Assembly (NCBI RefSeq): GCF_045679555.1
Contig: NC_092122.1
Span: 13,195,043 to 13,259,042 of the forward strand
Reading direction: 5' to 3'
DNA length: 64,000 bases
From: Salvelinus alpinus
Lineage: Eukaryota; Chordata; Actinopteri; Salmoniformes; Salmonidae
Part shown: in pieces, positions 1-64,000 of the stretch
How the letters are laid out: every line of letters starts with the position of its first letter
Position numbering within the stretch: position 1 is the stretch's first letter
Notes under the pieces: model-generated
The model's input: the letters and a program-made list of their open reading frames with translations, nothing else
Told to the model about the DNA's origin: nothing
The model's database searches: none
Made by a program: the position numbers and the translations under genes

Positions 1-242
1 AGGGCGTGACAGAGATTAGGGGGGTAAGGCAATAAATAGGCCATAGTGGTGAAATAATTACAATTTAGCATTAACACTGGAGTGATAGATGTGTAGATGA
101 TGATGTGCAAGTAGAGATACTGGGGTGCAAAAGAGCAAGAAAAATAAATAACAATATGGGAATGGGGAAGTTGTGTGAGCTATTTACAGATGGGCTGTGT
201 ACAGGAGCAGTGATTGGTAAGCTGCTCTGACAGCTGATGATT

Positions 243-279
243 AACAAGAATGTTGAGGAGTGGTTGAAAAACTAGTTTT
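243..279 (-). repeat. Small inverted scrap of Tc1 terminal repeat
   Basis: This stretch reads as the reverse complement of the inner terminal-repeat segment found at about 317-356 of the neighbouring Tc1 (the segment containing TTTTTCAACCACTCCACAAA). It sits exactly between the LINE 3' tail and the Tc1 left end, where unrelated LINE sequence would be expected. It looks like the leftover of a second, oppositely oriented Tc1 end. Confidence 0.65.
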
Positions 280-1901
280 AAAGTCGGAAGTTTACATACA
301 CTTAGGTTGGAGTCATTAAAACTCGTTTTTCAACCACTCCACAAATTTCTTGTTAACAAGCTATAGTTTGGAAAGTCGGTTAGGACATCTACTTTGTGCA
401 TGACAAAAGTCATTTTTCCAACAATTGTTTACAGACAGATTATTTCACTTATAATTCACTGTATCACAATTCCAGTGGGTCAGAAGTTTACATACACTAA
501 GTTGATTGTGCCTTTAAACAGCTTGGAAAATTCCAGAAAATGATGTCATGGCTTTAGAAGCTTCTGATAGGCTAATTGACATAATTTGAGTCAATTGGAG
601 GTGTACCTATGGATGTATTTCAAGGCCTACCTTCAAACTTTGCTTGACATCATGGGAAAATCAAAAGAAATCAGCCAAGACCTCCAAAAAAAATAATTGT
701 AGACCACAAGTCTGGTTCATCCTTGGGAGCAATTTCCAAATGCCTGAAGGTACCACGTTCATCTCTACAAACAATAGTATGCAAGTATAAACACCATGGG
801 ACCAGGCAGCCATAATACCGCTCAGGAAGGAGACGCGTTCTATCTCCTAGAGATGAACGTACTTTGGTGCGAAAAGTGCAAATCAATCCCAGAACAACAG
901 CAAAGGACCTTGTGAAGATGCTGGAGGAAACAGGTACAAAAGTATCTCTATCCACAGTAAAACGAGTCCAATATCGACATAACCTCAAAGGCCGCTCAGC
1001 AAGGAAGAAGCCACTGCTCCAAATCCGCCATAAAAAAGCCAAACTACGGTTTGCAACTGCACATGGGGACACAGATCTTACTTTTTGGAGAAATGTCCTC
1101 TGGTCTGATGAAACAAAAATAGAACTGTTTTTCCATAAGGACCATTGTTATGTTTGGAGGAAAAAGGGGGAGGCTTGCAAGCCAAATTACACCATCCCAA
1201 CGGTGAAGCACGGGGGTGGCAGCATCATGTTGTGGGGGTGCTTTGCTGCAGGAGGGACTGTTGCACTTCACAAAATAGATGGCATCATGAGGAGGAAAAT
1301 GATGTGGATATAATGAAGCAACATCTCAAGACATCAGTCAGGAAGTTAAAGCTTGGTCGCAAATGGGTCTTCCAAATGGACAATGACCCCAAGCATACTT
1401 CCAAAGTTGTGGCAAAATGGCTGCAGGACAACAAAGTCAAGGTATTGGAGTGGCCATTCCAAAGCCCTGACCTCACCACCATAGACAATTTTTGAGCAGA
1501 ACTGAAAAAGCGTGTGCGAGCAAGGAGGCCTACAAACCTGACTCAGTTACACCAGCTCTGTCAGGAAGAATGGGCCAAAATGCAACCAACTTATTGGGGG
1601 AAGCTTGTGGAAGGCTACCCAAAACATTTGACCCAAGTTAAACAATTTAAAGGTAATGCTACCAAATGCGAATTGAGTGTATGTAAACTTCTGACCCACT
1701 GGGAATGTGATGAAAGAAATAAAAGCTGAAAAAAATCATTCTCTCTACTATTATTCTGACATTTCACATTCTTTAAATAAAGTGGTTATCCTAACTGACC
1801 TAAGACATGGAATTTTTACTATGATTAAATGGCAGGAATTGTGAAAAACTGAGTTTAAATGTATTTGGCCAAGGTGTATGTAAACTTCCGACTTCAACTG
1901 T
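280..1901 (+). mobile_element. Tc1/mariner transposon, salmonid Sleeping-Beauty type, broken copy
   Basis: About 230-bp inverted repeats, each with inner and outer direct repeats (AGTCGGAAGTTTACATACAC near 281 and again as CAGAAGTTTACATACACTAA near 480; mirrored at 1675 and 1880), are the IR/DR layout of the salmonid Tc1 subfamily related to Sleeping Beauty. The interior encodes a DD34E transposase in pieces: [20 protein letters not shown] (864 onward), LWSDETKIELFF (first D), MDNDPKHTSK (second D) and RRPTNLTQLHQLCQEEWAK. Reading shifts frame near 1145-1300 and a stop falls near 1494, so it is not functional. The right junction is a clean TA; the left junction is rearranged (see findings). 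Confidence 0.9.
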
Positions 1902-4900
1902 ATACAGAATGGTGTCGTCTGCGTAGAGGTGGATCAGAGTTTCACCAGCAGCAAGAGCACCATCATTGATATATACAGAGAAAAGAGTCGGCCCGAGAAT
2001 TGACCTTGTGGCACCCCCATAGAGACTGCCAGAGGTCCAGACAACAGGCCTTCCAATTTGACACACAGAACCATATCTGAGAAGTAGTTGGTGAACCAGG
2101 CGAGGCAGTCACTTGAGAAACCCAGGCTATTGAGTCAGCCGATTAGAATGCGGTGATTGACAGAATTGAAAGCCTTGGCCAGGTCGATGAAGACGGCTGC
2201 ACAGTACTGTCTTTTATCGATGGTGGTTATGATATCGTTTAGAACCTTGAGCGTGGCTGAGGTGAACCCATGACCAGCTTGGAAACCAGATTGCATAGTG
2301 GAGAAGGTATGGTGGGATTCGAAATGGTCGGTGATCTGTTTGTTAACTTGGCTTTCGAAGACTTTAGAAAGGCAGGGCAGGATGGACATAGGTGTGTAAC
2401 AGTTTGGGTCTAGAGTGTCTCCCCTTTGAAGAGGGGGATGGCCGCGGCAGCTTTACAATCTTTAGGAATCTCAGACGATAAGAAAGAGAGGTTGAACAGA
2501 CTAGTAATAGGGGTTGCAACAATTTCGGCGGATAATTTTTGAAAAAGAGGGTCCAGATTGTCTAACCCAGCTGATATGTAGGGATCCAGATTTTGCAGCT
2601 CTTTCAGAACATCAGCTATCTGGATTTGGGTGAAGGAAAATCGGGGGGTGGCTTGGGCAACTTGCTGTGGGGGGTGCAGAGCTGTTGGCTGGGGTAGGGG
2701 TAGCCAGGTGGAAAACATGGCCAGCCGTAGAAAAATGCTTATTGAAATTTTCGATTATCGTAGATTTATCGGTGGTGACACTGTTTCCTAGCCTCAGTGC
2801 AGTGGGCAGCTGGGAGGAGGTGCTCTTATTCTCCATGGACTTTACAGTGTCCAAAAACCTTTTTGGAATTAGTGCTACAGGATGCAAATTTCTGTTTAAA
2901 AAGCTAGCCTTTGCTTTCCAACCTGACTGTGTATATTGGTTCCTGACTTCCCTTAAAAGCTGCATATTGCGGAGGTTATTCCATGCTAATTCAGTACACC
3001 ACAGGATGTTTTTTATGCTGGTAGAGGGCAGTAAAGTCTGGAGTGAATCAAGGGCTATGTCTGCTCTTAGTTCTACATTTTTTGAATGGGGCATGCTTAT
3101 TTCAGATGGTAAGAAAAACACTTTTAAAGAACAACCAGGCATCCTCTACTGACGGGATGAGGTCAATATCCTTCCAGGATACCCGGGCCAGGTCGATTAG
3201 AATGGCCTGCTAGCTGAAGTGTTTTAGGGAGCGTTTGACAGTGATGAGGGGTGTTCGTTTGACCGCGGACCCATAAGGGATGCAGGCCATGAGGCAGTGA
3301 TTGCTGAGATGCTGGTTGAAGACAGCAGAGGTGTATTTAGAGGGCAAGTTGGTCAGGATGATATCTATGAGGGTGCCCATGTTTACGGATTTAGGGCTGT
3401 ACCTTGTAGGTTCCTTGAAATTTGTGTGAGATTGAGGGCATCTAGCTTAGATTGTAGGATGGCCGGGGTGTTAAGCATATCCCAGTTTAGGTCACCTAAC
3501 AGTACGAACTCTGAAGATAGATGGGGGGGCAATCAATTCACATTTGGTGTCCAGGGCACAGCTGGGGGCTGAGGAGGGTCTATAACAAGCGGCAACAGTG
3601 AGAGACTTATTTCTGGAAAGGTGGATTTTTAAAAGTAGAAGCTCGAAACTGTTTGGGCACAGACCTGGATAGTATGACAGAACTCTGCAGGCTATCGCTG
3701 CAGTAGATTGCAACTCCGCCCCCTTTGGCAGTTCTATCTTGATGGAAAATGTTGTAGTTGGGGATGAAAATGTCTGAATTTTTGGTGGCCTTCCTAAGCC
3801 AGGATTCAGACATGGCTAGGACATCAGGTTTGGCTGAATGTGCTAAAGCAGTGAATAAAACAAACTTAGGGAGGAGGCTTCTGATGTTAACATGCATGAA
3901 ACCAAGGCTTTTACGGTTACAGAAGTCAACAAATGAGAGTGCCTGGGGAATAGGTGTAGTACTAGGGGCTACAGAGCTTGGGTTAACCTCTACATCACCA
4001 GAGGAACAGAGGAGGAGTAGGATAAGGGTACATCTAAATGCTATAAGAACTGGTCATCTAGTGTGTAGGGAACAGAGAATTTAAGGAGCAGATTTCTGGG
4101 CGTGGTAGAATAGATTCAGGGCATAATGTACAGACAAGGGTATGGTAGGGTGTGAGAACAGTGGAGGAAACCTTGGCATTGAGTGACAATGAGAGAGGTT
4201 GCATCTCTGGAGGCACCAGTTAAGCCCGGTGAGATCTTCGCATGTGTGGTGGGTGTGACAAAAGAGCTATCTAAGGCATGTTGAGTGGGACTGGGGGCTC
4301 TACAGTGAAATAAAACAATAAGAACTAACCGAAAAAGCAGTAGACAAGGCATATTGACATTAGAGAGAGGCATAAAGCAATCACAGGTGTTGATCGGGAG
4401 AGCTAAGACAACAACGGGTAAATGGCGATGAATGGGCAGAGAGGGTCAGTTAGGTACACACAGGACCCGAGTTTGAGGCTGGGGTCGACAGATTAACAAC
4501 ATGTTAGTGAACAGTCCAGCAGGCATCAACTGTGTAGCCAAGTGATCATAGGGTCCATTGAGCAGCAATAGGTAAGTCAGGGAGCCATTCTGTAGTCGCT
4601 ACTACGCTAGGCGAGCGGGAGACACGGCGTTCAGAAAGCTAGCGGGCCGGGGCTAGCAGATGGGTCTTCGGCGACATCGCAACGGAAAATCCTGTTGAAG
4701 CCACATCGGACGATTACGTCGGCAGACCAGTCGTGATGGATCGGCAGGGCTCGGTGTCGACAATAAAGGGTCCAGGCCAATTGGCAAAAGATGTATTGTA
4801 GCCCAATAGTTAGCTGGTATACATTCGTCGGCTAGCCGGGAGATGGGCCTAACTCGAGACAAGCTCAAGGCTATCTGGTTCTTGCTTCAGGACAGAGGCG

Positions 4901-5346
4901 TTAGCCAGCAATAGCCACTCGGTTGCAGCTAGCTAGTTGCGATGATCCAGTGTAATGGTCCAGAGATTGCGGCAGGAATCCAGTGACGTGGTAGAGTAAA
5001 GCAGTCTGATATGCTTCGATATTCTCTGGGTTGATATCGCGCTGTAGAGACTGGCAGGTATTGACCGAGCTAAAGCTGGCTGGTGTCCGAGCTAAAGGTG
5101 AAGACCGCTAGCAGTGGCTAACAATGACTACTAACTCGTGGCTAGTTAGGTGGCTAGCTGCTGATGGAGGTTCCAGTTAAAAGGTATAAAAATAGCAGAT
5201 CTGTACGACATTGGGTGAGGCGGGTTGCAGGAAAGTATATTTAGTTCTTAGATGGATAGTGAGATTAAAATATATACGAAAAAAAACGAGAAAGACTATA
5301 TACACGGGACAAGACAAACACACGTTCGACTGCTACGTCATCTTGG

Positions 5347-5750
5347 ATTTAACAAGATGTCTAAACATGTCTAAACATGTTTACATGTCTAAACAAAAGA
5401 CTCCACTTCGCCATATGAATGCATGACCCATCAAGATATCCAGGTGATTACGGCCATCTATTGTATTTCATGAACATGTGTACTGTACATGTCTAGACAA
5501 TAGTGACCCATCCACTTAGCTAGATGTTGCTGGGGGAGTGGCTATAGCATTTCCTTCACATGACCCATCAATTTAGTGTGTAAGCGTAATCTAAAAATTA
5601 CCAAAATGTATAACATATTTTTATCTGGACACTTTTTTTTGTGTTTACCAGAGACGGTAATGTGAAGAACAACATGACCTGCATCAAAGTTAGATCAGGA
5701 TATAGGCCAAGGACTAGATGAAGTGTATTTTTACCGAGTTTTTCAGTATT
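5347..5750. other. Spacer, no gene seen
   Basis: AT-rich sequence between the LINE 5' end and the galnt8 5' flank. It has a few tandem copies of TCTAAACATG at 5359-5392. I see no coding potential or recognisable repeat family. Confidence 0.4.
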
Positions 5751-5754
5751 GTAG

Positions 5755-6085
5755 GCTACTACTTTTAGTATTGAAATCTTTGGTTGTTTACTAAACTACT
5801 TACTCCGTTTAGCATGTCTTCACATTAGAATCCTTAAAGAGACGGGTGCGGCTAAGGCTTAAGAGGGTGTGAACATTGCTGAACAGGTGTTGGCAAAGAA
5901 GAATTGTCTAGTAGATGGACAAGGGCCATTTTCTTCAAAGTTGATCAACTTTCAATGCAGAATTACTTTCGCATTGTTCCTCAACTGCAGTGTATGATAT
6001 ACCATTTTCTAGCACTGAGTCTCTACTTTTATATAATGTAAAAGACACAATAAAAAAACTTTACAACATAAAACTGAATTGAGGC
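5755..6085 (+). repeat. 5' flank of galnt8 copy 1, duplicated at 18845-19190
   Basis: The stretch from ATTGAAATCTTTGGTTGTTT through ACTGAATTGAGGC matches 18850-19177 at a moderate level with small indels. Shared words include AATCCTTAAAGAGA, CTTAAGAGGGTGTGA and ATATACCATTTTCTAGC. In copy 2 this flank lies upstream of a galnt8-like first exon, so here it is probably the 5' flank of copy 1. Confidence 0.7.
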
Positions 6086-6539
6086 TGTAACGATTGTCCT
6101 AGGGATTAGGTAGTAGGGATTGGACCAAAGCGCAGCGTGGGAATTAGACATAATGAATTTATTTAAATGATAGACGAACACGAAACAACACTTGAGAATT
6201 TACAAAATAACAAACGCAGTCAACAGACCTGAACAAACGAACTTACATGACACGAAGAACGCACAAACAGGAATACACAAACGAACAAACGAAACAGTCC
6301 CGTGTGGTGCAACATACACAGACACGGAAGACAACCACCCACAACAAACAATGTGAAACCACCTACCTTAATATGGTTCTCAATCAGAGGAGATGAAAAC
6401 CACCTGCCTCTAATTGAGAACCATATCAGGTCATCCATTAACCAACATAGAAACACATAACATAGAATGCCCACCCACACTCACGCCCTGACCGACTAAC
6501 ACATACAAAAACAACAGAAAACAGGTCAGGAACGTGACA
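6086..6539 (-). mobile_element. Solo LTR with 5-bp target duplication
   Basis: Runs TGTAACG...GTGACA on the plus strand, that is TG...CA ends in either reading, flanked by the exact direct repeat GAGGC at 6081-6085 and 6540-6544. It belongs to the same family as the LTRs at 60581 and 63361; shared words include TATGGTTCTCAATCAGAGG, ATTGAGAACCATATCAGG and ACAGGTCAGGAACGTGACA. There is no internal region, so this is a solo LTR left by recombination. The paralogous site near 19173 lacks it, so it is younger than the duplication. Confidence 0.9.
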
Positions 6540-6968
6540 GAGGCGGTCGGTCACATTTGTTCTCAATTAAATAAAGGATTTAAATTAACAAATAAAGGAT
6601 TAGATCAAATCTATAAAATATGGCTAATAATCATTTTAGAATGTTCTTTAATCCTGCATACTGTTGTTTGTTATTCAACATGTGTTACATTTTGATCTAC
6701 CAACTTCTGTGTGCCAAAATTTGCCACATTGTTTACTTTTACAAATTTACAACAGTTACTTCAAGGTAATCCTCCAAGGCAGAACAAACCTTATTAATCA
6801 ACTTTAAAAAAAAATCAAATGCAAACAGTAGTTATGTAAATGAGGTCATAATCTGTGTGTATCAAAAGGAGTGACTTTCATTGATTCTGGCAGCCTTAAA
6901 CAATCTGAAATACACAGAAATAACCAATTAAAGATAGTTTGATGAAATGCTGTCAATTGTGTCCACAG

Positions 6969-9900
6969 TAAAGTCAGTCAACAACGGGATCATTCTGAAA
7001 GAGGGGCAGGCTGTGAAGGCTACCGAGGTCAAGAAGGAGAGGAAGGTGGTGAAGAAGTTGTACCCCAACTCAGCTCTGTTTACAAGCTGGGGTGATGAGC
7101 TCTCAGAGGAGGAGCAGAAAGAGGCAGAGGAGCTGTTTCAGATGTATGGATACAACGCCTTCCTGAGTGACAGACTACCCCTGAACAGGGAACTCCCTGA
7201 TACTCGCGATCCTAAGTAAATCTTTTTCCTCATCTCTCTGCCACCTCTACACAAAAAATGATGGATAACTCAAGACTTCTGAATTCTAACCAGTCTGTTC
7301 CATTGTGCTCATCCGAGGTCAAATCTATCTCCAGCACTTTTAATGCAATTTGACAAATTACATTGAAATGGCCGAACTTTAAGAGTGAAACAGCAGCTTT
7401 GGTGAAGTGACTGAATGATATGAGGTAGACCAAATGTTTTTGTTGTGTCTGTCAGGTGTGCTAATCACCAGTACCCCCATGACCTGCCCACCATCAGCGT
7501 GGTGTTGATCTACTTGGACGAGGCCCTGTCAATCATCAAGAGAGCTGTCCGCAGCATCATAGACAAGACCCCCCAACGCCTGCTCAAAGACATCATACTG
7601 GTGGATGACCACAGCTCCAATGGTTCGCCTAATTTGTCTATGCTCTCCGCTTAGAAACATTTGAAAGTATATTTGAACTCAAGTGTGGCTTTCAACTTTT
7701 GTTGTGTACCAATGATTTGCAAGTGTCTGCTTTCCCAGAGGACCTAAAGGAGAAGTTGGGTGCCTACATCAGCTTCATCGATGAAGAGCGTCCGGGCCTG
7801 TTGAAGAGAGTGAGACACCTGGAGCAGCTCGGTCTCACACAGGCCCGCCTCTCAGGGTGGAGGGAAGCTGAAGGAGACGTGGTGGCCATCTTGGATGCCC
7901 ACATAGAAGTCCATGTGGGATGGTAGTCTGAATGGTTTATATTATAAAGACACTCAGTGATATTTTTTTGAGTCTCCTTTAACACAATGTTTTCCCTCTG
8001 TGTTTCTGTGAACAGGGCGGAGCCTCTGTTAGCTCGGATAAAGGAGGACCGCACGTTGGTGTTGTCACCGGTGTTTGACAAAGTCCATTTCGATGACTTG
8101 ACAGTCACACGTTATTGGCCGAGTGCACACGCCTTTGACTGGGCCCTATGGTGTATGTACGAGTCCTTCCGACCTGAGTGGTATGCCTTAAAAGATGAGA
8201 CACAGCCAGGAAAGTGAGTTGTTTGTGATTTCATCATCAGAGGATAGTCCTGTTTCACTAGTCTGTTTGAATAGGCTATATGTAAAGCACAGCTTTGGGA
8301 GGAAAATCTTACCTAATATTTACACCGGTATTGTTATTTTGCGTTATCTATTCATTAAAATGAATGTCACGTCTCCCATTTTAGAAATGACCATGATTTG
8401 TTGTGTATGTTTGCCAGGAGCCCCTCCGTTATGGGCATACTAGTGGTTGATCGCCTGTTCTTTGGGGAAATTGGTGCTCTGGATGGTGGTATGAAGATCT
8501 ATGGAGGTGAAAATGTTGAACTGGGCATCCGGGTAAGCCCCTCTGCTACAGTTTATGAATGAATGTTAGAAATCAAAGCAGACTTGTGTTTGCAGAATTG
8601 CTTTCTGTTCTTGAGTCGTTCATTTTGAACAAACCAATCTACGTCCAACATCCAGACACTTCAGTCCATATCTATAAACTCGTACTTGTCTCTTGGTGTT
8701 TGGTGTGTCTAGGTGTGGCTGTGTGGTGGAAGTGTCGAGGTCATACCTTGTTCTAAAATAGCCCACATCGAGAGGAACCATAAACCCTATCTCCCAGACC
8801 TGAGCTTTATAATGAAGAGGAATGCTCTGAGAGTGGCTGAGGTCTGGATGGATGAATACAAACATAATGTCAACATCGCCTGGAACCTCCCACTGAAGGT
8901 ACTGTACACAACAAACCATTCAAAAAGTAGGTTTTGTTCAGCTGCTCCTATGGAATAACAATCATCGCTGTTATGCATGCTTTGTGTTTGAAAATAAGTA
9001 GACTAGACAGTCACTATTATAAAATGGTCTATTACTCAATGCCATAATAAAGATCATAGGATCTATGTAAAATGATGGCGGTAAGCCATCATCAAGTGGA
9101 TAATAGGTGGATTGCTCATATAGCCTGTGTTTCTGATTTAGAAACCTTCCTCTTTCTCACCACAGGATCATGGCATAGACATTGGGGATGTTTCAGAGAG
9201 GAAGAAGTTGAGAAAGAGTCTGAACTGCAAACCCTTCCAGTGGTATCTGGACAATGTGTATCCAATGTTAGACCCCCTGGGTGACTTGCTTGGTTATGGA
9301 GCTGTGAGTGATGCTAAAATGTTACTGTTGATTTGGAATGATTTCCTCACCAACTATGTTTGGTGCATGGCATTCTTTTTTCAATAGGATGCAGGGTCAT
9401 AAATCCAACTCATTATCATGATAGGAATTTGCACTTTTATAACTGTTTAATCTGTGTTCATAAAATCAACAGCTGGTCAATGACCTGAAGATGGATCTCT
9501 GTATAGATCAAGGCCCAGTTCCGGGGAACACACCTATTTTACATGGATGCCATTATTTTGATCCACAGGTTTGTAGAATCATTGCTTAGTATTTTAGAAT
9601 TTAACTAGTGGTATAATATGGTCCATCCAATAGCAGAGCTGGGATTCAACCCATACCACAATGCAAAGTACTGTCAATACCACATATACAGAAAAGTCTA
9701 AATATCTATCCTCTCTGTCCAGAACTGTTATTATCGAGCCAGCGGGGAGATCTACATTGGAGGCATCAAGTCTCACAAGTACAACAGTAATCGCTGTCTG
9801 ATGGACATTGGCACTCGAACCCCAGGACTGTATGAATGCAAGGAGGCCAAGCAGAAAGGATTCCACATGCTCTGGGAATTTCAACAGGTAAGCACTCCAA

Positions 9901-10137
9901 CATGAAATAGGGAAATTGATGCCTATAAACTGTTGGAAACATAGGAGATGTCTTTGACTTTAGTGTGATGTTGTATAGTGGAATGTTTGCTGTGTTTTAC
10001 AGGGAAAAGCCATCCAGAACAGACAGACAAAGAGATGTCTGGAGATTGCCCCAGGGGAGGACACTTCCTACCAGCTCATCATTCAGGAGTGCAGTGGGCA
10101 GCACTGGTTAATACGGAATGTGATAAAAGACTTCTGA
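6969..10137 (+). CDS. galnt8: Polypeptide N-acetylgalactosaminyltransferase 8-like; 5' exon missing
   Basis: Transfers GalNAc from UDP-GalNAc to Ser/Thr in the Golgi lumen (mucin-type O-glycosylation). Ten exons splice in one frame: 6969-7215, 7456-7622, 7739-7922, 8016-8213, 8418-8532, 8713-8898, 9166-9303, 9473-9568, 9723-9887 and 10003-10137 (stop TGA), about 542 residues. Visible: GT-A domain start ([29 protein letters not shown]), the metal-binding DxH as DAHIEV, VGWAEPLL, the [17 protein letters not shown] block, then a ricin-type lectin domain from [20 protein letters not shown] to [22 protein letters not shown] and [11 protein letters not shown] favour GALNT8 over GALNT9/17/18. Family members have about 630 residues; the missing start is the cytosolic tail, signal anchor and stem. 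The first visible exon begins at phase 1 after TTGTGTCCACAG. The donor at 7623 (GTTCGC) is weak. Confidence 0.88.
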
Positions 10138-10196
10138 TACACTGAGATAGTTAGGCCTACTGTACCAGAGACAATACAGTGGGACTATATGAGTTA

Positions 10197-10596
10197 TGCT
10201 GCAATCATAAGCACGTGGGAAGGTGGTATTTACATACAATTGGTAAAAATCCACTTGAACACCCCTCCAACTGGTAATTACCAGTGGGAAACTCTGGGAA
10301 ATTACCAGTGGGAAACCTCTGACGTCACCTACTAAGGAAATTACCTTTTTAACAGTATTTTCAATAGTTAAATGCAACAACAAAATATTATTTACACAAA
10401 GTTTTTTAACACTATCATTTTTGTACAAACATGATAGCTGTACTTATAGTTTATGGTTGACGCAGCTTGTTGGTCATTAGCCAATCTGAGTTTCTCAACG
10501 AGTTGATAGCACGTGAATACATCCAACTGATATTTACGACTTCACAACTGGTAATTACCACCTTCCCACTTCTTTATGAACACAGCATTGTCATTA
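10197..10596. mobile_element. MITE with inverted ends inside the galnt8 3' flank
   Basis: Roughly 400 bp that is absent from the paralogous flank, where GAGTTAT at 20999 joins directly to CATCATGCTTTG. The ends are inverted copies: ATAAGCACGTGGGAAGGTGG near 10208 mirrors CCACCTTCCCACTTCTTTAT near 10559, and both continue into GGTAATTACC-type sequence. No coding capacity. Confidence 0.75.
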
Positions 10597-10737
10597 CGCT
10601 TTGAAAAGCCAATCAGTGGTCAGCAGTGAGATGACTGTGTGATCTTAGTGAGCTGCTGGTTGGACAATGGTTTCTTCACAGAATGTGGAATGCTATTGAG
10701 CTGTGTTGTCCTTGGTCCTGAATGTAAATGCAGAGAA

Positions 10738-10745
10738 ATAATAAA
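10738..10745 (+). terminator. Poly(A) signal region of galnt8 copy 1
   Basis: An AATAAA in GAAATAATAAATATGATTCC lies about 600 bp after the stop codon. About 400 bp of that distance is an inserted MITE. The same AATAAATATGATTCC is kept in the copy-2 flank near 21169. Confidence 0.5.
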
Positions 10746-10848
10746 TATGATTCCTGTATTTACGCTCATTTGTGGTTTGTTATTGATTCACTGTAGATTT
10801 TCACCAAAGAGGGTCATAGAATATTTTTCTGCATTGACATCATATAGT

Positions 10849-11418
10849 GTGGTGGCATATTTCTGCATTAACAAATAAGGAGAGCTACAAACTTCACACA
10901 CCAGTCAGAGTTATACTTAAACTACATCTTTAATAATAAGAGCTTTGCAATAGCATTTTTGACTTTCAATGATGCGCTAACTCTAATGAACCATTGAAAG
11001 TGACCACAGAAAAGTACAAAGATCTTTTATAGCCAAGATACACCCCTCTCAACCTACATGACGAACCACAGATCTTAGGAACTCTTCACAACGGGACTTT
11101 ATAATTGAGAAAGGAGTATCCCTTAGCCAGATAACATTAGCTATAAATTATCGCTCAGTTTGGTCCATAAGACGAAGTTCTAATCTCGTTCCTGGTACTT
11201 CATAGCACAGAACCATTACCTCATCCAATCTGGAATGCTTTTTAGGTTTAACACCCAAAGACATCGTAAATCTCCTCTGTCAGTGCTATCTCATAGAGGC
11301 CCATCCTCAGTGGAACACACACATACAATAGTTAACAGAATACTCTATTCTGTCGAATAAAACAACCATTATATTGTAATACAAGCATTATAACATAATC
11401 TTGCAATTTTCCACGACA
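10849..11418. mobile_element. LTR-like insertion of about 570 bp, absent from paralog
   Basis: Copy 2 reads continuously ACATCATATAG-AGCTGAGTTGAC near 21276; here these halves are separated by about 570 bp beginning TGTGGTGGCAT and ending CCACGACA. The TG...CA ends and lack of coding sequence suggest a solo LTR, but I cannot see a clean target duplication, so the class is tentative. Confidence 0.5.
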
Positions 11419-11543
11419 AGAGCCGAGTTGACATCAGTGTAGTTTTGAAGGTCCCGTCCTCGACTGCTCTATGAGCTCTCAGAGATGAACTTATCCCATG
11501 GATGGCCGGCCCTCTCTCTTACAGCTCTGGTGGCAGGGAGTTA

Positions 11544-11701
11544 TACAGTGCATTCGGAAAGTATTCTGACCCCTTTACTTTTACCACATTGATAAGTTAC
11601 AGCCTTATTCTAAAATTGATTAAATCGTTTTTTTCCCTCATCAATCTACACACAATACCCCATAATGACAAAGCAAAAATACATAGTTATTCAGACCCTT
11701 T
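11544..11701 (+). mobile_element. Truncated Tc1 terminal fragment
   Basis: TACAGTGCATTCGGAAAGTA followed by TCTACACACAATACCCCATA and TTATTCAGACCCTTT is the left end of the same Tc1 family as the copy at 35943-37879. Only about 155 bp remain; it then passes into TTTACATTTACATTTAAGTC, a short teleost-wide repeat word. Confidence 0.8.
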
Positions 11702-11761
11702 ACATTTACATTTACATTTAAGTCATTTAGCAGACGCTCTTATCCAGAGCGACTTCAGTAC

Positions 11762-12960
11762 TGTCACGTTCTGACCTTAGTTTCTCTTTTATGTCTCTAT
11801 TTTGGTTTGGTCAGGGCGTCAGTTGGGGTGGGCATTCTATGTTTTGTTCTATGTTTTGTATTTCTGTGTTTGGCCTGGTATGGTTCCCAATCAGAGGCAG
11901 CTGTCAATCGTTGTCTCTGATTGAGAACCATACTTAGGTAGCCTGTTCCCACCTGTGTTTGTGGGTGGTTGTTTCCTGTTTTGTGTTTTGTCACCTGATA
12001 GGACTGTTTCGTTTTTTCGCCTTTGTTATTTTTGTGTTCAGTTTAATAAATTTAACATGGACACGTACTATGCTACATTTTGGTCCGATCCTTCATACTC
12101 CTCATCAGAAGAAGAAGAAAATCGTTACAGAACTACTCACCACAAACGGACCAAGCAGCGTGGTAACAAGGAGCAGCGCGATCTGGAGAAATGGACATGG
12201 GAGGAGATATTGGACGGCAAGGGACCCTGGGCACAGGCTGGGGAATATCGCCGCCCCAAAGAAGAACTGGAGGCAGCGAAAGCTGAGCGGAGGCGATATG
12301 AGGTAAGGCAGCACAACAGGCACGAGAGGCAGCCCCCAATTTTTTTGGGGGGAGGCACACGGGGAGATTGGCGGAGTCAGGCGATAGACCTGAGCCAACT
12401 CCCCATGCTTACCGGAAGAAGCGCAGTACCGGTCAGGCACCGTGTAATGCGGTCAAGCGCACGGTGTCGCCAGTACGCGCTCATAGCCCGGAGCGCTATA
12501 GGCCAGCCCTTCGCAAGTGCCATGCGAGAGTGGGCATCCAGCCAGGGCGTATTGCGCCGGCTCTGCGTGCTGTGTCTCCGGGGTGCTGGGAGGGTGCAGT
12601 GCGCCCTATGCCTGCGCTCCGCCCGTGACGGGCGAATGTGGGCATTGAGCCTAAGGGAGAGGTGCGAGTGGTATGCACCAGATCTCCAGTGCTCCCCCAC
12701 AGCCCGGTTCAACCTGTGCCTGCACTCTGGAGGGTCCGGGCTAAAGTGGTCATCCAGTCTGGAAGAGTGGTGCCAAGGCTGCGCACCAGAGCTCCAGTGC
12801 TCCCCCACAGCCCGGTCCATCCGGTGCCTCCTCTACGCACCAGGCATCCTGTAGGTCTCCCCAGCCTGGTGGGTCCTGTGGCAGCCCCACGCACCAGGCT
12901 GTCTCTCCGTCTCCTCCCTCCAGGTTCTCTCTCCAGTCCGGAGCTGCCAGAGCTGCCCGC
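11762..12960 (+). mobile_element. Partial LTR element (5' LTR plus internal part), same family as 60581-63839
   Basis: An LTR occupies 11762-12129 (TGTCACG...CGTTACA). Internal sequence follows, with an open frame that begins within the LTR (about 12056) and codes for FWSDPSYSSSEEEE, YRTTHH, WTWEEILDGKGPWAQAGEYR and a proline-rich tail. These words are shared with the element at 60.6-63.8 kb in the opposite orientation. The 3' half and 3' LTR are missing; homology fades around 12960. This is an old, partial fossil, more diverged than the 60-kb copy. Confidence 0.8.
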
Positions 12961-13560
12961 CTATCCGTGTGTTTACAGCATGAGCGGTTGTGAGTAGATG
13001 CACTTGTTTTGAGATCAAAGCGAGAGCTGTATGTAGCCACGTGTGCACATTGTGTTCATATCTTTTGCTAGTTAGTGAGTTATTAGCCCTGTTATAGATC
13101 ATTTGTTGTGAGCAATAGGGGAGGGATTGCTTTCTACAAGAGCACAAAACATATACATTTCTAGACATCTTTGAAAAGAAGGTCAGGTAAAGAGCTTTTC
13201 TTAAAGGGGCAGTGTTGTATTTTGAGACAGGCTTGAAAAAGCTAAGTAGACAATAAGCAGAGCATAAAATAATTTGTCTTATTCTCTGTAATAATGGTAT
13301 GGAAATAATAATACATTTAATTTGGAAAGTGGTTTCTTGCATCAAACAATATAACAACATTTTCAGTCACCTCCGTGTCTGAAGAACAAGTGGATAAACA
13401 GGTTAATGTCAAGCCCTGCATGTTTTTTCCCCCAAAAGTCTCATGGAATATAGGCCTACATTGCAATGTGATTGGCTCAGTGTTCTGTCACTCATGGGGA
13501 CACTACATCATCGCCAAGTTTAAGTCCTTAGTAAGAGTAGACATCCCAAATTTCAGGCCT
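12961..13560. other. Repeat-like spacer, no gene recognised
   Basis: No host exon seen. It contains segments that look like dispersed salmonid repeats (around 13186-13220 and 13410-13500), but I cannot place them in a family. Confidence 0.35.
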
Positions 13561-14144
13561 TTGGTTCCTGCCATGGAGTCATATTACAAGTGTCCTTTTT
13601 TTAACACCTCCACCACCCCCTCTTCAGAGGACAAATATCTTCGTTTTTTTACAGCTTTTTTGCTACATATACATACATTTTACATCTACATTTTACATAC
13701 ATGGTACTTTTATATAAAGCAGTCACATAACAATAATACATTACCAAACATAAGCTCTTTAATCCCACCCCTCAGCCACTCTCAGCCCATCCCACCTATC
13801 ACCATAGACCACCCTCGTTTGGTTTCCAAGTGCCATATATTTTTCAAATGTGCTGTTTTACATTTTTTTTTACCTTTCTAATCATATATTATCCACAGAT
13901 TGTGAGCTAAAGATGAGAACCTTTCCTACGAGTATTATTATATTATTTATTGATTGACTATGGCTTTCCAAATCGCCCAACAGTGCTTTAGGTTCATTTT
14001 AAGTGCATGTTGTGCTTTTTTAACCATTCCTGAACCTGTGACCAGAAACAAGCTACAAAGGGCCAATACCAGAATGAATGATCTATTGATTCTGTCTCTT
14101 CGCAGCAAAATCTACAGAGCTGAGATTGTTGTATGCCCCATATA

Positions 14145-15536
14145 CACTGCTCAAAAAAATTAAGGGAACACTTAAACAACACAATGTAACTCCAAGTCAA
14201 TCACACTTCTGTGAAATCAAACTGTCCACTTAGGAAGCAACACTGATTGACAATAAATTCCACATGCTGTTGTGCAAATGGAATAGACAACAGGTGGGAA
14301 TTATAGGCAATTAGCAAGACACCCCCAATAAAGGAGTGGTTCTGCAGGTGGTGACCACAGACCACTTCTCAGTTCCTATGCTTCCTGGCTGATGTTTTGG
14401 TCACTTTTGAATGCTGGCGGTGCTTTCACTCTAGTGGTAGCATGAGACGGAGTCTACAACCCACACAAGTGGCTCAGGTAGTGCAGCTCATCCAGGATGG
14501 CACATCAATGCGAGCTGTGGCAAGAAGGTTTGCTGTGTCTGTCAGCGTAGTGTCCAGAGCATGGAGGCGCTACCAGGAGACATGTGGTATGAGGGCCCGA
14601 CGTCCACAGGTGGGGGTTGTGCTTACAGCCCAACACCGTGCAGGACATTTGGCATTTGCCAGAGAACACCAAGATTGGCAAATTCGCCACTGGCGCCTTG
14701 TGCTCTACACAGATGAAAGCAGGTTCACACTGAGCACATGTGACAGACGTGACAGAGTCTGGAGACGCCGTGGAGAACGTTCTGCTGCCTGCAACATCCT
14801 CCAGCATGACCGGTTTGGCGGTGGGTCAGGCATGGTGTGGGGTGGCATTTCTTTGGGGGGCCGCACAGCCCTCCATGGGCTCGCCAGAGGTAGCCTGACT
14901 ACCATTAGGTACCGAGATGAGATCCTCAGACCCCTTGTGAGACCATATGCTGGTGCGGTTCGCCCTGGGTTCCTCCTAATGCAAGACAATGCTAGACCTC
15001 ATGTGGCTGGAGTGTGTCAGCAGTTCCTGCAAGAGGAAGGCATTGATGCTATGGACTGGCCCGCCCGTTCCCCAGACCTGAATCCAATTGAGCACATCTG
15101 GGACATCATGTCTCGCTCCATCCACCAACGCCACGTTGCACCACAGACTGTCCAGGAGTTGGCGGATGCTTTAGTCCAGGTCTGGGAGGAGATCCCTCAG
15201 GAGACCATCCGCCACCTCATCAGGAGCATGCCCAGGCGTTTTAGGGAGGTCATACAGGCACGTGGAGGCCACACACACTACTGAACCTCATTTTGACTTG
15301 TTTTAAGGACATTACATCAAAGTTGGATCAGCCTGTAGTGTGGTTATCCACTTTAATTTTGAGTGTGACTCCAAATCCAGACCTCCATGGGTTGATAAAT
15401 TTGATTTCCATTGATATTGTTCCATTGTTGTCAGCACATTCAACTATGTAAAGAAAAAAGTATTTAATAAGAATAGTTCATTCATTCAGATCTAGGGTGT
15501 GTTATTTTAGTGTTCCCTTTATTTTTTTGAGCAGTG
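14145..15536 (+). mobile_element. Tc1-family transposon, short version with open transposase frame
   Basis: Ends are the inverted pair CACTGCTCAAAAAAATTAAG and its mirror ending TTTTTTTGAGCAGTG, flanked by TA on both sides. 1392 bp. It sits inside the LINE at 13.6-16.8 kb and is therefore younger. It contains one long transposase frame (next entry). Confidence 0.93.
14397..15284 (+). CDS. Tc1 transposase with internal in-frame loss in the DNA-binding region
   Basis: Cut-and-paste transposase of the DD34E class. 295 codons are open from 14397; the likelier start is the internal MRRSLQPTQ (about 14442). N-terminal helix-turn-helix [20 protein letters not shown] is followed directly by GMRARRPQ and then the catalytic domain: LYTDESRF (D), [11 protein letters not shown] (D), [13 protein letters not shown] (E). 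Full-length relatives are about 340 residues; from memory, around 60 residues covering the second DNA-binding subdomain are absent between RYQETC and GMRARR, yet the frame is kept. All three acidic catalytic residues are present. Such a protein would probably bind ends poorly, so activity is doubtful. Confidence 0.85.
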
Positions 15537-16770
15537 TATATAGCATTCTGTGGGTTGCAAGAACTTTATATAATAATTTTAATTGAAAAACTCTAAGTGT
15601 TGAATCATGTGTAGTTTTTTTGTACCAGTTCATAAACCATGTGCCATGGAATTGGTACATCAAAAATCTCCACCCATTTATTTTGCAACCTGTATGGCAC
15701 AGCTGTCAACATGTTTGTCCTCAGATGAAACTGGTATATTTTTCTATTTATGCCAGTTCCTTTCAGCCAATTTGTATCTTTAATATATGGCAGGCAATCA
15801 AGTTTCCTACCTTCTCCCTTTTCCACTTGCCTCCTTCATTTTTGTGGTAATGCTGCAATCAGTTGGTTGTAAATTTGGATTGAGCAGATATTCCCATGTA
15901 TTTTCGTTAACTGCATATGTGACATAACTCCTCCGTTTCTATTCATAATATTATTAATAAATATAATACCATTTTGGAGAAAAAAAATCCATAAAGAATG
16001 TTTTTTAAATTAATCCGTATATTAGAGTTTAACCATAACATTTGTTGTAATATTTGTTTTAACTTTTCTGGAGGATAAAACCAAAATTGTAACCAGTTTT
16101 GTATGGCTTGTTTAAGAAACAGCGATACTTTAAACAAAATTTCATTTTCAATTAGTTGAAGTTGTTATCTATATGAAGGCAAAAAGTCAATTTTAGAACA
16201 AAGGATGAGCCTTTCTTAATAATCTACTGGAGAAGAATTTTGGATTTAAGTATAACTTATGTATAAGTGAAGCTTTTAGTGAGAGGTTTATAACTTTAAT
16301 ATTTCATAATTTTAGCCCCCACAAACTCATATTCATTATATAAATAGGGATGTTTAATTTTGTCTGGCTTAGCATTCCAATTTTAATAGCTATCAATTCA
16401 ATGGCCACAATAAATAGATATGTAGACAACGGACAGCCCTATTTTACTCCTCTTAAAAGCTCAATACTTTCTGAGAAGTAACCATTATTTACTATTTTAC
16501 ATCTGGGGTTGCTGTACATAACTTTAACCCATTGTATAAGAGATTTTCCTAAATTAAAGTTATCCGGGCATTTATATATAAATTCTAGTCGTACTTTATC
16601 AAACGCCTTTTCAAAATCTGCTATGAAGACCAGGCCTGGTATCTTCGATGTTTCATAATGTTCAATTGTTTCAAGTAATTGTCGTATATTATCTACCAAA
16701 ATGTTAACTTTTTTAAAATTATGAACACAACAAATACAAAAAACAGAAATAAACAAACAAGAGTACATAA

Positions 16771-17190
16771 ACCTGCAGACATTTGCTCATCTCCCGTTCT
16801 GCACACACGTGTTCACATTTTCCGTCTGTTGCCTGGATCGCAGTCATAGTTATTTTCGTTATCAATAATAACTTTGGAGATGTGTGCGTTTCTATCAAAG
16901 TAAGTGCCTTAATTACATTATAATAGTTTCTGTATGTCGTGTTATACCGTTTCTACTGTAGCTCACTGTGTATAGAGCATGAAATATTCCTTATAACCGC
17001 GGACACGCGAGGTAACGTTACTAATTTCATAACCTTTATGGTGTTATATTCAGTCATACTTATGTAGCTAGTTACATTCTATTAGCTCAGTAAAAAGATG
17101 CTAATTGCATCAGAGAAGTATTGGCTTGTTGTATTTTGAAGCTACCCTGGAAAAATGTAAAAATATCTTCTTATACTACTTGGTCGTTTT
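16771..17190. other. Spacer, no gene seen
   Basis: AT-rich sequence between the LINE fragment and the piggyBac relic. No exon, repeat end or RNA gene recognised. Confidence 0.35.
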
Positions 17191-17194
17191 CTGA

Positions 17195-18025
17195 GTGCAT
17201 TCCATAAAGCTGTTTATCATGTCCGCCTTATCCACTGCCCCCATTTTGAGGTTATAGTCAAGCACGCAGTCTGGTTTGATCTTTCTCTCTACCGTCAGGT
17301 GGTCCACCTTGCCTGTGGCCGACATGGTTGCTGTATGGACAGTGGAGAGGACATGGATGTCTCGTTTGTCATGCCACTTTACTGCCAGCTGTTGACATTT
17401 CTTATTTTGTATAACATGTCATTTAGGATGGCAGTAGCATTGTTGATGAAATGCAGTCTTGCGGAAATAGGGTGGCGAAGAAGGGAGTTGCAAACATAGG
17501 ATCTGTGCTCCAGTATTCTCTTAGGGAGTTCTTCTTTACTATCCCCATGAGAATGACTATCACCAGGAAGGTATATATTTCACTAATTGTGGTTGTCCCC
17601 CGCCACTCCTGGCTCTCTCTTCTTCTGTAGCTCCAAGGCATAGCAATGGGTCTCTGCTATGTCTCCCACCAGCTCCTCTGTCAGAAACAACTTGAAGCAC
17701 TCTGCCTCAGATGGAAATGGCAAGGGGCGTTGCACTCCAGACTGGGACTCAAAGCAAACAGCAGGGCCAGGAGGGGTGAAATGGCTGGCAGCTTCCAGCT
17801 ACCACAGAACTCCTGTACTTCATCCATTGTCGGTCTGCCTCCATCACCACCAGCATCTTCAAAGGGAACTGGGACTTTGTCAGTGGTCAAGGGGTCCTCA
17901 GATTCATGGTTCTCAATGGCTGAGGGGCAGCTCCTCACTGTCAGAACCTGATTCCTGACTTTCAGACTCATTGTCAGAATTTTTGAAAATCTCGTTATCC
18001 CTTTCATGCCCTGCCTCCAGTCCAC
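17195..18025 (-). mobile_element. piggyBac transposase relic (PGBD-like), minus strand
   Basis: Three separated parts keep piggyBac order when read on the minus strand. The first is an acidic N-terminal region at 18025-17681. The second is the start of the DDE domain at 17641-17423 (FLVIVILMGIVKK, LREYWSTDPMFATPFFA). The third is a C-terminal part at about 17390-17200 reading KIKPDCVLDYNLKMGAVDKA after a TGKVDHLT motif. The central catalytic block is missing and stops occur, so this is a dead, internally deleted copy. No TTAA ends located. Confidence 0.75.
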
Positions 18026-18027
18026 TT

Positions 18028-18680
18028 ACTGATATCTGAACAAGAGAGCCTCATCGAAATTGAAACAAGCGGTTCTGTGAAAATAGAATTTAATCAGAAG
18101 CCACTGCCAGATTTCTGGATTTGGCTGCGCTCAGAGTATCCTGCCTTAGCAAATTGCGCTGTTAAGACACTAAATGCTCTTTGCAACCACATAGCTTATG
18201 TGAGAGTGGGTCCTCTGCCCTCGCTAGCATGAAAATCTAAATACGGGCACAGACTGTGCGTGGAAAATGATTTAAGACAGACTCTCTCCAATACAACCCA
18301 ACATTTCAGAGTTATGTGCATCATTTCAAGCACACCCTTCTCATTAACCTGTGGTGAGTTATTCACAGTTTTCGATGAACAAATAAGGTTTTAAATGTAA
18401 TATAGTTAAATAAAGCGCAAAATTATTGATTGTTTTTATATTATTATTTTTGCCCTGGTCCCATAAGAGCTCTTTGTCATTTCCCACGAGCAGGGTTGTG
18501 ACAAACTCACACTCATTCTTATGTTTAATAAATGTATTGTGTAGTGTGTGTTGGGCAGGCTTACAATGATGGCAAAAAAATACATTTTAGAGTGCGCTGA
18601 CCCTGGGGCCAGAGGCAGTACGCAGCTGCAGGTTGAATGTTTGAAGGGGTACGGGACTATAAAAAGTTTGGGAACCACTG
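18028..18680 (+). mobile_element. hAT (ZBED5-like) transposase 3' relic
   Basis: Plus-strand reading from about 18030 gives QESLIEIETSGSVKIEF, LPDFWIWLRSEYPALA and VENDLRQTLSNTTQHF, matching the C-terminal dimerisation region of ZBED5/SCAND3-like hAT proteins. An in-frame stop occurs in the middle. The 3' end TTTGGGAACCACTG at 18667-18680 is the mirror of the CAGTGGTTCCC start typical of this hAT group. The 5' portion is lost. Confidence 0.7.
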
Positions 18681-18844
18681 CTCTAGTAGAATGCCCTGCT
18701 TTTGTTTCTACACACTCACAACCATAAGCTATTTTCTATAATTAGCTCGTCATTAACTTAAATAATGATATTGTTGTGAGTTTCCTGTAATAATGAATGA
18801 CAACTGTATACAGACATGTTGATAGACGTAGTATTAACCAGCCT

Positions 18845-19190
18845 TTAGTCTTGAAATCTCTGGTTGTTTAGTACACGACTGTATTCACTGTTTAGCGCAT
18901 GGCCTCACATGTGAATCCTTAAAGAGATGGAACTTAAGAGGGTGTGAAAGACGTTGAATGGGTGTAGACAGAAGAGCTCTCCAGTAGGTGTAACAAAACA
19001 TTCCACAACCATTTTCTCAAAACTGGGGTTTCAAGTTTATCAACTTTCAAAGCAGAATTACTTTTCCAGTGTTTCTCAACTGGTGTGTATTATATACCAT
19101 TTTCTAGCTCTAAGTCTACTTTTATCCACTGTAAGAAACACAATTTCACATTTTGCTACATAAGACCAAATCGAGCCGGTAGGTCACATA
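18845..19190 (+). repeat. 5' flank of galnt8 copy 2
   Basis: Paralogous to 5755-6085 and on to about 6560. It carries an uninterrupted version (GAGCCGGTAGGTCACAT at 19173) of the site where the solo LTR 6086-6539 sits in copy 1. Confidence 0.7.
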
Positions 19191-19643
19191 TTTAATTTAG
19201 AGTTTGTGTAATACACGTGATTTCCAGTGTTCTGTTTGTAACACTTGGGTTGATGGTCACTAGACTAGAGGCTGTATGTTATGGATTAAACTCATAACTG
19301 CTGATATGGTTGACGGCAGACTGGAGGTACAAGGACAGAAGATACACTGATTATTATTGTATTGTGTGAAACACTGTGATTCTGTAGCAGCTGACAAGGT
19401 CACTGCCTTTTGACTTCCTACAAGCCTCTTGGGCTATTATTTACAGATGTGGTATCATGATTAGGATACAAGGGTGTTTCCAGAGAAGGCCAGTGAGACA
19501 TGTTCTCTGCTGGAGGTTTCTCTCTGTTGCAACCTTAAGTAAAACAAATAGATTTTTGATTTTTGATTGACTATCTGCGACTGCTCTTCTCTTTCTTCAC
19601 TTGGAACTTTCTATTACATCGCCCCTCCCTCCTTTCAGGCAAG

Positions 19644-19912
19644 CCTGGATCTCAGTGAGAGAGGAAGGAAATCCTGTCTGTATCCCCAGGCTGAGCGCTC
19701 ACACACAGAGGGACGATGAGGCTAAGCTGGGTTCGAGGGCTGGCTTCTTTGCTGGCCATGGCCGTTGGAATACTCTAAATCACATCCATTAAGCGGGAGG
19801 TTCATTCTCATGGGGAAAGACTGCAGACTGCAGGCCCATCAGGATGACTCGGTCAGGGGCCAGGACATGCTCAAGAGGCTGGAGAAGATGGAGGATCACA
19901 TCGAGGAGCTGG
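19644..19912 (+). pseudogene. galnt8-like first coding exon, broken (copy 2)
   Basis: After the strong acceptor CCCTCCCTCCTTTCAG an ATG at 19716 reads MRLSWVRGLASLLAMAVGIL, a type II signal anchor as in GALNT proteins, then hits TAA at 19776. The following residues continue in another frame as LQAHQDDSVRGQDMLKRLEK and MEDHIEEL, a stem-like helix, up to a GTGGGT donor after 19912. The exon ends at phase 1, exactly the phase with which the first visible exon of copy 1 (6969) begins. I infer this is the signal-anchor/stem exon of a tandem galnt8 copy; one stop and one frame change make it non-coding. No other exon of this copy was found. Confidence 0.7.
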
Positions 19913-19933
19913 GTGGGTATCAATCTCCTAAAT

Positions 19934-20110
19934 CTAAAAGTGCTGTGAAAAAGTATTGGCCCCCATTCAGATATTCTCTATTTTTGCATATTTTTGATAC
20001 TAAATATTATCAGATCTTCAAAAAAAAACTAATATTAGATAAAGGGTACCTGAGTTTACAAATAATACAAAAAATTGACACTTGTTTTATTTACTTAATT
20101 AAGTTAAGTT
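19934..20110 (+). mobile_element. Tc1-type terminal fragment
   Basis: GTGCTGTGAAAAAGTATTGG followed by AT-rich sequence resembles the left end of a Tc1-derived MITE common in teleosts. Right end not located. Confidence 0.45.
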
Positions 20111-20369
20111 ATGCAACTTAAAGTTCTAAAACCAAGAAATCAATTTATAATATAGCTCTTCCGTCTCCTGTAATTTGAAAAAACAAATTTGAATTGAATA
20201 ACATAAATAAAATGCTCTGTTACTCTTCACTCTTAGTCTCTATCCAACAATGACACCAAGCTTCTCAACACATATAACCCCCATAATGCTCTGTGGCACA
20301 ACTCCACACACTAGGTTCATTCTCTGATCCTAATTCTATGATTGGATGGACAACATGTCAGTTCATATT

Positions 20370-20974
20370 GCTAAAGCTTTGATTGGTTGGAGGAAGTCCT
20401 CCGGAAGTGGTCACAATTACCATGTATGTCTATGGAAGGGGGTGAGGCCTACGAGCCTCCTAGGTTTTGTATTGATGTCATTGTAGCCAGAGGAGGACGG
20501 AAGCTAGATGTCCTCCGGCTACACCATGGAGCTACCCCAGAAAGTGCTTTTGAAGTTACTTTAGACCTTCATTGCAAAACATTGTATTTTAATAAATTAT
20601 TTGGTGACATATGAATATATTTAGTAGAGTTTAGAGGGCAAGTTGGTCAGGATGATATCTATGAGGGTGCCCATGTTTACGGATGTAGGGTTGTACCTTG
20701 TAGGTTCCTTGAAATCTGTGTGAGATTGAGGGCATCTAGCTTAGATTGTAGGACGGCCGGGGTGTTAAGCATATCCCGGTTTAGGTCACCTAACAGTACG
20801 AACTCTGAAGATAGATGGGGGGGCAATCAATTCACCAATGGTGTCCAGGGCACAGTCGGGGGCTAATAACAAGGGTCTATAACAAGCGGCAACAGTGAGA
20901 GACTTATTTCTGCAAAGGTGGATTTTTAAAAGTAGAAGCTCGAACTGTTTGGGCACAGACCTGGATAGTATGAC
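20370..20974 (-). mobile_element. Repeat remnant joined to a LINE endonuclease fragment
   Basis: 20370-20625 looks like a dispersed salmonid repeat of unknown class. 20630-20974 matches 3335-3680 of the first LINE nearly base for base (same minus orientation, endonuclease region: LLLKIHLCRNKSLTVAACYR). The LINE fragment stops at a short overlap with the galnt8 3' flank, so it marks the breakpoint of the deletion that removed exons 2-11 of copy 2. Confidence 0.75.
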
Positions 20975-21425
20975 ACTGAGATAGTTAGGCCTACTGTACC
21001 AGAGACAATACAGCGGGACTATAGGAGTTATCATCATGCTTTGAAAAGCCAATCGGTGGTCAGCAGTGAGATGACCGTGTGATCTTAGTGAGCTGTTGGT
21101 TGTACATAGCTTCATGGGGACAGATTTACATTCTTCACAGAATGTGAAATGCTATTGAGCAAAGAAAGAATAAATATGATTCCTGTATTTACGCTCATTT
21201 GTGGTTTGTTATTGATTCACTGTAGATTTTCACCAAAGAGGGTCAGAGAATATGTGTCTGCATTGACATCATATAGAGCTGAGTTGACATCATTGTGGTT
21301 TTGAAGAAGTCCCGTCCTCGACTGCTCAGGGATTTCTCTATGAGTTCTCAGAGATGAACTTATCCCACATCCTCTGCCACATGGCCAGCCCTCTCTCCTT
21401 CAACTGTGATGGCAGTGAGCTATAT
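20972..21425 (+). repeat. 3' flank of galnt8 copy 2
   Basis: ACTGAGATAGTTAGGCCTAC at 20975 repeats the sequence just after the galnt8 stop codon (10140). Homology runs on through AATAAATATGATTCCTGTAT, TTTTCACCAAAGAGGGTCA and GTCCCGTCCTCGACTGCTC to about 21425, matching 10138-11543 of copy 1 but without that copy's two large insertions. Confidence 0.85.
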
Positions 21426-21657
21426 CTATGGTAGAGTCGTGGTTACTAGGTCATATAACTACAACTTTGTCAAACATACTTTTCACGACTACAAATTAAG
21501 CAGTTGTTAATCTCCGAACCCAATCACCCATACGCTAGCTAGCTATGTTAACAGCCATGAGAGATGAAACACTTATTATCCAGAGCAAACAGAGGTAATA
21601 CCATAGAGATACATGAAGTACTATTACATTGAAATTCTCTAAACAACTCTTGACCAC

Positions 21658-24222
21658 CTTATGGAGTTGATGGCCAGCTCCTTGAGAGTGCCCAGGTTAG
21701 CCCTCAAGCCACCGATGCCCACAAACACCTCATAGAAGTCATAGGAACGCTCAGTGGTCCCAAACAGGGACGGGTCATCAGAGCTGACCACCATGGGGTA
21801 GCCCTCAGACATCAGCACAGCTGCAGGGTGGTTCCTTAGGTTGGACACAAGCTTCAGCACCTGGTCATTGACACACAAGGATTCAGGGACGTCAACACTG
21901 ATTTAACTCAATGGACTAATGACAACTGACACAGAGAAATCTAGAGTTACAGTTAAGATTAACTTTACTGTCATCAAACTGAAATACCCTACAGTGCAGC
22001 TTTTTTATTTAACCAATGGGAATTTGTTAATATTATGATGAGTACTGACAGACAATATGGCATTTACCTGGTTTGAGATGGGGCATACTTCCACAGCCAC
22101 GTTGTCTTTCATGGAGAGCTCCTTTGCCAGTGGGTGGTGTGCCAACGCATACCCATTGTCACGACTTCCGCCAAAGTTGGTTCCTCTCCTTGTTCGGGCG
22201 GCGTTCGGCGGTCGACGTCACCGGCTTTATAGCCATCGCTGATCCACCTTTCATTTTTCCATTTGTCTTGTCTTGTTTTCCTACACACCTGGCTTCAATT
22301 CCCTCAGTATTAGACATGTATATAACCCTATGTCCCCCCCCCCTAACACCCATGCCCAATTCGTGTGGTGTTGAACAGTAGGGCATCCAGAATGTTTTCA
22401 TCCACTTCAGTGCCTTCATGGTCTGCAAAAGTATGAATGCGTGCACACACACACACGTTATACTATAAGTGCATCACAATAATGTGTATATACCGTAGAT
22501 TTGTTTTTAAAACACAATTGTTTTAAATCAATCATCCTATGCTTGCCAGTCTCTCCTGCATGAAAGAAGTATGGCAGCGTGACTCCAAGCTCTGCAGGTA
22601 GAGAGCTTGCCAACCTAAAACCACAAAAGAACAGTTCACTTTAAAACGTATGTCGAATAGATGCAATGTAATAAATAATTTTGTAAACATTGTATTAAAT
22701 CATCATCATTCTGTATTTATTTTCAGTAATGAGTGGGCATAATGATTGGTTCTACCCCTCAAAAGAATTCTCACCAGGTCGAATCCTGCAACGAACTCTG
22801 GGAAATCCTTCTGCATCTGAATGGCCTCTTTTACAGCTGCTTTAACATCAGACACACTTAGAACCCTAAGGTGCACACAAGGGCAGTGCCAATCATTCTA
22901 TTGTTTCCATTGCAACATGCTAGCTCAGTCAAGCACAGATAGAGTGTCCGAAATGATTATAAATAGTATTTGTCTGTACTGTACCTAGGGACAGAAATTA
23001 TGAGTTGAGCTCCCAGAAAGCCAGGGTGTTCAGCCACAAACTGGTGAGTGCCTTCCTGATAAGTCCTCAAGGACCAGGCTTTATCATGGATGCTCAAAAC
23101 ACATCACCAAAAACCCTTGGGGGAAGAAAAAAATATAGCTATCTAAAATAGCCTAGGTAACATGTAATTCCAGCCCACTACATTTCCCAATATACTTTCG
23201 ATTAAGGCCCACAGTACTAACCCTTGATAGCTCAGTTCTTAGTTCCAGGTACATGATGTTGTCATGAAACAGCTGTTCTAAGCCCTTGTAGAGAAAGTCT
23301 TTAAACACAGGAGCGTAGCTGACCAGCCCAGCTATGGCCACGAATGCCATCTCAAACCTCTCCCACACTGCATCTTGGCTCGGGTTGGTATTGTTTGGAT
23401 CATCAGTGGACAGTGTGAGGTTTTGCATCAAGCTGGAAAAACTTCCAAAAAGACAAACTACCCTTCCATGAATAAGAAAGTTGTTTTTGCTACTACATGT
23501 GTTCATTCACAGACGCCTATTTGTATTGCTTGGCTTTGATGATATAGTGGACTACCTGTAGTCAAAGTCTGTAGGATACGCCATGTTGGCTCTCAAGGTC
23601 TTCAACAGTTGCCAGTAGAGGCAGTCCCAGGTAGAGAAGACAAACCGTACAGACCTGCCCCATGTGAAGCAGATGTAACAATGGGGCCTGTATGTGATGT
23701 TCTTCACCAGCCAATCAACACTCACCAGGGATAAGCTGTGGATGTGGAGGGCTGCCCCTGTGACCCAGCATAGAGAATGTACTAACCGTAGTTAAATCGA
23801 TGGTAAACATTTGTAGGGAGGTGGGACTGTATTACTGTGTTACCTTTGGGCATTATTTGCAGCAGGCTAAAGATGGGACTCCTATGGATGTGGCGCCGTG
23901 CCTTGAAGAAGTGAATGGCAGGAGGGAACTGGGCTACAGCCATCTCTTGTTCTTTTAGCTTGTGAAAATGTGTGTCGAGCTGCTGCTCTGCCCCTGTCAA
24001 CTGTACACGGCCTCCTGTCTGCCTGGGGTCCTCTTGGTGCAACATCGTCTCCCTCTGACTGGGGTCAGGGGTCCCGCCGCATACTGTCACACAGCACATC
24101 ACAGCTGCCAACTGGAGGGTGATGGTATAGCTCCCTCTAGAGGGCAAAACCACCTTGTCCTGCAGTGTCATTGGAGGTTGGAAGAAGCGGCTGTGGAAAT
24201 CCTTCTTGAGGAGGCCACTCAT
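21658..24222 (-). pseudogene. ada2: Adenosine deaminase 2 (cecr1)-like gene, probably dead
   Basis: ADA2 is a secreted deaminase of adenosine and 2'-deoxyadenosine. Exons on the minus strand: 24222-23844 (signal-like ITLQLAAVMCCVTVCG, then FPPAIHFFKARRHI, LLQIMPKG), 23758-23556 (YRPHCYICF), 23432-23222 (GLVSYAPVFKDF), 23092-22985, 22865-22775 (FPEFVAGFDL), 22610-22540 (LPYFFHAGET), 22422-22068 ([17 protein letters not shown], then EVCPISNQ) and 21860-21658 ([23 protein letters not shown]). Signs of death: a solo LTR splits the 22422-22068 exon; the metal/substrate motif HLHD reads HIHS; the exon ending in HAGET lacks about 14 family residues, does not join in frame and has a GC donor; the 23092 exon does not join in frame; the last family exon is not seen. 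The start codon is uncertain (24222 or 24171). Confidence 0.82.
22157..22348 (+). mobile_element. Short solo LTR inside an ada2 exon
   Basis: TGTCACGACTTCC...CTAACA with TG...CA ends, flanked by the exact direct repeat CCCAT at 22152-22156 and 22349-22353. The sequence (TGTTCGGGCGGCG, GGTCGACGTCACCGGC) is a familiar salmonid LTR, from memory about twice as long when complete. Only this LTR is present; no internal part. Orientation is given as read and is tentative. Confidence 0.85.
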
Positions 24223-24547
24223 TCAACTAAATACGAGATTTAATTCAACAATGAATAAAGACTTTTTCAGAGATTGTAATTTAGAACACAAGGTAAACCT
24301 ATACGCTGATGCTACAAGAGAAAATAGCACCAACAGATAGGGCTGCCGTGCTTCATGCTCTTAGGAAACTTTGCATTATCAAGTTTTTTAAACGTATTAT
24401 TTCTTACATTATTAGCCCAGGAATTTTTGTGTTATTACATAAAGCCGGGAAGAACTTTTGGAAATCAGAGCGGCGGTAACTCACCAGCATCACGACAGTC
24501 ACTTAATTAAAAAAAAAACATATTCTGCATTTCTTATCTCATATATA

Positions 24548-26055
<1,508 letters not shown>

Positions 26056-26059
26056 TATA

Positions 26060-26270
26060 CACTGTATTCTATCCTATTCCACTATCTTAATCTATGCTGC
26101 TCCAACATTGCTCGTCAAAATATTTATATATTCTTAATTCCATTCCTTTAATTTAGATTGTGTGTATTGTTAGATGTTACTGCACTGTTGGAGCTAGAAA
26201 CATAAGCATTTCGCTACACTCGCAATAACATCTGCTAAACACGTGCGTGACAAAGAAAATTTGCTTTCTA
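26060..26270 (+). mobile_element. LINE-type 3' tail
   Basis: The stretch with TTACTGCACTGTTGGAGCTA, CATTTCGCTACACTCGCAAT and ACATCTGCTAAACACGTG is a frequent salmonid LINE 3' end. Only the non-coding tail is present. Confidence 0.6.
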
Positions 26271-27046
26271 AGAACAATGAAACACAGCCCTGAACAGTAA
26301 TGTTCAGATAATCATACAATTTGAATCAAAACAATTGAATGCAACCAACATTTACATGAATAAAATAAAGCATACTTACAAATGAAAAGCAACAAAGCAA
26401 AGTATTGTACACTTCCCTTATTCACTTTTTCCTTCTCAAGTGTGTAAACCTCTCTCAATAAACTACCCCAGTACTATGCTATTTAGTCTGAGTTGACGGG
26501 CTCACAATACCATTGTGGTATACCCACTTCTTTAATGGTTGTTGCTAGTCAGCAGAATGCGGACCACAAATGTAGCATGTCATGAGATTCTCTGGAGGGG
26601 CTATGGATGATTAAATTTAATAAATAACAAGAGACTATAGTGCAACTCCTTTGTCACCAAAAAATGTGTGGTATTACAGCACGATAGAGAAATCTGTGTA
26701 AGTCAAAAAAGAGCCGGCAACTCATACTATCGATTTAATCTTTATAACATTTTCACAATAACCTCTTTTAAATTTTGACCCTTCCTTGTTTCATGATACA
26801 ACAGCAAAGACATATCAATAACTTAATTGGATTCAACAAGGACATAGTTGGTCTTCGATGTTTTTCCAGCATCACTTCATTTAAATTGTGATGCATGGGA
26901 GCAAATAGCTATGGGTGAGTCAATGCTCTATGCAATGTTTTAATATATTTTTTTCATGAGAGGAAGATGTTATTAGCTGAAATAAGGAACCGATACAAGA
27001 TGCATTGGCTACAATAGAGCCCCACAGTGGAGCTGTCATAATACCC
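26271..27046. other. AT-rich spacer, no gene seen
   Basis: No exon, splice pair or RNA gene recognised between the LINE tail and the fold-back MITE. Confidence 0.4.
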
Positions 27047-27522
27047 ATAAAACCTAGCGGTCAAACAATGAAATGGTTCCAATAATTTCCCCACCATGTT
27101 TTCCCCTTAAGTGTTTCTAAAATTACCCACAATAAGGGCTGTATTTCATGTAGGCTTACCATGGGTTGACATTTTGTTAACCATGTACATTTCTGGGACA
27201 AGGTGATTTATCAATATATTCAGCTCTATTTACTCTCAAATCCGAGATTCTTACCTTTGCCTCGATTCGGCAGTCTCGTCCCGATCATCATGGCATTTGT
27301 AGTTCTTTATTATAGCCACATTAGAATTTACTTTTTTTTAGGTTAATACATTGATAAAAGTCACCTTGTCCTAGAGAGATTTACACAGTACTCAAAACGT
27401 CACGCCAAGGTAAGCCTACATGAAACACAGCCCTTATTTTGAGTGTTTCTAAAATCCCCTATTGGAAAAATGTATGGTGAAAAAACGATTGGAACCATTT
27501 CCTTGTTTGACCACTAGTTTTT
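27047..27522. mobile_element. Fold-back MITE with long inverted arms
   Basis: Left arm words AGCGGTCAAACAATGAAATG, AAGGGCTGTATTTCATGTAG and GACAAGGTGATTTATCAAT recur as mirror images on the right: CATTTCCTTGTTTGACCACT, CTACATGAAACACAGCCCTT and ATTGATAAAAGTCACCTTGTC. Each arm is roughly 170 bp around a short centre that includes CGAGATTCTTACCTTTGCCT. No coding capacity. Confidence 0.85.
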
Positions 27523-27889
27523 ATAGGAATTATGACTCATACTGTGGTACTCTATTTCTCTCATGCAGCCTGATCCAATCAGACTGAAATGATTACTGTC
27601 CAGCCAATCATAATAAAGATGACTGCGGTGTGTAAACCAAGATCCCAGGGGGAGCAGCAGATCCATTACCACTGTGCAAAAGTTGCTCCTCCTACTCATA
27701 TCTGCAATGAAGTTCAACTTTTATACTGTCCCAAGATGCACAGAAATACAATAATACATGACAAAACAACAAAACGGTGTCTTTTCCATTTTTAACTGCG
27801 TTTTTGGAATTCTTCTCACAGACACAGCATTGGTCATTTTCACACAACAAAAATAAATAACTCCTCTTCAAGACGATGGATGGAGACAC

Positions 27890-30880
<2,991 letters not shown>

Positions 30881-31251
30881 GGTTGCAGCAGTCTAGTATC
30901 TTGTTTCCTTGAATAAAATATAAACAGCGTGATTTAAATACAATAAATGCAACATGGTTTTCAATATTGTAAATCCTTTAGTGCGATGTATCAATCAATT
31001 CATTAAATACCAGTGAAATACAGCCAGGAATGTATGGATTAATCGTTGTAGTCGTGACTAAAGACGTCTACGCTGGATCAGCTGATTTTCAACGTCACAT
31101 GATGTTTACTTCCGGTCTCACCCACCAGTAAGATGTGTGATGAGCACACACTACCGGTACTGTATATCATGCCTGCTACGTTAGGTTAGGGCTATATATT
31201 AACAAAAACGAGTGAGTGCAGTGGATTACATTTGTAAAATATCTAATAAAC

Positions 31252-31625
31252 AGTGGTGGAAAAAGTATCCAATTGTATTAGATATATTAGCGTCTTATAT
31301 TAGACGCCACCATTTTCTTTTACACTCCAACACTCAAATATCATTTACAAATTAAGCATTTGTGTTTGTTTAGTGAGTCCGCCAGATCAGAGGCAGTAGG
31401 GATGACCAAGGATGTTCTCTTGATAAGTGCCTGAATTGACAATTTCCCTGTCCTGCTAAGCACTCAAAACGTAATGAGTACTTTTGGGTCTTAGGGAAAA
31501 TGTAAAGAGTAAAAATTACATTATTTTCTTCAGGAATGTAGTGAAGTATAAGTAAAAGTAGTCAAAAATATAAATAGTAAAGTAAAGTACAGATACCCCA
31601 AAAAAATACTTAAGTAGTACTTTAT
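31252..31625. mobile_element. MITE, right end lost at a Tc1 insertion
   Basis: Begins AGTGGTGGAAAAAGTATCCA; interior AGTGAGTCCGCCAGATCAGA and GGCAGTAGGGATGACCA; ends with AAAATACTTAAGTAGTACTT, then a Tc1 relic begins. From memory, full copies continue to the mirror of the left end, which is not seen here. Confidence 0.75.
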
Positions 31626-32955
31626 AGTAAGTATTCAACCCCTTTGTTATGGTAAGCCTAAATAAGTTCAGGAGTAAACATTTGCTTAACAAGTTGCATG
31701 GACTCACTCTGTGTGCAATAACAGTGTTTAACATTGTTTTTTAATGACTACCTAATCTCTATATCACACACATACAATTATATGTAAGGTCACTCAGTCG
31801 AGCAGTGAATTTCAAACACAGATTCCACAAAGACCAGGGAGGTTTTCCAATGCCTCGCACAAAAGGGAACCTATTGGTAGATGGGTAAATATAAAAAAGC
31901 AGACGTTGAATATCTCTTTGAGCAAGGTATTAATGAAACTTTGGATGGTGTATCATTACACCCAGTCTACAAAGACAGAGGCATCCTTCCTAACTCAGTT
32001 GCCGGCTAGGAAGGAAACCGCTCAGGGATTTCACCACGAGGCAAATGGTGACTTTAAAACTGTTTCAGAGTTTACTGGCTGTGATAGGAGAAAACTGAGG
32101 ATGGATCGACATTGTAGTTACTCCACAATACTAATACAAATATTATAAAAACATGCATCCTGTTTGCAATAAGGCACTAAAGTAAAACTGCAAAGAATGT
32201 GGCAAAGAAATTAACATTATGTCCTGAATACAAAGTGTTATGTTTGGGGCAAATCCAACACAACACATTTCTGAGGACTATACATACATACGTATGCCTG
32301 TCATCGGCAAGGACTAGGGAGCTTTTTAGGATAAAAAAATAAACAAAATAGAGTTAAGCACAGGTTAAAAAAACACAAGGCCAAATATACACTGGAGTTG
32401 CTTACCAAGATGACATGTAATGTTCCTGAAGGGCCTAGTTACAGTTCTGACTTAAATCAGCTTGAAAAATCTATGGCAAGACTTGAAAATGGCTGTCTAG
32501 CAATGATCAACAACCAACTTGACAGAGCATAAAGAATGTTAAAAATAATATTTCGCAAATATTGACAATCCAGGTGTGCAAAGCTCTTAGAGACTTACCC
32601 AGAAAGACTCAAAGCTGTAATCATTGCCAAAGGCAGACACTTCCAGATGGCAGACAGTCATTCACTGTGCTGTAGAAGGAAAGAATCCAGACTGAGTCAG
32701 ACCCAGAATGGAAACTCTGTGCTATTTTTAACATGTATTGACTCAGGGTTATGAATACTTATGTAAATTAGATATTTCTGTATTTCATTTTCAATACATT
32801 TGCAAACATTTCTAAAAACATGTTTTCACTTTGTCTTTATGGGGTATTGTGCGTAGATGAGAGAAAACCATATATTTAATCCATTTTGAATTCAGGCTAT
32901 AACACAACATAATGTGGAATGAGTCAAGGGGTATGAATACTTTCTGAATGCTTGT
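31626..32955 (+). mobile_element. Degraded Tc1 transposon
   Basis: Left AAGTATTCAACCCCTTTG and right CAAGGGGTATGAATACTTTC are mirrored Tc1 ends. Interior remnants of a transposase are recognisable (a stretch equivalent to NQLEN.WQDLKMAV near 32460-32505) but have many stops. About 97 bp near 32634-32730 are foreign to the element (see findings). Old copy. Confidence 0.75.
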
Positions 32956-33082
32956 ATTAAATTAAATAAAGCTGTCAAGCATGGACTTCTCACTGAAAAT
33001 GTTTCTCAAATGTTAATAGTTTAAATGATTTGATACATGGTTGTAGCTAATACCATAAAAATTGTGGATAAAGTCAACATCA

Positions 33083-33250
33083 GTGGAGGCTGGTGAGAGG
33101 AGCTATAGGAGGATGGGCTAATTGTAATGGCTGGAATGGAATGAAAGGAACAGTATCAAACATATGGAAACCACATGTTTGACTCTGTCCCATTTATTCC
33201 ATTACATCCATTACAATGAACCCAGCCTCCTGTAGCCCCTCCCACCAACA
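33083..33250. mobile_element. Short MITE (about 165 bp)
   Basis: Begins CAGTGGAGGCTGGTGAGAGG and ends with the mirrored CCAGCCTCCTGTAGCCCCTC; the centre has ATGGAAACCACATGTTTGA. Imperfect palindrome overall; a very common salmonid MITE. Confidence 0.85.
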
Positions 33251-33821
33251 TTTATTTAAAGGATTTTCGTAATAATCCTCAGGAATAAATTAGCACGCTG
33301 CAGACTGACTATGTAGTCAATGGTGCAGACCATGGCGCTGCAGACCATGTACGGGCCTTGCCAGTAGATGATGCTAGAGGGTTAGAGTAATTCCATAAAA
33401 ATAGCACAGTTTCCATTCTTGTTCTGACTCAGTCTGCATTCTTTCCTTCTACAGAACAGTGAATGACTGTCTTCCATCTGGAAGTGTGTCAGACAACTTT
33501 GGCCAACTGCCTGTGACAGCACTACCCTCTCTGCCTCCTCTGTACTGTTAATTATTATGTCACTCAGAGGTTTTACACTGACTTACAACTAGTTAGGTCT
33601 ACCCAGTGCAAGACAATAGGCATAATAGAAGGCAGAGCTATTTTACCAAGCTGGCACAATGATGAAGTATTCAATCCCTTTGCATGCTGCAATTCTATAG
33701 CAGCCTCTTACAAATGGAATATATTTATTTTTCCCTCCATAAAACATGCATGGCCACATTGTAGCCAACTGTTACGTCATAGTCTGGATACTGGACAGGG
33801 GATGGAGAAAGAGAGAGAGTG

Positions 33822-33828
33822 GAAGAGT

Positions 33829-33873
<45 letters not shown>
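33822..33873. repeat. (GA)n microsatellite
   Basis: An almost pure GA run of about 50 bp, with GA-rich flanks on both sides. Confidence 0.95.
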
Positions 33874-33879
<6 letters not shown>

Positions 33880-34134
33880 GGCTGCTGTGTCCTGTGGAGC
33901 AGCTGGTAGTCCATTGCTAACTACAGCGTGTATGTCACCCTCTTGTCGCTGTGTCCTCAGCCCTGACTTTCTGTCCGAGTGCACATCTCTTACTCTATTT
34001 CAACATCTGTCTCTCACCTACAACTTTCAACACTTTACAGAGAGGAGCCAGGTAAGAAAGACACTTATTTTATTCTGCTCTTAATTAATGGAATGCAAGG
34101 CCGCATCACAGGATATCTTGTTGTTGTTTTAGGG

Positions 34135-34318
34135 CAGGGCTCTCCTACCCTGTTCTTGGAAAGCTACCATCCGGTAGGTTTTTATTCCCACCCTAATCGA
34201 GCGCACCTGACTCTAATAATTAGCTGGTTGATACGATGAATCAAGTTAGTTACAACTTGGGTTGGAGCGAAAAATCTACAGGAGGGTATCTCTCTAGGAA
34301 CAGGGTTGGAGAGCCCTG
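34135..34318. mobile_element. hAT-type MITE with 8-bp target duplication
   Basis: Ends CAGGGCTCTCCTACCCTG and mirror CAGGGTTGGAGAGCCCTG. Flanked by the exact 8-bp repeat TTTTAGGG at 34127-34134 and 34319-34326, which is the hAT signature. 184 bp, non-coding. Confidence 0.92.
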
Positions 34319-34950
34319 TTTTAGGGGAATTGAGGTGTGTGAGTGTATAGTACTGTAGTAGTATTAGTAGGACATAATAGTACACACAAGTAGTAGTAAT
34401 ATATGTAGTTGAGGGGAGAGGGCCTTGTAAAAGCTTGCTTTGTTAAACCAATATAGAAGGCATCTATATCAGCCATCATGGAGCTCTTTGATGTTATGAA
34501 GGGCACAACTCCAAGAGCTTTTAACCGTGTGTATCACCTGTCAACATAAACAGGTCTGTTTCTCTGGGTGTTGTTTGGTGGGTGTCATTAGTAACTAATT
34601 AAATCAACAGGGACAGGGTTATGTCCGAAGTCTTGTGTCCAGCTAACTTGTCATTGACATCAGAAAATACTAGCTTATGTGCGGCCTTTCCTCGAGTGTG
34701 TGTGTCTGTGTCCGTACGTTCCTGTGTATATGTTTGTGTGTGCACATGCGTGTATGTGTCTGTTGTCATGTGTCTGTTTCTAGAAATCCAATCGGATAAG
34801 ATCATCAGATGGTTCACGAGGGGCTGAGAATGTGTCGTTTCCTCTGTCTGACATTCAGGCTGACCTTTTATCTCTGGGGCTCTGATATCATGACCATGAG
34901 TCTCTGACATCAGTACCATGGGTATCTGATACTATGGGGAAGAGAAAAAA

Positions 34951-35134
34951 CCTGGGTTCAAATACTATTTGAAATCATTGCAAATACTTTATCTGGGTTT
35001 GATTGAACTTTCCTGGTGCAATGGAACCAATAGAATAGTCGCAAACGTGCAAACCCCGTCCATCTGGCACTCCAGACAGACTTGACCAAACACTAAATGT
35101 ATCTGAAAGATGTCAAATAGTAATTGAACCCAGG
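34951..35134. mobile_element. MITE with inverted ends
   Basis: CCTGGGTTCAAATACTATTT at 34951 is mirrored by AAATAGTAATTGAACCCAGG at 35115-35134. About 184 bp, non-coding. Confidence 0.75.
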
Positions 35135-35142
35135 TCTGGAAA

Positions 35143-35942
35143 GGAGTGGGACTCCACATTATAGGGATTCGTTTTAATTAAACTCTGTGGGGGTTAAAAG
35201 CCATTGTCAGGGGGTGGATCATTGGGAAACCTATAATTCAAAGAGTGAATGAGTCTTATTGGACAGATTAAGCAATTAATATGCTTTAGAACAGGTACTG
35301 TACAGTAACCTTCCACATAAACACGTTTGTGGATATCTGTCTATAAGCCTGCTCTGTGCCTTGCAGGGAGAGTGTGATCACCATGTCACTGGTTCCCCTT
35401 GTGCCAAAATGCCAAGTAACATACACCTGGCAGGCCTCGATGTTAGAGAGAGGGCAACTTTCTCGGCATGCTTACAGCTTACACTCAGCTTTAGCCAACA
35501 GATATTTAATCCACGGTCTCTGCTGATGTGCCTCTCAGAGACAGTCCATCTCAGGACAAACACACAATGCATTCTGTAACTGTGCAGAGGAACACAAGTT
35601 GTACGGCACAAGTGCATGAGCTGTTTGATCATTCAATGTTGATCAAATCAGGAAATATCATGGATAAAGGTGACCGATATAAATGTCCTCTGCCACTGTG
35701 GTTCTATGCTTTTTCATTATGTAATAAACAGCTCTGACTTGATCTCAGTGTTTTGACTCTGTGCCTGGGATGAGATTACATGCATGCATAATGATTAATC
35801 AGGGTCACTCAATGAAGGACAGATGTATTCCATCTCAATATACAAGGAATGAACAATTACATACAGGTGGCATTTAAATGGAAAGGATGGACTGAAAGAC
35901 AAGGGGACAATAAGAGGGTGAAGAGTGGGTGTTGGGTGAATA
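35143..35942. other. Spacer, no certain gene
   Basis: A possible acceptor (GTGCCTTGCAG at 35357-35367) is followed by an ATG in CACCATGTCACTGG, but the reading (MSLVPLVPKCQ) matches nothing I know. No bcl2l13 5' exon recognised here. Confidence 0.3.
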
Positions 35943-37879
35943 CAGTGCCTTCGAAAAGTATTCAGACCCCTTGACTTTTTCCACATTTTGTTACGTTACA
36001 GACTTTTTCTAAAATGGATTTTAAAAACATTCTACACACAATACCCCATAATGACAAATACCTTATTTACATAAGTATTCAGACCCTTCGATATGAGACT
36101 TGAATTTTCAGTTTAGGTGCATCCTATTTCCATTGATCATCCTTGATATGTTTCTACAACTTGTTTGGAGTCCACCTGTGGTAAATTCAATTGATTGGAC
36201 ATGATTTGGAAATAAACACATCTGTCTATATAATGTCCCACAGTTGACAGTGCATGTCAGAGCAAAAACCAAGCCATGAGGTCGAAGGAATTGTCCGTAG
36301 AGCTCCGAGACAGGATTGTGTCGAGGCACAGATCTGGGGAAGGGTACCAAAAGAAATCTGCAGCATTGAAGGTCCCCAAAAACACAGTGGCCTCATTCTT
36401 AAATGGAAGAAGTTTGGAATCACCAAGACTCTAGAGCTAGCCGCCCGGCCAAACTGAGCAATCGGGGGAGAAGGGCCTTGGTCAGGAAGGTGACCACGAA
36501 TGTCACGGCCGTCAAAAGGTGGAGACCAAGGTGCAGCATGGTATGCGTACATTCTTCTTAATTATAAGAATGAACACTGAACAAAACTAACAAAATAACA
36601 AAACAAACCGTGAAGCTATACAAAATGAGTGCTGAACAGGCAACTACACATAGACAAGAACCCACGAACACAAAAGGGGAAATGGCTACCTAAATATGAT
36701 CCCCAATCAGAGACAACGATAAACAGCTGCCTCTGATTGGGAACCATATCAGGCCACCATAGACATATAAAATCACCTAGACCTACAACAACCCTTGACA
36801 TACAAAAACCCTAGACAATACAAAACTAACGTACCCACCCTAGTCACACCCTGACCTAACCAAAATATAAAGAAAACAGATATAGGTCAGGGCGTGACAA
36901 AGAATCCGATGGTCACTCTGAGAGAGCTCTAGAGTTCCTCTGTGGAGATGGGAGAATCTTCCAGAAGGATAACCATCTCTGCAGCACTCCACCAATCAGG
37001 CCTTTATGGTAGAGTGGCCAGACAGAAGTCACTCCTCAGTAAAAGGCACATGACAGCCCACTTGGAGTTTGCCAAAAGGCACCTAAACACTCTCAGACCA
37101 CGAGAAACAAGATTCTCTGGTCTGATGAAACCAAGATTGAACTCTTTGGCCTGAATGCCAAGCGTCACGTCTGGAGGAAACCTGGTACCGTCCCTACAGT
37201 GAAGCATGGTGGTGGCAGAATCATGCTGTGGTGATGTCTTTCAGCAGCAGGGACTGGGAGACTAGTCAGGATCGAGAAAGTTGAACGGAGCAAAGTACCG
37301 CGAGATCCTTTATGAAAACCTGCTCCAGAGTGCTCAGGACCTCAGACTGGGGCGAAGGTTCACCTTCAAACAGGACAATGACCATAAGCACACAGCCAAG
37401 ACAACGCAGGAGTGGCTTTGGGACAAGTCTCTGAATGTCCTTAAGTGGCCAAGCCAGAGCCTGGACTTGAACCTGATCGAATATCTCTGGAGAGACCTGA
37501 AAATAGCTGTGCAGTGACGCTCCCCATCCAACCTGACAGAGCTTGAGAGGATCTGCAGAGAAGAATGGGAGAAACTCCCCAAATACAGGTGTGTCAAGCT
37601 TGTAGCGTCATACCCAAGAAGACTTGAGGCTGTAATTTCTGCCAAAGGTGCTTCAACAAAGTACTGAGTAAAGGGTCTGAATACTTATGTAAATGTGATA
37701 TTTCAGTTTTATTTTTTTATAAATTAGCAAACATTTCTAAAAATCTGTTTTTGCTTATTATGGAGTATTGTGTGTAGATTGGTGAGGGGAAAAAACAATT
37801 GAATCCATTTTAGAATAAGATTGTAACATTGCAAAATGTGGAAAAAGTCAAGGGGTCTGAATACTTTCTGAATGCACTG
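35943..37879 (+). mobile_element. Tc1 transposon interrupted by a solo LTR
   Basis: Ends CAGTGCCTTCGAAAAGTATT and mirror AATACTTTCTGAATGCACTG next to TA. Transposase pieces: HQSGLYGRVARQKSLLSKRH (36942 onward), [20 protein letters not shown] and [19 protein letters not shown] (37281-37517). The second catalytic region and surrounding frames carry stops and shifts. A 399-bp solo LTR sits at 36501-36899. Without it the element would be about 1.53 kb. Dead. Confidence 0.9.
36501..36899 (-). mobile_element. Solo LTR nested in a Tc1
   Basis: TGTCACGG...GGCGTGACA with TG...CA ends and a five-base duplication around it (ACGAA before, AAGAA after, one base changed). Same family as 6086, 11762 and 60581: it shares the mirrored ATCAGAGACAACG and GATTGGGAACCATATCAGG words and the CACCCTGACC end. 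It is younger than the Tc1 it interrupts. Confidence 0.85.
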
Positions 37880-37881
37880 TA

Positions 37882-38440
37882 TTTTTCAACCTCTAACGTT
37901 TTGTGCAATTGCAATGCGTTGTGTCCTCTGTTTTACTGTGTGAGACGTTTTCAACTACACAACTGCAGTATTCCATTCGTCCTGGGTTTGTAACATCCCT
38001 TCTCCTCTATATCCCCACTCTCGACTACACGTCACGTCATGTGAAATCTCTGGAATAGCTTCCGCTCCTGGCTGAAATGGAAATACATATATAGGGCCTA
38101 TACATAGTCAGACATGTGAGGGCCAGGCTATACATAGAAAAGAATGCTGCAACACGGAACAGAGGGTGCTACTTTTTCCACACAGAACTTGATCAGTCGA
38201 CGTCACTGAAGGACATCGTAGTTAGTAGTTAGCAAGAGAGCAGAAACAGACCCTATGAGATTCTGTGTCATAAAAACACACAATCATTCTAGCAACTATT
38301 AAGTAGTTATAAAGGTTTTATATTCAACTCACTACAGTTGATTAATTTACTGTTGATTTTAGGAATTTACTTTATGTTTTGATCAATATTATCCAATATG
38401 TTTTCATGTTAATGGTTGGTTGTCTGTTGTGTCTCTCTAG
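37882..38440. other. Intron or upstream sequence of bcl2l13
   Basis: No repeat or exon recognised. It ends in the polypyrimidine acceptor TGTGTCTCTCTAG at 38440. Confidence 0.4.
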
Positions 38441-39409
38441 TGGCCGGTTTTCAGTCTGGAGGGCAAGGTCCCAGCAGTGTCCAGAGGGGATGACAGTGAG
38501 GTCAGTTCCCTGTCTGGAGAGCAGAAGCCTGATTGGCTGGGCCTTGCCACGCTGCAGCTGAGCCAGGGAGACAGTGGCGGGTCTGGCCCCTGGCAGACAG
38601 AGAGCAGCCTGGTAGAGTCCTGGTCCACCATGGGAGACATGATGGACCCCGAGGACACCAAGAGCCTGGACAGCAGCGACGGAGTGGTTCACCTAGCTGA
38701 GGAGCGCAGCGGGAACCACTCCTCCATCTCCGACATGGTCCACCTAGAGCGGGAGGAGGAGGAGATGCTGGCAGAGGAGGAGGAGGAGGACGGGAGCCTG
38801 GAAGAAGAGGAGGAGCTGCAGGCCAGTGTGATGAGTGTGCTGGGGGGAGAAGGAGAACTGGCTGAGCTCAGGGAAGAGGAGCTGGACACCCAGGAATTAT
38901 TACCTTCATCTGAGGTGTCAGCTGACCAGCAAGAGACTATGGATTTAATGATGTCTGTGGCTGAGGAGCTATTTGTCCAAGAGGAGCCTTCTGAAGTATC
39001 CCACGCCACCACCGTCTCTATGCCCATGCCAGTTTGGAAGCTAGAGCCCCCCTCTGCCTCCTCTACTCCTGTACCCTCAATACCTACGTTAGCTGAGTTA
39101 CATTCAGAGCTCCAATACTCTATGCAGGAGCAGCTCCACCCTCCCCCGGTCCTAGGACCAGGAGCACCACAGCCACCAGATGAGAGACAAACTAACAGCC
39201 AACCAGAGTCCTCGGTCTCGCTCCCCGCTGCCCAGGAGACACAGGAAATCCCACCAGTGACGCAGGAGGTTCCGCCAGAGAAGACAGAGGCTGAGCCTGC
39301 TACATCGCTCCCTGCCACTGAGCTACCTGTGCTGATGTGTGGGGGCGCTGCAATGGTGGCTATTGTGGGAGTGTTAGCTTATGGGGCTGTGGCCTACTGC
39401 AGAAAGTAG
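38441..39409 (+). CDS. bcl2l13: BCL2-like 13 (Bcl-rambo), terminal exon
   Basis: A mitochondrial outer-membrane protein of the Bcl-2 family, known as a mitophagy receptor and pro-apoptotic factor. The exon is open for 322 codons after a TCTCTCTAG acceptor. It starts WPVFSLEGK (compare the human segment with VFSLE), continues MMDPEDTKSLDSSDG and SISDMVHLEREEEE, is strongly acidic in the middle and proline-rich later, and ends in a tail anchor LMCGGAAMVAIVGVLAYG with basic CRK. The Bcl-2 homology exons that should precede it were not recognised between 31 and 38.4 kb. Where human has the LC3-binding WQQI, this reads WSTM. Human BCL2L13 is also head-to-head with ATP6V1E1. Confidence 0.9.
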   Translation, partial: WPVFSLEGKVPAVSRGDDSEVSSLSGEQKPDWLGLATLQLSQGDSGGSGPWQTESSLVESWSTMGDMMDPEDTKSLDSSDGVVHLAEERSGNHSSISDMVHLEREEEEMLAEEEEEDGSLEEEEELQASVMSVLGGEGELAELREEELDTQELLPSSEVSADQQETMDLMMSVAEELFVQEEPSEVSHATTVSMPMPVWKLEPPSASSTPVPSIPTLAELHSELQYSMQEQLHPPPVLGPGAPQPPDERQTNSQPESSVSLPAAQETQEIPPVTQEVPPEKTEAEPATSLPATELPVLMCGGAAMVAIVGVLAYGAVAYCRK

Positions 39410-39723
39410 CAAACCCCTAACCTGTGAGCCCCAGCAGCCAAAACCCAGGTCTTTTCAAATCTACTCTAAACTATTCCACCAAGTACATACTGGATTTTAC
39501 ACAATGCGTTTCTTTGCATATATGTAGTATTATGAAGGTTGGTTGCATTTTTTATCTATTTCCTATGCTAACTCAGTTCACGGAAGAGCTCAGGAGATTT
39601 GGAAGAGCAAGAATTTTGGTTTCTCTGTAAATTCACAGGAAATTACACTTAAAATATCTTAAAAAACATATCTTTGTTTGTTGTTTATTTTTTGTCCCTG
39701 TCAATGCATTATAAAATAAAACC

Positions 39724-39777
39724 ACATGCACACACACACACACAGACACACACAAACACACACACACACACACACAC
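39724..39777. repeat. (CA)n microsatellite
   Basis: CACACA repeats with a few interruptions (AGACAC, AAACAC) about 310 bp after the bcl2l13 stop. Confidence 0.95.
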
Positions 39778-42658
39778 TAATTATGACTATAGTTGAGCCA
39801 CTTCAAGGGCTATTGTATAATTGCTTGTTCTGTGTCACTGTGGGCAAACTCAGTGACTATGTTAGTTTTTGATCAAATGTATTAGTGGATATAAATCTGT
39901 ATAGTGACTCAGCTGCAAATCAGCAAAGGGCCAAAGCTTATGTAGCAGGTGTGGATATCTGGGCTTACAGTAACGACTCTGCACTGCCCCCTGTTGCTCA
40001 GTTTGCTGTAATACAGAAAAACAGCTGCCATTTGTCTACACACCGTAGAGATGGATTTCCTGTTCAACATGGCAGATCAATAAAGGTCTTCTGCAAGCCC
40101 TAGAGAATTGAATGCACTCAGATTATGCTCTGTGCTCCAATATTTTCCTACATTGGCCGGTGTGGGGGAAATATATTTGATAAGAAAATGTCCCTTTGCC
40201 ATTTATATTCATTGTGAAACACACTATGGTTACTCAGCAAACATTCCCAACCTTAATTCTCGCTCTGTTAAAAAAATAATAAATGTTAACACTTTCTATG
40301 AAGTACATACATATACCGTTTTTTCTTTGAACTGAAGGATTGACTAAATTAGATGTATTATTATAATTTTCTGACATGGTGTGATGTGTCTTTACTACCT
40401 CCTAGTGGCCATGTGTGGAACAGTTTTTCCTGTTGTGGATATAATTATAAGTGACTCATATTCACATTTCCATGTCCATGGATTCACTGGCTAAAATTTC
40501 AAATGGAAAGAGTAGAAATTAAGTTATTAATTCTGTATTATTTCATTTGAAATTATATATAAAACAATCTCAGAGATATACATCATATTTTTTTCTATAT
40601 AGTACACGTGATTAAATTTTCTCTATGCATATTTGACCACAAGCCAAAGGTTATCTACACTGTTGACATTGACTGTCTCAAATTCATTCCTTCTCCGTTA
40701 ATAGGAACCAGTGGCATCTACAGTTATAGTGAGAAGAAAATACATTCTTTCAGAACAAAAAATTATACAAAATAACAAAAGAAACTCAACATCCATAATC
40801 TAAATATATGCCCCGACCATAACATGATCTCACTGATATAGTATTACAACCCTGTTGCCTCACAAACTTTATTCCACTGATCTAATCTGTGTCAGTGGCT
40901 TTAGTACTTCTTGATTTTCATTGAGTGCCAGTAAATAAAGAAGTTGAATAGGTGTCGACCGTGTTGCGGTTACACTGCCCTTCCCTCATTGGTGTTGATA
41001 TAAATAGACTTTTTCAATAGAGCCTGCAGAGAACGGGAAGAAAAATGCTTCTTTGTTTGAAGAGATAAAGCGCCCTCATGGCTGCTTTATGATTAAATGT
41101 AAACACCTTGGCACAGACACGCACTCATACACAACCACGCACGCACAGACCGCTCTCAGGTAAATATTTCAACCTCATTCTTCCTGCTATGGGTTAATTG
41201 TTAGAACTATAGCTGTGATGTTATAATCAAAACATGTACTTGATCACAATCTATACAAATACATTTAGTAAATAGAGGGAGTCAAGAGAGCCTGCATTAT
41301 TGGTTGCATGGTTGTTGTTATTGATTTATAGTTTACTTTTGATAGAAGTTTGACCATGTTAATGTGTACAATGGAAAGAAAACTAGAGGGGGGGAACATT
41401 TAGGTACCGTGGTTTCTAGCGTTCAAGCAATCCTAGTCACAGAGAGAAAACCCCACACAAGCACACGCACATCTATACACACGCACACACATGCACCCAA
41501 AAACTGGCTAGTTATATAAATGTATGGTCTAGTTCAGTGAGTGTAGACAGCGGTTTTACAGTATATGCCATTGTGTAGGCTAGGGATACGGATAGATATA
41601 ATCTGTGCATCTTTATTGCATTGTGTCCATAATCTTTTAATCTACCCATCCAGGCAAGATCCCCGCTGTATTCACACTCAGCGAACCTGAAAGGGGAACT
41701 TCAGGAGTCAGTCCGTTGATATTTAAAACGTATGTTGGCAGCATCTAAGAAATTAACTTCTCAAAAATCCCTTGTTTATTTGGAGAGGGAGGAGTTGGGA
41801 TTTGCGGACAAGACAAATACTTATACGTGAATCATTAACGATAGCTTTTATGACTCAGGTCAGAAGTCTGACCCATAATGCATAGATCAGTTCCACAGTT
41901 CCAGTCAAGCAACACATATCTATTTATAAAAATGTGTGATAGCTGTACAACATATGGTTGCCACAGTGACCATATGGTGTGGCCCACATTGATTTACTGA
42001 AATATTTAATAATTACGTTAATCGTCTCAAAAAGGTTCAATCTATGTAATCGACTCACAGCAAGTTATAGTTACAGTACTTATGTATTGTATTTTTATTA
42101 TTTTTATCATCACCTAGTTTATTTAATGCTTTGAAGTATCAAGGGTGAAAATTAAATCAACAAATGCTGTTAAAAATATAGAAACTGTGGTGAGTACATT
42201 AGCAATCCCTAGTGGTTCAGAGGGTGCAATCACGTTACACAAGGTTTTAACAGGTGCAGATGAGTCCATCATTAGAATTAGGGAAGTATGGTTTTTAATC
42301 ATATACTTTTCAGTCTCCTGCTGAAATCAACACTCATCATGCACACCTTATTGTGTTTGTTTTAGGCATACAGTAATATCCATTACAAGTCAGGATAAAT
42401 CAGCAAAATTGTATCAATTCTAAAACCAACAGATTGCTAATCTACTGAAATACAGATCAACTATTTACCAGACATGATACAACACTTTTCACTACTTTTG
42501 ATAGATCAGGAGCCATCCCCAGTGTGTCCATAATAATTTACTATGAAAAAAGGCTAAATGGGCTAAAGGCTATATGGAGCTTATACTCAGGCTTTAGAAT
42601 GGAAAACTAATAGGGTTTTTATCACTTGATGTCAATGACTGCAGTTCGGTTAGAGATA
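39778..42658. other. Intergenic, no gene seen
   Basis: AT-rich, low-complexity spacer between bcl2l13 and the Spi genes. No long frames, splice-flanked exons or repeat ends that I can name. It contains short CA-rich patches near 41110-41150 and 41450-41500. Confidence 0.5.
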
Positions 42659-43994
42659 CAGTACCTATAGAAAATCTACACCTCCTTAGATTTTCTTCAC
42701 ATTTTATTATGTTACAAAGTGGGATAAAAAATTATTTAATTGTACTTTTTTTGTCAATGATCTACACATATTCTGTAATGTCAAAGTGGAAGAAAAATGT
42801 AATTTAAAAAAAAGATGAATGAAAAATAAAACACTAATATACCTTGATTAGATAAGTATTCACCCCCCTAAGTCAAAGCATGTTAGAACCACCTCTGGCA
42901 GCGATTACAGCTGTGACTCTTTCTGGGTAAGTCTCATAAAAGCGTTGCACACCTGGATTGTGCAATATTCCCACATTATTCTTTTCAAAATTCTTCAAGC
43001 TTTGTCAAGGTATTGGGGGATCATGGCTAGACAGCGAAGTTGAAGTCTTGCCATAGGTTTTCAAGCAAATTTAAGTCAAAACATTATAACATCACTGTAT
43101 TCTTGGTAAGCAACTCCAGTGTAGATTAGGTTATTGTCCTGCTGAAAGGTGAATTCCTCTCCCAGTGTCCTTTAGGATTTTGCCTGTGCTTAGCTCCATG
43201 CTGTTAATTTTCATCCTGAAAAACATCCCAGTCTTTGCCAATGTCAAGCATACCCATACCATGATGCAACCACCACCATGCTTGAAAATAAGGAGGCAGT
43301 TACTCAGTGATGTGTTGGATTTTCTACAAACATAAGGTTTTGCATTTAGGCCAAAAGTGTATTCCTTTGCTGTGTTTTTTCCCCTCAGTATTACTTTAGT
43401 GCCTTGTTGAACACAGGATGCATATTCTGTATATTTTATTCTTCTTTTCGCTCTGTCATTTAGGTAATTATTGTGGAGTCAACTACAACGTTGATCCTGT
43501 TGTCTCCCATCACAGCCATTGAACTCTGTAGCTGTTTTAAAAATCATCAATGGGCTCGTGGTGACATCACTAAGCAGTTTCCTTCCTGTCCTGCAGCTCA
43601 GTTCAGAAGGACGACTGCATCTTTGATGTGTCTGGGTGGTTTAATACATCATCCACAGCATTACTATTAACTTGACCATGCTTAAAGATATATTCAATGT
43701 CTGATTTGTTATTGTTGCCCATCTACCAAGCACTGACCTTCTTTATTAGGCTTTCGAAAATCTCCCTAGTCTTTGTAGTTGAATATGTGCTTGAAATGCA
43801 ACAACTATATTTTAGTTATTCAATTTTATTAATTTGTAAAAATGTGTAGAATTTTCTTTTCACTTTGACATTATGGAGTATTTTGCATAGATCAATGACA
43901 AAAAATGACAATTAAATCTATTTCAACCCCACTTTGTAGCGCATCATATTGTGAAAAAAAAGTGAAAGGGAGTGTAGACTTTCTATAGGCTCTG
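42659..43994 (-). mobile_element. Degraded Tc1-like transposon, reversed
   Basis: CAGTACCTATAGAAAATCTA and the mirrored TAGACTTTCTATAGGCTCTG are the ends, each next to TA. Interior antisense remnants of a Tc1 transposase (ACCATGATGCAACCACCACC, the GGG(C/S)IM region) have no usable frame. 1336 bp, old. Confidence 0.8.
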
Positions 43995-44414
43995 TAAGTG
44001 TTAGCCATGTCATACAATACACTTAAAACACTGAAGATATAATGGAAATTATATAGACATTTCACCCAGCAGTTCAAGGTTCTCAGATTTCAATTTACAG
44101 TAAAGTCTATATTTACTGAAGAGCATTTATGATAAGATAATATGTATGTTAATAAATATCTACCCAGAAATGCTAATTAGAATGCTATTGGAAGATATTC
44201 CTGGATAAATGAAGTCATAAGAGAGGTTATTGTTATTCATGTGATCTGATCTAGTCACAGTGTGAAAGAGTGATTGTGGGAGGTGTATCTGATCTGCTCT
44301 TCCAAAAAGAGAAGTGTTGCCAACCACGAATTGACGTTGACACATTTAAATCGACCAATCTCTTTATCTGACACTTCGTTTTAGCCGAAAGGTGAATATT
44401 GGGGCTAACACCAC

Positions 44415-44422
44415 TATATATA
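44415..44422 (+). promoter_or_regulatory. Probable TATA box of the first Spi gene
   Basis: TATATATA about 85 bp upstream of the ATG at 44506, leaving a 5'UTR of roughly 55-60 bases, a usual spacing for a TATA promoter. Confidence 0.55.
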
Positions 44423-44505
44423 CACTTGCACAAGTACATCCATCTCACACAGACAGTGGTCAGACACTGCTTGCCTTGTCTGAAGTTTACACTCAAATAT
44501 CCAAA

Positions 44506-46033
44506 ATGGTGAGTCATGACGGATTGAAGATCAATTTAGTTTTATTTTGAATACATTCCATGTTGTTTTAGAATAAGGCATTTATTCCTATTCATTCTGT
44601 AGCTTAACTTTTCTCCTAATTACGACATTGTAGTTGATTGCATGTTATCGATGTTTTCCTAGAGCTCCCTGGATAATGACATCAACCAGCACTTCCAGGA
44701 TGCAATTGATGTGATTCAACGGCACTCTGACGATCCGTATTGTGATACAGGTAAACTTACACTTCAAAACTCATTCCAGAAAACCAGATTTAAATCTGAA
44801 TGCTAACAATCACCATCATTATATTAGGCACGGACATTATTGTTAATATTTTCTTTGTATTGAGCATTACAGAAAAATTATTCAATACATTTTAGTCTCA
44901 TTGGTTCTGGCAGTGAAGACTCTATTCAATGAGTATATTTTTCTCCCTCTACTTAGAGTATAAGTACTTTGAGCCTCCAACGCGATCGAGCATAATGTGC
45001 TGCTACCCCATCACCCACCCTTTTGATGTGCCAGGTCCATATGACTGGAATGAGCAAACGGTGAGTGTACAGAACAAGTGAGTGTACAGAACAAGTGATT
45101 GTATTTTACCAGTATAGTACTATTGACTGACTTCTCCAAGTTTGCACAACTGTGATGTATGGTTACAGTACATGCATGTGTCATGTCTCATGTGAATGTG
45201 ACTCACCTGACCAGTTTTTCTCTCCTCGTCCTGCCAGTCATGGCCTCATGTTGTTCCTTACGACTCACTGGGTCCATCTGTAACCATGGACTACCCCCAG
45301 TTCTACTCCATCGCACCGCAACCGAGGAACGGCAAAGGTGAGCAGTGTTTGGCCATCAGCGATGAGTGTTGACAATGTCTGTAAGAAATGTCAGAGAGTA
45401 CAACCACACATGCTGGAATTGAACATGTTTCTCAGATTTTTGATTGCCAAGTATCAAATTGACATCGTTACAACTGAATCTCTGCCTGTTTATGATTTTA
45501 TTATAACTAAATTCAACCTTTTCATCTCATCAGGTCGCAAGAAGCTGCGTCTTTATGAGTACCTGCATGAGGCTCTGGGCGATCCCAACACGGCTGACTC
45601 CATCCAGTGGACGGACCGTGGCAGCGGCACCTTCCACTTCATCTCCAAGAACAAAGAGAAGTTGGCCGAGTGCTGGGGCAAGCGCAAGGGCAACCGCAAG
45701 ACCATGACCTATCAGAAGATGGCACGGGCGCTGCGCAACTACAGCCGAACGGGTGAGATCGTAAAGGTGCGCCGCAAACTCACCTACCAGTTCAACCCGT
45801 CGATCATCCAAAGGCTTGGGGGCATCAGTCACGTCATTCCCCCCGCCGGGCACCCCGGGGCTGGCCACCCTGGGCGGGAGGTGCTCCTCCACCAGCAGCA
45901 TGCCCCAGCTGAACAGGCTTACTATGGCTCTGCTGCTGCACCTGACTGGCACAGCTGGTATGGACATTACTCCCTCCAGGGAGACTGTGATCTTGCCACA
46001 ACCTTCACTTCATCCACAGTCACCAAGGCGTGA
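44506..46033 (+). CDS. spic: Spi-subfamily ETS transcription factor (Spi-C-like), gene 1
   Basis: A sequence-specific activator of the PU.1/Spi-B/Spi-C subfamily, which acts in myeloid and erythroid cells. Five exons: 44506-44508 (ATG only), 44663-44750, 44957-45060, 45238-45337 and 45534-46033; 795 bp, 264 codons. N-terminus [20 protein letters not shown] resembles mammalian Spi-C. The ETS domain fills the last exon: [54 protein letters not shown] and [20 protein letters not shown], with the DNA-reading RALRNY helix intact. A His/Pro/Gly-rich tail follows. Poly(A) signal candidate AATAAA near 46494. The gene 2 copy downstream has the same exon phases. MYBPC1 is the nearby gene in human as here, supporting Spi-C. 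Confidence 0.92.
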
Positions 46034-47196
46034 ACTCAGGTAATATCACTGTGGAAAATAACAGAGGTTAAAAGCTGCTTTAGCTAGCTGTCAATTCATA
46101 CGGCTACTCCTGCATACTTTTGTGGGGGCCAACAACTGGGGCTTGTTATGCAGCCATTGTGTTATGGGTGTCAGGAAACGTAACAGTCACGGTAAAGAAA
46201 ATGTAAAAATGTTTACTCTCCGTTAGTTATGCCATTTAAAAGAAAATTTAAAAGAAAATGTAATGACCATTGATCAGGTATTGTGGATCATTGAATATGT
46301 AAATAATGAAAATATATATTTTTTAAATTCCTATGAGAACTGTCAACCAGTTATAAGCATTCGGTGTGGGTACTGTACATGTAAAGGGAAATATCTAAAA
46401 TGTTGGTTTCAAATATGAACATGTATTACTGCATGTCATTTTGTAAATAATGAATTTAAATCCTTTGTATCTCACACACATTGATGTATTTTAATAAATA
46501 ATGTTTGTATAATTTGTGTTTGTACTGTGTATACGCTTTCATTTTTGGCAATGAATTATTCATCACTGCGTCAACACTAACTTCAACACTGACTTCATAA
46601 CTGTGCTATTCTTGCTTACCTAACAATGGTGAAAATGTCATGAGTTCCAACAAGTGTCCCATCCTTGTTGTGTCCTAGGAAAAAAAGAGGAAAAAAAAGA
46701 GAAAACCATGAACTTTGTTGAATGAGCCAAATATGTCTGCTTGTGCAACGGCAATAACAACACTGTCTACCCCTCACTCACAATTCCCCATCAATCCACA
46801 CTCTGTAAGACATGAACACAAGGTGTATCTCTATCCCAAAAGGCAAACCATTGTGATAAGTGCTGTTTTCCTGTCAAGAGAACCCATGGCTGCTCTTATC
46901 TTGCCCAGCGGTGAGGATGTGGTCAGTCCTGGGAGACAGTGCTTCTCTGGTGGTGGGCTTTGTGGGGTGGTGGTCATTGTTCCTGTGGTGAAGGTTTATT
47001 TACGGTAGCCTAGTTGTGGTGAGTAGTGCAGGCCAGGCGATAAGCAAGGCAGCCCCAACTGGCTGTCATGTTGAGAAGGCATAATAAAAGCCTGGGTGTC
47101 ACACAGTTCCTTCATGCATTTCATCTAACACACAACTCTGTGAAAAACCTGGGATCAGGACCTGTAACTGCAGCAATCTATGTGCATCCGACAACG
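46034..47196. other. 3'UTR of Spi gene 1 and promoter region of Spi gene 2
   Basis: The AATAAA at about 46494 probably ends gene 1. AATAAAAGCCTGGGTG near 47082, about 110 bp before the next ATG, could serve as a TATA-like element. No other exon seen. Confidence 0.4.
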
Positions 47197-48490
47197 ATGG
47201 TAAATATGAGACCGTTATAAGCTTAAGGATAACTGCACAGTGATGTATTTTGACATCACACTTTCAAACTGAACTGTATGTGTGAGTGCTGTGCAATTTG
47301 AATCGGTTATCTTTGTTAGAATTCTTTCGAAGACAACCAGACAGATCTGGAGGTGATTTTGGACTTTCTGGAGGAACACTACAGACATGGCACTAGAGAT
47401 GGCGGAGAAAAAGGTTATTCTCTATTAGTGTTATGAATCACACAAATAAATTGATTATTGTATATTTTTAATGCCACCTCTTGTTCTACACTATTGCAGT
47501 GGGAGGTGTCTGTGCTTTGCCTACACCAGTGACAATGGAAGGAAACTCTGGTGAAACTTGTTGTGATCACTGGTGCCATGAGGAAAAGGTACGCATTCAA
47601 TGATATAAGCCTCCCCATGATGCTTAGGTCAGCCTGTCATAGACAGCACTTTGATCTGTGAAAGATACACAGTATATGGCTATAGCTAATTGGGTGATGT
47701 TCTGCTTGTCTCAGTCATACAACTCAGTTGGTTAAAAAAAACTTGTTTTTCAGGCTATGCAATCACATGGTGGCTACCCAACAACACTACTGGACCAAAA
47801 CAACACTACACCGCCTGAGAAAGGGACAGACCACACATTGCCACATACTATGCCAGCAAGACCAGCACCCACACACCACACTGGACCTGGTGAGAGAGGC
47901 AACTTCCCTTTTTGTGGTTAGCAGATACTGCCACTGGAGCTCATGCTGCCCTGAGGGACCAATGCCTAAAGAGACCTGCCTTTAACTGTAAAGGACAATG
48001 GTACCATACACCGCTTATCTCTGTACGTTTTACATACATATAAAATGAGCTAAATGTTTACAACTTTACCACTGAACACCATCACAGCTGGTCATCTCAC
48101 AAAGGGATTTTTATTATCAATTATGACGGGATATTGTTAACCGCTCCACTCTATCTTATCATTGTTACTGTGGTTACAGGTAGAAAGGTGCGTCTGTTTC
48201 ACTTCTTGTTTGAGATGCTGGAGAACCTTGGCATGACCCACTGCATTTCCTGGGTGCCAGCGGCAGCAGACGGAGTGTTCAGCTTCTCTTCCCGGAACAA
48301 GGAACAGGTAGCAGCACTCTGGGGGCAGAGGAAAGGCAACAGGAGGCCCATGACCTACCAGAAGATGTCCAGGGCGCTGAGGAACTACGCCCGGTCTGGA
48401 GAGATCTTCAAGGTGAAGAAGAAACTGACCTATCAGTTCAGCAGACCAACCTTGAGTGCCTTGCGGAAGTGCCATCAGGGAAAACTGTAA
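47197..48490 (+). CDS. Spi-subfamily ETS transcription factor, gene 2 (diverged tandem copy)
   Basis: Five exons: 47197-47199 (ATG only), 47320-47413, 47500-47588, 47754-47889 and 48180-48490; 633 bp, 210 codons. Exon phases match gene 1 exactly, including the ATG-only first exon. The N-terminus ([20 protein letters not shown]) keeps only the acidic character of gene 1. The ETS domain reads [57 protein letters not shown] and [20 protein letters not shown], with the RALRNY helix intact, and ends 15 residues later without the tail of gene 1. It might be the extra teleost Spi gene sometimes called Spi-D/spi2; I cannot decide by eye. It looks functional. Confidence 0.87.
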
Positions 48491-48596
48491 AGGACACATT
48501 TCCACATGAAAAACTGTAATCTATTGTAAATATCAAGCATCAATTCGATCATCATCAATTCAATCATCAATCATTTGAAGACTGACTTGATTTAGT

Positions 48597-48695
48597 CTGT
48601 AGATTTTTATCAGTAGCTAGGCCTGCTGTGTGAGATTTTACACAGACAGAGGTATGTGACTGGCATGTAGTGTAAGCTTTTGCTATAGGATACTA
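48597..48695 (+). repeat. Left arm of an inverted duplication
   Basis: GGCCTGCTGTGTGAGATTTT and GCTTTTGCTATAGGATAC are mirrored as AAAATCTCACACAGCAGGCC (51231) and GTATCCTATAGCAAAAGC (49579). It lies directly after the second Spi gene. It contains the unoccupied TA (GGTATGTGACTGG near 48650) that in the right arm holds a Tc1. Confidence 0.8.
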
Positions 48696-48990
48696 CACTG
48701 AGTGTACAAAGCATTAAGGACACCTACTCTATCCATGACAGACTGACCAGCTGAATCCATGTGAAAGCTATGATCCCTTATTGATGTCACTTGTTAAATC
48801 CACTTCAATCCGTGTAGATGAAGTGGAGGAGACAGGTTAAAGAAGGATTTTTAAGCCTTGAGACAATTGAGACATGGATTGTGTATGTGTGCCATTCAAG
48901 GGGTGAATGGGCAAGACAAAATAAGTGCTTTTGAACAGGGTATGCAACTCAATATTAGGAAGGTGTTTCTAATGTTTGGTATACTCAGTG
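48696..48990 (+). mobile_element. Non-autonomous Tc1-like element, copy A
   Basis: CACTGAGTGTACAAAGCATT at the left is mirrored by AATGTTTGGTATACTCAGTG at the right, with TA at both sides. 295 bp, non-coding. Opposite orientation to copy B. Confidence 0.8.
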
Positions 48991-49085
48991 TATATGTAAT
49001 AAACATTTGAATACTACATGTGTCACACATATGAGCATATAAGTATTATACATACTTATACATTTACATATATTATGCACATATA

Positions 49086-49576
49086 CACTGACTATACAGG
49101 AACACCTTCCTCCTAATATTGAGTTGCAGCCTACAAGGTGTTGAAAGCGTTCCACAGGGATGTTGGCCCATGTTGACTCCAATGCTTCCCACAGTTGTGT
49201 CAAGTTGGCTGGATGTCCTTTGGGTGGTGGACCATTCTTGATATACATGGGAAACTTTTGAGCGTGAAACACCCAGCAGTGTCGAAGTTCTTAACACAAA
49301 CCGGTGCGCCTGGAACCTACTACCATACCCTGTTCAAAGTCACTTAAATATTTTGTCTTGCTCATTCACCCTCTGAATGGCACACATACACAATTCTTGT
49401 CTCAATTGTCTCAAGGCATAAAAAGTATTCTTTAACCTGTCTCCTCCCCTTCATCTACACTGATTGAAGTGGATTTAACAAGTGACATCAATGAGGGATC
49501 AAAGCTTCCACCTGAATTCAACAGGTCAGTCTGTCATGGATAGAGCAGGTGTCCTTAATGTTTTGTACACTCAGTG
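49086..49576 (-). mobile_element. Tc1-like element, copy B, longer and inverted
   Basis: Read on the minus strand it begins CACTGAGTGTACAAAACATT like copy A. It is 491 bp, about 200 longer, and keeps a piece of transposase C-terminus ([20 protein letters not shown]). Its internal sequence matches copy A over the shared ends. Confidence 0.8.
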
Positions 49577-51281
49577 TAGTATCCTATAGCAAAAGCCAGT
49601 CAGAACAGTTGAAGTCGGAAGTTTACATACACCTTAGCCAAATACATTTCAACTCAGTTTTTCACAATTCCTGACATTTAATCCTAGTAAAAATTCCTTG
49701 TCTTAGGTCAGTTAGGATCACCACTTTATTTAAAGAATGTGAAATATCAGAATAATAGTAGAGAGAATGATTTATTTCAGCTTTTATTTCTTTCATCACA
49801 TTCCCAGTGGGTCAGAAGTTTACATACACTCAATTAGTATTTGGTAGCATTGCCTTTAAATTGTTTAACTTGGGTCAAACGTTTCGGGTAGCCTCCACAA
49901 GCTTCCCACAATAAGTTGGGGGAATTTTGGCCCATTCCTCCGGACAGAGCTGGTGTAACTGGGTCAAGTTAGTAGGCCTCCTTGCTCGCACACGCTTTTT
50001 CAGTTCTGCCCACACATTTTCTATAGGATTCAGGTCAGGGCTTTGTGATGGCCACTCCAATACCTTGACTTTGTGGTCCATAAACCATTTTACAACAACT
50101 TTGGAAGTATGCTTGGGGTCATTGTCTATTTGGAAGACCCATTTGTGACCAAGCTTTAACTTCCTGACTGATGTCTTGAGATGTTGCTTTAATATATCCA
50201 CATAATTTTCCTCTCTCATGATGCCATCTATTTTGTGAAGTGCACCAGTCCCTCCTACAGCAAAGCACCCCCACAACATGATGCTGCCACCCCCGTGCAT
50301 CACGGTTGGGATGGTGTTCTTCGGCATGCAAGCCTCCCCCTTCTTCCTGCAAACATAACGATAGTCATTATGGCCAAACAGTTCCATTTTTGTTTCATCA
50401 GACCAGAGGACATTTCTCCAAAAAGTATGATTTTTGTCCCCATGTGCAGTTGCAAACCGTAGTCTGGCTTTTATATGGCAGTTTTGGAGCAGTGGCTTCT
50501 TCCTTGCTGAGCGGCCTTTGAGTTATGTCGATATAGGACTCATTTTACTGTGGATATAGATACTTTTGTACCTGTTTCCTCCAGCATCTTCACAAGGTCC
50601 TTTGCTGTTGTTCTGGGATTGATTTGCACTTTTCGCACCAAAGTACGTTCATCTCTAGGAGACAGAACGCGTCTCCTTCCTGAGCGGTGTGATGGCTGCG
50701 TGGTCCCATGGTGTTTATACTTGCGTACTATTGTTTGTACAGATGAACGTGGTACCTTCAGACATTTGAAAATTGCTCCCAAGGATGAACCAGACTTGTG
50801 GAGGTCTACAATTTCTTTTCTGATGTCTTGGCTGATTTCTTTTGATTTTCCCATGATTACAAGCAAAGAGGCACTGAGTTTGAAGGTAGGCCTTGAAATA
50901 CATCCACAGGTACACCTCCAATTGACTCAAATTATGTCAATTAGCCTATCAGAAGCTTCTAAAGCCATGACATAATTTTCTGGAATTTTCCAAGCTGTTT
51001 AAAGGCACAGTCAACTTAGTATGTAAACTTCTGACTCACTGGAATTGTGATACAGTGAATTATAAGTGAAATAATCTGTCTGTAAACAATTGTTGGAAAA
51101 ATGACTTGTCTCATACACAAAGTAGATGTCCTAACCGACTTGCCAAAACTATAGTTGTTAACAAGAAATTTGTGGAGTGGTTGAAAAATGATGTAAGTGT
51201 ATGCAAACTTCCGACTTCAACTGTACCTGTAAAATCTCACACAGCAGGCCTAGCTTCTGATACAAATCTATAGCCTAAATC
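49577..51281 (-). repeat. Right arm of the inverted duplication, split by a Tc1
   Basis: 49577-49605 and 51224-51281 together mirror the left arm 48597-48695. A Sleeping-Beauty-type Tc1 separates the two parts. Confidence 0.78.
49606..51223 (-). mobile_element. Tc1 transposon, Sleeping-Beauty type, minus strand, broken
   Basis: CAGTTGAAGTCGGAAGTTTA to the mirror ...AAACTTCCGACTTCAACTG, with a TA on the right and a changed base pair (AA) on the left. 1618 bp, the family's usual size. The start of the transposase is well kept on the minus strand (50866-50540: [20 protein letters not shown], the PAIRED-like subdomain [17 protein letters not shown], the GRRR motif). The catalytic part lies in 50387-49875 ([27 protein letters not shown]). 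The two parts are not in one open frame, and the extreme C-terminus differs from the family. Least damaged of the three copies. Confidence 0.93.
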
Positions 51282-51299
51282 AATTAATGCTTTATATAC

Positions 51300-51828
51300 T
51301 CAGTGTATATTTAGGTAATAAGACTCGAGAGGGTGTGGTATATGGCTAATATACCACGGCTAAGGGCTGTTCTTAGGCAAGACGCAACCCTGGATACAGC
51401 CCTTAGCCATTGTAAATTGGCCATAAACCAACGTAATTAGAAGAGTAAAAATAAATGTTTTGTCAAACCCTTGGTATAAGGTCTGTTATAAACTCGGTGG
51501 TTCGAGCCCTGAATGATGATTGGCTGACAGCCGTGGTATATCAGACCGTATACGACGGGTATGACAAAACAAATATTTGAACTGCTCTAACTACGTTGGT
51601 AACCAGTTTATAATTACAATAAGGCACCTCTGGGGTTTGTCGTATATGGCCAATATACCACGGCTAAGGGCTGTATCCAGGCCCACCATGTTGCGTTGTG
51701 CAAAAGAACATGTCTTAGCCGTGAAATACTGGCCAAATACCACACCCCTGTGCCTTATTGCTTAAATATACCACGGATTTCAGCCAATCAACATTCAGGG
51801 ATCGAACCACCCCAGTTTATAATATATA
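51300..51828. mobile_element. Salmonid MITE pair, one nested next to a partial copy
   Basis: At 51489-51826 ATAAACTCGGTGGTTCGAGC and mirror GATCGAACCACCCCAGTTTAT bound a complete copy with interior GTGGTATATCAGACC and ATACCACGGCTAAGGGCTGT. 51310-51485 is a partial second copy with the same ATACCACGGCTAAGGGCTGT word. Non-coding. Confidence 0.85.
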
Positions 51829-52338
51829 TTTTATAATATTTATGTTTCATAATGTTTACTTATGTTTCTTTCTTGTTAAATGTTAATAAAGTCTAATAAA
51901 ACTCATGAAAAATTATGTAATTGAAACACATACCCAAACCACATGAGTCGTGACCATGTCGGGGGACTAGTTTGGTATTTATGCATTTTCAATTCATGAA
52001 ATTACATAATCCATTCCGTTTTCAACTAAATGTAATTATGTTTCTCGAGTCAAGTCTCGACATTTGCATGATTGGAACTAAATTCACGCGGGAAAAATCT
52101 GTGGCCACCGTGGAGCGCGTGCATAATTATTAATCTCACCTGCCCAGCTGTTGACACCACTGAGGTATAATAACTGTTGACACGATGGAGAGATGCCATG
52201 TTTTCACCTGATAAACGTTTCTTTGAAAAAAGTATGTAGGCCTATTGCTTATACGTAAAAACCAGTTGAGACAACGCTGCAGAGTGCGAGGTGAGTTCGG
52301 GCTACTGCATTTTCTTTCATAGGCCTAGTTTTTTTTGT
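51829..52338. other. Spacer, no gene seen
   Basis: AT-rich. No exon or named repeat recognised. Confidence 0.35.
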
Positions 52339-52456
52339 ATTTCGCCTATCGGATAGGATTAAATACATAACAACAGAATGGATTAATCATTGTCTTGGAG
52401 ACCCCCCTTCTATTCATTCAATTTTTTTGCATTTAATCCTATCCGATAGCCGAAAT
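52339..52456. repeat. Perfectly mirrored 26-bp stem with 66-bp loop
   Basis: 52339-52364 and 52431-52456 are inverted copies with one mismatch, centred on CCTATCGGATAGG, itself a near palindrome. Not part of any repeat I recognise. Confidence 0.8.
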
Positions 52457-52515
52457 CCAGATAGATAACCTTTAAAAAAGTTCGCCCTTAAGTCAGAGAG
52501 ACATTTGATCAGAGC

Positions 52516-52547
52516 ATGGGGAGTTCCATCACCATACGGAGGAAGAA
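52516..52547 (+). CDS. Candidate first coding exon, MGSSITIRRK
   Basis: ATG at 52516 reads MGSSITIRRK and then a good GTGAGT donor. The MGSS start would suit N-myristoylation. I do not recognise the protein and see no second exon before mybpc1. It could be chance. Confidence 0.2.
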
Positions 52548-53962
52548 GTGAGTCTATTTATAGTCTACTTTCCATCCTACCCTCAACGTTTAAAATGGGC
52601 CATTCTCCTCTGGGAACAGAATTATGCGGTAATGAGCATCACTGTAATAGCAGTCTCTTGGCTGAGTGTGATCCTTTGCCTGGTCTGTATGATTGTCATC
52701 TCTCCTTTTGTGTAAGGTTAACAATTTGATGTAACCATTGACTAGAGTATGTCTACATACTATTGGTCTGCATGTGTACATGCCTGGGAGCATGTCATGT
52801 GTATGTGTTGGTGTTAGTTTCATCATGTGTTTAATGGGTAGAATGGTAAGAGCTGTTATGCCCTTGTGTGACCAGCAAGGGTCAGTGTAGTTCCACTGAG
52901 GGGCGCTGTTTACCCCTGGTTGTTCCTATCAGTTCGCAAGGGTGACCTCATGGCTAAATCTCCCCTGTGATGCCAACTCCTGCCCAGACCAAGCAATTCC
53001 AAATGGTTTTGTGTGCTCTTTGTAGCAGACCCACATGATACTGCCCTAAGCCTTGCATTTACCACTGGAGCCCACTCTGAGTTATAAATGGGGTACAGAG
53101 CTTGTGTGTGTCTGTTACCAAGAAAGGCCACATACTTGTTAGGTGAAGGCAGTCACCTAACACTAGGCCTAAGTAAGGACACATTTTTTTCTTCATGAAA
53201 TCTGTCTGGTGTGAATCATTCAAGTCTTTCACGTTATTAGGAGACAATGTGCGTAGTAGGTGTGCAGGACATATGCAGAGATTCGACAAATTAGTTGCAG
53301 GGTTTCTTTATGAAGGGCTTTACTGTCCCATTTCAATAGGATAGCCTGAAAGGCTGCAGGCAGAGATGTTGTTTCAGATAGTCAACAGTCTTCTGTGGTC
53401 TTTTGTGTTCAATGGACAAGGGCAGCACTGCGCTGATATTGGCCACACGTTGGTATGTTGTTGATACACTGAGTGAATGATAGCACAAGATGCAGTGGAA
53501 CAGTTTTCAGGAACAAATTAAGTGTTGGGGAAATGGGATCCTGGTGTTGAGTGGTTATGTTATGTTAAGTCTCAGCAGGAGCCTGAGACTGCCCACAATA
53601 AGAAGCCCTCATTGTGTGTTTTATAAAAGCACCAAGATGACCTCTCCTTTTAAGTCCCAACAGCTTTAAGCCTTGTTGACTGAATCGTCACAGCCTCTCT
53701 GCCTGATGTATCACTCACCCGACGTGCTAAAAGGTTAATTAGCCTCCTAGCAACCGCACCAATCTCAAAATTCTCTATCAAACCCTCTTTCCATGTCGGA
53801 TATGTCAAATGTCAAGGTTCATGACAGCTTTCTAACTATAGGCCATATAACCACCGCCCAGGCAGCTCTCCGGTATTTATTGGCCCCGCAGGCAGGCCTA
53901 CTTACTTGGACAGCATCCCTCGAGGATTACACAGATCTCTGACACTTGGCATAAAGTCTATA
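52548..53962. other. Spacer, no gene seen
   Basis: No exon or named repeat recognised. TG-rich patches around 52770-52830. Confidence 0.4.
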
Positions 53963-55566
53963 CAGTGGGGCAAAAAAGTATTTAGTCAGCCACCAATTGT
54001 GCAAGTTCTCCCACTTAAAAAGATGAAAGAGGCCTGTAATTTTCATCATAGGTACACTTCAACTATGACAGACAAAATGAGAAAAAAAAATCCAGAAAAT
54101 CACATTGTAGGATTTTTTATGAATTTATTTGCAAATTATGGTGGAAAATAAGTATTTGGACACCTACAAACAAGCAAGATTTCTGACTCTCACAGACCTG
54201 TAACTTCTTCTTTATGAGGCTCCTCTGTCCTCCACTCGTTACCTGTATTAATGGCACCTGTTTGAACTTGTTATCAGTATAAAAGACACCTGTCCACAAC
54301 CTCAAACAGTCACACTCCAAACTCCACTATGGCCAAGACCAAAGAGCTGTCAAAGGACACCAGATACAAAATTGTAGACCTGCACCAGGCTGGGAAGACT
54401 GAATCTGCAATAGGTAAGCAGCTTGGTTTGAAGAAATCAACTGTGGGAGCAATTATTAGGAAATGGAAGACATACAAGACCACTGATAATCTCCCTCGAT
54501 CTGGGGCTCCACGCAAGATCTCACCCCGTGGGTTCAAAATGATCACAAGAACGGTGAGCAAAAATCCCAGAACCACACGGGGGGACCTAGTGAATGACCT
54601 GCAGAGAGCTGGGACCAAAGTAACAAAGCCTACCATCAGTAACACACTACGCCGCCAGGGACTCAAATCCTGCAGTACCAGACGTGTCCCCCTGCTTAAG
54701 CCAGTACATGTCCAGGCCCGTCTGAAGTTTGCTAGAGAGCATTTGGATGATCCAGAAGAAGATTGGGAGAATGTCATATGGTCAGATGAAACCAAAATAT
54801 AACTTTTTGGTAAAAACTCACCTCGCCGTGTTTGGAGGACAAAGAATGCTGAGTTGCATCCAAAGAACACCATACCTACTGTGAAGCATGGGGGTTGAAA
54901 CATCATGCTTTGGGGCTGTTTTTCTGCAAAGGGACCAGGACGACTGATCCGTGTAAAGGAAAGAATGAATGGGGCCATGTATCGTGAGATTTTGAGTGAA
55001 AACCTCCTTCCATCAGCAAGGGCATTGAAGATGAAACGTGGCTGGGTCTTTCAGCATGACAATGATCCCAAACACACCGCCCGGGCAACGAAGGAGTGGC
55101 TTCGTAAGAAGCATTTCAAGGTCCTGGAGTGGCCTAGCCAGTCTCCAGATCTCAACCCCATAGAAAATCTTTGGAGGGAGTTGAAAGTTCGTGTTGCCCA
55201 GCAACAGCCCCAAAACATCACTGCTCTAGAGGAGATCTACATGGAGGAATGGGCCAAAATACCAGCAACAGTGTGTGAAAACCTTGTGAAGACTTACAGA
55301 AAACGTTTGACCTCTGTCATTGCCAACAAAGGGTATATAACAAAGTATTGAGAAACTTTTGTTATTGACCAAATACTTATTTTCCACCATAATTTGCAAA
55401 TAAATTCATTAAAAATCCTACAATGTGATTTTCTGGATTTTTTTCTTCTCATTTTGTCTGTCATAGTTGAAGTGTACCTATGATGAAAATTACAGGCCTC
55501 TCTCATATTTTTAAGTGGGAGAACTTGCACAATTGGTGGCTGACTAAATACTTTTTTGCCCCACTG
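53963..55566 (+). mobile_element. Tc1 transposon, nearly open copy
   Basis: CAGTGGGGCAAAAAAGTATT and the mirrored AATACTTTTTTGCCCCACTG, each next to TA. The ends continue as inverted repeats of about 200 bp. 1604 bp in total. The transposase is described in the next entry. Confidence 0.95.
54329..55351 (+). pseudogene. Tc1 transposase with two in-frame stops
   Basis: DD34E transposase, 340 codons in one continuous frame from [20 protein letters not shown] to KGYITKY. Helix-turn-helix [28 protein letters not shown] hinge; second helix-turn-helix region [18 protein letters not shown]; catalytic IWSDETKI (D), HDNDPKHTA (D), [14 protein letters not shown] (E). Interrupted by TAA at 54800 and TGA at 54896; no frame change seen. 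Length equals the family norm, so this is a fairly recent copy. Confidence 0.93.
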
Positions 55567-55805
55567 TATAAGCTTGTCTTCTCAATCTTTTTATTTGCAG
55601 CGAACCCACAAAGTCACTCAAATAGCTCTTGGTATAGGCCTAACGAATGTGACTGAATCATCAGGAACTATCAGATTAATCTCACGCCCGAAATGTCTCA
55701 CTGGCTTTTATGCCCTATTTACCACGGTTCCTAACTGACCAGTCTCCTCCCTCATTGCCTTATTTTGTTCGCTACTGTTTGCATTCCGGAACCCAGACTG
55801 ATGCG

Positions 55806-55974
55806 TAGGGTTGCAAAATTCCTAGAACGTTCAATAAATTCCCTGGTTTTCCAGAAATCCTGGTTGAAGGGTTCCAGATGTCCTGCTTATTACCGCCTGT
55901 CTCTGGGAATCCTCCAACCTGGATTCTGGGAAAACCAGGGAATTTATTGAAAGTTCCAGGATTTTGGCAACCCT
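55806..55974. mobile_element. MITE with inverted ends
   Basis: TAGGGTTGCAAAATTCCTAG at 55806 is mirrored by GGATTTTGGCAACCCTA near 55974; inner words AATTCCCTGGTTTTCC and GGAAAACCAGGGAATT are exact mirrors. Common salmonid MITE, non-coding. Confidence 0.88.
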
Positions 55975-56689
55975 ACTGATTTTTTTTTGCCCCACACACA
56001 CAATGTCCACCTCATTCAGGGTTGATAGCCTGGGCAATGGTGGCATCCAGTTCACGGAACACTAAATAAATCAACAAAATGTTGTATTCCCAATGTGCTG
56101 TTTATTTTGATACTGTATAGGCAACGGATGGTCCAAGAGCCTCTGTCTGCCTTCTATATATTACAATAATTAATTAAGCCACAGTTTAAATGTTCTGTCC
56201 CAATTCTGTTTTTTGAACGTGCATACATGTATTACTCCTAAAAGTGCATCTATTTCACAAACAGTGTGTTATCTGTACCGGTTTTGACATGGTATTTTAG
56301 AGTTCCAGGATAGTAGCGTATGTACCCCTATCAGATTACATCACACCTGTACAGCAAGACATTTGATGCCACACAGCCCTGAGGGGCCAGTGTGAAATTC
56401 AAAGTATACTGGCGGCTGGCCAGTTATGTACGTCATAGTGCTAACCTCAGCATCCTTTCATCTGACAATCATTAGAAACCAATCATTTGGATCCACCACT
56501 GTTTGGATGAGGAATTAGAGCCTTTAGAATAAGAACCACACCTCTGCCAGAGTCTCCCCACCCAGCATCACACCGAATCCCTGGGAGAGCAGCCTATAGA
56601 GCTGGCATAGAGGCCAGTGAGGACAGTGATGCTGGGGGCAGGATGGAGCTGTACTGTCAGCTAGAGAGAGGAGGGGCCTGCTGCCCTGC

Positions 56690-56698
56690 TATATAAAG
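56690..56698 (+). promoter_or_regulatory. TATA box of mybpc1
   Basis: TATATAAAG in a GC-richer context, about 285 bp upstream of the mybpc1 ATG. A strong TATA box fits a muscle structural gene. Confidence 0.7.
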
Positions 56699-56974
56699 AC
56701 AGGAAGCCCGACTCCTCTAGATGTGTCACTGTGCCGCCTCTCCCCAATTGAGATTCCCATACTGTCCCACACTGTGCCCTCCTCATCTCTTCCCATCACT
56801 CTGGTCTGAGGGTCCCAGAGAATTTCCCTGGTGGTCGCCCATCTTTATCTCTCTCCCTCTGGACTGAGGGCTCCCGTGTCCCACCTGGCCTCCCGTACAA
56901 TCACGCTGATCTGAAGGCACCTACCTACCTGCAGCTTTTCATTCGTTGACGCTTTTCTTGGGACCCGGCTCAAG

Positions 56975-56996
56975 ATGCCAGAGCCCACAAAGAAAG
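56975..56996 (+). CDS. mybpc1: Myosin-binding protein C, slow type: first coding exon
   Basis: ATG reads MPEPTKK followed by the donor G|GTAGGA. Human MYBPC1 begins MPEPTKKE, and in human it lies close to SPIC, as here. The protein is a sarcomeric A-band component built of Ig and FN3 domains. Only this 22-bp exon is confident; the 5'UTR starts after the TATA box near 56720. Downstream exons with Ig domains were not found before the window ends. A possible second exon at 59648-59706, matching in phase (AAGVTAEDTCSVVS...), is weak. Confidence 0.72.
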
Positions 56997-59900
56997 GTAG
57001 GAGCGCCCCTGTTCTCGTCACTGAGTGTACAGAAAGGATTTCAGCAAACTGTACTGTACAACCTGTCCTGAATCAACGCTTTGTTAGAATTTCAGGCTGC
57101 ATCTAGGATCCTGCTTGTTTAGTGTATTAACAACGGCTGATAACGGACTGATAATTGTAATGCACATGTTCTTTTACGTTCATGTTGTAGTTACTGGTTG
57201 ATTTTCTCTACTGGCATATACTATGAGGAAAAGTTCCATTAACCCTTAATTCTTTTTTCTTGTGTAAATAAGGGCAACATATTGATTTTGCATTGTTTAT
57301 TTTGGTGTTTGTTTTATTCGTTTGTTGGCCTTATTGAGTAGCTATTTAGCACTAGACAAAAGTTCTGGTCTAAGTTCTCCAAACCCTACTTTGAGAGTTA
57401 CCAGGAGTTTGCTCACGGTAATTGAGAAAGTGTCTTTGGCGACAACAGTACTGTATTTCTGCTCGGATGTTTCTACCTCATCTGAGATGAAGGTTTATAA
57501 AAAAAAAAAACTGTTGTTGCTGCTGTTGGCATGATGGACAGTGGTCTCATGGTGATTAGGAGCCCACTGGAGGGAGACGTGATGAGCCCTGGTGGAAGAA
57601 TGTTGATGATCCCTGGTGCGTGGCGCTGGGCTGAGCTGGACACCAGCGAAGAAGACCCCTGAAGGGTGATGCAATCTGGATGGACTCTTGGGATCGTGTT
57701 GGGATGAAGATGCCTTCCGGATAATGGATACATTCTGTCCTCGATCTTGCTGATGACTGATGAATGGATGGCAGGGTGGATGACATGTTATTGTGCAGCA
57801 GAAGCCAAACAAGATCCCAAACCCATCCCCCATATTCAACTCCATATTCATCTCACTCCTCCTTTCTATGGCAGAGCCCTCAATAGCATATCGCTGCTTG
57901 TCTGCATAGACCTAATCACTCTGTGTCCGTCTTGTCTGTAATTCTGCTATGCTAGTACTTCTTCTCCATTAGTTCAGGTCTTTGGGAACTTTGCTCAATA
58001 GTAAGATATGCCCATGTACAGGAACAGAACAGTATATTCATCGCTTGGACACCACCACAACGGAGTGAATAAAATGTTTTATTATAAACCGTTTATCTTC
58101 TGGTGGACCGTAGCTTTATCTGCAGCAGTATTCGCACATCAGAAATGGTACGCACTCTCTTCTCTCCACACATACATCCAAGCCACTCTGCCTGTGTTTT
58201 CTCTCGCCTGCAGGACAATGGGGCTTATAGGCTGGAATGAGAGGGCTTTGCGAGATTGCGTTCATGGAAGTTATTCAATAAATATGGTGGCAATAAATTT
58301 GAGGACTAGACCAGTTATGCAGCAACCGGTCCGATCCACCTTTTGGCATCTTTAAACAGTCAGCTGTGAGCACAAAAACATACCATTCACTTTACTGGCC
58401 TCAATCAGATTTCAGTACCAGTTTATTGTTTGCCCGTGTTGCTTTGATAGGGCTCTCAATAAATGTCAACATCTCAATGTGGTGTAGCAGAGGCTGGGTG
58501 AGCTAGGAGAAGTTTAACATCTACGACATCTCTTTGGGGTGAGGTACCATGAGACTGTTGGACAGCTTAGCTTCCTGTTGTACACGTATAACACACAGCA
58601 CTACTATAAAGTGGGTTTTATTAGTACAGGAGAGATGCCTGCAGAAAGTTTATCCACCATAATAAACATTCATCATCCCGTCTGAGACAAACACACAGGG
58701 GAAGGGGAGGCAGTTGCATGCCAGTCCACCGCAAACGCCTTCCATAAATAGCTGCTCTGTTGCAGAAGACTAGATAAATGACTGTGAAAAAAGTATTGTT
58801 GTTATAAATGACTCTGAACAGCTGAATAGGAGGAGGCTGCTGGATATGGTGTTGGTTTAGACTGCAGACCCAAGTCTTTAAAAAGCAGGATGAGAGATGA
58901 CGGACTGACTGACTGGCTGGCTGGCTTGCTGAGTGACCCATGGAGCTCTTGGGACCTGGATTCCTTGGTCCCTGAAATAGTTCATAATGAGCGGACTTTT
59001 AATCCTCTCTCGCTTGCTGTCTCTCGCTCTCTCTATTGCACTCTCACTCCCTCACTTTCTCCCTCACCACCCGCCATTGTCACACCATCATTTTAGATGA
59101 TGATTCACTCAGGCCACTCCCACCCAGAGTCAAAAGACCAGCATCATCCACTACACTGCCTGCTCTCAGCAAAAGTTTTGGGTTTCAGTGGGAAGAAAGC
59201 CCTCATCCTCACCTCGGTATATTTACAATCGCTCAGCCCCCATCACTCTCCCTGCTCCGTTACCTCAGACAGCATGGTCGTCGCTTTCCGAATTCCACTC
59301 CACATAAATCAAGCCTTTAGGTAAACAACACAGGGAGACCCTGTCGGCTGTTAATCTTCAAACCACAGCCCCACATCCACACTGAGGTCATCAGGAGTTC
59401 CTTTCTGTGGCCTCTTCACTTCTAGCAGCACTCATTCTCAGCGCTCCTAGGAATCAAGAGTTTGTCATTCTGCAACGAACGGACACTATCCCTTATGTGG
59501 ACCGCCGGTCCGACTGACACACAATAGTCACAAAGAAGGGGTGTTGATAAAAGGTGCACATTCAAAAGTTCTCGGGGTCTATATTAAGAAGAGACGGCAG
59601 CTTGGCACTCGTTGGGGTCACCATGAGCCCATCTGTCTGCACAGCAGCAGGGGTGACAGCTGAAGATACCTGCAGCGTGGTCAGCTGCACTGGGGAGTTC
59701 ACTGAGGTGAAACAAAACCTTTCTCTGCGGTCCATGATCTCCATTGATGCATGTGTTTGTGAGACCCTATAGGATTCTGATGTGATGAGCCAAAGTCAAG
59801 TTTTTGGTGAGGTGTGACAATGTCTAAATTTGAACTGGAGTGTCTGATGGGAATCACGAAAGATTGGCTGGACATTATGGTTCTAATAGTGTATGGACTT

Positions 59901-60500
59901 TGGATTACAGTATTACTGTAATTAGGCACACAGGGATTTAGGAATGAGAGATGGATGGGAGTTACTGGATATTAAAAAGAGAGAGGAAATTGGCAAAGGC
60001 AATAGATGTGAAGAGAGAGGGGAGAGGACAGAGAAGTCACAATGGGGCATGGCAGACTGTCTTACAGAGAGAGAAAGAGATGCTTCATATGGTCTTAGGA
60101 CTCTGGGACTTTGGACAGTAATGCACAGTATTCCTCCGGATCATTAACAAAGGACCCGTCGTGCCTGGCACAGGGCAGGGTGGCAAGGCTGGCATCCCTG
60201 CGGCATTCACAGGCTGTTGTGCCAGGCCCAGTGCTCATCGCTGAGTGCCACTCTATGTGGAAATGGACAGGCTAGCAACAGAGCTGTGGTAGTACACTGT
60301 CATCACCTTCCAAAAATCCCCCTATCCCTACCTCTTTTTCCTCTCCTTCCCTTAGTCAGTCGGTGGCCATGTCCGAAATCTGGCTTGCCTACTACTTGTT
60401 TAAACTGCATACTGTGTACTAATTGTACCACATACTCTTTAGCACGCACTGTTTGGTAAAAAGTATGCAGTATGCCATGGTCGAAATGTACTACTTTTGG
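56997..60500 (+). other. Probable mybpc1 intron 1
   Basis: No certain exon. An A run at 57499-57510 and a few CT-rich patches (59010-59060) are visible. No named transposon was recognised. Confidence 0.4.
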
Positions 60501-60580
60501 TCCGTTCAAGACAACTGGGAATACGGAAACGAAATAAGCTCTGACTGGGAAAAATCGGAACATCGGTGATCTTCAGATTG

Positions 60581-61063
60581 TAACGACTGTCTAATTCCTC
60601 CTCCTCGGATGAGGAGTCGGACCAAAAGGGTCGGACCAAAATGCAGCGTTGAATGTGGACATAATGATATTTATTAAAGTAAAGACGAAACACGAAAACA
60701 CTTTAACAAACTACAAAACAAATAAACGATGTAGACAGACCTGGACTTGAGAACTTACAATATACGAAGAACGCACGAACAGGAACAGACTACATACACG
60801 AACGACAAACGAAACAGTCCCGTGTGGTAGACATACAGACACGGAAGACAGCCACCCACAAACAAACAAACAGTGTGAACAGCCTACCTTAATATGGTTC
60901 TCAATCAGAGGAAACGTAAAACACCTGCCCCCTAATTGAGAACCATATCAGGCAACACATTGCACCCAACATAGAAACACAAAACATAGAATGCCCACCT
61001 CAACTCACGCCCTGACCAACTAAACACATACAAAACAACAGAAAACAGGTCAGGAACGTGACA
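60581..61063 (-). repeat. 3' LTR of the 60-kb element
   Basis: 483 bp, TGTAACGACT...GGAACGTGACA as read on plus. Pairs with 63361-63839; differences are few and concentrate in the GGATGAGGAG-rich stretch and a repeated AAAC. Confidence 0.9.
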
Positions 61064-61107
61064 GAACCCCCCCCTCAAGGTGCGAACTCCGTGCGCACCC
61101 CTAAAAC

Positions 61108-63480
61108 TCAAGGGGAGGGTCTGGGTGGGCATCTGTCCGCGGTGGCGGCTCCGGCGCAGGACGAGGACACCACTCCACCATTGTCTTTGTCCCCCTCCTT
61201 AGCGTCCCGTGAGTGGCGATCCTCGCCCCCGACCATGGTCCAGGAACCTTCACCAAGGCCCCTCCTAAATATAGACAACTCAGGACAGAGAGGTAGCTCA
61301 GGACAGAGGGGTAGCTCAGGACAGAGGGGTAGCTCAGGACAGAGAGGTAGCTCCGGACTGAGTGGCAGCTCCGGACTGTAGGGCAGCTCCGGACTGTAGG
61401 GCAGCTCCAGACTGTAGGGCAGCTCCGGACTGTAGGGCAGCTCATGACTGTAGGGCAGCTCATGACTGTAGGGCAGCTCATGACTGTAAGGCAGCTCATG
61501 ACTGTAGGGCAGCTCATGGCTGTCTGACGGCTCTGGCTGCTCATGGCTCGCTGACGGCTCTGGCTGCTCATGGCTCGCTGACGGCTCTTGCTGCTCATGG
61601 CTCGCTGACGGCTCTGGCTGCTCATGGCTCGCTGACGGCTCTGGCTGCTCATGGCTCGCTGACGGCTCTGGCAGATCCTGGCTCGCTGACGGCTCTGGCT
61701 GCTCATGGCTGACTGGCGGCTCTGGCTGCTCATGGCTCGCTGACGGCTCTGGCAGATCCTGGCTGATTGGCGGCTCTGGCAGATCCTGGCTGACTGGCGG
61801 CTCTGGCGGATCTTGGCTGACTGGCGGATCCTGGCTGATTGGCGGCTCTGGCGGATCCTGGCTGATTGGCGGCTCTGGCGGATCCTGGCTGATTGGCGGC
61901 TCTGGCGGATCCTGGCTGATTTGCGGCTCTGGCAGATCCTGGCTGACTGGCGGCTCTGGCAGATCCTGGCTGACTGGCGGCTCTAGCGGCTCCTGACTGA
62001 CGAACGGCTCTGACGGCTCGGGACAGACGGGCAGCTCTAATGGCTCGGGACAGACGAATGGCTCAGATGGCTCGGGGCAGACGGATGGCTCAGATGGCGC
62101 TGTGCAGACGGATGGCTCAGATGGCGCTGGGCAGACGGATGGCTCAGATGGCGCTGGGCAGACGGATGGCTCAGATGGCGCTGGGCAGACGGATGGCTCA
62201 GATGGCGCTGGGCAGACGGATGGCTCAGATGGCGCTGGGCAGACGGATGGCTCAGATGGCGCTGGGCAGACGGATGGCTCAGATAGCGCTGGGCAGACGG
62301 CAGACTCTGGCCGGCTGAGGCGCACTGTAGGCCTGGTGCGTGGTACCGGAACTGGAGGTACCGGGCTAAGGACACGCACCATCAGGCTAGTGCGGAGAAC
62401 AGCAACAGGGCACACTGGACTCTCAAGGCGTACTATAGGCCTGGTGCGTGGTACCGGCACTGGTGGTACCGGGCTGAGGGCACGCACATCAGGGCGAGTA
62501 CGGGGAGAAGGAACAGTGCGTACAGGACTCTGGAGACGCACAGGAGGCTTGGTGCGTGGTGTAGGCACTGGTGGTAATGGGCTGGAGACACGCACCACAG
62601 GGCTAGTGCGTGGAGGAGGAACAAGGCTCTGGAGACGCACAGGAAGCCTGCTGCGTGGTGTAGGCACTGGTGGTACTGGGCTGGGGCGGGGAGGTGGCGC
62701 CGGAAATACCGGACCGTGCAGGCGTACTGGCTCCCTTGAGCATTGAGCCTGCCCAACCTTACCTGGTTGTATGCTCCCCGTCGCCCGACCAGTGCGGGGA
62801 GGTGGAATAACCCGCACCGGGCTATGTAGGCGAACCGGGGACACCATGCGTAAGGCTGGTGCCATGTAAGCCGGCCCGAGGAGACGCACTGGTGGCCAGA
62901 TGCGTTGGGCCGGCTTCATGACATCCGGCTCAATCCTCAATCTGGCCCGGCCGATACGAGGAGCTGGTATGTACCGCACCGGGCTCTGAACACGTACAGG
63001 AGACACCATGCGCTCTACTGCGTAACACGGTGTCTGCCCGTACTCTCGCTCTCCACGGTAAGTACAGGGAGTAGGCGCAGGTCTCCTACCTGACTTCGCC
63101 ACACTCCCTTTTAGCCTCCCCCCCAAGAATTTTTTGGGGTTTCTTTTCGGGTTTCCATCCACGTCTCCTTGCTGCCTCCTCATACTACCGCTCCTGGGCT
63201 TTAGCTGCCTCCCTCTCTTCAAAAGAGCGGCGATATTCCCCTGTCTGAGCCCAGGGTCCCTCTCCGTCCACAATCTCCTCCCAAGTCCACGAGTCCTGGT
63301 TTTTTGGCCGCTGCTGCTGGTTCCTCTCACGCTGCTTGATCCTTGTGTGGTGGGTGGTTCTGTAACGACTGTCTAATTCCTCCTCCTCGGATGAGGAGGA
63401 GGAGTAAGGGTCGGACCAAAATGCAGCGTTGAATGTGGACATAATGATATTATTTAAAGTAAAGACGAAAGACGAAAACA
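61108..63480 (-). CDS. Repeat-rich protein of the LTR element (gag-like by position)
   Basis: The only coding region of the element, about 740 residues open in its main part. The N-terminal section is charged and shared with the copy at 12.1 kb (WTWEEIVDGEGPWAQTGEYR). The middle is basic and proline-rich (RLQSPV, PVPPVPTPRT). The C-terminal half is built of nine-residue tandem repeats: SVCPAPSEP, then SQDPPEPPI, then SASHEQPEP, then short LPYSHE/LPLCPE units. No zinc knuckle, protease or polymerase motif is seen. Function unknown; the position after the 5' LTR is the only reason to call it gag-like. About one break interrupts it. Confidence 0.7.
61264..62310 (-). repeat. Blocks of 27-bp coding tandem repeats
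   Basis: Several successive arrays with a 27-bp (9-codon) period, for example AGATGGCGCTGGGCAGACGG about eight times in 62090-62300, a GCTCATGGCTCGCTGACGGC array at 61540-61760 and a GGCGGATCCTGGCTGATTGG array at 61800-61980. Low divergence inside each block suggests recent unit turnover. Confidence 0.92.
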
Positions 63481-63839
63481 CTTTAACAAACTACAAAACA
63501 AATAAACGATGTAGACAGACCTGGACTTGAGAACTTACAATATACGAAGAACGCACGAACAGGAACAGACTACATACACGAACGACAAACGAAACTGTCC
63601 CGTGTGGTAGACATACAGACACGGAAGACAGCCACCCACAAACAAACAGTGTGAACAGCCTACCTTAATATGGTTCTCAATCAGAGGAAACGTAAAACAC
63701 CTGCCCCCTAATTGAGAACCATATCAGGCAACACATTGCACCCAACATAGAAACACAAAACATAGAATGCCCACCCCAACTCACGCCCTGACCAACTAAA
63801 CACATACAAAACAACAGAAAACAGGTCAGGAACGTGACA
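63361..63839 (-). repeat. 5' LTR of the 60-kb element
   Basis: 479 bp, same ends as the partner LTR. On the minus strand it carries, near its inner end, the likely start of the element's protein (STFNAAFWSDPYSSSSSEEE). Confidence 0.9.
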
Positions 63840-64000
63840 CAGATCAAAGAAGTCGGAGCTCAAAGTTGATGCCAGATTTTCTGACTTGTAATTCCGAGTT
63901 GCACCACTGTTCAAAAATATTTTCCCCAATCGTAGCAGGTTTTTTCCCCCACGTTCCCCGCTGTCTTGAACGCACCGTCAGTTACGTCTTCACATGAACT

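Follow-up and report, generated by a model that had tools for sequence, protein, structure and literature searches.

In all likelihood, the window cuts through an array of five galnt8-type units, in which copy 1 is the complete unit D with its first exon at -5260, copy 2 is the pseudogene unit E, and the units arose by tandem duplication. The first-pass annotation had read copies 1 and 2 as having kept opposite halves of a gene. That reading is refuted in this assembly, as copy 1 is complete once the upstream sequence is included; the complementary halves are an appearance created by the edge of the window, with a dispersed repeat adding to it.

The window is the whole 64,000-nucleotide stretch of DNA presented here (G000:C37:13195043-13259042). 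Window position p corresponds to G000:C37:13195042+p, and zero or negative numbers lie before base 1. The span analyzed is 224 kb, comprising the window, 80 kb upstream, 50 kb further upstream, and 30 kb downstream, with a local homology cut-off of E 1e-4; the genome searched has 2,367,770,401 bases in 928 contigs.

The five-unit array

The array consists of five head-to-tail units: (i) A, a pseudogene, (ii) B, intact, (iii) C, for which the first exon was not found, (iv) D, which is copy 1, and (v) E, which is copy 2. The two tandem copies originally described both exist, as members of this series of five. Relatives of the copy-2 first exon lie at -5384..-5030 (95.3%), -62035..-61681 (95.8%), and, more weakly, -81330..-81063 (84.5%), sets of exons 2-11 lie at -48.2k and -31.8k, and a decayed set lies at -79.8k. 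Head-to-tail order and sequence identity argue for the origin of units A-E by tandem duplication.

Judged by its sequence, unit A (-81.3 to -72.5 kb) is a pseudogene, with frameshifts in exons 1, 2, and 11 and a fused and shortened exon 4-5; no match to exon 6 was found in this unit. Unit C (-31796..-28651) has intact exons 2-11 and is the sole unit with such a set and no assembled first exon, exon 1 having no match for it in the 224 kb. The only runs of N in this span are -41231..-41132 and -11636..-11537 (100 N each). Left of the former, the sequence agrees at 97.8% with the 3′ spacer that follows unit C; right of it, the sequence matches unit D intron 1 at 93%. Since both sides match in this way, the first exon of unit C is expected inside the assembly gap at -41231. 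At the second gap, identical stretches of the A-B spacer are matched from both sides (around -13932..-6748, G000:C37), with an offset of 2739 bases; two contigs may overlap here without having been merged, which would make this a false duplication.

Two 100-N gaps within the array, together with the doubled spacer match at -11.6k, are what would be expected if the assembly had collapsed or misjoined parts of a larger array into some of the units, copy 2 included. Such an artefact is improbable. Unit E lies in gap-free sequence. Its exon 1 region differs from that of D by 17 and from that of B by 15 changes in 370 sites and has its own stop and insertion, and therefore unit E is not a duplicate contig of either. 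The five-unit array, with its two pseudogenes, is a case of ordinary tandem duplication and pseudogene decay.

Zebrafish carries tandem galnt8 genes (the galnt8a/galnt8b series). The present array is alike in having neighboring galnt8 copies on one chromosome and differs in having five head-to-tail units, at least two of them complete and one internally deleted. Titles and abstract openings, in a coverage that leaves most subscription journals outside, gave no paper on galnt8 arrays in salmonids or zebrafish. One of these literature searches yielded only a cattle association study. In the text of a loach genome paper (PMC9893644), a term search gave no hit for galnt8, galnt, or the name of the enzyme and three passages that mention "tandem", although its index entry counts two galnt8 occurrences.

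Unit D, a complete gene

Copy 1 had been described as ten exons at 6969-10137 without a signal-anchor exon. The ten exons are borne out: their splice sites are standard and they share a single open frame. The missing exon is missing inside the window only, whose left edge lies about 5.3 kb too far downstream to include it. The features of unit D are:

-5260..-5068 (G000:C37:13189782-13189974; L009:4740-4932): exon 1 (signal-anchor), 193 bases, intact, upstream of the window
3336..3679, + strand: intron-1 segment, 95% identical to 20630-20975; its right end matches the sequence at the left edge of the deletion in copy 2
6969..7215, + strand: exon 2, phase 1 acceptor
7456..7622, + strand: exon 3
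7739..7922, + strand: exon 4
8016..8213, + strand: exon 5
8418..8532, + strand: exon 6
8713..8898, + strand: exon 7
9166..9303, + strand: exon 8
9473..9568, + strand: exon 9
9723..9887, + strand: exon 10
10003..10137, + strand: exon 11, including the stop codon
10139..11545, + strand: 3′ flank, three pieces of which match 20973-21424

Exon 1 reads MRLGWVRGLASLLAMAAGILYITSIKREVHSHGERLQRAHQDDSVRGQDMLKRLEKMEDHIEKL, without a stop, and is followed by the donor gtgggt at phase 1. Joined in phase to exons 2-11, it gives an open frame of 1824 bases (607 residues and a stop). Unit B has the same layout, with a stop-free exon 1, a gtgggt phase-1 donor, and an 1824-base frame with its exons 2-11. Intron 1 measures 12,036 bases in unit D and 13,481 in unit B. 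The sequence is free of N from exon 1 through exon 11 of unit D, both N runs falling outside. Matching phases and the layout of unit B suggest that exon 1 of unit D would be spliced to 6969 in the ordinary way, across the 12.0-kb intron.

Introns can, as a matter of general knowledge, hold alternative promoters, so that copy 1 might be transcribed from a nearer first exon within intron 1 and not from the exon at -5260. This is very improbable. A scan of -5060..6900 for first exons with a start codon, a hydrophobic stretch, and a phase-1 donor (three common types) gave no candidates, in a search that sees first exons of this make and is blind to those of any other; as controls, exon 1 of D and of B were both recovered, and the reverse complement gave three candidates. 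Moreover, units D and B share 98.65% identity over the exon 1 region.

The protein encoded by exons 2-11 has the GALNT domain order, a GT2-type catalytic domain (PF00535, E 4.4e-17) followed by a ricin-type lectin domain (PF00652, E 4.6e-10). Exon 1 contributes a 17-residue stretch with a mean hydropathy of 1.99, a predicted type II signal anchor. Among solved structures, the predicted product is closest to the polypeptide N-acetylgalactosaminyltransferases (GALNT), the best of 16 solved-structure sequences being the GALNT1 chain 8v9q (E 2.4e-84); the collections searched gave no GALNT8 sequence. The galnt8 label is provisional and comes from the first-pass annotation and from the motifs DAHIEV and YGGEN, which we take to be GALNT8-like.

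Unit E, an internally deleted pseudogene

The features of unit E are:

18000..19181, + strand: 5′ flank; its part 18000-19109 runs collinear (91%) with the sequence preceding exon 1 of unit D, -7112..-5584, and the flank contains a dispersed repeat at 18843-19181
19716..19912, + strand: exon 1, pseudogenised; stop codon 19776-19778, insertion of 4 bp near 19828, donor gtgggt kept
20630..20975, + strand: intron 1 remnant, adjoining the deletion junction
20973..20975: deletion junction, with 3 bp common to both sides; exons 2-11 are gone, 6.46 kb in unit D terms
20976..21425, + strand: 3′ flank

The break in the signal-anchor exon at 19716 was correctly recognized: relative to units B and D, a TAC codon has become the stop TAA, and the 4-bp insertion is likewise new. 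Because of this insertion, the exon measures 197 bases from its ATG, as against 193 in B and D. The phase 1 attributed to its donor holds when the latter half of the exon sets the frame, and it holds for exon 1 of units B and D, which is intact in both. The lack of exons 2-11 in copy 2 is also confirmed: between 10138 and a point 30 kb past the end of the window, nothing matches them at E 1e-4.

Collinearity between units E and D was traced from 18000 (the query start) to 21424, in the following blocks (E, then D). The last three are matches 2-4 of the four found in total when 4500-12600 was compared with 17500-23000:

18000-18363: from -7112
18357-19109: from -6332
19357-20106: from -5584
20267-20362: from -2378
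20355-20632: from -2057
20630-20975: 3336-3679
20973-21031: 10139-10197, 97% (match 2)
21028-21276: 10588-10847, 77%, gapped (match 3)
21275-21424: 11419-11545, 76% (match 4)

The step from 3679 to 10139 in unit D terms spans exons 2-11, and the letters ACA, identified by eye, are common to both sides of the junction. The break at -6748..-6332 (415 bases), with a short repeat flanking both sides, reads by eye as an insertion in D, and that at -2283..-2057 may be another. The only certain loss in unit E is the one that took exons 2-11.

The coding sequence of unit E is disabled, and its intron and flanks are homologous to those of the parent, as in unprocessed duplicated pseudogenes. Like such pseudogenes in other tandem arrays, and with no notable difference from them, it keeps the 5′ flank, an intron remnant, and the 3′ flank, carries a stop and an indel, and has lost a large internal segment. 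In the proposed history, a galnt8-type unit would have been duplicated in tandem to give units A-E. Exon 1 of unit E carries the stop codon and the 4-bp insertion, and the collinearity shows that a deletion of ~6.5 kb, which starts within intron 1 and ends immediately beyond the stop codon of the gene, removed exons 2-11. The 3 bp shared at the junction are as expected of repair by end-joining, which probably closed the deletion.

Repeats mistaken for a 5′ flank

Both flanks of the two copies had been described as duplicated. This is upheld for the 3′ flank, where 20973-21425 matches, and not for the 5′ flank, where the paired sequences share only repeat homology:

5764..6089, + strand: dispersed-repeat copy in unit D intron 1, not a promoter flank; matches 18844-19181 (match 1, 71%, E 9e-42)
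6108..6541, + strand: second repeat in unit D intron 1, also at 60627-61065 and 63400-63839 (82-83%)

The segment 18843-19181 is a dispersed repeat. A genome search with it gave 2931 first-look candidates, and each of the 40 that were scored has an E value of 3.5e-94 or lower. These comprise the query, two sites in the neighboring units on the same contig (-5849 and -62673), and 37 sites on other contigs. It is 84-86% identical to three dispersed copies on other contigs. The segment 5764-6089 is 76-78% identical to three dispersed copies on other contigs (L003, L005, L006); it had no match at three further dispersed loci (L002, L007, L008) in the comparison run, perhaps because only one strand was compared. 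The 71% identity between the two segments is lower than the identity of each to dispersed copies, so their likeness, though beyond chance, is repeat homology. Since 5764-6089 is 98% identical to its intron-1 counterpart in unit C and 71% to the copy-2 flank (18843-19181), the two "flanks" are separate insertions. The true counterpart of the copy-2 5′ flank in unit D is -7112..-5584 (91%). Within the 224 kb (E 1e-4), the three pieces of the 3′ flank have matches at the five units only, and this flank is not a dispersed repeat within that span.

A reciprocal loss, in which copy 1 lost its promoter and exon 1 and copy 2 lost exons 2-11, fits what is seen inside the window, where copy 1 has no first exon and copy 2 no exons 2-11, but has a negligible probability: at -7112..-5068, copy 1 has an intact exon 1 preceded by a 5′ flank, no gap separates these from exon 2, and the matched "5′ flank" is an intronic dispersed repeat. 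The pair was accordingly rejected as a candidate case of reciprocal half-loss, copy 1 not being without promoter and exon 1. Of the history first proposed, tandem duplication and the copy-2 loss of exons 2-11 stand, and the deletion of promoter and exon 1 from copy 1 falls in this assembly, both lying 5-7 kb before the window. The first-pass annotation had itself named two observations that would speak against it: that copy 1 has a distinct, intact first exon in another assembly, or that the flanks prove to be a dispersed repeat. In substance both were made, the exon lying beyond the window edge in this very assembly and the repeat being the 5′ flank.

Divergence among units B, C, and D

For the pairs B-C, B-D, and C-D, exons 2-11 differ by 19, 26, and 25 changes in 1631 sites, and introns 2-10 by 36/1515, 40/1536, and 53/1515. 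Fisher P values for exon versus intron substitutions are 0.014, 0.061 (not significant), and 0.0005, respectively, for pairs that are not independent. Indels number 0 in the exons versus 3, 2, and 3 in the introns, a difference that is not significant (P 0.11-0.24). The dS values are 0.0145, 0.0233, and 0.0203, and the dN values 0.0102, 0.0134, and 0.0142. The resulting dN/dS of 0.58-0.70 means that constraint is weak or that the copies are too recent to show it. Taken together, these comparisons weakly suggest some constraint on the exons of B, C, and D.

Neighboring features

Two element copies, at 278-1906 and 24551-26061, are 90-91% identical and have open frames that we take to be of the Tc1/mariner transposase type. 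A similar open frame lies at 49875-50926 (minus strand), and another type at 54266-55351. Downstream of copy 2, at ~21600-24220 on the minus strand, is exon-like sequence presumably resembling adenosine deaminase 2 (ADA2/CECR1). Adjacent open frames at 45284-46033 and 48044-48490 share the stretch MTYQKM.RALRNY.R.GEI.KV..KLTYQF, which we assume to be ETS-domain-like, perhaps from tandem spi-type genes. At 61108-63372 (minus strand), a 754-residue open frame has long runs of short repeats (CPAPSEPSV, ELPYS, EQPEPSASH) and lies near two 97% identical repeat copies (60579-61063 and 63361-63839).

Implications

The near-identical coding sequences of B, C, and D and their dN/dS of 0.58-0.70 leave room for a speculative and rather unlikely reading, in which the array would be of recent origin, with a copy number that is still in flux, may be diversifying glycosylation capacity in this fish, has A and E as discarded units, and gains and loses exons by unequal exchange. 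More generally, a window edge and a dispersed repeat can together give the false impression of complementary gene loss. Locally, the array illustrates how a gene for mucin-type O-glycosylation has expanded in tandem and decayed in one fish, and it is useful for correcting the gene models there.
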